The position numbers were made by a program, and so were the translations under genes. The notes below the pieces were generated by a model. That model saw only the letters and a list, made by a program, of their open reading frames with translations, was not told the origin of the DNA and searched no databases. A stretch of 42,052 bases of DNA. Source: Terriglobia bacterium (GTDB lineage: Bacteria; Acidobacteriota; Terriglobia; UBA7540). How positions within the stretch are numbered: position 1 is the first letter of the stretch; each line of letters begins with the position of its first letter. Positions 1-42,052 of the stretch are shown in pieces. The stretch lies in assembly GCA_030040315.1 (NCBI GenBank), contig JASHTY010000331.1:1-42052 (forward strand), read 5' to 3'.

Positions 1-1
1 G

Positions 2-430
2 GCATCGTCATCGGATTACATCGGCCGCCGCAATACCTACGTCATTTTCTTTCTGGTCCAGTTCGTTCTGTTCCTGACGATTCCGCGCCTGGCCGCGAGC
101 GACAACTGGCTGATGTTTGAAGCCGCGCTGTTCGTGGTGTTCACGATGTACGGCGGCGGATTCGCGACGGTTCCGGCGTTCCTCGCCGATATTTTCGGCG
201 CCGATAACGTGGGCGCGATTCACGGATCGCTTCTGACCTCCTGGAGCGCCGCCGCGGTGGCCGGCCCGGTGATTATTACGGAGCTGTCCAGCCGCGCCAA
301 GGCCGGGCTCGCGCCGGGAATGAGCAGGATCCACATCTACGACACACCTTTGCGCCTGCTGGCCGTTCTGCTGCTGGTGGGTTTTATCCTTACAACTCTC
401 CTTCGACCATTGCGGCACGACCGTCTGTAG
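2..430 (+). CDS. MFS transporter, OFA (oxalate/formate antiporter-like) family, 3' part only
   Basis: The reading frame is open from base 2, so the gene starts outside the window; the ORF track shows only the part after an internal ATG at 113. The visible ~142 residues begin with a DYIGRRNTY segment, which matches the conserved cytoplasmic loop D-x-x-G-R-R of major facilitator carriers. Hydrophobic helices follow, with a GGGFATVPAFLADIFG stretch and SLLTSWSAAAVAGP typical of OFA-type members. The C-terminus is short and basic (LRPLRHDRL). It is an inner-membrane carrier of small organic anions or related solutes; the substrate cannot be read from this fragment. A 171-bp gap separates it from the stress protein gene, in which I see no terminator. 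Family call is good, subfamily is moderate. Confidence 0.75.
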   Translation, partial: ASSSDYIGRRNTYVIFFLVQFVLFLTIPRLAASDNWLMFEAALFVVFTMYGGGFATVPAFLADIFGADNVGAIHGSLLTSWSAAAVAGPVIITELSSRAKAGLAPGMSRIHIYDTPLRLLAVLLLVGFILTTLLRPLRHDRL

Positions 431-601
431 CATCTGTCGGCTGACGGACGCCACATCTCCGCAAGTGCCCCGATTGTAGGCGGCTGACTGGCGCGGAGAT
501 CCATTTCATGCGCCTTACCTATTGCCCAGTTTATTCAGTCCCTGCTTGCAAATTGCCCGGCGTGGGAATATCCTGCGGCCACTTCCCTGTGGAGGCGTGC
601 G

Positions 602-1039
602 ATGGCCAAACCCAAGGTGATGGTGGCGATCAACAATGCCGGCTCGGTTGAGAGCCTGGTGACCCTGGCGTGTCAGTTGATGCTAGGGATGGACGCCGAC
701 CTTACCGTTTTGCACGTGGTTGAGGTGCCCATGGTTACGCCCATCGATGCGAAGGAGGAATCGATTGATCAGCGCGGCAAGGAGTTGCTGGCCCAGGCGC
801 AGCGCGTGGCAGCGGCCTTTAAGCGCCCGCCTGCCACGGAGCTGGTGCGCGCACGTGAAGTGGGTGAGGCCATCGTGGGCGTGGCCAGGGACCGCGGCGC
901 TGATATTCTCGTTATGGGCCACCACCGGCCGCATCACCATTCGCTGGGCGAAACGTTGATGGGCGGAACCGTGCAGTACGTGGCCCACCATTCTCCCTGC
1001 CGAGTGATTGTGCAGATTCCCGCGCCGGAGGCCAAATAA
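602..1039 (+). CDS. Universal stress protein, UspA family
   Basis: Single Usp domain of 145 residues, the normal length for a one-domain member. The N-terminus (KVMVAINNAGSVESLVTLA) gives the first beta-strand and helix of the Rossmann-like alpha/beta fold, and ADILVMGHH plus GGTVQYVAHHSPCRVIVQ give the C-terminal nucleotide-binding region. The G-2x-G-9x-G(S/T) signature of ATP-binding Usps is imperfect here because MGHHRPHHH replaces the usual MGxRG, so ATP binding is uncertain. The start is well supported: GGAGG lies 6 bases before the ATG. Usp proteins are cytoplasmic and respond to starvation, redox or membrane stress. It lies just upstream of a symporter gene, with a palindromic repeat between, so joint transcription is possible but not shown. 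Confidence 0.9.
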   Translation: MAKPKVMVAINNAGSVESLVTLACQLMLGMDADLTVLHVVEVPMVTPIDAKEESIDQRGKELLAQAQRVAAAFKRPPATELVRAREVGEAIVGVARDRGADILVMGHHRPHHHSLGETLMGGTVQYVAHHSPCRVIVQIPAPEAK

Positions 1040-1040
1040 T

Positions 1041-1094
1041 CGTGGCATGGCCATCCTGGCCGTGAAAAACCATGGGCAGGATGCCCATGCCACG
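1041..1094. repeat. Short palindromic dispersed repeat of the 'HGQDAHAT' type
   Basis: A 54-bp imperfect palindrome directly after the Usp stop. Arms of 21 bp (left begins CGTGGCATGG, right ends CCCATGCCACG) pair with only two mismatches around a ~12-base loop. Read on plus it would encode MAILAVKNHGQDAHAT; read on minus it gives MGILPMVFHGQDGHAT. Peptides of this pattern recur as spurious ORF parts in acidobacterial, planctomycete and verrucomicrobial genomes, which marks this as a dispersed element rather than protein sequence. It could act as an mRNA 3'-end hairpin for the Usp gene. It falsely extends the downstream symporter ORF at its N-terminus. Confidence 0.8.
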
Positions 1095-1106
1095 AAGCTT
1101 CCGCGA

Positions 1107-2390
1107 ATGAGCGAATCTTCTGAGCCCAAATCCACCGCGATCCGCGGCCCCAAGACCAGCCACATTCTTGCTGGACTGATTCTGGGGGCAGTGGCCGGAG
1201 TGTTGGCCAACATTCTGTGGGGAAGTACGGCCGCGCTGGCCAACCTGATTCACTACGTCACCGAGCCCGCGGGGCAAATGTGGCTTCGCGCGCTCATCAT
1301 GGTGGTGATTCCGCTGATCTTCGCACGCCTCAGCCTGGGCGTGGCGGGACTGGGCGACCTTCACAAGCTGGGGCGCGTGGGCCTGAAGACGGTTTTGTTC
1401 TTCCTGATGGTCACCTCGCTCGCCGCGATGCTGGGCCTGGCGATGGTGAATCTGGTGCGGCCGGGCGCGGGATTGCCGCAGCAGGTTCGCGACCGCCTGC
1501 TCTCAACCTACCATCAGGACGCGAGCGGGTTGCGCGCCACTCCACAAGGCGGCTCATTCGGAATTCAAACATTGGTGAATGTGGTGCCGCGGAATCCCCT
1601 CGGCGCCGCCGCCCAGGGTGACATGCTCGCGATGATCTTCTTCTCGCTGGCATTTGGAGTGGCCCTGGCGCTGCTTCCCGCCGAGCGCACGCGCATTCTC
1701 GCGGAAGTTCTGCGCGGCCTTGCCGACGTGATGATGGTTATCATCGAGCTGGTGATGAAACTCGCGCCCTACGGAGTATTCGCACTGCTCTTCACCGTGG
1801 CAGCACGGTTCGGATTGGACCTGTTGGCACGGCTGGGCTGGTACATCGTGACGGTGATCGTGGGGTTGGCGATTTTCGAATTCGCGGTGTATCCAGTATT
1901 AATCAAGGTTTTCACGGGATGGTCGCCGCCGGAATTCTTTCGCCGCGCCGCGCGCGCGATTCTGACGGCGCTTTCCACCAGCTCTTCCAACGCCACGCTT
2001 CCCACCACGCTCGAGGTCTGCGAAGACTCGCTGGGAATCCCCAGAGATATTTCCGGGTTCGTCGTTCCCCTTGGCGCTACCATGTGCATGAACGGCACGG
2101 CGCTGTTCGAGGGCGTCACCGTGCTGTTCATCGCCCAGGTTTTCGGCATGCACCTGCCGCTCTCATCGCAGATCGTGGTAATGGTCACCGCCATCGTGAT
2201 GTCCATGGGAGCAGCGGGAATCCCCAGCGGCGCCATTCAGGTGCTGATACTGGTGCTGGAAGCCGTAGGGATTCCTGGCGAGGGAATTGCCATGGTGGTG
2301 GGAGTCGACCGAGTGCTCGACATGTGCCGGACGGTGGTAAACGTCACTGGAGACATGCTGACCGCAGCATTTGTAGCGCGAAGCCAGTAG
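1107..2390 (+). CDS. Dicarboxylate/amino acid:cation symporter (DAACS, SLC1/GltP-type)
   Basis: An integral membrane carrier of 427 residues that would take up glutamate, aspartate or C4-dicarboxylates using a cation gradient. The hairpin-1 tip is the serine-rich STSSSNATLP, hairpin 2 carries GIPSGAI, and TM8 carries DRVLDMCRTVVNVTGD. In TM8 the Asp and Arg (D394/R397 in GltPh numbering), the Asn and the last Asp are all kept, so an acidic substrate is likely. The TM7 motif is odd: CMNGTA in place of canonical NMDGTA. The ATG at 1107 is chosen because the track's longer N-terminus is just the translated palindromic repeat; MSESSEPK leads straight into TM1. Downstream lies a long inverted repeat and the convergent PilZ gene. 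Confidence 0.92.
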   Translation: MSESSEPKSTAIRGPKTSHILAGLILGAVAGVLANILWGSTAALANLIHYVTEPAGQMWLRALIMVVIPLIFARLSLGVAGLGDLHKLGRVGLKTVLFFLMVTSLAAMLGLAMVNLVRPGAGLPQQVRDRLLSTYHQDASGLRATPQGGSFGIQTLVNVVPRNPLGAAAQGDMLAMIFFSLAFGVALALLPAERTRILAEVLRGLADVMMVIIELVMKLAPYGVFALLFTVAARFGLDLLARLGWYIVTVIVGLAIFEFAVYPVLIKVFTGWSPPEFFRRAARAILTALSTSSSNATLPTTLEVCEDSLGIPRDISGFVVPLGATMCMNGTALFEGVTVLFIAQVFGMHLPLSSQIVVMVTAIVMSMGAAGIPSGAIQVLILVLEAVGIPGEGIAMVVGVDRVLDMCRTVVNVTGDMLTAAFVARSQ

Positions 2391-2410
2391 GAAAACCGTG
2401 GCATGTAGAA

Positions 2411-2499
2411 CGGTAGCCACGGTCAATGCCCTTCTGACCGTGGGCCTTTTGAACGCTGGAAAGAACCCACGGTCAAAAGAGCACTGTTCGTGGCTACCG
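2411..2499. repeat. 89-bp nested inverted repeat in a convergent intergenic region
   Basis: The outer arms CGGTAGCCACG and CGTGGCTACCG are perfect 11-bp inverted repeats. Inner arms TGACCGTGGG (2435-2444) and CCCACGGTCA (2466-2475) are perfect over 10 bp, with a ~21-base loop. The element fills the space between the symporter stop and the end of the convergent PilZ gene. It could serve as a bidirectional transcript end, but the lack of a T-run and the nested symmetry suggest a dispersed palindromic element, a different kind from the one at 1041-1094. Confidence 0.75.
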
Positions 2500-2560
2500 G
2501 CTACCTGCTCACCGAATGATAAACTCCTGACACGTTCTGGGAAGGCCGTCGCGGCGGGGT

Positions 2561-5338
2561 TCAGATTGCCTTGGCGTGCAGGCCGACCAACGGCTTGCGC
2601 AGGCGGCTGCGGTTCTCATGGTCAATGCGGACTAGCTCGAAGCTCAGTTCCTGCGGCCGCGCTTCACGCACCAGCACCTGGGCTTGCACGCGGTAGAGTC
2701 CCGTCTGGATTTCGAGCGGCACGGTGCTGCCGGGCTTGATGTGGCACTGGCTACGGGCTATTCCACCGCCCAGGCTGAGCTGCTGAATGGAGACTCGGTG
2801 GGCCGTCTGGCTGGGTTTGACGACGCCGACCAGCGGGCTCGGCAGCTTCACGCGATCGTATCGCCGCTGGCGCAGCCAGGGGGTTTCCGGATCGGGATCG
2901 AGCGCGGTGAGCTTCAGCTCCGCCGGCGTCAGCCCGCATTGCGGTTGGAATCGATCGGCCCACTCCGGATCGATTTTCCTGAGTGCCTGCATGGCGGTGA
3001 TGCGAACTTCGCGCGGCTGCTGCCATCGCCAAAGCTTCTTGCCCTCGGCCAGCGGCCGAAGCAGGTGTTCCGCCTGAGGCTCGCGAAGCCTGCCCAGAGC
3101 CTCAATGGCTTTGATCTGCAAATACGGGTCGGCTTGACTTGCGGAGAGTTCCTCCACAATGCGCATCAATCGCGGCGTAATCGCCAGGTCGCCCGTCATT
3201 CCCAGCTCATCCACGGCTTCGGGAAGGACGGCGCGGTCGAGCATGTCATAAACCTTGTCGATCAATTGTCCGCGCTGCGGGGCAAGGCTGTTGGCCAGTT
3301 GGCGAACCACGTTGTCATGAGTCATCTGGTCCCAATCCTTCAGGCGGGTGGGAAGCAGCTCCTCCAAATCCGCCGGCTCCAATCGGCAGAGCAGGGCAAT
3401 CGTGGAAGCCGCTTCCGCGGCGGGGCGGGTTTGCAGAATCCTGTTGAGGTGCCCAACGGCTTGCATGCCCACGGCTTCAACCATTTCCAGCATGCGCTGC
3501 CATTCGTCGCGGCGGGCGCAGCGCGGAACGCGGCTGGCCACCTGGTCGACCGTGGCGTGCGGCATGCGCTTCAGAACCTCGACCAGTCCATCCGGGATGC
3601 GCGGCGACTTGATGGCTTCATCAATGAATTCGGGCAGGGGATTACCGACCTTGACGCGCGGCCACAGCAGACGCGCCAGTCCGGGCTGCTTCTGCTCCAG
3701 CATCTCCATGGTCTGAAGCGCTTCATGCACGGCACGATATTGGCGGCGCGCCGCGGCTTCATGGCTGAAGCGTACAAAGGACGCACCCAGCAGCGTCTGC
3801 AGGTCGGCGTTGCCTTCCTTGCTGAGCGCCTCGCCCATCTGGTGCAGGCTGGTCTGGAGCAGGCCGGAATTGGCTTTGGAAAACAGGTCGGCCATTTCCG
3901 TCAGGCCCGTGGCGGCTTTCCGGCGAGCATCCACGTCAGGGGTATCCACGCACTTCGCGTAATTGTCCAGGATGGCGCGGGCCGCATCCGTGTCGCCGCG
4001 GCCGATCAGTTCCTCCACATACAGGCGAACGTTGCGCGGCGGAACGGCCCAGGCCTCCGGGGAGAGCAGCATCTTCTGCTTGTGCTTCTCCGGGACGCGC
4101 GCCCAAAATTGTTTGTCCAGGATGTCGGCGTGGGATTCCACTTCCATACCCGCCTTTCCCATCTTTTCTTCCTGGGTTTTAAGAATATTTCGCAGCGAAC
4201 CAATTTCGCGCTTCAGGCGGTCGAGAAGTTCGACTACCGCGTTGGTCTTCACATCGCCGCGCTCATACCGTTGAATGGCAAAGCGAATCGCCAGGCGTTC
4301 GGCAAGCTGAAGGAGCAGGGGATCATCCGGGCGGGGCGGCTCAGCCTGGGAGTTCATGCTCATCAACGCTTGGGCCAGTGCCGCCTGACCGGCGGCGGGC
4401 AACTGATGCAAGTCGCGCTCAACAGCCTGAGCTTGCTCAGACGAGTCCGCCTGATCGACAGACTGGCCAAGCTGAGAGAGCCAACCGAGGACTTTGAAGA
4501 TGTCGGCTTCCTGTGTGGAAGATCCGCCGAGCGTGCCCGAGGCGCTTCCAGGGCTGCCCGCCGCACCACCCCCAACGCCGGCCAGGCCACCACGCACACC
4601 ACCCGCGCCAACACCCGCACCGCCTCCTACGCCCAATCCAGGCCCTGCGGATCCTGCTCCCATGCCCGGGCCGGCGCCCCCGCCAGGGCCCGCTCCCGGA
4701 CCTGCAACTCCGGGGCCCATGCCAGCTCCCGCGCCCCCGCCGGGCCCTGCGGGATTGCTCCGCGCTCCCTCAGCCGCCGCCATCAATTGCAGCAGCCGCT
4801 GCGGATCCTGGAGCCAGCCGTGGAGCTTTTGCGCGTCCTCGCCGAGCGAGCGGGCGGCCAATTGCGCCGCAAGCCCCGCTTCGCCCAGAGCGTGATCCTG
4901 CGCCACAAATCGCACTTCGTTTACCTTAATTGCGCCTTTGTCACCTCCCAGAAGCGTTTTCAACTCGGTCGCCATGGGCCCGCCCTTGGCCGACTTCGAG
5001 GAGAAGGCGCGCACGAACCGCCAGAAATCGTCAACCGACACGCGATGGGAGAAATTGATGCTGGCAAGGCCGGAAGAGGTCAATAATTGGGCGAAGCTTC
5101 GGTCGGTGGGCCGTTTTTCAAGCGGCACGCCATCCAGCAGCACCTGTGTGCCAGAGACTCCCAGCAGAAGGCCGCTCTCTCCGGAGAATTTCAAGGCCGC
5201 ACGCAAGTCGTCCCACGCGCACCCCAGAAGTGCAGTCGTCCGCTCGTGCTCAGCGCCGTACAGACGTACAGTTTTCAGGAGAATGTTAAGGCTGCGCGCG
5301 AAGCTTCGGGCCGCAACGAGATTGGATGCATCTTCCAT
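2561..5338 (-). CDS. Large HEAT-repeat protein with a C-terminal PilZ domain and Gly-rich hinge
   Basis: A 925-residue protein with no signal peptide, so probably cytoplasmic. Residues ~1-190 form a globular, mostly helical N-domain. Residues ~196-272 are a low-complexity Gly/Ala/Pro hinge (GPGGGAG-type units). Residues ~280-800 are helical, with HEAT-like repeats clearest near PYLQIKAIEALGRLREPQAEHLL. The last ~95 residues resemble PilZ: an Arg pair in RQRRYDR, then xSxxG in QLSLGGG. PilZ domains bind cyclic di-GMP through RxxxR and (D/N)xSxxG; here the D/N is Gln, so binding is plausible but weakened. I infer a c-di-GMP-responsive scaffold of unknown process. No strong ribosome site is seen before the ATG. 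TTAGTACC-type motifs lie about 100 bp upstream. Confidence 0.75.
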   Translation of the reverse strand: MEDASNLVAARSFARSLNILLKTVRLYGAEHERTTALLGCAWDDLRAALKFSGESGLLLGVSGTQVLLDGVPLEKRPTDRSFAQLLTSSGLASINFSHRVSVDDFWRFVRAFSSKSAKGGPMATELKTLLGGDKGAIKVNEVRFVAQDHALGEAGLAAQLAARSLGEDAQKLHGWLQDPQRLLQLMAAAEGARSNPAGPGGGAGAGMGPGVAGPGAGPGGGAGPGMGAGSAGPGLGVGGGAGVGAGGVRGGLAGVGGGAAGSPGSASGTLGGSSTQEADIFKVLGWLSQLGQSVDQADSSEQAQAVERDLHQLPAAGQAALAQALMSMNSQAEPPRPDDPLLLQLAERLAIRFAIQRYERGDVKTNAVVELLDRLKREIGSLRNILKTQEEKMGKAGMEVESHADILDKQFWARVPEKHKQKMLLSPEAWAVPPRNVRLYVEELIGRGDTDAARAILDNYAKCVDTPDVDARRKAATGLTEMADLFSKANSGLLQTSLHQMGEALSKEGNADLQTLLGASFVRFSHEAAARRQYRAVHEALQTMEMLEQKQPGLARLLWPRVKVGNPLPEFIDEAIKSPRIPDGLVEVLKRMPHATVDQVASRVPRCARRDEWQRMLEMVEAVGMQAVGHLNRILQTRPAAEAASTIALLCRLEPADLEELLPTRLKDWDQMTHDNVVRQLANSLAPQRGQLIDKVYDMLDRAVLPEAVDELGMTGDLAITPRLMRIVEELSASQADPYLQIKAIEALGRLREPQAEHLLRPLAEGKKLWRWQQPREVRITAMQALRKIDPEWADRFQPQCGLTPAELKLTALDPDPETPWLRQRRYDRVKLPSPLVGVVKPSQTAHRVSIQQLSLGGGIARSQCHIKPGSTVPLEIQTGLYRVQAQVLVREARPQELSFELVRIDHENRSRLRKPLVGLHAKAI

Positions 5339-5664
5339 GGGTCAGTCGGCAATGGCCGCTCCGTCGGACTGCACTCGAGCCCCGGCACGGCTCAACAGCT
5401 ATTAAGTACCATGACCCTCGGTACGCGCCAAGAGTACAATGGTACTAACCTGATAACTCTCGACAACGCGCATAGTTAGCCCTTGGCAATACTCAGTATA
5501 TTACCACAAAGGAGATATGAGGATGTGATAGTGCGCTTGAGGCAGACAGGAAGCCCCACGGACCTTGTCGAAGCATGAACTCCTGCATCTTCCCAGGAGA
5601 TTTCGGGCAATAGATGGGTCTCGGGGACTAATTTCACGAATCGGGAAGTGGATGCGAGAGATAG
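5339..5664. other. 326-bp intergenic region upstream of the PilZ gene
   Basis: No convincing gene. It carries several GTAC-centred words, including GGTACTAA at 5441-5448 and TTAAGTACC at 5402-5410, listed separately. It is both the 3' flank of the FkbM gene and the likely promoter region of the minus-strand PilZ gene. No terminator hairpin with a T-run is evident. Confidence 0.5.
5402..5448. promoter_or_regulatory. Cluster of GTAC-centred words upstream of the PilZ gene
   Basis: Within 47 bp there are TTAAGTACC, CGGTAC, AGTAC and GGTACTAA. The last word also occurs twice in tandem before the receiver-like gene (38457-38477). Both sites lie upstream of minus-strand genes, at ~60-105 bp from the start codon and in the same orientation. 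This suggests a shared regulator or promoter element, but an 8-base word could recur by chance. Confidence 0.25.
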
Positions 5665-6459
5665 TTATCCGGAAATAGAATAGACATCTCCCACATCGTA
5701 TTTCTTCGGGGGCAATGCCTTAAGGTGGTTGAGGAGATCGTCAGAGTCCACCCAATGGTCGATTTGAAGAACGCAATCCATTCCTACCGTGTAATTGAAC
5801 CTCCTGCCCTGGAGATAATCCAGGCACGACCGGGCAATTTCCAGTCGACTCGAGTGGAATTCGAAGCTAAGACTTTCTGGCATGAAGGACATCCCCCTAA
5901 GGACTTCGAAGTCGTAATCTTCGCAATCGATTTTAATGTGGCGGGGAATTCCGTATTTGTTCTTCAGTGAGTCAAGCGTAGTGACCTCCACTGTGGTGGA
6001 TTCCCTCCAGCCTGCCTCATGTACCTGGACCCATGTCTCTGATAAGGTGCTTAAGGCATTGTTAGGGCACAGATGCAGCTTTGCTGTACCCTCTGCCCGC
6101 CCTAGCGCCCGAGGCTCCAGTGAAATACGCTCCGCAAACCGCCTCTGCAATGTTGCAATACTGCGAGGATCTGGCTCGACGGCTACAACATGAGCGCCAA
6201 GGGAAAGGAACGTCTCCGTGTAGTTGCCGATGTTTGCGCCCACATCGAATACCAAATCATCTGGGTGGATAAACTGGGAGTAGAGTCGTTTGCGAGCAGT
6301 GCGCCGCAAAACAGCAGCTCGATCAAAGAGTGATCCGTATGCGAATCTGGCGGGTCTGTAAAATACTGTTCCAATCAGGTATTGGCGCAAGGCTGGCAGG
6401 ATTCTATGACTCATGGCATTGCCACGCAAATCTGGTTTAGCAATGAGGAATTTATACAT
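5665..6459 (-). CDS. FkbM-family SAM-dependent methyltransferase
   Basis: Class I methyltransferase fold of the FkbM type, often acting on hydroxyls of sugars or polyketides. SAM motif I is VFDVGANIGNYT; the acidic loop is VVAVEPDP at the end of strand 2; the family's downstream motif appears as IKIDCEDYDFEVLRGM, close to the usual IKIDxEGxExEVL with the Gly changed. The C-terminus is plain. The ORF track begins at a TTG (6492); I prefer the ATG at 6459 (MYKFLIAK), but neither start has a clear ribosome site and a third ATG exists at 6414. It stands alone between intergenic regions, so its link to the glycan locus 7 kb away is only by analogy. Confidence 0.85.
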   Translation of the reverse strand: MYKFLIAKPDLRGNAMSHRILPALRQYLIGTVFYRPARFAYGSLFDRAAVLRRTARKRLYSQFIHPDDLVFDVGANIGNYTETFLSLGAHVVAVEPDPRSIATLQRRFAERISLEPRALGRAEGTAKLHLCPNNALSTLSETWVQVHEAGWRESTTVEVTTLDSLKNKYGIPRHIKIDCEDYDFEVLRGMSFMPESLSFEFHSSRLEIARSCLDYLQGRRFNYTVGMDCVLQIDHWVDSDDLLNHLKALPPKKYDVGDVYSISG

Positions 6460-6646
6460 TCGATGAGCGATTTCGTCAAATTGTGCTTGCAAATTTGACC
6501 GCAGAAGAAAAAATTCGCAGGGTGATGCCGGGATTAGTTGCCGAACTCTTTGATTTAATATTGACCCTCAAGGTTCCTCAATATTTGAGGCGCCCAGTAT
6601 TTGTGCAAACCCGACGCGCGGAGTTCCAGGTTTCCAAATTTTTAGC

Positions 6647-6675
6647 TTGACAACCCTTGGGGATGATAGTAGCGT
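6647..6675 (+). promoter_or_regulatory. Possible sigma-70-like promoter for the S53 peptidase
   Basis: A perfect TTGACA at 6647-6652 is followed after 17 bases by TAGCGT (6670-6675), which keeps the most conserved TA...T positions of a -10 box. The transcript would begin near 6682 and carry a ~155-base leader that includes the 6753-6785 hairpin. The -10 is weak, so this is tentative. Confidence 0.35.
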
Positions 6676-6752
6676 GTTGCTGCTCACGCGAAAATTTCTA
6701 AGAGGTTTCTTACCCCCAAATGGAGTCCATGCAGGTGCTAGACCACCCGGCG

Positions 6753-6785
6753 GCAATTCCGAAAAGCTGTGTTTTTCGGAATTGC
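6753..6785 (+). promoter_or_regulatory. Perfect 13-bp hairpin in the peptidase mRNA leader
   Basis: GCAATTCCGAAAA and TTTTCGGAATTGC pair perfectly around a 7-base loop, ending 52 bases before the ATG and 35 bases before the ribosome site. There is no T-run after it, so it is not a standard terminator. It could be an mRNA-stabilising hairpin, a protein-binding site, or an inverted-repeat operator. Confidence 0.6.
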
Positions 6786-6837
6786 ATAAGGGTTTGGTGG
6801 GCATAGAAAAATCAGCGAATGGAGGAGGTTCATTTAG

Positions 6838-8364
6838 ATGAAACGGTCAATTAAGTTCCTGCTTGCAGCAGCCATGCTAATGCTGTTTGGCTTGGCAACG
6901 TCCGCTCCGGCCCAGATGGTGTTTCATCCGCTTGCGACCGGCACCCCGGCCACGCAAACCCAGCAAATTGATCGCGCGATTTCCTCTCGAGGGTTAACGC
7001 CGATTGTGAACGGTGTGGGCAAGATATATTCTCCCGCGTCTAGCGTCGCAGTATCCGGAAGTGCCGGAGTGAGCGCCCACACGTCGGTAGAGGTTTTTGT
7101 CCCCGATGGATTTCAGCCTGACCAGGTGACCCCTCCATATTCCGGGTATGGTTTCAATACACCGGCCTCGATTGCCTGCATATACGGAGCAGTTACATTC
7201 GTCTTAGGGAATGGATACTGCAATCCCAACGATAATCTCGCTAACGCCTCCGGTGGGAGCGGGACGATCGCAATCGTCGATGCCTACGACGATCCCTGGA
7301 TCATGGATGACCTGAATATGTTCTCCTCGCAATTTGGTCTTCCTTTAGTCACTTCATCTACATTTCAAATGGTTTATGCCAGTGGTACGGAGCCTGCGTT
7401 TGACACAGCGGATGATGGCGGATGGGAGCTTGAGGAGTCACTGGACGTTGAATGGGCGCACGCCATGGCGCCCAGCGCCAAGATCGTGCTGGTTGAGGCT
7501 GCTGACAACACCCTTGCAAATCTGCTGCCGGCAGTCACGGTCGCCAGCAACTTTGTCGAGTGCGGCGCGTCGACCTGCCCGAATGGAGGAAGCGGCAAAG
7601 GCGAAGTCATTATGAGCTGGGGAACAAGCGAGTTTGCCGGCGAAGCAAGCGACGATTCGAACTTTACGACGGCAAACGTTGTCTATTTCGCCGCGGCCGG
7701 GGATTCCCCGGGAGTCAGCTGGCCCTGTTCTTCCGTAAACGTGGTTTGCGTCGGTGGCACGACATACTCTCGTTTCCCTGTTGGTACACCCAGCAACGCA
7801 GGGGGAGCGTTCTCGCAGTATGCGCTTGGCGGCGAGGTCCAGGGGACTTGGAGCTATGGTGGCGGCGGCTCTAGCTCAATTGAAAGTCTCCCAGGTTACC
7901 AGAGCCCCATTGCAAGTACTCTCGCGACTCTCAACAGTAGTACGACTACGACGGTGCCTATTCTTGGCTACCCGGTGGGCGTAGGTATTTCTACTACCCT
8001 TCGGGCCGTTCCGGACGTCTCTGCAAATGCTAATCCCTATACCGGGTATTGGGTCTTTGACAGCTTCCAGTTCGCGCTTCTGGGTTACGTACCACCTGCT
8101 TCCGACGCGCCCGACGCCGGTGGGTGGTGGATCGTTGGAGGCACGAGCGCTGCCAACAATATCATTGCCGGGATGGCGAACCTGGCAGGCAATTTCCGGG
8201 CCTCGAGCGCCGCTGAGCTGACGGTCATGTACACCAGCTTGGGTTCCTTTAATGACGTGGTTTTCGGCACCGGGCAATGTGGTCCTTACCAGGGCTACAC
8301 AGCTAACGTGGGCTGGGACCCATGCACTGGCATTGGTGTGCCGTTGGGGCTAGGCGGTCTATAG
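6838..8364 (+). CDS. Secreted S53 family (sedolisin/kumamolisin-like) serine-carboxyl peptidase lacking a full pro-domain
   Basis: An exported acid-type protease of 508 residues. Residues 1-26 are a signal peptide (KRSIKFLLAAAMLMLFGLA, cleavage after APA). The catalytic triad is visible: Glu199 and Asp203 in EESLDVEWAHAMAP, and Ser437 in GGTSAAN; Asp289 in AAAGDSP fits the oxyanion residue. FNDVVFG (~471-477) and WDPCTGIG (~493-500) fit the C-terminal calcium site. Family members normally carry a ~150-190-residue activation pro-domain; here only ~80 residues lie between the signal and the catalytic core, so it is short or pro-less. The usual Pro after the GTS motif is Asn. A GGAGGAGG ribosome site sits 9 bases upstream and a terminator follows, so it is monocistronic. 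Confidence 0.92.
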   Translation: MKRSIKFLLAAAMLMLFGLATSAPAQMVFHPLATGTPATQTQQIDRAISSRGLTPIVNGVGKIYSPASSVAVSGSAGVSAHTSVEVFVPDGFQPDQVTPPYSGYGFNTPASIACIYGAVTFVLGNGYCNPNDNLANASGGSGTIAIVDAYDDPWIMDDLNMFSSQFGLPLVTSSTFQMVYASGTEPAFDTADDGGWELEESLDVEWAHAMAPSAKIVLVEAADNTLANLLPAVTVASNFVECGASTCPNGGSGKGEVIMSWGTSEFAGEASDDSNFTTANVVYFAAAGDSPGVSWPCSSVNVVCVGGTTYSRFPVGTPSNAGGAFSQYALGGEVQGTWSYGGGGSSSIESLPGYQSPIASTLATLNSSTTTTVPILGYPVGVGISTTLRAVPDVSANANPYTGYWVFDSFQFALLGYVPPASDAPDAGGWWIVGGTSAANNIIAGMANLAGNFRASSAAELTVMYTSLGSFNDVVFGTGQCGPYQGYTANVGWDPCTGIGVPLGLGGL

Positions 8365-8415
8365 CTCTCGCAGCGAGCATCGTATTCCGCGAATCGTTGG
8401 AATGCAAGAACTCAA

Positions 8416-8460
8416 CCCGGGCAGGCGCCCAGCTTACGGCGGCTGCCCGGGGTTTTATTT
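8416..8460 (+). terminator. Intrinsic terminator after the S53 peptidase
   Basis: CCCGGGCAG (8416-8424) and CTGCCCGGG (8443-8451) form a perfect 9-bp GC-rich stem with an 18-base loop, followed by GTTTTATTT. It ends 50-95 bases after the peptidase stop. Confidence 0.8.
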
Positions 8461-8618
8461 GTTATACTTTCAGATGTGGGCCGCAATTCCTCCGGGCGTC
8501 AACTGTCCAAAAAGCAAGATAGCCTTCAGATTTATGAGCGGGGTGTCTAGAGTTTTTCCTGCAAGGATTTAGAGTCCAACGAGCCCTCGTCATTCCGTTC
8601 TGAATTACATAAGCCTTC

Positions 8619-9863
8619 ATGACCACGCCTTCGCGTCCTGCGCCAATCCGATTGCTGGTGGTAAACCACAGCACTTTTTACGGCGGGGCAGAGAAGATCC
8701 TGAGGGATTTGCTTCGCTTCCTCCCGAAGGAGGATGTCCAGATACTCGCGACAGTGGCCCCCGGGCAGGGACGTGCCCGGGCAGAGTGGGAAAGCATCGG
8801 CGTGCGATGCATCGATCTACCGGTTCCATGCTTTTCCGGCGTAACGTTCCCATACGTAGGCTCGCTTATGCCGGTGCAACTGCTCGGGGAATTCTGGAAG
8901 TGGATTAGCTTTCGGCGGGCCTTTCGTCGCTTGCTGGGCAATGAGGCACCCGATCTGGTGTACGCTGCCTCTCCCCACGCGGCAATTGCCGTTGAGCCTG
9001 AGCTGAGCGCATTGCAGATACCGTGGATTTGGCAAATGTCCGGTCTCATCAAGGATCGTTCGCTTAACCGGCTGGCGCTGCGGCCTGCTTTCAGAAACGC
9101 TCAGGCGATCATGACGCTGTCAACAGCAATTTCAAACTCGATCATCAGGCTGGGAGCCGACCCGGCAAAGGTTCACCGAGTTTATGGCGGTGTTGATCTG
9201 ACAAAATTTGATTTCATGGCTTCGTCAGCCGGGCACTTTCGTGCAGCGGAAGGAATTGGAGCGGATGTGCCGCTCATCGGGATGTTTGGCCAAGTGACCC
9301 ACTGGAAGGGTTGGCACGTCGTTGTGGAAGCAATTCCGCGAGTGCTTGTTGGCCATCCAAACGCGCGCTTTGTGTTTGTAGGCGAGCCGTTTGCCAGGAG
9401 GGATTATGTTTACCAAGCCGATTTGCAGCGGCGCGTGGAGGGTCTTGGATTGGGGCACTGCGTGCGCTGGACGGGGTTTCGCGGAGACGTGGAAGGTATT
9501 ATGGCAGCATGTGATGTGATCGTTCATGCTTCTGTTCAGCCCGAGCCACTGGGACTCGTTATTATGGAGGGGATGGCAGCGCGTAAGCCGGTAATCTGCA
9601 CCCGCGGCGGCGGGACAGAGGAAATGATGACTCAGAATGAGACGGGGATGGTTGTAAGCCCTGGAGACTCGCAAGGGTTAGCTGATGCGCTCAACCGGTT
9701 GCTGGGAGACCCAGGTTTGCGGGCGAGACTAGGGGAAAAGGGGAGAGAAGTGGTGGCAGCGCGGTTTACGCACGATCGCCGGGTGAAGGCTTTTCTGGAG
9801 GCTTTTCGCCAGGTTGTTGAAGCCGGCAAGGCTGAGGTGGGGGTCGGCTGTGCGTCAAGATAG
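8619..9863 (+). CDS. GT4-family (GT-B fold) glycosyltransferase
   Basis: A 414-residue retaining glycosyltransferase. The N-domain begins LLVVNHSTFYGGAEKILRDLL, the usual acceptor-domain loop with GGAE. The C-domain has GMFGQVTHWKGWHVVVEA, then CDVIVHASVQPEPLGLVIMEGMA, giving the E-x7-E nucleotide-sugar binding motif, and PVICTRGGGTEEMM. It would add a hexose from a nucleotide-diphosphate sugar at the inner face of the membrane. The ATG at 8619 has no obvious ribosome site. Its 3' end overlaps the next methyltransferase gene if that uses its GTG start, so the two are probably an operon. It is on the strand opposite to the main glycan locus but clearly belongs to glycan assembly. Confidence 0.92.
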   Translation: MTTPSRPAPIRLLVVNHSTFYGGAEKILRDLLRFLPKEDVQILATVAPGQGRARAEWESIGVRCIDLPVPCFSGVTFPYVGSLMPVQLLGEFWKWISFRRAFRRLLGNEAPDLVYAASPHAAIAVEPELSALQIPWIWQMSGLIKDRSLNRLALRPAFRNAQAIMTLSTAISNSIIRLGADPAKVHRVYGGVDLTKFDFMASSAGHFRAAEGIGADVPLIGMFGQVTHWKGWHVVVEAIPRVLVGHPNARFVFVGEPFARRDYVYQADLQRRVEGLGLGHCVRWTGFRGDVEGIMAACDVIVHASVQPEPLGLVIMEGMAARKPVICTRGGGTEEMMTQNETGMVVSPGDSQGLADALNRLLGDPGLRARLGEKGREVVAARFTHDRRVKAFLEAFRQVVEAGKAEVGVGCASR

Positions 9864-10677
9864 CTCAATGGACGTGCTGAGGGCCGCTACCACTATTGGG
9901 CGGGTGTGGCGGCACGTATTCCTGGATGCGTTCCTCGCACCCAGGCGTTTTCGACGCCTGATGCCTGAACTTCGTAGTATCTGCGACGCGGAGTACCATC
10001 CCGGAATCGCAGACGTCGCGGTTTTCGATTTGCCGGGCAAGGGGCCAATCCAGATTCTTGACCTGGACGGAAGCCGTGGAGGCATGTATTCGGACGACCT
10101 GTATGCGCTTCTTCGCGTGGTGCGCTGGCTTAAGCCGCGAAGGATTTTCGAGATTGGCACCTATAATGGCTTCACCACAGCGCACCTGGCGATAAACTCA
10201 GAAGCCGAGGTCTACACTCTGGACCTTCCTCTCGAATTGGCCGGCGACCTCGCTGGCTACACCGTGGATGAAAAAAACCTCGTTCACCGCAAGGACCAAA
10301 TCGGCTCGTTTTATCGGGGTCTTGATGTAAGGGAACGCATCCACCAGCTTTTCGGAGATTCACGAACCTTCAACTTTGCGCCCTATTGCGGTTCGGCCGA
10401 TCTGGTACTGATCGACGCATGTCACCTCTATGACTGGGTCATCAGCGATTCAGACCGCGCCTTTCAGCTTCTTGGCGAGAGCGGTGTGATTCTCTGGCAT
10501 GACTTCGCCAGCATCGCTGATGTGACGCGCGCGTGCATGCATCTGGCAAAAAAGACCCTGATCTTTCATCTTCAGGCGACGTGGCTGGCGCTGCACGCGC
10601 GCGGCATTTCGATTCCTGGCTCTCGACCGGTCGCTAGTGGCAATGTCCCTGCAAGCCATGAAACCGTCCTTGGGTGA
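9850..10677 (+). CDS. Class I SAM methyltransferase (Methyltransf_24-like), paralogue of the gene at 11479
   Basis: Residue block RRIFEIGTYNGFTTAHLAIN is SAM motif I; EVYTLDLP ends strand 2 with the ribose-binding Asp; LVLIDACHLYDWV and GVILWHDFA complete the core. I chose the GTG at 9850 because GAGGTGGGGG lies just before it; the first ATG (9868) has no ribosome site and the track's TTG at 9814 lies deep inside the upstream gene. With GTG the gene overlaps the glycosyltransferase by 14 bases, implying coupled translation. It strongly resembles the minus-strand gene at 11479 (same RRIFEIGTY..G..T and EVYTLDL blocks). A substrate such as a sugar hydroxyl or amine is likely but unproven. Confidence 0.82.
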   Translation: MRQDSSMDVLRAATTIGRVWRHVFLDAFLAPRRFRRLMPELRSICDAEYHPGIADVAVFDLPGKGPIQILDLDGSRGGMYSDDLYALLRVVRWLKPRRIFEIGTYNGFTTAHLAINSEAEVYTLDLPLELAGDLAGYTVDEKNLVHRKDQIGSFYRGLDVRERIHQLFGDSRTFNFAPYCGSADLVLIDACHLYDWVISDSDRAFQLLGESGVILWHDFASIADVTRACMHLAKKTLIFHLQATWLALHARGISIPGSRPVASGNVPASHETVLG

Positions 10678-10723
10678 TGTTGAATGCGCGGGTCCATTCT
10701 TCGGGCCTCACAGCTGCGCAAGA

Positions 10724-11482
10724 TCAGATCTTTACCGCGATCCTTCCCGTGTAGTCAATCCGGTTCAGAAAAATCCGGACGTGATTTTGCTCAAAGTACT
10801 CATCGCAGGCGCGGCGGCACCCCTGCCAGTGACCGTAGTCGTCGATTAAAATGATGCCGCCGCAGGATAGGCGGGGAAATAGATGGAGGAGCTCGTGCCG
10901 CGTGGATTCATACCAGTCCGTATCCATGCGCAGCAGTCCGATTGGATCAGGGGCATGAGCAGGGATAGTCTCTTCAACCCTGCCCTCAACAAAATGGATT
11001 TTGTCCTTAGGGTAGCCCGTCTCATACAGCACGTTTTTGACCACCTCGAGTGGGGCGTCTTTGCAATTCATCTCGGAGTCCTTGCGGAGCACATTCGTCG
11101 CGTGTTCACCCGCAAAATCAACGTCACTTGGGCCGGGCTCCGTCATGCCTTTAAATGTATCGAACAGGTAGAGATCGCGGTTCGGGTTATTCAAGTGAAC
11201 GAGAGTTCTGGCGACTGCCGCCATGCTGCCACCCTTCCAGACGCCACACTCGACAATCGCGCCTGGGATTCCGGTGGTGCTTAGGTACCGTGTAGCCTGA
11301 ATCAGAGCGTGAATTCGCTCGGGGCCGGTGAACGTAAAAGGCAGGACCTTCTCGATGATTTCAAGGTCGACCTGCCCGAAATCAGGCGGAGATTTGTCCT
11401 CACGCCGGCGGCGGGCGTAGGAAATCTTGCCCGAATCAAGGCCGAACATTCCGAGCGATTTCTGAACAAGACGCCTGATCAA
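10724..11482 (-). CDS. TylF/MycF-type sugar O-methyltransferase (macrocin O-methyltransferase family)
   Basis: A 252-residue enzyme of the family whose studied members (TylF, MycF) methylate sugar hydroxyls with SAM and a divalent metal. Motif I is AIVECGVWKGGSMAAVA, followed by LYLFDTFKGMTEPG (the TylF-type DTFxGM block). Then LLRMDTDWYEST and GGIILIDDYGHWQGC, which supply the metal-binding Asp residues. Start: a TTG at 11482 preceded by GGAG at 4 bases. This TTG overlaps the upstream stop as TTGA, so translation is coupled to the previous gene. It converges with the plus-strand methyltransferase 46 bp away. Likely role: O-methylation of a sugar in the exported glycan. Confidence 0.88.
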   Translation of the reverse strand: MIRRLVQKSLGMFGLDSGKISYARRRREDKSPPDFGQVDLEIIEKVLPFTFTGPERIHALIQATRYLSTTGIPGAIVECGVWKGGSMAAVARTLVHLNNPNRDLYLFDTFKGMTEPGPSDVDFAGEHATNVLRKDSEMNCKDAPLEVVKNVLYETGYPKDKIHFVEGRVEETIPAHAPDPIGLLRMDTDWYESTRHELLHLFPRLSCGGIILIDDYGHWQGCRRACDEYFEQNHVRIFLNRIDYTGRIAVKI

Positions 11483-12252
11483 TTTTCTCCATCTTCGGCG
11501 CGGTAAAGCGCCAATCGCGTGCCCTCGATTTGGTACACCTTCTTGGACCGGCCCAGTTCATTCAGACAGCGGGTGACGCCGGCGCATGCGGGATTTCGTT
11601 CGGTCCACACATAATCATCCCACAAAATAATGCCCGAGGGCGCCAGTAGGGCAAGGGCAGTCTGTGTATCTTTCTTAACGAATTCGTAGGTGTGGTCTGC
11701 ATCCACCAGCACGAGGTTCATGCTATTTAATAAGGGCTCGAAGTTATAGGTCGCGGAATTACCTAAAAGTTGGTGAACCTTTGACCTGACGGGGCTTTCG
11801 CGGTAATGAATGCCAATCTCGAATTGCGGGAACCCGCCGGTGCCGAGTCCGTGCTTATGAGTTTGCCGCGTTGATGGATCAAGGTCAAGGGTGTAGACCT
11901 CGGCATCCTCAGGTGTGTTCAATGCGATTGCCAGAGTCGAAGCGCCTTGGTAGGTGCCAATTTCAAAAATGCGCCTGGGTTGACGGTAGAGGCAGATAGC
12001 CGCCAATACTGCCAGTTCCCGGAGTGGCAGCGTCCACGGATCCTCTGTGTTGAGTGCGATCAGAGGAACGCGGGTGACGACGGAGTCTATGCCGGGGAAT
12101 AGGTCCTCAACCCGTACCTTATTGAGCTGTGGATAATCAATCTGCCAATTCAGAATCTGGCGAATTGGGCGGTGCCGCCATCGATGATAAATTCCCAATA
12201 GACCCGAAGGTATCCAGAATTTCAGGAAACCCTTGCATGTTTTGAGGAGCAC
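11479..12252 (-). CDS. Class I SAM methyltransferase (Methyltransf_24-like)
   Basis: RRIFEIGTYQGASTLAIALN is SAM motif I and EVYTLDLDP the second acidic motif; LVLVDADHTYEFV and GIILWDDYVW follow. It is a paralogue of the convergent gene at 9850. The ORF track starts at a GTG at 12282, but an extended -10 promoter (TGCTATAAT, 12285-12293) would start the transcript near 12278, inside that codon's region, so the true start is probably downstream. I use the GTG at 12252, with GAGG about 8 bases upstream; the GTG at 12261 is the alternative. The downstream TylF gene overlaps its stop (TTGA), so the two form a small operon. Substrate unknown, likely a glycan sugar. Confidence 0.8.
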   Translation of the reverse strand: MLLKTCKGFLKFWIPSGLLGIYHRWRHRPIRQILNWQIDYPQLNKVRVEDLFPGIDSVVTRVPLIALNTEDPWTLPLRELAVLAAICLYRQPRRIFEIGTYQGASTLAIALNTPEDAEVYTLDLDPSTRQTHKHGLGTGGFPQFEIGIHYRESPVRSKVHQLLGNSATYNFEPLLNSMNLVLVDADHTYEFVKKDTQTALALLAPSGIILWDDYVWTERNPACAGVTRCLNELGRSKKVYQIEGTRLALYRAEDGEN

Positions 12253-12284
12253 CCGCCTCACCTCGGCAACCGCGACGGCCACGA

Positions 12285-12293
12285 ATTATAGCA
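12285..12293 (-). promoter_or_regulatory. Extended -10 promoter for the two-methyltransferase operon
   Basis: On minus the sequence is TGCTATAAT, a perfect TATAAT with the TGn extension. A TTGACC lies upstream but with a 22-base spacer, too long for a normal -35, which fits an extended -10 promoter that needs no -35. The predicted start lies near 12278. Confidence 0.5.
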
Positions 12294-12426
12294 CTCGGTC
12301 GGCGCTACGCGAGGTCAATCCGTCCTCGAGGCTTTCTACATAAGCTGGGTGTCTGAGGGCGCGAGTTGCTCAATAAAGCATACACTTATGGGGCAGTTGT
12401 TGCGGAGGACCTGTGATTGGAGGTGG

Positions 12427-12434
12427 GATAAGTC
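12427..12434 (+). repeat. Target-site duplication, left copy
   Basis: GATAAGTC, directly outside the left inverted repeat, matches GATAAGTC at 13066-13073 on the right. Eight bases is the usual duplication size for the IS256 family. Confidence 0.85.
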
Positions 12435-13065
12435 AAAGGTGTCCCAAGTTCCGTTGAAGGTTGAGCGAGGGTTCTCTGACCCGATTCGGATAGATTCAGG
12501 TTGGGAAAATCTCAAAGAGGAGAACCGTCGTGGAGAAACCATATCACACCGCGGGCAAGGGAAATAGCGGGGAGTTGGGAGCATACCTGGCGAAGCACGG
12601 GCAAGGGTTACTGCCGATGGTGGAACTGGTGGAGCAGTCGTAGTTGGCGTTCGGCGCGCTCATCGATGTGCTGAGGGGAGCGCAGATCGAGGCGATGCTG
12701 AGGCTGCCAGCGGAAAGGGTGGCCGGTGCGCCGCATCCGGGAAATAAGGGCGGGAAGATCGGCTGGCGCGGGCCGGAGGAAGGGACAGTTTGCCTGCGCG
12801 AGAGGAAGTTGCAGGTGAAACGTCCGCGCCTGCGGAAGAAGGGACAGGGGGAAGCGGACGAGGTTCCGGTTTCGGCCAATGAAGCGATGCGCTGGGCGGC
12901 CGCCGCTTTGCTCATGACCGAACAGAATTCCCGAAAGATGATGGGCTACCGCGACCTGTAGATGCTCGAATCAGCCTTAAATCAAAACGAGGTGTCCCCG
13001 CAAAGGGAGGCAGCGTAAAATCAATCGGACCGCCGCTCACCTCCAACGATTCTTGGGACACCTTC
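12435..13065 (+). mobile_element. Internally deleted IS256-family (mutator-type) insertion element, 631 bp
   Basis: The ends are inverted repeats: AAGGTGTCCCAAG (12436-12448) and CTTGGGACACCTT (13052-13064) match perfectly over 13 bp, with further imperfect matching inward (CGTTG.AGGT) to ~27 bp. The element is flanked by the 8-bp direct repeat GATAAGTC. A full IS256-type element is about 1.3 kb, so roughly half is missing. What remains is the transposase N-terminus joined in frame to its last ~36 codons. It would be non-autonomous and could move only if an intact relative is present. It sits between the glycan locus and its methyltransferase outlier, so it marks an insertion boundary. Confidence 0.88.
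12530..13018 (+). pseudogene. IS256-family transposase remnant with in-frame deletion and two TAG stops
   Basis: Starting from a GTG with AGAGGAGA 6 bases upstream, the frame reads VEKPYHTAGKGNSGELG..., then TAG at codon 38, then LAFGALIDVLRGAQIEAML, NKGGKIGWRGPEEGTVCLRERKLQVKRPRLRKK (the mutator-type transposase N-domain). It passes without a frameshift to NEAMRWAAAALLMTEQ and MMGYRDL, where a second TAG (12959-12961) stands in place of an expected Trp, then MLESALNQNE and TAA. The DDE catalytic core is absent, so no active transposase can be made. The ORF at 12644 in the track is only the middle part. Confidence 0.82.
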
Positions 13066-13073
13066 GATAAGTC
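13066..13073 (+). repeat. Target-site duplication, right copy
   Basis: GATAAGTC directly after the right inverted repeat, identical to 12427-12434. Confidence 0.85.
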
Positions 13074-13155
13074 CGCAAAACAAGACAGCAACGAGGGGAG
13101 AAAACCTGTTCTTGGCCTAAGAGAGGAGGGGAAGGACTCAGGCGAATCATCAAGA

Positions 13156-14895
13156 CTAATCGAAGCTCTTCAAAGCTGTGCGCAACTGAAGCTTCTTCGG
13201 ATAAAAACTAATTTGCAGGGAGAAGACATTATCACTTTGTTTGCCATTGGCGAGGAATTGGAATGACCAGCGCTCGTGCTGGACGAGGGCGGAGATTTCC
13301 ATGTCTTTATGGACCAGCCAATCAGCTTTGATGCGCACGGAATCCTGGGCGCCGCCATTGGGAATCAGCTCCTTGGCGACGCGATGCTCATCCCATTCAA
13401 TTTCCAGTCGTTGTCGAGGCGTGTACCAATACGTCGTGCTGGTATCAAATGTCTTTCCCCATCTGCCTACCGCATTTCCCATCAGGAAACCTTTGTTGAA
13501 GAACGCTGGATGGTAAAAGAAACTCGCATATGCCTGTTCATGTTGCTGGCCGGTAGTGGCAAGCTCAACGCGAAAATCAAATTTCTGGAGATGTGGGAGC
13601 TGCGAAAGATAGAGCCCCGGATTGTACATGGCCCGTCCGGGATTCACCAATGGACTCAAATCGTCTTCGCTCAAATCATCCGTGTAGATGGTTGCCCACT
13701 TGCGCACGAAGGGCAGGCGGTAGGACATATCCATCCCGGATTGGCGCTTTCCCGGAAAATCCTGTGGATTGGCCGTGCAGCAAATGTCGGTTGTACTAAA
13801 ATATGTGGCGAACAGGTTGTGGAACGTAAAGGGAATTCCCTGGCCGAAAGCTTCAGTGGAACGCGAAAAACCGATTTCCAGATTTCGAGTGGGTTTAAGC
13901 AATGCCTTCTCTCCATGGACATATGGCCCGCGGGGGTACTCATTTCCAGAGAGCCTGCCGAAGTACGCTTGCACTCTCACCGGGCCCATAAATGACAGGA
14001 ATCCCGGCAAGACGATGGGTTGGACCTGATTGATCCTCAGCATGAGAATCGGATCAACATTGTCGCTGCCAAGCATTGGACCAAGGGTTCCAGGGCCCCA
14101 CCAAAGGGATTGCTTCCCAAATGTTACGTCGTATATGGAGATTCGCATGCCCACATAGGTATCCAGCAGGTCGAAGCGATCGGTCGCCGGAGTCGCCTGC
14201 GAATTGATTGCCACGGGGGTGCCATCCAGATTTGCGATAAAAGCTTGCTGTGACGGCGTCAAGCCGGCATACGCCGGCGAATATTGATATTCGCCACGCA
14301 CGTAGGCAAAGAATCGGCCACGTATTGCGTGGGCTGAAAATCCTGAGACGTTGTTGAAGCCCGTATTGAACGGCCGCCCGAAATCGTCGGTAAGGGTTTG
14401 CCCAAAGTGGTCGCCGTCGCGCAGCGGCGTGCCGGAAATCCCGAGAGCGCGGGTGTAGACGGATTCCACTTCCGCCTGGGGCGGGGAGGTTCCGTTCAAG
14501 GCTTCGACCTCCAAACTGAATTCCTGGTCCAAGGCTTCAAAGAGTGACTGGGCGTTGTTATTCCCGGTCGCCCCACTTTCCATGTTGTCTTCCGCGTCCA
14601 ATACCAATTGGGCGCATTGCAATCTTGTCCACGGTCTCAGGCCGACGAACTGTTTGTTAATGACTCCCAATCCCGCCAGACGATCAAAAGCCGCATAGAC
14701 CCAGCTATCCATGGGGACATAGGTGGACCCTGGCGAGTCATCGGCAAACGTCTCGGAGTAGGGAATTACGAAGAGCGCAAGGCCGAGTAAGCAAATTACG
14801 GCCCACGCGGCTCTGCGACCGATTGATATCTCAGGTGCCGATTTATTCTTTGAACAGACTGGAGGCAGGTGCAAGCGAATTCGGGGGTTATTCAC
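13156..14895 (-). CDS. Wzi-like capsule assembly outer-membrane beta-barrel protein
   Basis: A 579-residue exported protein. The N-terminus has a basic stretch, then a hydrophobic segment (AAWAVICLLGLALFVIPYSETFA) as signal peptide. Mature residues ~55-110 (YVPMDSWVYAAFDRLAGLG...RPWTRLQCAQLV) form the conserved helical start of acidobacterial 'capsule assembly Wzi' proteins. The rest is beta-rich with alternating aromatic residues and ends in strand-like LQISFYPKKLQLRTALKSFD, fitting an outer-membrane barrel. Wzi anchors or organises capsular polysaccharide at the surface. The start is GTG without a clear ribosome site. It is the last gene of the minus-strand glycan locus, with the IS256 relic just beyond, and supports export of a surface-held polymer. 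Confidence 0.83.
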   Translation of the reverse strand: MNNPRIRLHLPPVCSKNKSAPEISIGRRAAWAVICLLGLALFVIPYSETFADDSPGSTYVPMDSWVYAAFDRLAGLGVINKQFVGLRPWTRLQCAQLVLDAEDNMESGATGNNNAQSLFEALDQEFSLEVEALNGTSPPQAEVESVYTRALGISGTPLRDGDHFGQTLTDDFGRPFNTGFNNVSGFSAHAIRGRFFAYVRGEYQYSPAYAGLTPSQQAFIANLDGTPVAINSQATPATDRFDLLDTYVGMRISIYDVTFGKQSLWWGPGTLGPMLGSDNVDPILMLRINQVQPIVLPGFLSFMGPVRVQAYFGRLSGNEYPRGPYVHGEKALLKPTRNLEIGFSRSTEAFGQGIPFTFHNLFATYFSTTDICCTANPQDFPGKRQSGMDMSYRLPFVRKWATIYTDDLSEDDLSPLVNPGRAMYNPGLYLSQLPHLQKFDFRVELATTGQQHEQAYASFFYHPAFFNKGFLMGNAVGRWGKTFDTSTTYWYTPRQRLEIEWDEHRVAKELIPNGGAQDSVRIKADWLVHKDMEISALVQHERWSFQFLANGKQSDNVFSLQISFYPKKLQLRTALKSFD

Positions 14896-15093
14896 GATCG
14901 ATATGGGCCTTTGGTCGGTGGCGGGGAGTTAGCGAGGTGGGTCAGTTAGCTCCAAAGAGTTCTGCGGCTAATGTGGCGCAGGAGTGTTCTTGTGTTCCTC
15001 AGCCCAAGTGTCATTGGCATGTCGAGTGAGCAATTGAGCGTGGCAAGGTTCTGTGCGACATTCCCTGGCCGACGAATACCTCAAACACGCCGT

Positions 15094-15789
15094 TCAGGAG
15101 AGTCCGGGCCACTCACTTTGGGCTGCCTCATAGCTTTCCAGAGTGCCAATATCCCGATGATATTCGGTGATCACGTGCGCGTACATTCGATTGGCAAGCA
15201 TCGGCAGGACATCGTGGCCCAGATCAGCCGGGGATTTTTCAGGTATGCTCTCCAGTAATTGCGGACGCGCGAGCATGATCCCCCCGAAAGCCAGATTGGC
15301 CGGCGGGTGCTGAGGCTTCTCAATGAATTGCTCGACCACGCCCCCTCTGCCTAGGAGAACGATGCCGGACCGCTGCGGGTCGGGGACGGGGCAAACACCG
15401 AGCGTCGCGAGGCGCTTGTTCTGCTCGTGAAATTCTGCCATTCGCGCAAGATTGGTATTGGTGAGGATGTCGGCGTAGAATACCCAGAACGATGGTTCAG
15501 ATTTCACCCATTCACGATTTGCGCGCAAGGTCCCCGCGCTGCCCAGCAAAACGGGCTCCTCAAAGAGCCGTACGCAGATTTCGAGGGAGCTTCTTGCCAG
15601 GAACTCGCGAACGGACTGCGAATGTGAGTGAAGATTCAGCAGGACTTCGTCGATGCCGTTTCGACGGCATAAATCCAACCAGATGGCTAGGAGGGGAACA
15701 CCCCTGATCGGCACAAGACACTTCGGGATTCGGTCGGTTACCGGGCGTAAGCGAGTACCTTTGCCAGCAGCCAACAGAAACGCCTTCAA
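15094..15789 (-). CDS. hddC: Sugar-1-phosphate nucleotidyltransferase, likely D-glycero-alpha-D-manno-heptose 1-phosphate guanylyltransferase
   Basis: A 231-residue nucleotidyltransferase. The N-terminus has the signature AAGKGTRLRPVTDRIPKCLVPI, with the GXGTRxRPxT...PK motif, and FYADIL has the metal-binding Asp. Short single-domain enzymes like this include HddC, RmlA-like and mannose-1-phosphate guanylyltransferases. The HddC call rests on context: the preceding genes encode a GmhA-like isomerase, a transaldolase and an HddA-type kinase, the other steps of GDP-D-glycero-alpha-D-manno-heptose synthesis. The start is TTG, with AAGGG 7 bases upstream overlapping the stop region of the isomerase gene 4 bases away, so the two are coupled. 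Sequence alone cannot decide the base (GTP or another NTP). Confidence 0.75.
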   Translation of the reverse strand: MKAFLLAAGKGTRLRPVTDRIPKCLVPIRGVPLLAIWLDLCRRNGIDEVLLNLHSHSQSVREFLARSSLEICVRLFEEPVLLGSAGTLRANREWVKSEPSFWVFYADILTNTNLARMAEFHEQNKRLATLGVCPVPDPQRSGIVLLGRGGVVEQFIEKPQHPPANLAFGGIMLARPQLLESIPEKSPADLGHDVLPMLANRMYAHVITEYHRDIGTLESYEAAQSEWPGLS

Positions 15790-15793
15790 ACTA

Positions 15794-16417
15794 TTACCCT
15801 TTGACTCGATTCCCGTCTGAGGATGATGTCGATTCCCACTTCATTTGCGAGACGCGAACTCGCGGATGGGAAACCAGTAGATGCCAAACAAGCGCTTGGA
15901 AGCTTTCCGTATGCGGAGTTATATTTTCCGGATTCACCACAGGAATTATTACGCATGCATCCGCTATCTGCGCAGTATAACCACCATCACGCCCCACAAT
16001 GCCGCAAATCGGCGCGCCCACTTCCCGGGCGTATTGGAGAGCGCGAACCAGGTTGGCACTGATGTTGCGATTCAGGTCACCGCCACCCACAGAGAAGACC
16101 AGAATCATGTCCTGCGCCTTCACCCGGCTGCCTCGCAGCCAATTGGCATACGAGGTTTCCCATCCGTCGTCGTTGATGCGGGCCGTAAGTTCCGAGACGT
16201 TGTCAGCGGGAGAATAAGCTTCGATGCCTGCGATCTTTCGGAAGTCGTTGACGGCGTGAGAGGCATGTCCGGCACCGCCACCCACGCCGAGGATAAATAG
16301 CCTTCCGCTCCGTTCACGCAAGCTCACCAGCAGATCCACCATGCGCTCGATGGCATGAAGGTTGAGTTGTTGGAGAATCAGCGAGGTTTCAGCGATGTAG
16401 CTCTTTGCATAATCCAA
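15794..16417 (-). CDS. gmhA: SIS-domain isomerase, likely D-sedoheptulose 7-phosphate isomerase
   Basis: A 207-residue single-SIS protein. It has FILGVGGGAGHASHAVNDF (phosphosugar-binding loop), ILVFSVGGGDLN and VNPENITPHTESFQALVWHLL, where the ITPHTESFQ block resembles the GmhA active-site segment. GmhA converts sedoheptulose 7-phosphate to D-glycero-D-manno-heptose 7-phosphate, the first step of both ADP- and GDP-heptose routes. DiaA-like SIS proteins look similar, but location beside hddA- and hddC-like genes favours GmhA. The start is TTG with GGAGG 9 bases upstream. Next gene begins 4 bases after its stop. GmhA is usually ~192 residues, so length fits. Confidence 0.8.
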   Translation of the reverse strand: MDYAKSYIAETSLILQQLNLHAIERMVDLLVSLRERSGRLFILGVGGGAGHASHAVNDFRKIAGIEAYSPADNVSELTARINDDGWETSYANWLRGSRVKAQDMILVFSVGGGDLNRNISANLVRALQYAREVGAPICGIVGRDGGYTAQIADACVIIPVVNPENITPHTESFQALVWHLLVSHPRVRVSQMKWESTSSSDGNRVKG

Positions 16418-16571
16418 GCTATGCGGCCTCCGAGCGTTTGTTCAGGAATACACGCGCCAAGACATGGTGGATCTCAAATTGACTACACGAACGCGATGAA
16501 GACCTCATGCCATGGAGGAGCAGGGAGTCCACTGTGCCAGAAGCCATCCGGCGCCGGGGAGCCCGTGGGGG

Positions 16572-17354
16572 TTAGAGTTGGTAGCCTGCTTTGCACGCGT
16601 CGCGATAAAACATTTCCACCGTCTCGCGCGAATATTCAACAAGGTCCTTTCCGATCAACTCGAGCTTCTTGAGAATGTCAGAAGTCACGGTGATGATGTG
16701 GCAACCGATTGCGTCGGCCTGAAAGATATTGAGCAGCTCGCGGGGGCTGGCCCATATGAGCTCCAGGTTGGGATACGGGCGCAGGAGTTCGACGGCTGCG
16801 GCCATTAGGGGCACAGGGTCGCGACCAGTATCTGCAATACGTCCTGCGAATACTGAGATCTTGGCCTCTGGCCCATCCGCCAGGCACTCGCTCGCTTGGC
16901 GGACCTGCTGCAACGTCAGGAGTGCGGTGACATTTACGCGTACTCCGGCGCGCGCCAAGCGTTTGAGCAGTTCACCGCAAAACTCGCCCCTGGTAGTGGT
17001 GATTGGGATTTTCACCAGAACGTTTTCCCCCCAGGACGCAATCTCTGCCGCCTGCCGTTCCATCTCTTCAGCATCGTCGGCACAGACTTCAAAGGAGACA
17101 GGCCGATCGGGAATCCGCTGAAGAATATCGAGTGCAAACGCTTTGTAGTCAGAGACCCCTGATTTTCGCATCAGTGTGGGATTGGTCGTGAAGCCGGCGA
17201 TAAGACGGTTGGCATGCATTTCGAGCATGGTGGGGCGGTCAGCGCCATCGGCGTAAATTTTCACGGTCAACCGCAGGGGGGCCCGCTTCTCTGACTTTTC
17301 TACATGATCGAGACCCGACGGCGTTTGAGCGTGCGATCCATACAATATTGGCAT
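16572..17354 (-). CDS. Transaldolase / fructose-6-phosphate aldolase family protein
   Basis: A small transaldolase of about 260 residues with a (beta/alpha)8 fold. VKIYADGAD gives the first-strand Asp, GFTTNPTLM the conserved NPT motif, and NVLVKIPIT the Schiff-base Lys in the VKIP motif; SVFAGRIADTG is the usual FxGRI block. The family exchanges dihydroxyacetone units between sugar phosphates, e.g. making sedoheptulose 7-phosphate, the substrate of the GmhA-like enzyme encoded next. I infer that supply role; fructose-6-phosphate aldolase activity is the alternative. The ATG at 17354 is chosen over the track's TTG (17360) because GGAGG lies 9 bases before it and only 3 before the TTG. A 154-bp gap precedes the isomerase gene. 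Confidence 0.85.
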   Translation of the reverse strand: MPILYGSHAQTPSGLDHVEKSEKRAPLRLTVKIYADGADRPTMLEMHANRLIAGFTTNPTLMRKSGVSDYKAFALDILQRIPDRPVSFEVCADDAEEMERQAAEIASWGENVLVKIPITTTRGEFCGELLKRLARAGVRVNVTALLTLQQVRQASECLADGPEAKISVFAGRIADTGRDPVPLMAAAVELLRPYPNLELIWASPRELLNIFQADAIGCHIITVTSDILKKLELIGKDLVEYSRETVEMFYRDACKAGYQL

Positions 17355-17507
17355 GATCAATTTCCTCCAATGCGAGGGGCGGATTATAGTTCCAAAATTA
17401 CGGCTTCGCAGGGCCTGGCTCGCTCCAAGCCTTACGTTTCCATGATCAGCGCGGGGTGCGCTTAAGGGCGTGGGTGCGGATTATGCCCATCCACGGTGCG
17501 CGAGTTA

Positions 17508-18578
17508 TCATGTGACAAGTCCTGCGAGTGCTGCACGTGCCTGTTCCCGATGGTTTTGCCGCTGGATATGTGCCAATCGGCCGTCGCGAGAAACCACGTC
17601 GAAGATTACTTTGCTGCCTTCGAATTCGAAGCGGAAGTTCAATTCGCGCAACCCGGCTATCCTCATCGCATGGCGCAGTTGCGTCGTATTCTCCTCACAG
17701 TAAAGGGTCAGGAAGCCGCCGCCACCGGCGCCGGAAATCTTGCCACCGATAGCTCCGTGGCGCTTGGCCAGTTCATACCAAGCATCTATCTGCGGATTGG
17801 TAATGCCCTCGGAAAGCCGCTTCTTCGTTTGCCAATGGACATCCATTAATTCACCAAACCGGCGCAGGTTTCCATCTACAATCGCGGCACAAGATTCAAT
17901 TCCAATATCTTTTATCTCCCGCAGGCTCGCGACTACCTTTTTGTCATTTCGTTTGGTCGCCGAATCCTGCTTATGTAAGATGGCGGAAGCGTCTCGCTCG
18001 TCATGCGTGTAAAACATCAACAAGTTATGCTCGAGGGCTTGTAGTATTTCGGAGTCGAGTCCCAGCCGGGTTACATTGACGTTGCCGTCGCGGGCGATTT
18101 CCAGCATGGTCAGCCCGCCAAACGCTGCCATATATTGGTCCTGTTTGCCAATTGGCTTCCCCAACACTTCGAGTTCGATGTGACAGGCTTCCTCGGCAAG
18201 CTGCTGCGGCCCGACAGGGCTTTGTGTCAAGGCATGCATGGCGTTGAGCAATCCAACCAAGTAGGCACTGGAAGAGCCTAAACCAGTTCCGGCAGGGATG
18301 TCGGCGATGGAAACGATTTCAACGCCCCGTGAAATATCAAAATGACGCAACGCCTCACGCGCCAATGTGTGTTCAACCTGGTCCACATGATCCACAAGCT
18401 CTGTCTTTGAATACTTCACACGAACCTTGTCGTCAAGTATTGGCGTGTTTACGTTCAGATACATGTACTTGTCGACGCCAACGGAAAGTATAAATCCGCC
18501 ATGGTCGCGATAAAAGGAGGGAAGGTCCGTTCCACCTCCTCCAAGCGTTACGCGGAAGGGAGTCCGGGTGATAATCAT
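17508..18578 (-). CDS. hddA: GHMP kinase, likely D-glycero-alpha-D-manno-heptose 7-phosphate kinase
   Basis: A 356-residue GHMP-family kinase. It begins IITRTPFRVTLGGGGTDLPSFY, the substrate-binding start typical of HddA and of fucokinase-type heptose kinases, then PAGTGLGSSSA (95-105), the ATP-binding motif 2, and GGKISGAGGGGFLTLYC, motif 3. HddA phosphorylates D-glycero-D-manno-heptose 7-phosphate at C1 in the alpha configuration, leading to GDP-heptose used in S-layer glycans, O-antigens and capsules. The ATG has AGGAG 5-6 bases upstream. Neighbours (transaldolase, GmhA-like, HddC-like) agree with the assignment. A galactokinase-like or fucokinase role is less likely. Confidence 0.87.
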   Translation of the reverse strand: MIITRTPFRVTLGGGGTDLPSFYRDHGGFILSVGVDKYMYLNVNTPILDDKVRVKYSKTELVDHVDQVEHTLAREALRHFDISRGVEIVSIADIPAGTGLGSSSAYLVGLLNAMHALTQSPVGPQQLAEEACHIELEVLGKPIGKQDQYMAAFGGLTMLEIARDGNVNVTRLGLDSEILQALEHNLLMFYTHDERDASAILHKQDSATKRNDKKVVASLREIKDIGIESCAAIVDGNLRRFGELMDVHWQTKKRLSEGITNPQIDAWYELAKRHGAIGGKISGAGGGGFLTLYCEENTTQLRHAMRIAGLRELNFRFEFEGSKVIFDVVSRDGRLAHIQRQNHREQARAALAGLVT

Positions 18579-18633
18579 GGTTGCTCCTGAGTATGAATGG
18601 GAATTGCTTTCAGTTTCTCAATTGCCTGAGGGG

Positions 18634-19590
18634 CTAAGCCGTTTTGACCTGATTGGTTTGAACTACTTGAAGTACACGGTCCTTAATGTATTGAACAGAT
18701 CGTCGCAAACCCTCGTGGATATCGATCTTTGGTTCCCACCCAAGTTTACGGCCAGATGAAATATCCGCCAGTGTCACTTGCGCTTCGCCCGGCAAATCTG
18801 CCTTGTAGATTGGCCGGAGCCCGGTTTGCAGCAATTCCTCAATGAGCCGATAAATTTCATTAATAGAAAAATTTACGCCTGTGCCCACGTTATAGATGCC
18901 TCCATTTGAGCGCGGGTCTTTAAGAAGTGTCAAGTGGAAATCATTGACATCGTCCACATAGATAAAATCCCGCCGCTTTTCGCCGGTTCCATAGATGATA
19001 GGAGCCTCGCCACGCAGCATTCGAATGATGAATGCGCTCATGACCGGCGGGACCACACGCCGCCAGTCCTGCGCGGGGCCATAAACATTGAAGTACCGGA
19101 CGATGGTCAAATTCATGCTGTAAAGATCGCGATAACTCTCGCAGAAGGTACAGCCGCCATGCTTGCTGGCCGCGTAGACACCGATCGGCCGAACCTTGTC
19201 TTCGCGGGTAGGAAATTCATGGATTCCTTCGTACTCGGCAGAGGTGTCGGCGTAAATGAACTTACCAACTTTTGCCTGCCGTGCGGCTTCCAGAATGTTA
19301 AGAGTTCCAACCGCGTTTATTTGCGCCGCATCAAGCGGATTTGCCAGGCAATCGGTCAGTGAGTTCTTCGCAGCCAAATGAAAAACCGCGTCTGCCCCCT
19401 GGAGCAGGGAATAGACCTCCTTGTTGCAAATATCTGTCTTATGAAAATCGACGCGCGCGTCAACATTCTCGATCGTTCCGGATACTAAGTTGTCTATACC
19501 TACAACGGAATAACCTCGGTTGAGCAGGTGCATAGCCAAATTGCTGCCAATGAATCCGGCAACACCCGTCACGATCACTTTCTTCTGCAT
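18634..19590 (-). CDS. Extended-SDR NAD-dependent sugar epimerase/dehydratase
   Basis: A 318-residue nucleotide-sugar enzyme. The N-terminus IVTGVAGFIGSNLAMHLL is the NAD-binding GxxGxxG motif; GIDNLVSG ends strand 2; DTSAEYEG carries the catalytic Ser; YAASKHGG gives YxxxK. IYGTGEKRRDFIYVDDV is the conserved nucleotide-sugar binding part shared by UDP-glucose 4-epimerase-like enzymes. The reaction could be a C4 or C5 epimerisation or a reduction of a 4-keto intermediate; which one cannot be read here. It lies directly upstream of the GHMP kinase gene (55-bp gap), so it may act on the GDP-heptose product or on another sugar donor for the repeat unit. Confidence 0.85.
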   Translation of the reverse strand: MQKKVIVTGVAGFIGSNLAMHLLNRGYSVVGIDNLVSGTIENVDARVDFHKTDICNKEVYSLLQGADAVFHLAAKNSLTDCLANPLDAAQINAVGTLNILEAARQAKVGKFIYADTSAEYEGIHEFPTREDKVRPIGVYAASKHGGCTFCESYRDLYSMNLTIVRYFNVYGPAQDWRRVVPPVMSAFIIRMLRGEAPIIYGTGEKRRDFIYVDDVNDFHLTLLKDPRSNGGIYNVGTGVNFSINEIYRLIEELLQTGLRPIYKADLPGEAQVTLADISSGRKLGWEPKIDIHEGLRRSVQYIKDRVLQVVQTNQVKTA

Positions 19591-19652
19591 TCTAGGCCAA
19601 TGTCTCCTGACATTTGAAATGGGATTTGACTTGGTGCCAAAAGAAAATTAGT

Positions 19653-21167
19653 TTAGAAAGCGCCTTCGGCGCGCAGGACTTTCCAGAAGGTCCTGATGAT
19701 AATCCACAAGTCCAACCATATGGTCCAATGATCGATGTAGAACATATCCATTTTAATTTTTTCCTCATAGGTAGTCATCTGCCGACCCGTGACTTGCCAA
19801 TACCCGGTCAGGCCGGGTTTAACTGAAAGCAACTTTGGTAGTAACTGACCGTACCGCTCGGCCTGCGGTTGGGTAATGGTTCTGGGGCCCACCAAGCTTA
19901 TGTCACCCCGCAAGATACTGAAGAATGAGGGGAACTCGTCGACACTGTACTTGCGGAGAACACGTCCGATGCGAGTAACGCGCGGATCCCGATGAAGCTT
20001 AAACTTTAACTCAAACTGTCGCCGTAGCTCTCGATTTTTTTCCAATACCTGATCTGCATCGACGCGCATGGTTCGGAACTTCAGGTAGTGGTGAGTCTTC
20101 CTGTCCTGCCCGATATACGGGCTGCGATAGAAGATCGGCCCGCCGTCCTCCAGCTTGATCAGCAGTCCCACACCAGGAAGAACAAGCAGAGTCATCAAGC
20201 TGCCTACAATCCCGGCAATGATGTCGATGCACGATTTTGCTGTGGCTCTTAACCGTCGCGACCAAACCGGGGTTGCGTAGAATCGGAAGAATCCAGAAAA
20301 ATCGTCCAGTTCGAAATTAAACTCCGAAGTGGCAAACAGGTCGGAGTAGACCTCCACGTCTACACCCCGAGCCTTTGAGCGGTGAAGGATTTCGCGTACC
20401 CATTCGTGTGAACCAGGAGTGGTGCTGGGAAGGCTGACCACCACCAATTGCGGACTAAGCTTATCGACGGCGTCTTCCCAGCGGGCGAGAGCGTCGGATC
20501 GCGCGCGAGCACACGAAGAAGCGGGATATCTCTCGCTCGGTTCGGACGCAGGAATCACGCCAACTACTCGATACCCTTGATGCCGCTGGACTGCGAGAAG
20601 GTTTTGGAACTCGGCCAGTGTTTCCGTGCTGCCCACCCAAAGAGCTTTCTGTTGTGCCAGTCCCCGCTTCCACAGCATCCCATACAATCCCTTCAGACTC
20701 TGACGGAAGAGGGGAACTATGACCAATGCCAGACCGTACCAGCACACAAACAGATATCGGGAAAATCCCAAGTCCTTGAAGAAGATGAAATTCGCGCAAA
20801 CCAAGGCTAGGAAGGACAGGGAAACGGCTCGAAAGATAATAGCCAGCTCTTTCTCCGGCCTGCGCAGATCGGGATTCTGATACCCCTCCGCCAGATACAA
20901 GACCGCCAGCAGGAAGGGTAGATAGAACCACTGGTACCCGGCGGGACTCATATAAGACCGGGGAATATGAAAGAGCCACTGCATAGCCACCCGGGCAGTT
21001 TCATTTGTTAGCGCGATTGCTGCAGCATCGCAGGCCAGGAAAAGCAGGCGCTTGACGCCGCTTCGGCTCAGCGCGTCGAGAAAGCTCTCCCTGGGGACTC
21101 TCGCCTCCGCCACTGCGGCGAGGTCTGCCCGTCCCGCCTCGACCTCATTCACCTGAATAGTGCCCAT
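19653..21167 (-). CDS. Exopolysaccharide-initiating polyprenyl glycosylphosphotransferase (WbaP/WcaJ-type)
   Basis: A ~504-residue membrane enzyme that moves a sugar 1-phosphate from a nucleotide sugar to undecaprenyl phosphate, the first step of a Wzx/Wzy polymer. Four N-terminal membrane segments (e.g. LPFLLAVLYLAEGY, YLFVCWYGLALVIVPLF) are followed by a Rossmann-like CoA_binding_3 domain (ALWVGSTETLAEF). A re-entrant hydrophobic helix (AGIVGSLMTLLVLPGVGLLIKLE) leads to the catalytic core: GGPIFYRSPYIGQ, LKFRTMRVDA, YSVDEFPSFFSILRGDISLVGPR with the Asp-Glu dyad, and KPGLTGYWQVTGR. The track begins at TTG 21179; I take the ATG at 21167, though a GGAG sits nearer TTG codons at 21176-21179. 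It closely follows the methyltransferase gene at 21186. Confidence 0.93.
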   Translation of the reverse strand: MGTIQVNEVEAGRADLAAVAEARVPRESFLDALSRSGVKRLLFLACDAAAIALTNETARVAMQWLFHIPRSYMSPAGYQWFYLPFLLAVLYLAEGYQNPDLRRPEKELAIIFRAVSLSFLALVCANFIFFKDLGFSRYLFVCWYGLALVIVPLFRQSLKGLYGMLWKRGLAQQKALWVGSTETLAEFQNLLAVQRHQGYRVVGVIPASEPSERYPASSCARARSDALARWEDAVDKLSPQLVVVSLPSTTPGSHEWVREILHRSKARGVDVEVYSDLFATSEFNFELDDFSGFFRFYATPVWSRRLRATAKSCIDIIAGIVGSLMTLLVLPGVGLLIKLEDGGPIFYRSPYIGQDRKTHHYLKFRTMRVDADQVLEKNRELRRQFELKFKLHRDPRVTRIGRVLRKYSVDEFPSFFSILRGDISLVGPRTITQPQAERYGQLLPKLLSVKPGLTGYWQVTGRQMTTYEEKIKMDMFYIDHWTIWLDLWIIIRTFWKVLRAEGAF

Positions 21168-21185
21168 ATTCAGCAACAATCTCCA

Positions 21186-22064
21186 TCAAGGTTTACGGGC
21201 TACGAGCAATGTTGAGTATCCTACCACCACATGCCGGAACGCCAACCAATAAATGCACTCGGTACCGACATGCAGAACCCGCTTAGCCACGTTTTTCCAG
21301 TGGTCGTCGTTGAAGATCAGGGGAGCATTGCGCAGGTAAACAGGTTCGAATCCGCAGCGGCTGATGAGCTTGGAGAGCGTTTTGGGCTCGAATGAGCACA
21401 GGTGAAGAGGAGGATCGAATCCCACCAGTGGCTTGCGCGGGGTCTCCATCCAAAAGGGATCGCCGAAGCCGAAGCGCTTCCGTGTTTCCCCCACCAGGGC
21501 GTGCAGGCGCGCATCCGGCACCACGATGACTAGAATCCCGCCGCTGCGGATTCGTGGCCGTAAAAGGGACAGGATCGCCGCAGGATCCTTCAGATGCTCA
21601 AGAACGTTGAGCAGCGATACCACGTCGAACTCACGGGTCGTGCCCGATGCTGCGAATCCTTCCACTGTCCCGTGAAAGGTTTCCACTCCATGCTCGGAGC
21701 GCGCGTACGCGCTGCCGCTCAGCGAGGGCTCCACACCAAACACCTCAAATCCCGCTTGGCGCAGACAGCGGAGGAAATTACCGGATCCGCTGCCTACATC
21801 CATTGCCGACCCGGTTTGTTTGTAACGCAAGATGACATTTCGAACTTTGCGGTTGAAGGGCTCTTCTCCGATCCGCCACTGGTTACCCTGGTCAAAGTCC
21901 GCGTAGAGTTGTTCCAATTCTTGGAGACTCGGTTGTGGATTCACATAGCGTAGTCCACAGGAGTCGCACCGGACAATGCAGTAACTTCGGGCGTTGAGGT
22001 AAGGCGTGCAGGGCGAGGTGGTGCATACAGGACACGCAACCGTTTCGCGATCTGTCATGCTCAT
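21186..22064 (-). CDS. SAM methyltransferase with N-terminal zinc-ribbon-like motif (Methyltransf_23-like)
   Basis: The N-terminus has CPVC...CDSCGLRYVNPQP, two Cys pairs like a small zinc ribbon, followed by a class I methyltransferase core: AMDVGSGSGNFLRCLRQAGF (motif I), VFGVEPS, and FDVVSLLNVLEHLKDPAAIL with RSGGILVIVVPDA. This arrangement is frequent in glycan clusters, where the enzymes methylate nucleotide sugars or chain ends. Start: ATG at 22064, or the ATG at 22058, for which AGGGG sits at better spacing; the track's TTG at 22085 is less likely. It lies between WecG and WbaP genes in the same direction. Substrate unknown. Its ribbon-plus-core layout is shared with the gene at 27549, but the two are not close copies. 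Confidence 0.85.
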   Translation of the reverse strand: MSMTDRETVACPVCTTSPCTPYLNARSYCIVRCDSCGLRYVNPQPSLQELEQLYADFDQGNQWRIGEEPFNRKVRNVILRYKQTGSAMDVGSGSGNFLRCLRQAGFEVFGVEPSLSGSAYARSEHGVETFHGTVEGFAASGTTREFDVVSLLNVLEHLKDPAAILSLLRPRIRSGGILVIVVPDARLHALVGETRKRFGFGDPFWMETPRKPLVGFDPPLHLCSFEPKTLSKLISRCGFEPVYLRNAPLIFNDDHWKNVAKRVLHVGTECIYWLAFRHVVVGYSTLLVARKP

Positions 22065-22147
22065 TTCCCCTGCCGGTGAGCCCAAGTTCCCTCCTCTATC
22101 GCCTATTCATGCGTCTTGCTCGTGATCAGCCTTCCCCAACGCGGCAT

Positions 22148-22927
22148 TCACTCCTTGCTTCCCAGCTCGTAGGTCTTCAAGCCAGCCAATTGCAGCGTAA
22201 TTGCCCATAGAAACCTCGGAATGCATTTCAGATATCGGATCCCCAGCCTGCGAGGTTCGTGGAAAAGCCGGTGTACCCAGGCCAAACCGGTGCGCGCCAT
22301 CCAGGGGGGCGGGATCTTACTCCGCCCTACATTCATGTCGAAGGCGGCGCCCACCCCCACCATCAGGGTGGTATCAATCCTTCCGAGATATTGCTCCATG
22401 AAGAGCTCTTGCTTGGGAGTGCTTAGGCCAATCCATGTGACATCGGGTTTCAAGCGTGTGAAGAGCTCGATAACCTCCGACTCTTCCTGGTGATTTAAAG
22501 GCCGAAAGGGTGGCGTGTAGGTACCGACGACTTTCAACCCGGGATAGCGACGAGTGAGAACATCTTTTAGTTCCTCCGCGACTCCGGGGGCTCCTCCGTA
22601 GAAAAACTGGGTATAACCCTTTTGGCTGGCAAGGTTGCAAAATTTCTGAATCAGGATCGGTCCGCTTACCAGGTCCATCCCCTTGCAGCCTTGCGCCCAA
22701 CCCACCCAAACCGTCGGGCGCCCGTCAGGGACGTTGAGAAAGGAGCGGTTTAGAACTCTTTTGAAGTCGCTCAGATGTTGCGCTTCGATGATGCCATGTA
22801 CGCCTGTAACACACACGTACCCCCGCGATTTTTGAATAACGGCCGCCTCCATCAACTCCACGGCTGACTGAAAATTTAGGCTGTGAACACCTACTCCCAG
22901 GACATTCGCCCGTCGAATCATCGGCAA
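22148..22927 (-). CDS. WecG/TagA/CpsF-family glycosyltransferase (GT26)
   Basis: A 259-residue membrane-associated enzyme that adds the second sugar to a polyprenyl-diphosphate-linked first sugar. The conserved segment NVPDGRPTVWVGWAQG holds the family's Asp; QFFYGGAPGVAEELKDVL, LKPDVTWIGLSTPKQELFM (with the TPKQE signature) and VGVGAAFDMNVG follow, and the Arg/aromatic-rich C-terminus (WVHRLFHEPRRLGIRYL) mediates membrane binding. Start: TTG at 22927 has AAGGG 9 bases upstream; an ATG at 22921 is the alternative. It would act directly after the WbaP-type enzyme encoded 1 kb downstream. A 640-bp non-coding gap lies upstream, so it probably heads its own transcript. Confidence 0.92.
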   Translation of the reverse strand: MPMIRRANVLGVGVHSLNFQSAVELMEAAVIQKSRGYVCVTGVHGIIEAQHLSDFKRVLNRSFLNVPDGRPTVWVGWAQGCKGMDLVSGPILIQKFCNLASQKGYTQFFYGGAPGVAEELKDVLTRRYPGLKVVGTYTPPFRPLNHQEESEVIELFTRLKPDVTWIGLSTPKQELFMEQYLGRIDTTLMVGVGAAFDMNVGRSKIPPPWMARTGLAWVHRLFHEPRRLGIRYLKCIPRFLWAITLQLAGLKTYELGSKE

Positions 22928-22972
22928 ATTATGAATCCCTTGTCAGCGATGCAGAAGCTTATTCTGGCGCCA

Positions 22973-22999
22973 CGGGGCCACTCCGTTGGGAGACCCCCG
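22973..22999 (-). promoter_or_regulatory. GC-rich leader hairpin upstream of the WecG gene
   Basis: On minus, CGGGG..CTCC-CAAC-GGAG..CCCCG folds as a two-part stem with a 4-base loop, 46-72 bases before the start codon. A competing small hairpin (CGGC-AGA-GCCG) overlaps its 5' side, so two alternative folds are possible. It does not match a riboswitch class that I can name. Confidence 0.3.
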
Positions 23000-23273
23000 G
23001 CTCTGCCGCAAGGGGAGCAAAAGTTTGACAGTTACCGTAGTACGTGACACGAAAGTTCATCACGATATAGGGCGTCGAATGCCAAGGTTCGGTAAACACG
23101 TCCCAATTCTTGCAGCAGAGTCATGCGAACCTTCTGAATACCGCGGCACGGATTAGGATTGGAAGCCGCGATAAAGAGTGCCACGACATGCGGTACAATC
23201 GCTTCACAAAGGTTTTGCGGGGCCGCGATAGCGCCCCCGCAGCCGTTTGGAGCTGTTCACTGTATTTGAAAGC

Positions 23274-23290
23274 CTCCGGCTTTGCCGGAG
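23274..23290 (-). terminator. Possible terminator after hldE
   Basis: CTCCGGC-AAA-GCCGGAG on minus, a perfect 7-bp stem followed by GCTTTCAA. It lies 279 bases beyond the hldE stop. The T-run is weak, so this is tentative. Confidence 0.3.
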
Positions 23291-23568
23291 AGTAATTACT
23301 TGAATTGCCGCAACAATTGGCAATCATTGACTTGGGAAATCCGGAGACCCGTTCGACGTGCACTTTGGCTCCTGGAAAACAAGAAGCTCCTATGAGCTAT
23401 CTGTACAAAATGCGCCTTTCCGATTCTGCGAATCTTGTTGGCGAGCTCTCTTTGACGATGTAGAGACTGGTGAACCGACTCCCCTTGGGCAATTGGTGTG
23501 TTTAAATCTTTCTTGGGCAGGCTCGCATATTCAAATACAGATTTGCTCGTCACAATGACGGAAGGGCT

Positions 23569-25110
23569 TCACGCGCGGGCTGTTCGGATTTTCTCCACAA
23601 GCGCTGATGTAGAGATGCCGTGCCGTATGGGGACCCGGCCTATGATTCCTCCATAGCTCTTCACGAATTCTGCGCCGACTACTTGTGACTCCAGATATTG
23701 GTCGCCTTTCACCAGCACTTCCGGCCGAATGCCATGAAGGAGGTTCATGGGGTCCGATTCCTCAAATATCACGACGTAGTCCACGCAGCCCAGGGTGGCG
23801 ATCGCATAAGCGCGATCTTCGGCAGGGACGATGGGGCGTCCCTCGCCTTTCAACTGCTTGACCGAGGCATCGCTGTTTATCGCCACGATCAAGACATCGC
23901 CGAGCTTTTTGGCCTCGCGCAGAAGATGCATGTGCCCAACGTGAAGGAGGTCGAAGCAGCCGTTCGTAAACACAACCTTCTTTTGCTCCTGCCGCAAACT
24001 TTCGGTGATCAGGGTCAATTCTTCAAGCGTTCGAACTTTTGCGTCGGCTGAAAAGTGGCGAAGGCCCAACTCTCGTTCCACTTCAAATGGGTGCACAGCA
24101 GCCGCTCCGGCTTTCCCCACGGCGACCCCTGCGGCGAGGTTCCCGAATTGCGCGGCCAACGCATAGTTGGCGCCGGAACAAGCAGCCAGCGAGAAGGCCG
24201 CCAGCAGCGTATCGCCGGCCCCGGTTACATCGAAGACCTCGCGCGCACTGGTCGGGAAGTGCTGGAAGCCGTGACAATCTACGAGGCTAACGCCTTCCGC
24301 ACCGCGGGTAACCAACAGCGCATCGAGGCACAAATCCTTGACCTGACGCTGTACGAGTTCATCCCGTCGAGCCTCCGTCGTGCTCTCGAACCGGGAGAAA
24401 GAAATCCCCATCGCCGCCTCAGCTTCTAGCGCGTTCGGGGTCAGAACGGAGGCTCCCCGATATCGGCTCCAGTCCTTGCCCTTGGGATCGACGAAAACGG
24501 GTTTCCCCGCTGATCGCGCCATCTCAATGAGTTTCTGAAGAAAAGCGGGCGGCAAAGCCCCTTTGGCATAGTCCGAAATCACAGTCCCTTGCACATGACC
24601 CATCACGCCAGCGGCGAACTCCAGTATTTGGGCAGCGGATTCTGAGGTTATTGGGTGGCAAGTTTCCTCATCCACCCGGAGCACCTGTTGTTGGCCGCTA
24701 AATTGATATCGCCCCTCCGGCTGTCCCGGGTGGACCGCCACCACGCGGGTTTTGAGCGTAGTTTTGCGGCCTTGCTCCCGGATGACTCGCAGCTTTTGGC
24801 AGGAACGAACCGCACGCAGCTCTTGCTCCAATAACGCTCCAATTTCATCATCGCCTACTATCGCCGCACAGCAAATCTCGGCACCGAGGCTAGCGACGTT
24901 GCGGACAACATTGCCCGCGCCGCCCAACGACTGCCGCGTCTGCCGGGCCGAGATTACCGGCGTTGGCGATTCCGGAGAAATACGGTTCGCCTCGCCGTAG
25001 ATGGTTCGGTCCAACATAAAGTCACCGACCAGCATTAGGCGGCACCCAGAAATCGACTGCAGCAGTGGCGCAAGCGATTGGGCTTCAAGCGACATCGAAG
25101 AATGCGACAC
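23569..25110 (-). CDS. hldE: Bifunctional heptose 7-phosphate kinase / heptose 1-phosphate adenylyltransferase
   Basis: A 513-residue two-domain enzyme of ADP-heptose synthesis. The N-domain is a ribokinase/PfkB fold: LMLVGDFMLDRTIYGEANRISPESPTPV near the start, SLGGAGNVVRN (61-71), and DVTGAGD (294-300) with the catalytic Asp. The C-domain is a nucleotidyltransferase: VVFTNGCFDLLHVGHMHLL (379-397) with the HxGH motif, and EGRPIVPAEDRA. Full-length HldE is ~475-515 residues, so it is intact. It would make ADP-D-glycero-beta-D-manno-heptose, given a GmhB phosphatase, which is not in this window. The start is GTG with AAGGA 3 bases upstream. It lies 6 bases after the GT9 gene, which may use the product. 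Confidence 0.95.
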   Translation of the reverse strand: MSHSSMSLEAQSLAPLLQSISGCRLMLVGDFMLDRTIYGEANRISPESPTPVISARQTRQSLGGAGNVVRNVASLGAEICCAAIVGDDEIGALLEQELRAVRSCQKLRVIREQGRKTTLKTRVVAVHPGQPEGRYQFSGQQQVLRVDEETCHPITSESAAQILEFAAGVMGHVQGTVISDYAKGALPPAFLQKLIEMARSAGKPVFVDPKGKDWSRYRGASVLTPNALEAEAAMGISFSRFESTTEARRDELVQRQVKDLCLDALLVTRGAEGVSLVDCHGFQHFPTSAREVFDVTGAGDTLLAAFSLAACSGANYALAAQFGNLAAGVAVGKAGAAAVHPFEVERELGLRHFSADAKVRTLEELTLITESLRQEQKKVVFTNGCFDLLHVGHMHLLREAKKLGDVLIVAINSDASVKQLKGEGRPIVPAEDRAYAIATLGCVDYVVIFEESDPMNLLHGIRPEVLVKGDQYLESQVVGAEFVKSYGGIIGRVPIRHGISTSALVEKIRTARA

Positions 25111-25116
25111 GGTTCC

Positions 25117-26313
25117 TTATCCAGTGAGCAGGGTTTTGTGGAGTTTTGAATTTCTCGTGGCCAGAAGGCCTGCAAGCCGTTCTTCCAGGGCCGCGACCAC
25201 TCTGGAGACCGATAAATCGGTCAAACAGTAGGGCTGGTCGAATTTGCATGAGTCGCCGCAAGGCCGGCAGGGGAAGCCTTCAAGCATGACGACTGAGTGG
25301 TGGGGCCCATAGGGTGCCCACCACTTGGGCTCGGTGCAACCGAAAACCGCCACCACCGGCGTTCCTACGCCCGCGGCAATATGCATGGGGCCGCCATCAT
25401 TGCAAAGCAACAAATCGCATTTTTGCAATAAGGCCATTAACATCCCAATGTCCGGTCTGACCCGCGTGTGAGGATTCGGAAGCGGCAAATCCCAACCATA
25501 CCCGTCGGGCTGCGCGAAGGCAAGAAATCGCACTGGGAATTTTTTCGCCACCGCCTCGGCAACCGCGGCAAATTTATCTAGTCCCCAGTAGCGCACCGGA
25601 TCGCCCGCGCCGGGATGAATTCCCACAACCAACTCTTCCTTATCCAGGCCCTCTGCAGCCCAAAAATCTTCGGCGGCACCCTTGTCCCCTTCGCTAAGTT
25701 GCAGCATCACCCGATCCAAGGCCGGTTTCCCTCCCAAATACCCCACAAGCTGTGTTAACAAGTCGGCATGGTGGGGATGGGCGAGGTCAGCTTTGACGAG
25801 ATCCGTCAAACAGAACCCGCCACCGCCATGATTAAACCCTAAACGCCTCCGAGCGCCCGAGCAGAAAAGCAGCAGGTTGTTGCGGATGTCCGCGTGGCCA
25901 TCAATTGCCAGGTCAAAGCGCCTTCGCCGGAGATCTCGCAGCAGGCCCAGGAATTCACTCGACAGATACCTTTTGGGATGATACTTGCCCGTCCGCCGAG
26001 ACCATGGGATCGCCGCCGTCACGATTTCATCTACCCAGGGGCAATTCTCAAGGATCTTGCGCGTATCCGGATGAACCAGGATCGTTATACGGGCCTCGGG
26101 GAAGCACTGACGCAGACTAGCAAGGGCCGGCGTGGTCAACACCAAATCCCCTAACCTCCAGACATTCACCCAAAGGATGCGCTTTGACGCCTTCAGGTCT
26201 TCTGCCCGAAAAGCACGACGGCGCAAAAGGTTCGGCAGGAAGAGCACTGAACCCAGCGCTTCGAACAACGGGATGAGCTTTTGTTTTTTTGCTGTTGCCT
26301 TCAGATACGGCAT
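25117..26313 (-). CDS. GT9-family glycosyltransferase (heptosyltransferase-like)
   Basis: A ~398-residue GT-B enzyme of the WaaC/WaaF/WaaQ family. The N-domain has RILWVNVWRLGDLVLTTPALASLR, the GD-LxTTP signature; the C-domain has VVGIHPGAGDPVRYWG (donor phosphate loop) and CDLLLCNDGGPMHIAAGVGTPVVAVFGCTEP, the D-x-GPMH motif. Heptosyltransferases use ADP-heptose, and the next gene encodes HldE, so a heptose-adding step is the natural inference. The ATG at 26313 (AGGG 6 bases upstream) is preferred over the TTG at 26343. It overlaps the end of the upstream methyltransferase gene by 13 bases, so translation is coupled. A run of Cys residues (CRPCGDSC) near the C-terminus is unexplained. Confidence 0.9.
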   Translation of the reverse strand: MPYLKATAKKQKLIPLFEALGSVLFLPNLLRRRAFRAEDLKASKRILWVNVWRLGDLVLTTPALASLRQCFPEARITILVHPDTRKILENCPWVDEIVTAAIPWSRRTGKYHPKRYLSSEFLGLLRDLRRRRFDLAIDGHADIRNNLLLFCSGARRRLGFNHGGGGFCLTDLVKADLAHPHHADLLTQLVGYLGGKPALDRVMLQLSEGDKGAAEDFWAAEGLDKEELVVGIHPGAGDPVRYWGLDKFAAVAEAVAKKFPVRFLAFAQPDGYGWDLPLPNPHTRVRPDIGMLMALLQKCDLLLCNDGGPMHIAAGVGTPVVAVFGCTEPKWWAPYGPHHSVVMLEGFPCRPCGDSCKFDQPYCLTDLSVSRVVAALEERLAGLLATRNSKLHKTLLTG

Positions 26314-27245
26314 TGCAAACCCTGAGAATTTCCTTTCTCCCAAGCCAACATCAAGTCACCAGACAAATCACGTTCAGAATAAAGGCTGCCGTAACTGCCG
26401 GGCACGGCCGATATACCTTCACGCGTGCTATTCCAGGCAGTTGACAGAATGGGGTTCAGGCAGCCTAGCAAAGCACGAGCGTTCTGCCCGAGATGCGCGT
26501 AAAGTCTGGGTATCAATTGAGTCCCGCGGCTGACGCTGACCGCTCGACATAAGACAGCGTTGGGGGCAGCCTTCAGGAGTCGTTCCTGCGCCGCGGCGGG
26601 CGTGTAGATTCTCTGAAAAAAGTGCTTGTTTCCGTCCTGGGTTTCCTGCGCGGCTCCTTCCAACCCGATGCGCTCCTGCTCGACATAGCTTTGCCCCAGG
26701 GGGACCGTCACCAGGAGAATGCCTCCGGGCTTCAGAACCCGCAGCATTTCCCGAACGCTATGGGAATCGCCTGCCTCCCCCCCAACATGCTCGATCAGGG
26801 ACATCGAATACACGACGTCAAATTCTTCCTGGGAATACTTCAGCGAGCGCGCGTCCTGGGCCGAAAAGACGGCCTTGCCTCTTGCGCGGCCTTCTATGGA
26901 CCTCCACAGGATTCGGGCCTCGTCAACCGCCGGCTCATAGATGTCGGTCAGGTGAATCTCGATGTCCAGGTGATAGGCTAGATAAAGGCCCATGCACTTG
27001 GGGCTGCCTACGTCCAGGGCTTTGATTTGGCGAGCCGGGTTGAGGCGCTCAAGATGCTCCCGCAGGCCTCTTTCCACAAACTGATACTCGGGAAATCGAG
27101 TGTACGAGTTGATCGGTTGCAAGATTTTGCCGACTGTCTTTCTTGCCCCCAGTCGAAATCCATTCTTGAGGATATTCGCCACGCCAAGCCGAAGCCCAAA
27201 ACCATAATATCGGGCTTCGTCGTGCCGGAGGATCTTAAACGGCAT
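26301..27245 (-). CDS. SAM methyltransferase (Methyltransf_11-like)
   Basis: About 314 residues from the ATG at 27245 (MPFKILRHDEARYYGFG). The track's GTG start adds 39 unlikely residues. The core is ALDVGSPKCMGLYLAYH (an altered motif I, with SPK in place of the glycine-rich loop), IHLTDIYEP, FDVVYSMSLIEHVGG and LKPGGILLVTVPLGQ. The modified loop means SAM binding is likely but not typical. Its 3' end overlaps the GT9 gene by 13 bases. Pieces of a second copy survive as a relic at 27445-27552, so this gene has been duplicated. Probable role: methylation of a sugar or lipid-linked chain in the glycan pathway. Confidence 0.8.
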   Translation of the reverse strand: MPFKILRHDEARYYGFGLRLGVANILKNGFRLGARKTVGKILQPINSYTRFPEYQFVERGLREHLERLNPARQIKALDVGSPKCMGLYLAYHLDIEIHLTDIYEPAVDEARILWRSIEGRARGKAVFSAQDARSLKYSQEEFDVVYSMSLIEHVGGEAGDSHSVREMLRVLKPGGILLVTVPLGQSYVEQERIGLEGAAQETQDGNKHFFQRIYTPAAAQERLLKAAPNAVLCRAVSVSRGTQLIPRLYAHLGQNARALLGCLNPILSTAWNSTREGISAVPGSYGSLYSERDLSGDLMLAWEKGNSQGLQCRI

Positions 27246-27444
27246 CGTCTTCCGCGAGAGGAAGTATGGAAATTCCCTGCTGTGCAGTTTCCTTCTTCTC
27301 CAAAATAAGTGAACTACTCCCTCAACCCCGACTCTGTCTGATTCACGCCGGCAATCTCCCACTCGGGTAGGGAAAGCTGGCCTAGTCCCTAATTGGTGTC
27401 ATTTACAATCAAAACCTTTCCTGTTGCCAACATCTCATTGAACG

Positions 27445-27552
27445 CGGAACCCTGACATTTCCTTTTCTCCCAAGCCAATATCAGGTCACCCTCGCGGCTG
27501 ACGCTGACCGCTCCATTTCTTGCAGCCCTCCACAATATTCGGGCCTCCTCAA
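27445..27552 (-). pseudogene. Three-block relic of a second copy of the 26301 methyltransferase gene
   Basis: In ~105 bp, three collinear pieces match the neighbouring gene: EARILWR (27527-27552, matching 26911-26936), AVSVSR (27493-27513, identical over 21 bp to 26525-26545), and GDLILAWEK (27451-27490, matching 26323-26359). The sequence between these blocks is deleted. The reading frame continues through all three, so the track shows a spurious 107-residue ORF (27389-27712) fused to antisense-like sequence of the upstream gene. No function can be expected. It lies directly at the 3' end of the gene at 27549. Confidence 0.8.
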
Positions 27553-28421
27553 GCAGCGCTCTTGTCTGGCAAACTTTCATTGGTGGGGCTGCGGTCCGCC
27601 CTCGAGAGGTAAAAGACACCTCCCGAAATCCCAAGGTGGTACGAAAACCTGAAAAACAGATGTCGCAGAGTCCCATGGTGAGAGTGGCGAAGACGGGGTT
27701 TCCACTCCTCAATGGACCCGAATCCCGCGCTCCGGATCACGCGTTCCAACGAGCGTCGCTCGAAGTAATAAAAATGAGTCGGATCGGCATACTGCTGCCA
27801 GCCCGATCTCTGCAATCTTCCGCGCACAGAATTAACGTTTGGCGTCGACACCAGCAGCCACCCACCCGGACGCAGTAGCGATCGCAATTGCCGCAAATCC
27901 GACCAAGGCTCGCGCAGGTGCTCGATCACGTTCCACAAAATTACCAGATCAAATACCCCCGCGGAACTGAGGCTCAACAACTCACCCACATTCCTGTACG
28001 TTCTCTTGCCGAGCTTATTAGTTGCTTCCTGGTTAGCCGCGGGGTCCTGCTCAATGCCTTCCGCCTCAAACCCGAATTCACGGGCAACCGCCAAGAGATT
28101 GCCAACTCCACATCCATAATCGAGGAGGCGGCCGCCCTCAATCTCTCCTATTCGAGTGCGCAATTGGCTAAAGACTTGGCGCAGCATGTCATTAGGGGTG
28201 CTCGGGAACTGCAACGTGGAAGCTTTCCCGTCGGAGGGATAATAAACATCCCTATATGCCTGCGACAAGTCCTCCTCATTCAGTTGCTCAGACGCGAATT
28301 GCAAGCCGCAATCTGCGCGTGAGCACTTAAGGACCTCCGTGTGAGGCAGTTTCAAATGATGGAAGGCTTCAGTTCCGCAACAAGGGCACGGCCTCATTTC
28401 GCTGTCGACTCCAGTTGTCAC
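27549..28421 (-). CDS. SAM methyltransferase with N-terminal Cys-rich ribbon (Methyltransf_23-like)
   Basis: The N-terminus has CPCCGTEAF...CSRADCGLQF, a small Cys ribbon, followed by the class I core: GRLLDYGCGVGNLLAVAREFGF (motif I), AEGIEQDP, FDLVILWNVIEHLREPWSDL and RPGGWLLVSTPNVNS. The HFYYFERRSLERVIRSAGF block is typical of glycan-cluster methyltransferases. The track starts at GTG 28451; I prefer GTG 28421, since GGAGAGG lies 5-6 bases before it. An ATG at 28397 is another option. About 290 residues. The stop codon abuts the relic of the next methyltransferase gene, which suggests the 3' end was reshaped by recombination. Substrate unknown. Confidence 0.83.
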   Translation of the reverse strand: MTTGVDSEMRPCPCCGTEAFHHLKLPHTEVLKCSRADCGLQFASEQLNEEDLSQAYRDVYYPSDGKASTLQFPSTPNDMLRQVFSQLRTRIGEIEGGRLLDYGCGVGNLLAVAREFGFEAEGIEQDPAANQEATNKLGKRTYRNVGELLSLSSAGVFDLVILWNVIEHLREPWSDLRQLRSLLRPGGWLLVSTPNVNSVRGRLQRSGWQQYADPTHFYYFERRSLERVIRSAGFGSIEEWKPRLRHSHHGTLRHLFFRFSYHLGISGGVFYLSRADRSPTNESLPDKSAA

Positions 28422-28614
28422 AGATGCCTCTCCCACCGCCGCCCTCGCCACACTCCGTCTACCACACCAATATCCACTCGCGTGGGGAGCACGAAGCTTT
28501 CTTGGGACTTGTCGGTGCGGAATTTTGATTTATTCGATGACACCGTCATTATCGCTGATCGTTCTTATCATATCCAGCCGTGCGGCGTGGCGATTGGCCC
28601 GGCGCGGCTGTCTT

Positions 28615-29973
28615 CTAGGCACGTCCAGGGGCGCGAGAGAATACGGCTTCTGGGTGACCCGGGTCCGCAAGGATCCCCGACGCCCTTTCGATTTTTCGCA
28701 TTAACTTTCGATAGGAGAACAGAAGGACGATTGCGACAACAGCATAGCCTGCGACCAGGCTTGTTGCGGCTCCCCGCAACCCCCAGACCTTGATGAAAAC
28801 GAGAGCGCTAACTAAAGCAACCGGAGCAGCAATGGCGTTGCCAACGAGGTCATAGTGGGGCTTTTGCGCAGCGCGCAACACCATGCTGAATCCCGACAAG
28901 AACGCTGTGCACACCGGAACCAACCCCAGCACCGGGATAAGCCAAACGTTAGCGGAGAATTTGCCTCCATAGAGAATATGCTCGATACGCCCAGCGAAGA
29001 CCCACAAAACGATGAAGTAGGTCGCCGCCATGGCAGTCAAGACGAGTGTTGAAAATGCGGCTTTCCTCCGCAGCATATCCATTCGCCCCCTTCCAAAGTC
29101 AGAAGCCATGCTCGGGAGGGCGAGGAGGGACACCGCCGTAACGACCTGTACCATCACGAGGGAGGGGATCTGCATGGCGCGAAGCGCCCCTGCCGCACTT
29201 AGACCAATCATCCCCGCGGCAAGGTAAGTCTGGATCTGGCTTGCCACCGAAAGCAACGTTGTACTGGCGACCAGCCAGCGCCCATAATTCCAGCTTTCAC
29301 GCACTACCGGCATCAGGGGGCATGGGGCTAGAATGCCAGGTTTTAGTATCCCTATCTCTCGAAGGGGCCACAACACGGCAGCAATACTCGAGATACCAAT
29401 CCATATGAAGGCAAAGGCAGGACTTAGCATATTCTCGAAGCGCAGGGCCAACAGCCCCGCCAACATAAGGACGACATAAACGAAGCTCGCTCTCAATGCA
29501 ATGGAAGGCTGCTGGACGACATAGCACATGCGCCTTACCAACCACAGCAGCAGCAAAAACGGCAAAGCAACGGCACTACCCAAGATCGCTAAGACGAGCA
29601 CTCGTTCGACACCCAGCAGGCTCAATCCGCCCGCCACAAGGACCATCAGCCCACTGAGACTCGTAACCACCAGGCCATGGACTTTGAGTTGCGCAATAAA
29701 ATACCCGACCATTCTCTCAGTGTATTTGGCTGGGCCCATGACAGTCATGGGCTCCAGCAGCAATACGGTGTGATAAGCTGCCAGGCAGAGGAAGGTGGCA
29801 AACGCCACGGCGAACGCACCATAGGCATCCGGCGTTAGCCAACGAGCCAGCAGGAGACTTAAGACGAAAGTGGCGCCAGAAATTAAGCCCTGATCCAGAA
29901 TTGAAAACCCGCCGCGAATTCCCCACAGGCGAAGTTGCTCGGGTGTTATTCGCACCACGGAAAAAGTACCCAT
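28615..29973 (-). CDS. Wzx-type polysaccharide flippase (MOP superfamily)
   Basis: A 452-residue membrane protein with 12 or more hydrophobic segments. The N-terminus RGGFSILDQGLISGATFVLSLLLARWLTPDAYGAF is the classic start of Wzx/O-antigen flippases, with the amphipathic first helix and LTPxxYG motif. The rest includes FLSGFSMVLRAAQKPHYDLVGN in the second half, as in RfbX/MurJ-like carriers. It would flip the undecaprenyl-linked repeat unit to the periplasm. Start ATG directly follows the stop of the Wzy-type gene (TAGATG), so the two are translationally linked. The 193 bp before the next gene holds nothing I recognise. Confidence 0.9.
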   Translation of the reverse strand: MGTFSVVRITPEQLRLWGIRGGFSILDQGLISGATFVLSLLLARWLTPDAYGAFAVAFATFLCLAAYHTVLLLEPMTVMGPAKYTERMVGYFIAQLKVHGLVVTSLSGLMVLVAGGLSLLGVERVLVLAILGSAVALPFLLLLWLVRRMCYVVQQPSIALRASFVYVVLMLAGLLALRFENMLSPAFAFIWIGISSIAAVLWPLREIGILKPGILAPCPLMPVVRESWNYGRWLVASTTLLSVASQIQTYLAAGMIGLSAAGALRAMQIPSLVMVQVVTAVSLLALPSMASDFGRGRMDMLRRKAAFSTLVLTAMAATYFIVLWVFAGRIEHILYGGKFSANVWLIPVLGLVPVCTAFLSGFSMVLRAAQKPHYDLVGNAIAAPVALVSALVFIKVWGLRGAATSLVAGYAVVAIVLLFSYRKLMRKIERASGILADPGHPEAVFSRAPGRA

Positions 29974-31419
29974 CTAGGTGGTTAACTCCTCCGCGCACAC
30001 CAAGAGTGCCAGGACGACCCAGAAGTACCCGCCCCACATTCCGGGATTGGAAAGTGAGCCGATGCAAATTGCCACGAATCCTGCGAGGAGCGGAAATCCC
30101 CAGGGCATCAACTCCATTCCTCGCGGTGAAGCGAAAAGCCGCAAGCCTCGGAGCCCGACATAGGAAATAGCCAGGAAGAAAAGCCCAAACCCAATCAGCC
30201 CGGCCGAATGCAGCAGTTCAAGGGGGAAATTCTCTGAGACCATCTTCGGGTCGTAAAGGAACTTCGCGTAATCGTGAGCCCCGTGGCCCAGCCAGGGGGA
30301 TTTCGTCCAGTCCTCCAACATATTTCCCCAAACCAGCATCCGATAGCCCATCGTTCCAGTATCGGTCGCCGAAAACGCCTCAAAGCGGGAGAAAACCATG
30401 TCGGCGATTGACCCGCTTGCCAGCCTGCTGCCCACTCCTGCTAGCAGCAGAAGCGCCATGGCGACGTTCATCACCATCTTCGCGGCACGACGCCTTGGAA
30501 GCCGAAACACCAATGTCGTCAGCATCAAGACCACCGTTACACCCACCTCCAGCCATGGCCCCCTGGAAAAGGTGAAAATCAGCGCAACGAAACTCGAACC
30601 CAGCATTACGAACGTCTGCATCCTGGAGAACGGCAGGCGGCGCCAGTTGAGGATCACCAGGGCAAGCAACGTCACCACTCCAAATCCCATATACGTTCCC
30701 TCGGTGGTACTGAAGCCTTTGACCCGAAGGAACCAACCCGTCTCTCCTGGAACGGATTCGAGCATCTGCGGAAATGGGCCAATCCCCAGCTCGCCTAGAA
30801 TAAAGACGAGGACGTTTGCCCCGCCGTACAATGCCGTTAGAACCAGGAACAGCCTGACCGCCTGGTCGAAAGCCCTGCGATCATGCGCCAGAAACCACAC
30901 GATGAGGGAATATTGCAGGATATTGACGAATAGCAAGCCACAGTCGGCGACCCCCCTCGAGTAAAACCCGGAGCCCGTGTGCACCAGTGTGGAAAGCAGG
31001 TACGCCGCGTTCGTGGCCAGGAATAATCCGATGCACGGCAACGGGCGGAATGGTTCTGCGCCCAGGATGAGTCGGCATACAAGGAACCCCGCTGCCACCA
31101 GGGCAAGGAGCATGTTAGGCCGCAGGTTGAGCGGTCCGATCGTCACGCTCACGAAAAGACTGATGTGCACCGCTATGATCAGGAGGTAGGGAATCAACTT
31201 CGGGCGGAAAATCACGATCCCGATCCCTGCGGGTAACAAAGCCAAAGAAAATGCCGCAGCGATAAGGACCGGAAGGTCGTCTCCGAACATCCATCCTAGC
31301 GCCAGGAGTGCGAGGGACGCTCCAGTAGCCAGGATCAATGCTACGGCGCCTTCCCCCTGAAGCAGCGAGCTCCCCACGCGGGGCAAAATCATTGAGGAGG
31401 ATTTTGAAGTGCCACTCAT
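29974..31419 (-). CDS. O-antigen ligase / Wzy polymerase family membrane protein
   Basis: About 481 residues with roughly 10-12 transmembrane segments. The large periplasmic loop and following region contain MVWGNMLEDWTKSPWLGHGAHDYAKFLYD and ENFPLELLHSAGLIGFGLFFL, the conserved G-x-G-x..H pattern of the Wzy_C/O-antigen ligase family. In a Wzx/Wzy locus it probably polymerises repeat units. The ATG at 31419 is chosen since GGGGAG lies ~10 bases upstream; the track's GTG at 31440 lacks a ribosome site. The stop abuts the Wzx start. Distinguishing polymerase from ligase by sequence is not possible here. Confidence 0.88.
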   Translation of the reverse strand: MSGTSKSSSMILPRVGSSLLQGEGAVALILATGASLALLALGWMFGDDLPVLIAAAFSLALLPAGIGIVIFRPKLIPYLLIIAVHISLFVSVTIGPLNLRPNMLLALVAAGFLVCRLILGAEPFRPLPCIGLFLATNAAYLLSTLVHTGSGFYSRGVADCGLLFVNILQYSLIVWFLAHDRRAFDQAVRLFLVLTALYGGANVLVFILGELGIGPFPQMLESVPGETGWFLRVKGFSTTEGTYMGFGVVTLLALVILNWRRLPFSRMQTFVMLGSSFVALIFTFSRGPWLEVGVTVVLMLTTLVFRLPRRRAAKMVMNVAMALLLLAGVGSRLASGSIADMVFSRFEAFSATDTGTMGYRMLVWGNMLEDWTKSPWLGHGAHDYAKFLYDPKMVSENFPLELLHSAGLIGFGLFFLAISYVGLRGLRLFASPRGMELMPWGFPLLAGFVAICIGSLSNPGMWGGYFWVVLALLVCAEELTT

Positions 31420-31471
31420 GCGAGCGTTGCTCCCCAACACTGACTGTTCATGTGGGCCTCAAGCGTAGGAA

Positions 31472-32476
31472 TTATCGCGAGATCGTAAGAGTCCGAGTCT
31501 GCAGGCGTGGACCCATCTCGACTCTCCGCACGAGTTCCAGGTCCGCTTCCACCATCATTTTGATCAATTCCTCAAAGCTGATTTCCGGGACCCAGCCGAG
31601 TTTCCCACGGGCTTTGGTGGCATCGCCGCAGAGGTCGTCGACTTCGGCGGGCCGAATGAGCTTGGGGTCGATGTCGACGTAGTCCTGCCAATTCAAGTCG
31701 GCCGCCTTGAACGCGGCAGCCAACAATTCTCTCACGCTGTGAGTTTTTCCCGTGGCCAGCACGAAGTCTTCAGGCTCGGACTGTTGAAGAATCATCCACA
31801 TCGCGCGCACATAATCTCCCGCAAAACCCCAGTCGCGCTTTGCCTCCAGGTTGCCCATCGGAAGTTTCTTGGACAGGCCGCACTTGATCCTAGCCACCTG
31901 GTATGTGACCTTGCGCGTGACGAATTGCAGGCCGCGGCGTGGGGACTCGTGATTGAACCCGATGGCTGAGCAGGCGAACATTCCGTAGCTCTCGCGATAG
32001 TTCACGGTGATGTGATAGCCAAAAACCTTGGCAACTCCATAGGGACTGCGGGGATGGAAGGGTGTTTTTTCCGTCTGCGGGGTTTCGCGGACCTTGCCAA
32101 ACATTTCGGAGCTGGACGCCTGAAGAAATTTCGCCCTGGGGTGGTGCTTGCGAATCGCTTCCAGGATGCGAATGACGCCCAGGCCGGTGACCTCCCCGGT
32201 AAGCACGGGTTGACTGTACGAGACCGGGACGAAACTCTGCGCGGCCATGTTATAGACTTCGTCGGGCTTTATTGCACTGATGACTCCGTCCAGCGACGAT
32301 TGGTCGGTCAGGTCGCCTTCCACGAGCTCTATGTCGTCCATGAACGACGCGATGCGCTCAAACTTTTCAACGCTGCTGCGGCGAATCAAGCCGTAAACCT
32401 TGTACCCCTTGCCCAGAAGGAATTCCGCCAGATACGAGCCGTCCTGGCCGGTTATTCCAGTGATCAAAGCCTGCAT
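31472..32476 (-). CDS. gmd: GDP-mannose 4,6-dehydratase (or GDP-heptose 4,6-dehydratase)
   Basis: A 334-residue extended SDR. The N-terminus [23 protein letters not shown] is the GMD NADP-binding motif; GLIRRSS follows strand 2; ASSSEMFG carries the catalytic Ser and Glu, and SPYGVAK gives Yxxx[10 protein letters not shown] and [14 protein letters not shown] are also typical. It converts GDP-D-mannose to GDP-4-keto-6-deoxy-D-mannose, the precursor of GDP-fucose, rhamnose, perosamine and others. Because this locus also seems to make GDP-D-manno-heptose, the related GDP-heptose 4,6-dehydratase activity (DmhA/WcbK type) is a serious alternative. Strong start: ATG with GAGG 7-8 bases upstream. 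Confidence 0.93.
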
Positions 32477-32716
32477 CTTCTATCCTCTGCCAAGGGCCCT
32501 CGGGCTGCATCCCCCGTGTGGCATATCGCGCCTTGGAAGTTACAGGCGGGAATTTAAAGCTCCGCCCTGTCACTTACATAGGCACGTGTGACGCAACCTT
32601 TTGAATTTGAATGGATTGCTCTTTCGCTTCACTGCCTACCGTGTTTCCACCCAACGAATGGATAAAACCCTCAACGTAATCGGTAGCTACTGGAACATCC
32701 CAAACTTTCTGAAGTC

Positions 32717-34171
32717 TTAATCCTCATTCGCTGATTTCCGTCCAGCGTCGTCGACAACGGGATCATCCACTTTGGACTTTGGGTCAGGGTGAAATCCATT
32801 TCGCGAGCTCCAAGGTATCGCTGACTTAAAGGTGTGGTAAATTTCTTGTGCTAGTAGCTTTCCCGGATCGTGCGGGTCGGTCTGCTCCCACCTCTTGCGG
32901 CCGAAAACCCACGTAATGCCGCACGCCAGCGCCAAGATTGCTCCCAGGAGCGTGATTAGCGTGCGCGGGGGAAACGATTTCCTTTCGGGGAGGTTTGGAG
33001 GGTCAAGTACCTTAACAGTTGGGATCTCTTTTGCTTCTTGCACCTTGGCCATTTCGTACTCTTGCGTCAACGTCTCAAAAACAGCTTCCTCAACCCTAGT
33101 CTTGCGGTAAAGGTCGGCGTATGGAACGCCGAGAAGCGGTAGCTTGCGAATCGAGGGGTATAGCGAGTCACTGGCCGTTTGTGCCCCCGATGAAGCAGCA
33201 TCGTCCTGGCCGCCTACTTTCCGAAGTTGCTCTTCTAGTTCGGCCACGCGCGCTTCAAGGGTGCGGACGCGCACATTGGAATCCGCGTAGATCTGCCGGA
33301 GGCCCTCGAGTTCTGAACGCGCGGCAATGAGCTGCCCTTCGAGAGCTGCCGCTGCATCAACCATGGCTTTGCTCTGTTCCTTAATATCGATCGCAGTATT
33401 CTTGCTTGCGAACTGGCTGAATTCTTTCTCCGCTGTCTCCAGATCCTGATTCACAGATTTCAGGCGTTCTTCCAGGAATATTCGCTCGCGGCGGGCCGAA
33501 GACGTGCTCACCTCGGCCACCAGATAGTTAAGTTCGTCCACGTACGCTTGCGCCATCTTCTGCGCCCTGCTGGGGCTTTCGCATCTCCACCACCACCACC
33601 GGCACTGATCGGACACAGAAATGATGATGATCTGGCTTTTGCGGTCGACTGATACGTCGGTCCGTCCTTCCAGAATCTTGCGGGCATCCATCATGCGATG
33701 GACTTTGTAGACCTTCTCCAAGTCAAACTGCTGGATCAGTTTGTCCTTTGCAGAGTCGCTAGTGAGAATGCCTGCCAGCAAGTCGCTAGTACTTTTCATG
33801 CCCAGCAATTGGCTCGCAAGCCCTCCCAATGCACCGGTCCCTCCGGTCAGTGCTGACGCAGCCATGGCAAGCCCGGAACTTGACTGATTGTCGGGCGGCA
33901 TCAAACGCGCCACAGATTGATATCGAACCGGCAGGAGAAGGGAACCCATCGCAGAAAGTACGAGGCCGAGTCCAGCGCAGCGAGCCAGAAATCGACGGCT
34001 TTCCCACAGCAAGCGGAGATTCGCGATAGTTTGGTCCTCGTTGGGGCGGTGCAACGAATCATGCTCAGTTTCAAGCCCCGTTGTAAGGACCTCGCCATTC
34101 TCCGGCCCGACTGTGATCGTTGCCTCGAGGTCGGAAAGCCCGCCCGCTGTTTTAGAATGCGTTCCCTTCAT
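32717..34171 (-). CDS. Wzz/GNVR-type polysaccharide co-polymerase with a Trp-rich microsatellite insert
   Basis: About 484 residues. The N-terminal membrane helix (CAGLGLVLSAMGSLLLPV) is followed by a Wzz domain (YQSVARLMPPD...GLAMAASAL), a long coiled-coil (~residues 235-340, LEERLKSVNQDLETAEKEF, ELEGLRQIY...RVAELEEQLRK), a GNVR-like segment (YADLYRKTRVEEAVFETLTQEYEMAKVQEAKEIPTVKVLDPPNLPERKSFPPR) and a C-terminal membrane helix. It controls polymer length. There is no Wzc-type tyrosine kinase domain at the C-terminus. Just before AQKMAQAYVDELN is the odd insert QCRWWWWRCES, from a TGG repeat. The ATG at 34171 is preferred over a TTG at 34234. Confidence 0.9.
   Translation of the reverse strand: MKGTHSKTAGGLSDLEATITVGPENGEVLTTGLETEHDSLHRPNEDQTIANLRLLWESRRFLARCAGLGLVLSAMGSLLLPVRYQSVARLMPPDNQSSSGLAMAASALTGGTGALGGLASQLLGMKSTSDLLAGILTSDSAKDKLIQQFDLEKVYKVHRMMDARKILEGRTDVSVDRKSQIIIISVSDQCRWWWWRCESPSRAQKMAQAYVDELNYLVAEVSTSSARRERIFLEERLKSVNQDLETAEKEFSQFASKNTAIDIKEQSKAMVDAAAALEGQLIAARSELEGLRQIYADSNVRVRTLEARVAELEEQLRKVGGQDDAASSGAQTASDSLYPSIRKLPLLGVPYADLYRKTRVEEAVFETLTQEYEMAKVQEAKEIPTVKVLDPPNLPERKSFPPRTLITLLGAILALACGITWVFGRKRWEQTDPHDPGKLLAQEIYHTFKSAIPWSSRNGFHPDPKSKVDDPVVDDAGRKSANED
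33586..33602 (-). repeat. TGG-type trinucleotide microsatellite inside the Wzz gene
   Basis: On minus the gene reads CCGGTGGTGGTGGTGGAG, encoding R-W-W-W-W-R. The three-base unit could gain or lose copies by slippage without breaking the frame. Confidence 0.7.
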
Positions 34172-34383
34172 TCTCAATTCCGAATAAGGCGCATGTTTCT
34201 GCAGCACTAAGGTTTCGTTGTCAGGCCACAGCAATTATTATAAACACTGCGTATTACGATGATGTTGCGTTCGCTGCCGGCAAGCGCAGGCCCTGGTCAT
34301 AGATTATTGAAGCCTATGTCTCTCCTCGCGCCATTCAGTTTACATTACAGCTGCAGGAACCCGCAAACGTGCTTACACCTTCG

Positions 34384-37300
34384 TCAGGGAATAATTGCAG
34401 CCGTAATGGCTCCGGCCTCCGCGATCTGCGCCAGCGCAATGATATTCTTCCAGCGGGTGTCACCAAGCACTGGGCGCTCCGGTACCACGACGGTATCACC
34501 CGGGCGAACCACGGACGAAAGTACATTGGTCGACCACCAACCAGTCTGATGGCGGCTGGTAATTTCGCCGTCTGCGCGTATAATGAAGACCGCACTGCGG
34601 TCTGCAAGCCGAGTGGCCCCCCCACCCTGCGATAGGTACCATCCAGCATTCTTGCCTGGTACATACGTTATAGCGTTGGAGTTATAAACCTGCCCAACCA
34701 CAAGCACCACGCCGGGTTCCTTGGGAATATCGAGGATGTCGCCGTCGCGCACCTCAATGTCCTGCGGAGAGTTTTCGAATCCTCTGAGCCCTGGCCGCAT
34801 TCGGACTACCAACCGGCCCGAGACCGGAGCGTTCTTCAGTGCATCGATGGCGCGTTGTTGCTGTTGGGCTGCCTCCTGCGCAAGCTGAGCCTGTTCAGAA
34901 CCGGTGGTTTGCAGCGAAGTCTTTACGGTTGAACCCTCCTGTTGGAGCCTTTGGATCAGATCGTCCCGGCTCTTCTCCTGAAGTTCTCGCACCGATCGAC
35001 GATAGAAGATGGCGCCTTGCGGGTAGGCAGTGGGCAGCAGCCCACCAGCACGCTTAATGACCGAACTCAAACGCTCACCAGGACGGATGCCGTAAACGCC
35101 TGGGTTCTTGATTTCCCCTTTTAGGGTAATGGACGCGCCGAGGTCCTTCCATCCAGGCAGTTGTGGCACGGTTAGCACGTCCCCATCCTTAAGGGGAATA
35201 TTCAGTTTCGGATCGGCGGTGAGGGCCGCCAAGTCCACTCGTTGATGCTCACCTGATGACGGCTTTCCGGCGATCGGAAAATACCGGGTCAAATCTCCAC
35301 TGGACAGGTCAGCACTTCGGGTAGGTCCGCCTGCGGCGCTCAAAAGGTCCGCGATGCGCATGTCGTCGCCGAGCGGATAGCGGCCGGGATTGGCCACTTC
35401 ACCCCGAATGTAGGCGCTCGGTGGGTCCACGCGATAGGTGCTGCGATGAACAATAATTCGGTCGCGCGGCTGAACCGGGACATTGTCAAGTGGATCGGCA
35501 CTCAGCGCCGCAGTGAGGTTGACATTCAGGATTTTCAACGAGCCGTCCGGCTGCAACCGGAACAATTGCGCGGAGTCAAGCGAGGCATCGGGCAGTACTC
35601 CACCGGCCTGATAGATAGCGTCCCGCAGATGCATTTGGCCCGATGTGCGGTATTCGCCCGGGTTGCGCACTTCGCCCGTAACCCAGAAGATTGGGGCGGC
35701 CTCGACATCGTACCGGCCGAGGATGCGAACCGTATCCAGCGGCGCCAGCTTGGGTGATTCTGCAGGATTGGCAAGCGCGGCCTGCAAATCAAAGTTTTCA
35801 ACTACCGGTCGCCAGTCGGGCGGGCGGAGCCGAATGATCTCCGCATAATGTTCGTCCGGCTCCGGCAAAAGATCCTTATAAGAGCTTACGAGATCGGTCA
35901 GCCGCATATCCTGCGTGAAGGCGTACTTCCCCGGCCGTAAAACGTGTCCCTGAAGGTAGACTGCGGAAGCGTTGTAAGAAGCAATAGGGAAGATGTGAAT
36001 TTGGTCGCCATCCCGGACCTTGAATGCGGTGAGCTGGCGGTCCACGGCCTGCGGGTCAGTTGCATCGAGATCGAGACTCATCATGGTGCGGGTTTCGTGG
36101 GCTTCCAGCCGTTGTACCTCAATGTGGCGCAATGCCGCGGCAGGCAGAATTCCACCCGCCAAGGCTAGCGCTTGTGCCAAAGTCGTCTCATCGCGAAGCT
36201 CATAAATCGCCGGATGGCGCACCATACCATCCACAGTCACCTGGGGGCCAACCGGCGGCACCTGTAAGGTGTCGCCATTCTCGAGATTTCTCAGGTCTCC
36301 GCGAACACCGTGCAGCAACAAGTCGTAGGCGTCTACTTCTTCAACCAGCTGACCACCCCGACTATGCCGCAAGTGTCTTAGAGAGCCCCTTGGCGTAATG
36401 CCTCCCGCGGCAAACAGCGCATTCAGCGGCGTCGAAAGGGAACTGATGTCATAAGCGCCCTGTGCGACCACTTCGCCTACCACATAGACGCGCACCGTCC
36501 GCAGGCGGGCGAGCGAAACGTCCGCAGAAACGTCGCGATATTGCGTCCGCAGCAGGCGTTGGACGTCCTCCTGAACCTGGCCCAAACTTCTGCCGCTCAC
36601 CATCACGGGCCCAGCTTCAGGCAGAAGCAGCCGGCCTTCGCGGTCTACAGTCCGGAAAAACCGCTGGGAAACGCCGCCCCACAAATCGATGGTCAGTCCA
36701 TCCCCCGGACCCAGGACGTATTCCGGCCCAGCGGGCAAATCCATGGGAATGCCCAGGCTTCCGCGCTGGTGGCGGAACACATCCAGGCCGAAGCGCTCCA
36801 AATGCCCGGTCCGCGGCGCGGCCTGCACGTAGAGGTCGTAAAGAGAGGGAATGTAGGCGTAAGGGTTGGGCAAACTTTTCATTTCCACGGGCTCGGTCGA
36901 TACCGTAGGTTGCGGTATACGCGTCGTCGTTGACATGAGCTGACGTTGCACCGGTTGCTGAGGATTTTCGGGAAGAATCGGCTGTATCCCCCCGGTTACG
37001 TCGGCGAGTTCCTGCGGACGCAGCGAGCCCATCTCCTCATTTCCTCGCGACTGCGATGTGGGAGATGTAATGCTGGCCGTCATGAGGGTGTTTGCGATCT
37101 CCTGCCTTTGCTGAATGTCCGGAGAGGGCTCCTCGGTGCCCGGCTGCTGTTGCAGGAGCGGGACGGGGGCTTGTTCAATCTGGTTCGCCGGTACTGGGCA
37201 ACCGTCTTCCTGGAAATAGGGGTCACAAAGCGGTTCGGAGGTCTCCAATTCCTGCTCTGCGGCGGTGCCGGTGCCGACACCCGATCGGCCAGACTGCATT

Positions 37301-37989
37301 CGGCAGTTGGTATCCTGATTCTCGGGCCCGCATGGAACCAGAGGCCCTACGGGAGTATTCGCCATTTCCGTCGCTGAAGACCTGGCGATTTGTTCCGCTT
37401 TCGCCCGCATGATCAGTTCCTGCTCCCGCCCCTTCGCTGACTGAGGATTAAACTCCGGCGCCAGATAGCCATAGCGTTGCAAAAGTCGCGTGGCAAGCCC
37501 ACGGAAACGGAGGTCATTCGCCAGACGCTCGTAAATCGCGAGGTCCGTCATATCGTCAGGCGCGAGGATTTGGCCTTTCTCAATCGCCTGCTGAGCCATC
37601 AGGTGCTTCAATTCCACCATCAGGCCCACGTTCTTGGTCAGTATCTCCCGAATCTGCTCCGTCGTGGCCGCAACCATTTCCAGATTATCGGTGGCCCAGT
37701 CCGTGACACGCTCCTGTGGGGGTCTTAGTTCCGTAGCTTTCTCTCCAGACTGCCCGGCGGGTTGCTGGACCTGCGGCTGCCCGGCGGTTCGTTCCAGGCG
37801 ATAAGTCGCGGAGGGCCGCTCCTGCTCTTGCGCCGGCTCCTGAGCGAATGATGTGCCACGATAACCCAGCAGGCATACTAAAAGACCAGCCGCCGCCAAA
37901 TGCGCTGAGCGAGGGCGCGCCAAGCTCCCAGGCCTGTCTCCGCGCTTGTCATCAAGTTCTGCGCGGAATTCTCGCTGAATCAACTTCAT
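34384..37989 (-). CDS. Giant multi-SLBB polysaccharide export outer-membrane protein
   Basis: 1201 residues, about three times the size of E. coli Wza. Residues ~30-50 are a signal-like segment ending in TSFAQ; no lipobox Cys follows. Residues 51-410 are Gln/Glu/Pro-rich with two Cys pairs. Residues ~420-495 are the Poly_export domain (EYVLGPGDGLTIDLWGG). From ~500 on come about seven SLBB units with the core G-x-V-x-x-P-G-x-Y (e.g. VTGEVRNPGEYRTSG, IRGEVANPGRYPLGDD, LKGEIKNPGVYGIRPG, VVGQVYNSN). The last ~22 residues (IIALAQIAEAGAITAAI) are amphipathic/hydrophobic and could form the outer-membrane pore helix. Role: exit channel for the polymer. The ATG has AGAGGT ~5 bases upstream. The receiver-like gene precedes it by 27 bp. 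Confidence 0.92.
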   Translation of the reverse strand: MKLIQREFRAELDDKRGDRPGSLARPRSAHLAAAGLLVCLLGYRGTSFAQEPAQEQERPSATYRLERTAGQPQVQQPAGQSGEKATELRPPQERVTDWATDNLEMVAATTEQIREILTKNVGLMVELKHLMAQQAIEKGQILAPDDMTDLAIYERLANDLRFRGLATRLLQRYGYLAPEFNPQSAKGREQELIMRAKAEQIARSSATEMANTPVGPLVPCGPENQDTNCRMQSGRSGVGTGTAAEQELETSEPLCDPYFQEDGCPVPANQIEQAPVPLLQQQPGTEEPSPDIQQRQEIANTLMTASITSPTSQSRGNEEMGSLRPQELADVTGGIQPILPENPQQPVQRQLMSTTTRIPQPTVSTEPVEMKSLPNPYAYIPSLYDLYVQAAPRTGHLERFGLDVFRHQRGSLGIPMDLPAGPEYVLGPGDGLTIDLWGGVSQRFFRTVDREGRLLLPEAGPVMVSGRSLGQVQEDVQRLLRTQYRDVSADVSLARLRTVRVYVVGEVVAQGAYDISSLSTPLNALFAAGGITPRGSLRHLRHSRGGQLVEEVDAYDLLLHGVRGDLRNLENGDTLQVPPVGPQVTVDGMVRHPAIYELRDETTLAQALALAGGILPAAALRHIEVQRLEAHETRTMMSLDLDATDPQAVDRQLTAFKVRDGDQIHIFPIASYNASAVYLQGHVLRPGKYAFTQDMRLTDLVSSYKDLLPEPDEHYAEIIRLRPPDWRPVVENFDLQAALANPAESPKLAPLDTVRILGRYDVEAAPIFWVTGEVRNPGEYRTSGQMHLRDAIYQAGGVLPDASLDSAQLFRLQPDGSLKILNVNLTAALSADPLDNVPVQPRDRIIVHRSTYRVDPPSAYIRGEVANPGRYPLGDDMRIADLLSAAGGPTRSADLSSGDLTRYFPIAGKPSSGEHQRVDLAALTADPKLNIPLKDGDVLTVPQLPGWKDLGASITLKGEIKNPGVYGIRPGERLSSVIKRAGGLLPTAYPQGAIFYRRSVRELQEKSRDDLIQRLQQEGSTVKTSLQTTGSEQAQLAQEAAQQQQRAIDALKNAPVSGRLVVRMRPGLRGFENSPQDIEVRDGDILDIPKEPGVVLVVGQVYNSNAITYVPGKNAGWYLSQGGGATRLADRSAVFIIRADGEITSRHQTGWWSTNVLSSVVRPGDTVVVPERPVLGDTRWKNIIALAQIAEAGAITAAIIP

Positions 37990-38016
37990 GGTTACCTCTT
38001 GGTTGAGCCGAAGATA

Positions 38017-38397
38017 TTACGTCAACCCACAAATTGGGCTGCCCTTGGTTCTTAGAACTCCCAGGATGGCTTCTTCCGAGGCCTCGACGTCATGCGAGTG
38101 AATGTTGAGCGATGCCCAGTAGTGAACGGAGTAGTTATGGTGGGGCGCGACCGCAATAACCCGAAGGTCCGGCCGTAGACGCAATACTGCATCACAGATG
38201 CTCGGCCGCTCGCCGAGCTTCTCTTGTGCAATAACTACGACATCCGGGTTCGTCCTCTCGATGCTTACGGGAAGGTCGGCCTCGTCCGCCACTTCCCCGA
38301 CAACTTCGATGTCAGGTTGATCGGAAAAGGTTGTGAGGATCAGTTCCCGCATCAGCCTCGGGCGGTTGGCCACCAATACACGAATGGGTTTGTCCAT
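38017..38397 (-). CDS. Stand-alone degenerate receiver (pseudo-response regulator)
   Basis: A 126-residue protein with the pattern of a receiver domain: IRVLVANRPRLMRELI (strand 1/helix 1), IEVVGEVADEADL, NPDVVVIAQEKLGERPS (strand 3), LRVIAVAPHHNYSVHYWA (strand 4). The key acidic residues are missing: the strand-1 Asp pair reads Ala-Asn and the phosphoacceptor Asp position is Ala57 (VVVIA); the strand-4 Thr/Ser is also lost. It cannot be phosphorylated in the normal way. No output domain follows. It is the first gene of the glycan locus, 27 bp before the exporter gene, so I infer a phosphorylation-independent partner or scaffold for expression or assembly. Confidence 0.7.
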   Translation of the reverse strand: MDKPIRVLVANRPRLMRELILTTFSDQPDIEVVGEVADEADLPVSIERTNPDVVVIAQEKLGERPSICDAVLRLRPDLRVIAVAPHHNYSVHYWASLNIHSHDVEASEEAILGVLRTKGSPICGLT

Positions 38398-38456
38398 AAC
38401 CCTTCCTGAAGAAGACCATTATTGGTTTTTTTCGCTTTGTGGAAAAGGCTCAATTG

Positions 38457-38477
38457 GGTACTAAGGGAAGGTACTAA
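38457..38477. promoter_or_regulatory. Tandem GGTACTAA repeats before the receiver-like gene
   Basis: GGTACTAA at 38457-38464 and at 38470-38477, 13 bases apart, so they lie on nearly one helical turn. A third copy precedes the PilZ gene (5441-5448). On the coding strand it reads TTAGTACC. Possible regulator site. Confidence 0.35.
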
Positions 38478-38596
38478 GAACGATCTAACGCGTGGCGCCT
38501 TATGTCTACAACCGCCGTATTATCAGACTAATTGTCAATTTTATCCCTGCTCAACGCTCCTTGACAGAGGTGCAGATCAGTTAATCCTGATCGCCC

Positions 38597-38629
38597 AAAG
38601 CCGCGACAGAGGTTATCCGAAAGCCGCGA
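38597..38629. promoter_or_regulatory. Direct repeat AAAGCCGCGA, 23-bp period
   Basis: Two perfect 10-bp copies (38597-38606 and 38620-38629), about two helical turns apart and ~200 bp upstream of the first gene of the glycan locus. Fits an activator-binding site; no factor can be named. Confidence 0.35.
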
Positions 38630-38899
38630 TGCCTTATTACTTATAGCCCTTCGTTACAATTGCGTTGGGAGGTGGCAATTTAGGGATCCAAACATACAAT
38701 CAACAGAGTGATGCTTTCTTTCAATCAGGTGTTTTCCCGTACCTGAGCGTCAGTGAATTACCTGACATGTCCGCGTCACAATGGCGGCACCTTGGAGAAT
38801 AACGAGGCCGAGTAGTTTCCGAAAACGGTTCAGCGAAAAGGCGGAGTAATTGCGTAGAGCTTGTTGGAGCAATTGGCGTGATTCGCAGCGCGAGGCGCC

Positions 38900-41092
38900 T
38901 CAGGGTAGGCTGATGTCCAGCGCGTAGAGGTCGGCCGTGGCGCGCACGAGTGAAACCACTGGCGAGCCGTCCGGTGCGACACCGGTCAAGGAGAATCCGG
39001 AGATGTCCGAGCGCAGGAAATTCTCCGCCGTGGCCACGGTTTCCACCCTGCAGTCGCTCACCCGCACTCGCTGAATGGGTTCTTGCGGATTCCCCAGGAG
39101 TTCCTGAACGTAGACGTACTCCCCATGGGGCGACCAATAAGGGAAGCTGAGCCCGCGGCCCTTGATCAAAACCGACCGTCGGTGGGTTTTGAGGTCCAGG
39201 AGCAGCAGGCTGGAGCCATCCGCGGCGGCAGCGGCAACGTAGCGTCCATCGGGGGAAAGCGCATACTCTGCCCCCAGGTCCTGGGAATTGGCAACCATGG
39301 AGCATCGCCGGGTCCTCAAGTCGAGTGAGTAGAGCGCTGGCGGGTCAGAGGTGATCCGGTAGAAAAGCAGCTCACCACCCTGCGGCGACCAAATCGGACA
39401 AGTGTCATGTTCGTTGGTGGGCATGATGCGCTCCGGCTCGCCGCCATTTGAGGAAACCCGGTAGATCGCCAACCCCCTGCCGGGCGTTTGAGCGCTGAAG
39501 GCGATGTGGGCGCCGTCCGGAGACCAGCGCGGCTCGAGGGCATTCATGGGCGAGAAGGTAAGCTGTTGGCGCTGGCTGCCGTCGATGCGGCTTCGCCAAA
39601 CCGTTCCGTGGAAAGCATCGGTAGGGTCACAGTACGCAACCCACTGCCCGTCGGCGGAGAAGCTGACCCAGCGGCCGGGAACTCCGGAGAGAAAAGGGAC
39701 AAAGGCGTGCCGCACGGAATCGAAGCGCTGCAGCTCACGGGCCGGCTGATTGGCGACAAAGAATATTCTCTGCCCGTCGGCGCTCGGCAGGACGGGCGAG
39801 ATGAGCATGGAGGTCGAGTACAACTGCACGGGCCTGATTCCGTCTTTGGTGAAACGGCGATTCACGCCTGGCACGGCCCAAATGCTGCTGCCGCCGTTGC
39901 GAAACGAGCAAAAGATCAAATATTTTCCGTCCGGCGTCCAGCGGCCGTAGAACTCCCCTTCACCCTGGGATGCGGGCGCCGGGCGCCAGCCATCAAGGGC
40001 GGGATGAAGTTGCTCGCCGCCCGCCGAAGCCTCCCAAAGCGAATAAGAATCTGTCTTTGGGTCCCGCCGAACGATCGTAAGAGTCCCCCCTCGCGAGCCC
40101 GGTTCCCAATGGACCTTCATCGAATCCTGAAGGGTTAGAAGCTTTCGGCCCCCGCTACCGTCGGGGTTCACTTCGTACACACCGGACTGATAGCTATAAG
40201 CAATCGCGCTGCCGTCGGGGGACCAAGTGGCTCCGGATGCGACGACGTCACCGACGCGCCGGGGCGGGCCTCCACTCGCTGGCACAATCCACAAATCTCC
40301 AATACCCATCAGGCCGGCATCGCTGAGCACCAGAAGCTCAGACCGCCGGGAAGAGTAGTCGCAGAGGAAGGGTTGGGGAAAAGGTATCTTGATCGCCGCC
40401 GGTTCGCCCCCGTCTTTCGCGATACGGGCAATCCCCCAATTTCCACCCTGGCGCTCGCCGAAGTAGATGGAGTTTTCGTCCGCGGCCAGGGAATCCGCCA
40501 ATTCTGCCCGCCCGAAGTGGGTTAGGCGAACGACCCGCAGCAGCCTGGGAGCGGGCTTTTCGGCCGCCGGCCTGAGCATGACGACCAAGCCAAAACCCGC
40601 CAATGCGCCGCCTGCAATAATCAGGGCCAGCGGCCACCGCGCCCAAACGGACCGGGCTTGCGGCGCCGCAATCTCGGCCGGCGGGGACATGGCGCCCACG
40701 CCCTGGGAGTTTCCGCCATCGGGTTTTTCCAATGGCGCGACGAAGCGGTAGCCGCGCTTGGGGATAGTTTCAATGAATCGCGGCTGGTCGGGGTTATCGT
40801 CCAGCGCCGCGCGGATTTGGCGGATGCAGCGGTTCAAGCCCAACTCGAAATCAACAAAGGTCCCGCTGGCCCAGACCTGGCGCTGAATCTCCTCGCGTGT
40901 CACAATCCGGCCTGCGTGGCTTAGCAGCAAGGCGAGGATCCGCAAGGGTTGCGGCGGCAAGTGAACCTGCGCGCCCTGCCGGCGCAGTTCCAGTTGTTGG
41001 AGGTCCAACTCGAACCCGCCAAACCGGGCCACCGATGGAGCATCAACACTCACGGTGCTAATCCTTTTGGGGTTTCCGACTGAGGCCACCAT
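38900..41092 (-). CDS. One-component regulator: OmpR-type winged helix, membrane helix, TolB-like beta-propeller
   Basis: 730 residues. Residues ~22-118 are a Trans_reg_C winged helix (FGGFELDLQQLELRRQG, PQPLRILALLLSHAGRIVTREEIQRQVW, LNRCIRQIRAALDDNPDQPRFIETIPKRGYRFVA). A transmembrane helix (ARWPLALIIAGGALAGFGLVVMLRP) follows near 175. The rest is built of PD40/WD40-like repeats (WSPDGSAIAYSY, WTPDGKYLIFCSF, WSPDGAHIAFSAQ, LSPDGRYVAAAA), forming a TolB-type propeller in the periplasm. This CadC-like layout is common in Acidobacteriota. It probably senses an extracytoplasmic signal through the propeller and binds DNA inside. The ATG has GAGG 6 bases upstream. A 13-bp palindrome sits upstream and may be an autoregulatory operator. 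Confidence 0.93.
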   Translation of the reverse strand: MVASVGNPKRISTVSVDAPSVARFGGFELDLQQLELRRQGAQVHLPPQPLRILALLLSHAGRIVTREEIQRQVWASGTFVDFELGLNRCIRQIRAALDDNPDQPRFIETIPKRGYRFVAPLEKPDGGNSQGVGAMSPPAEIAAPQARSVWARWPLALIIAGGALAGFGLVVMLRPAAEKPAPRLLRVVRLTHFGRAELADSLAADENSIYFGERQGGNWGIARIAKDGGEPAAIKIPFPQPFLCDYSSRRSELLVLSDAGLMGIGDLWIVPASGGPPRRVGDVVASGATWSPDGSAIAYSYQSGVYEVNPDGSGGRKLLTLQDSMKVHWEPGSRGGTLTIVRRDPKTDSYSLWEASAGGEQLHPALDGWRPAPASQGEGEFYGRWTPDGKYLIFCSFRNGGSSIWAVPGVNRRFTKDGIRPVQLYSTSMLISPVLPSADGQRIFFVANQPARELQRFDSVRHAFVPFLSGVPGRWVSFSADGQWVAYCDPTDAFHGTVWRSRIDGSQRQQLTFSPMNALEPRWSPDGAHIAFSAQTPGRGLAIYRVSSNGGEPERIMPTNEHDTCPIWSPQGGELLFYRITSDPPALYSLDLRTRRCSMVANSQDLGAEYALSPDGRYVAAAAADGSSLLLLDLKTHRRSVLIKGRGLSFPYWSPHGEYVYVQELLGNPQEPIQRVRVSDCRVETVATAENFLRSDISGFSLTGVAPDGSPVVSLVRATADLYALDISLP

Positions 41093-41122
41093 TATATACC
41101 TCGCAGCCTGTTTTCAATAGCT

Positions 41123-41135
41123 TGCCTCTGAGGCA
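41123..41135. promoter_or_regulatory. Palindromic operator candidate between divergent genes
   Basis: TGCCTC-T-GAGGCA is a perfect 13-bp palindrome, 31 bp upstream of the winged-helix regulator and about 100 bp from the divergent SBBP gene. Its position suits autoregulation or control of both genes. Confidence 0.4.
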
Positions 41136-41238
41136 GCAGCCAGCGCCTGCCACGCGCATATTTTAAGCATAAGAAAAGCATGCCCCGAGTATTGAGCCGC
41201 CCCGGGGTTTTGCCTAACCTTGCAAACCAATAGCTACC

Positions 41239-42052
41239 GTGAAAAAGCAAAAGGTGCATCGCCCAACCCGAAGTGGAAATTACGTCATGCTTGCGGCGGG
41301 AATTGGAATTAGCATCATCCTGCTGTGCGGCATCGTGGGAGCGAGCTTCTGGCACCGCGCCACTAGGGTTGCGGGGGCATTGCTGAGGGAGGCACCTTCG
41401 GCCTCGAACCCTGGCGGCGCACACCCTTCGTTCCCAAGTGCTCCGCTACCCCTCGCGATTTCGCCTTTGTCGAGCCCCAACCATGTTCCCAATGTCGTGG
41501 CCAGCAGCGCCCCCCCTAGGCCGAAGATCGTTCGGCCCAACCTGCCATTGGTTCCTTCACGCCAATTGGCCGCGAATTACGGCAAGCTGCCGCTGGGCTT
41601 TGAAGCCAATCAGGGGCAGACGGATTCGCGCGTCAAATTCCTCTCACGCGGGCGAGGATATGCATTGTTTCTTACCGGGGACGAGGCCGTTTTGAAGCTG
41701 GAAAAGCCGTCAGGGGCCAGTGGTCAGTCGCCAGTGGAAACAACGCAGAAGCCAGGGGCATCGGCGAACATAGCGCGGACCTTGAGGCCAGGACGTGCCA
41801 GACTAAAGTCCGGCGCTACAACGGCTACAACGACGGACGGGGTTCTTCGCATGAGACTTGTAGGCGCAAACGCCGCCGCGGTAATCGGCGCGGAGGAGCT
41901 GCCGGGCAGGAGCAACTACTTCATCGGCAACGATCCCAAGCAGTGGCGCACCAACGTCCCAAATTACGCCCAGGTGAAATACTCGGACGTCTATCCCGGC
42001 ATAGACCTGGTTTATTACGGCAACCAGAGCGGGCAGCTTGAATACGATTTTG
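41239..42052 (+). CDS. SBBP-type beta-propeller surface protein, 5' part only
   Basis: Open from a GTG at 41239 to the window end (271 codons); absent from the ORF track because no stop is reached. After a short basic start ([12 protein letters not shown]) comes a membrane/signal helix ([18 protein letters not shown]), a Pro/Ser-rich linker, then [30 protein letters not shown] and [35 protein letters not shown]. These two blocks are the conserved N-terminal region of acidobacterial SBBP (seven-bladed propeller) proteins. It is exported or membrane-anchored; function unknown. Between the blocks is a low-complexity insert ([14 protein letters not shown]) derived from a dispersed repeat. A downstream ATG at 41287 is a weaker alternative start because it would cut into the signal helix. 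Confidence 0.82.
41797..41819. repeat. Dispersed acidobacterial repeat inside the SBBP gene
   Basis: The 23-bp segment beginning GCCAGACTAAAGTCCGG and ending GGCGCTAC resembles a repeat that I recall as frequent in acidobacterial intergenic regions. Here it is read in frame as ARLKSGAT. The flanking CCAGTGG words (41717-41740) also look repeat-derived. Other genome copies cannot be checked here. Confidence 0.45.

Follow-up and report, generated by a model that had tools for sequence, protein, structure and literature searches.

A transaldolase-containing cassette in a bacterial surface-glycan locus as a candidate route to an NDP-octose

Two described pathways come closest to the gene cassette analyzed here. 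In lincosamide biosynthesis, LmbR makes octulose 8-phosphate from fructose 6-phosphate (F6P) or sedoheptulose 7-phosphate (S7P) and ribose 5-phosphate, and LmbN is the isomerase (PMC5854111, PMC4351081). The lincomycin and celesticetin module, which also includes the kinase LmbP, the phosphatase LmbK and the guanylyltransferase LmbO, is located in an antibiotic cluster, whereas the cassette described below is found in surface-glycan loci. The established GDP-heptose route draws S7P from the pentose-phosphate pool without a transaldolase of its own, and its isomerase GmhA is characterized by a Ser-Thr-Ser-x-x-Ser phosphate loop and catalytic Glu and Gln residues (PMC7705670, PMC5387315). A further relative, the TIGR02134 transaldolase of Staphylococcus, is encoded by a stand-alone gene with no isomerase or kinase adjoining.

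The stretch of DNA analyzed (hereafter the window) covers 42,052 nucleotides of a contig from a Terriglobia bacterium. From the letters alone, a sequence-only reading had proposed four genes in a row as a GDP-heptose cassette carrying its own transaldolase. The four ORFs are present at 15094-18578, all on the minus strand in the order kinase, transaldolase (TAL), isomerase and nucleotidyltransferase, with intergenic gaps of 147, 154 and 4 bp in this order, and an NAD-dependent epimerase ORF lies 55 bp upstream of them. The host is a soil bacterium, and the genes sit in a surface-sugar locus. The cassette and its context comprise the following features:

17508..18578, minus strand: predicted GHMP sugar-phosphate kinase, HddA/LmbP type, for anomeric phosphorylation (HddA 154.6 bits; PDB 3k85, 4usm)
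16572..17354, minus strand: predicted transaldolase of the TIGR02134 clade, 260 aa (TIGR02134 score, residues, tree, AF2 model)
15794..16417, minus strand: predicted SIS-fold ketose/aldose phosphate isomerase, LmbN-side clade (SIS_2 29.2 bits; tree; loop)
15094..15789, minus strand: predicted nucleotidyltransferase for NDP-sugar synthesis (PF00483 117 bits; PDB 8yre, 7x8j)
18634..19590, minus strand: predicted NAD-dependent epimerase/dehydratase (PF01370)
19653..21179, minus strand: predicted polyprenyl-phosphate glycosyl-1-phosphate transferase (glycan initiation), context outside the cassette (TIGR03025 323.8 bits, over cut-off)
13156..14895, minus strand: predicted Wzi-type capsule assembly protein, context of a surface glycan locus (PF14052 325.7 bits)
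23569..25110, minus strand: predicted HldE, ADP-heptose kinase/adenylyltransferase of a separate canonical heptose route (PRK11316 436 bits; TIGR02199 over cut-off)

A gene for a GmhB-type HAD-IIIA phosphatase is absent from the window cassette, where 154 bp separate the TAL from the isomerase, as are the DH, SDR and Gfo tailoring genes of fuller relatives. GmhB had been reported as missing, which is correct for the cassette but not for the genome, where a GmhB over cut-off (168 bits versus 149.6) is encoded elsewhere. The host genome also has a separate GmhA, HldE and an ordinary housekeeping TAL, to which the cassette TAL is additional.

The predicted TAL start is ATG 17354 with GGAGG about 9 bp upstream, and the frame is open to TTG 17360. 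The protein scored 319.8 bits against the TIGR02134 profile (curated cut-off 281.95) and only 77 bits against the fructose-6-phosphate aldolase model TIGR00875, and was placed within a 100/100 TIGR02134 clade. The two enzyme classes were distinguished by the Schiff-base Lys with Asp, Asn and Thr, by Glu and Phe instead of Gln and Tyr at the two class-switch positions, and by a donor pocket with Ser in place of Ala; class-switch substitutions include F178Y and A129S (PMC3962226) and E60Q/F132Y in PDB 4xz9. The window TAL has the residue set D-N-E-K-T-S-F-R-S-R, as in transaldolases, and D9, N31, E62, K88, T116, S140, F142 and R145 are common to all cassette TALs. Its AF2 model (pLDDT 82) best matched the transaldolases 1vpx, 3s1u and 9ui2 in the PDB. 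Profile score, residues and tree rule out a fructose-6-phosphate aldolase, and the protein is classified by sequence as a transaldolase, as the sequence-only reading had proposed, and as a member of the TIGR02134 clade.

The Staphylococcus TIGR02134 TAL shares the clade and active-site residues of the window enzyme (48% identity), and stand-alone genes in Staphylococcus and Treponema, presumably S7P-related, are the closest non-cassette kin of the cassette TALs. LmbR belongs to a different TAL clade and has Q and L where the cassette TALs have E and F, so the window TAL does not classify as LmbR. At least three TAL lineages serve the LmbN-side isomerase clade, suggesting that the TAL step was kept although the enzyme was exchanged. 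In the TAL and isomerase trees, the lincosamide side is represented by Streptomyces loci recognized by gene content and order, L155 and L156 among them, rather than by the S. lincolnensis cluster itself.

The isomerase (TTG start, GGAGG upstream) had been called GmhA-like, a label that neither its sequence nor its tree position bears out. Its best curated match was gmhA with 41.7 bits, against a cut-off of 209.45, which places it outside the GmhA equivalog. The GmhA motif is not found in the window isomerase (SVGGGDLNRNIS): the conserved phosphate-loop Thr and catalytic Gln of GmhA are lost, E65 is replaced by D58 and Gln by E171, and the His residues are kept, giving the set H54/D58/E171/H179. 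This H-D-E-H set was considered as an octose marker and rejected, because isomerases from loci without a TAL have it too and the loop alone separates the groups. The window loop, S109-VGGGDLNRNI-S120, is longer than that of GmhA. In TAL-linked isomerases, SV(G/H)GG and an insert take the place of the GmhA loop STSGNS, with VGGG in the cassette and VHGG in the lincosamide enzymes, whereas TAL-less isomerases keep the short loop; the lengthened loop was seen only in TAL-linked proteins. The isomerase tree has a 98/98 branch with 27 cassette, five lincosamide-type and three other TAL-linked isomerases on one side and GmhA with the TAL-less isomerases on the other, and the association of loop and TAL maps essentially to this one branch. 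The AF2 model matches the GmhA fold (~20% identity) but confirms the fold only, since its confidence is moderate and weak around residues 47-84. By sequence, then, the window isomerase falls outside canonical GmhA and is predicted, from its clade and lengthened loop, to be one of the LmbN-type isomerases with which it groups. Because the cassette branch is long (2.55) and its join to LmbN alone is weak (94/56), the cassette isomerase may act on another substrate than LmbN does.

The kinase can be called HddA-type in that HddA is its best curated match, but its score is far under the cut-off (600), so it does not qualify as HddA itself. In the kinase tree, cassette kinases and one TAL-linked relative form a clade separate from the lincosamide LmbP kinases and nearer to HddA/WcbL than to LmbP by path length, both placements being subject to a long-branch warning; with no junction to LmbP, this tree was discarded as support for an octose. 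For the nucleotidyltransferase, guanylyltransferase models are nearest; the earlier HddC-like label is loose, because HddC itself gave 60.3 bits (cut-off 300) and mannose-1-phosphate guanylyltransferase 112 bits. The nucleotide of its predicted product is probably GDP. No cassette protein of the window scores high enough for membership in its curated heptose family. The epimerase, a probable NDP-sugar tailoring enzyme, has an orthologue (58%) adjoining the transaldolase in locus L042. The resemblance of cassette epimerases to LmbM is nonspecific and was set aside as octose support, since the archaeal-type GalE-1 (3ehe) scored above LmbM against the cassette epimerase (269 versus 218 bits).

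The TIGR02134-type TAL was found over cut-off in 17 of 297 Acidobacteriota genomes, and a close isomerase (at least 50% identity) in 18 of the same set. All 17 TAL genomes were among these 18 (P ~1e-26, a figure that ignores kinship), and the exception (G095) has the isomerase with a different TAL adjoining. The cassette recurs in at least six phyla, with occurrences in Acidobacteriota, Chloroflexota, Nitrospirota, Actinomycetota, Rhizobium and Lawsonia. Neither clustering with fructose-6-phosphate aldolases nor restriction to one genome, the two outcomes named beforehand as counting against the sequence-only reading, was observed, since the TAL is of transaldolase type and its link with the isomerase/kinase cassette holds from phylum to phylum. 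Coxiella is presumably among the founding members of TIGR02134; a search of the Coxiella LPS literature for an already described cassette of this kind found no transaldolase.

The five enzyme types of the lincosamide module match those of the cassette, including a dedicated small transaldolase, which corrects the earlier statement that no well-described pathway has one (LmbR/LmbN; PMC5854111, PMC4351081). Most relatives have a GmhB-type phosphatase in the cassette, commonly between isomerase and TAL, and many also have an epimerase, a nucleotide-sugar dehydrogenase and a Gfo/Idh/MocA oxidoreductase of the types of LmbM, LmbL and LmbZ. We lean, by a little, toward the cassette being a dedicated route to an NDP-octose (a higher-sugar nucleotide) feeding a surface polysaccharide. 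The TAL would move a dihydroxyacetone unit from F6P (or S7P) to an aldose phosphate, of which ribose 5-phosphate is the likeliest, yielding octulose 8-phosphate, which the LmbN-side SIS isomerase would convert to an aldo-octose 8-phosphate. The GHMP kinase would phosphorylate C1, the GmhB-type phosphatase encoded elsewhere in the genome would remove the 8-phosphate, and the nucleotidyltransferase would make NDP-octose, probably with GDP. The neighbouring epimerase may then modify the NDP-octose before a glycosyltransferase uses the product. The gene set, its linkage and co-occurrence, the clades and the active-site residues come directly from the sequences. The preference for an octose over a heptose follows from a C5 rather than a C4 acceptor, which we infer together with the nucleotide and the end product. 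A dedicated TAL is also better explained by octulose 8-phosphate, which does not otherwise occur in metabolism, and the cassette probably makes an unusual long-chain sugar, with eight carbons likelier than seven.

A GDP-heptose cassette, in which S7P made by the TAL is isomerized to D-glycero-D-manno- (or gluco-) heptose 7-phosphate before the kinase, phosphatase and nucleotidyltransferase complete the pathway, is a serious but rather unlikely alternative. The TAL keeps ordinary transaldolase residues without the substitutions of LmbR, and its clade includes the stand-alone TIGR02134 genes. The GmhA-fold isomerase and HddA-type kinase, joined in most relatives by GmhB-type phosphatase and HddC-type nucleotidyltransferase, resemble this route as well; the affinity of the kinase to HddA, with its long-branch warning, points the same way, and some loci pair isomerase and TAL with HldE-like kinase/adenylyltransferase genes. 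Against a heptose stand the position of the isomerase outside GmhA and its changed catalytic and phosphate-loop residues. The local S7P supply offered earlier as the purpose of the gene is a weak reason for a TAL, because S7P forms part of normal metabolism and those GmhA-type loci examined that lack a TAL get by without it; this host, moreover, has GmhA, GmhB, HldE and a housekeeping TAL. A separate GmhA-like protein occurs in 18 of 25 cassette genomes; the other seven have no better GmhA homologue, so there the cassette isomerase could have a heptose duty.

It is improbable, though less so than an accessory role, that a different TAL acceptor or donor leads through another ketose phosphate to a higher or branched sugar other than the common heptose or a lincosamide-like octose. 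The long isomerase branch, the VGGG loop where lincosamide enzymes have VHGG, and a window nucleotidyltransferase and epimerase unlike those of most other cassettes would fit such a sugar, but the enzyme types agree with the two known C7/C8 routes at every step and nothing positive indicates another acceptor. An accessory pentose-phosphate enzyme merely sitting in the locus is strongly disfavoured, since the stand-alone genes in Staphylococcus and Treponema and two Actinomycetota genomes with TIGR02134 and no close isomerase are outweighed by the 17/17 co-occurrence, the linkage across phyla and the substitution of other TAL lineages at the same gene position in some cassettes.

If the octose route is correct, soil bacteria, symbionts and intracellular bacteria also use the lincosamide C8-sugar route for their surface polysaccharides, and many annotations as GDP-heptose genes, "transaldolase", "SIS domain" or "galactokinase" are misassigned. 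The broader proposal, that aldo-octoses enter the surface glycans of bacteria from at least six phyla by a widespread undescribed pathway akin to the lincomycin module, has perhaps nearly an even chance of being right. The long isomerase phosphate loop would serve as a sequence marker for such loci. In the searchable literature, we found no description of glycan loci in which a transaldolase is a fixed step of the pathway, and relative to that literature such a step would be new even with a heptose as the product. The Rhizobium occurrences of the cassette are on megaplasmids and the Lawsonia occurrence on a plasmid.

The cassette of the window is preceded by an epimerase gene, and the five genes are arranged as follows:

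18634-19590, minus strand, epimerase
17508-18578, minus strand, GHMP kinase
16572-17354, minus strand, transaldolase (coordinates from the ATG)
15794-16417, minus strand, SIS isomerase (TTG start)
15094-15789, minus strand, nucleotidyltransferase

The intergenic gaps are 55, 147, 154 and 4 bp in this order. The neighbouring genes identify the window as a surface-glycan locus. They encode a polyprenyl-phosphate sugar transferase, a WecG-type glycosyltransferase, several methyltransferases, a Wzi protein, an exporter of the SLBB type and a complete HldE. A second nucleotide-sugar gene is located at 31472-32476 (GDP_Man_Dehyd family, 434 bits). The ORFs 2561-5338, 6838-8364 and 26301-31440 matched no family in the NCBIfam scan, and the first two had no Pfam match either. 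The closest named relatives are Terriglobia (Acidobacteriota) MAGs (87-88% identity), and the five-gene order of the window is repeated in Terriglobia kin (stretch L112).

The window transaldolase scored 319.8 bits against the TIGR02134 transaldolase model (cut-off 281.95) versus only 77 bits against the fructose-6-phosphate aldolase (FSA) model. It carries the transaldolase-type Glu, Ser and Phe in place of the Gln, Ala and Tyr of FSA (PMC3962226; PDB title 4xz9). A tree of 52 proteins places it inside a 100/100 clade of TIGR02134 members, which is separate from the small housekeeping transaldolases and from the lincosamide LmbR type. At the sequence level, the score, residues and tree point to a transaldolase, as assumed in the sequence-only reading of a GDP-heptose cassette with its own transaldolase, and rule out FSA. 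The genome also encodes a second, full-length transaldolase on contig C313.

The association of transaldolase and isomerase is more than local. Among 297 genomes of Acidobacteriota, 17 have a TIGR02134 protein above cut-off and 18 a close relative of the window isomerase, and each of the 17 also belongs to the isomerase set (P about 1e-26, without correction for shared descent). The two genes are no more than about 1 kb apart in 14 of the 17 genomes, within about 11 kb in two further ones, and on different contigs in G026. The 18th isomerase genome (G095) has another kind of transaldolase in the same position (L058). The cassette is real and conserved, and also occurs in Anaerolineales (Chloroflexota), Nitrospira and Actinomycetota including Acidimicrobiales, on plasmids of Rhizobium jaguaris and Rhizobium sp. 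CB3060, and on Lawsonia plasmid 3. Its genes are most often arranged as kinase, nucleotidyltransferase, isomerase, GmhB-type phosphatase, transaldolase. The phosphatase gene is absent from the operon in the window and its Terriglobia kin; a GmhB of the window's genome is encoded on contig C520 (above the TIGR00213 cut-off). The Lawsonia intracellularis plasmid 3 (L071) carries the entire cassette, annotated as galactokinase, SIS, HAD and transaldolase, together with nucleotide-sugar dehydrogenase, SDR and Gfo/Idh/MocA genes.

The window isomerase has a GmhA fold by Foldseek (matches such as 2i2w, at about 20% identity), but is not a GmhA by sequence. It scored 41.7 bits against the GmhA model, below the cut-off of 209. 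The Ser-Thr-Ser-x-x-Ser phosphate-binding loop of GmhA (PMC7705670) is replaced by S-VGGGDLNRNI-S, with Asp58 at the position of the catalytic Glu65, Glu171 at that of a conserved Gln, and both His residues retained. In a tree of 54 isomerases, a 98/98 branch separates canonical GmhA and isomerases without a transaldolase from every cassette isomerase, together with five members of lincosamide-type Streptomyces clusters and three other transaldolase-linked isomerases. Support for joining the cassette clade to the lincosamide isomerases is low (94/56), and a long branch leads to the cassette clade. The lengthened loop is limited to the lincosamide, cassette and transaldolase-linked side of this single branch and therefore reflects one evolutionary event, not many. 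A transaldolase gene is present in the same fetched stretch for 32 of 35 well-aligned long-loop isomerases and for none of 14 short-loop ones that also aligned well. The exceptions are L155, which stops before the expected transaldolase, L096, with a transaldolase about 10 kb away, and L108, from a genome in which another isomerase copy has a transaldolase (L111). Since many of the 35 were recovered via the transaldolase, the isomerase-query set is the fair comparison, with a transaldolase found directly for 9 of 11 long-loop isomerases (L155 and L096 make up the remainder) versus 0 of 14 short-loop ones.

The sequence-only reading knew of no pathway with a dedicated transaldolase, but lincosamide biosynthesis has LmbR. 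This enzyme is described as converting fructose 6-phosphate or sedoheptulose 7-phosphate plus ribose 5-phosphate to octulose 8-phosphate (PMC5854111, citing Sasaki 2012). In the same pathway LmbN acts as octulose-8-phosphate isomerase, LmbK as phosphatase and LmbO as guanylyltransferase, and LmbP is predicted to be the kinase (PMC4351081; PMC12945683). A literature search, largely outside subscription journals, found no paper describing a glycan nucleotide-sugar pathway that includes a transaldolase step. Lincosamide-type clusters were taken from Streptomyces genomes (genus from 11 chaplin matches in G328). Two of them, L155 and L156, encode PmbA/TldD, Gfo/Idh/MocA, sugar dehydrogenase, epimerase, isomerase and kinase types in lincosamide order. 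To this set L155 adds genes for an rRNA dimethylase and a protein with an adenylation domain, and L156 adds those for a DegT aminotransferase and the transaldolase. The Streptomyces clusters L160, L161 and L165 share the R-S-O-P-Z-N-M-L-K order of lincosamide clusters with more divergent proteins (LmbM 56-58%, LmbZ 46-49% identity), and are perhaps responsible for an uncharacterised octose-containing natural product.

In lincosamide biosynthesis, GDP-octose is modified by enzymes of the epimerase, SDR, Gfo/Idh/MocA, nucleotide-sugar dehydrogenase and DegT types. Fuller cassettes (L044, L045, L051, L054, L072, L071 and others) include epimerase, SDR and Gfo/Idh/MocA oxidoreductase genes, most also a nucleotide-sugar dehydrogenase, and L044 and L045 a DegT aminotransferase with 46% identity to LmbS. 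The resemblance of the epimerases lacks specificity, so these tailoring genes are at most suggestive of an octose. Apart from a different epimerase of its own, the window lacks them.

Sedoheptulose 7-phosphate belongs to ordinary metabolism, and none of the short-loop GmhA-type loci examined has a transaldolase. Octulose 8-phosphate is not normally available, so an octose pathway needs its own transaldolase. This need, the LmbN-side placement of the isomerase and the change in its phosphate loop lead us to prefer an NDP-octose as the putative cassette product, with roughly even confidence. The transaldolases in this slot come from distinct lineages (TIGR02134, the L058/L100 kind, the L097/L099 kind and LmbR), consistent with a step that is required but can be carried out by swappable enzymes. 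A heptose product is less likely, but retains some weight because the cassette transaldolases have ordinary transaldolase residues, in contrast to the Gln and Leu of the LmbR type, the cassette kinases do not join LmbP in the tree, and in 7 of 25 cassette genomes there is no better GmhA homologue. A separate GmhA-like protein is present in the other 18, including the window's genome (181 bits). The genes and functional link of the sequence-only reading stand, whereas its lack of precedent does not and its product is probably wrong.

At two positions dividing transaldolases (Glu, Phe) from FSA (Gln, Tyr), the transaldolases of L156 (13083-13727), L160, L161 and L165 have Gln and Leu, a third residue combination. 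In four loci (L046:9001-13956, L050:6098-11590, L099:2077-8392 and L108:6453-10803), the isomerase adjoins two separate genes, one for an HldE-like kinase and one cytidylyltransferase-like (about 24-36% identical to HldE), in place of HddA and HddC. Three of the four have a transaldolase, and these loci possibly make the same sugar in an ADP- or CDP-linked form. The TIGR02134-like transaldolase of a Streptomyces sp. 3211 plasmid (L073:10673-13424) is flanked by D-arabinono-1,4-lactone oxidase and hexitol phosphatase genes and represents another sugar-pathway association.
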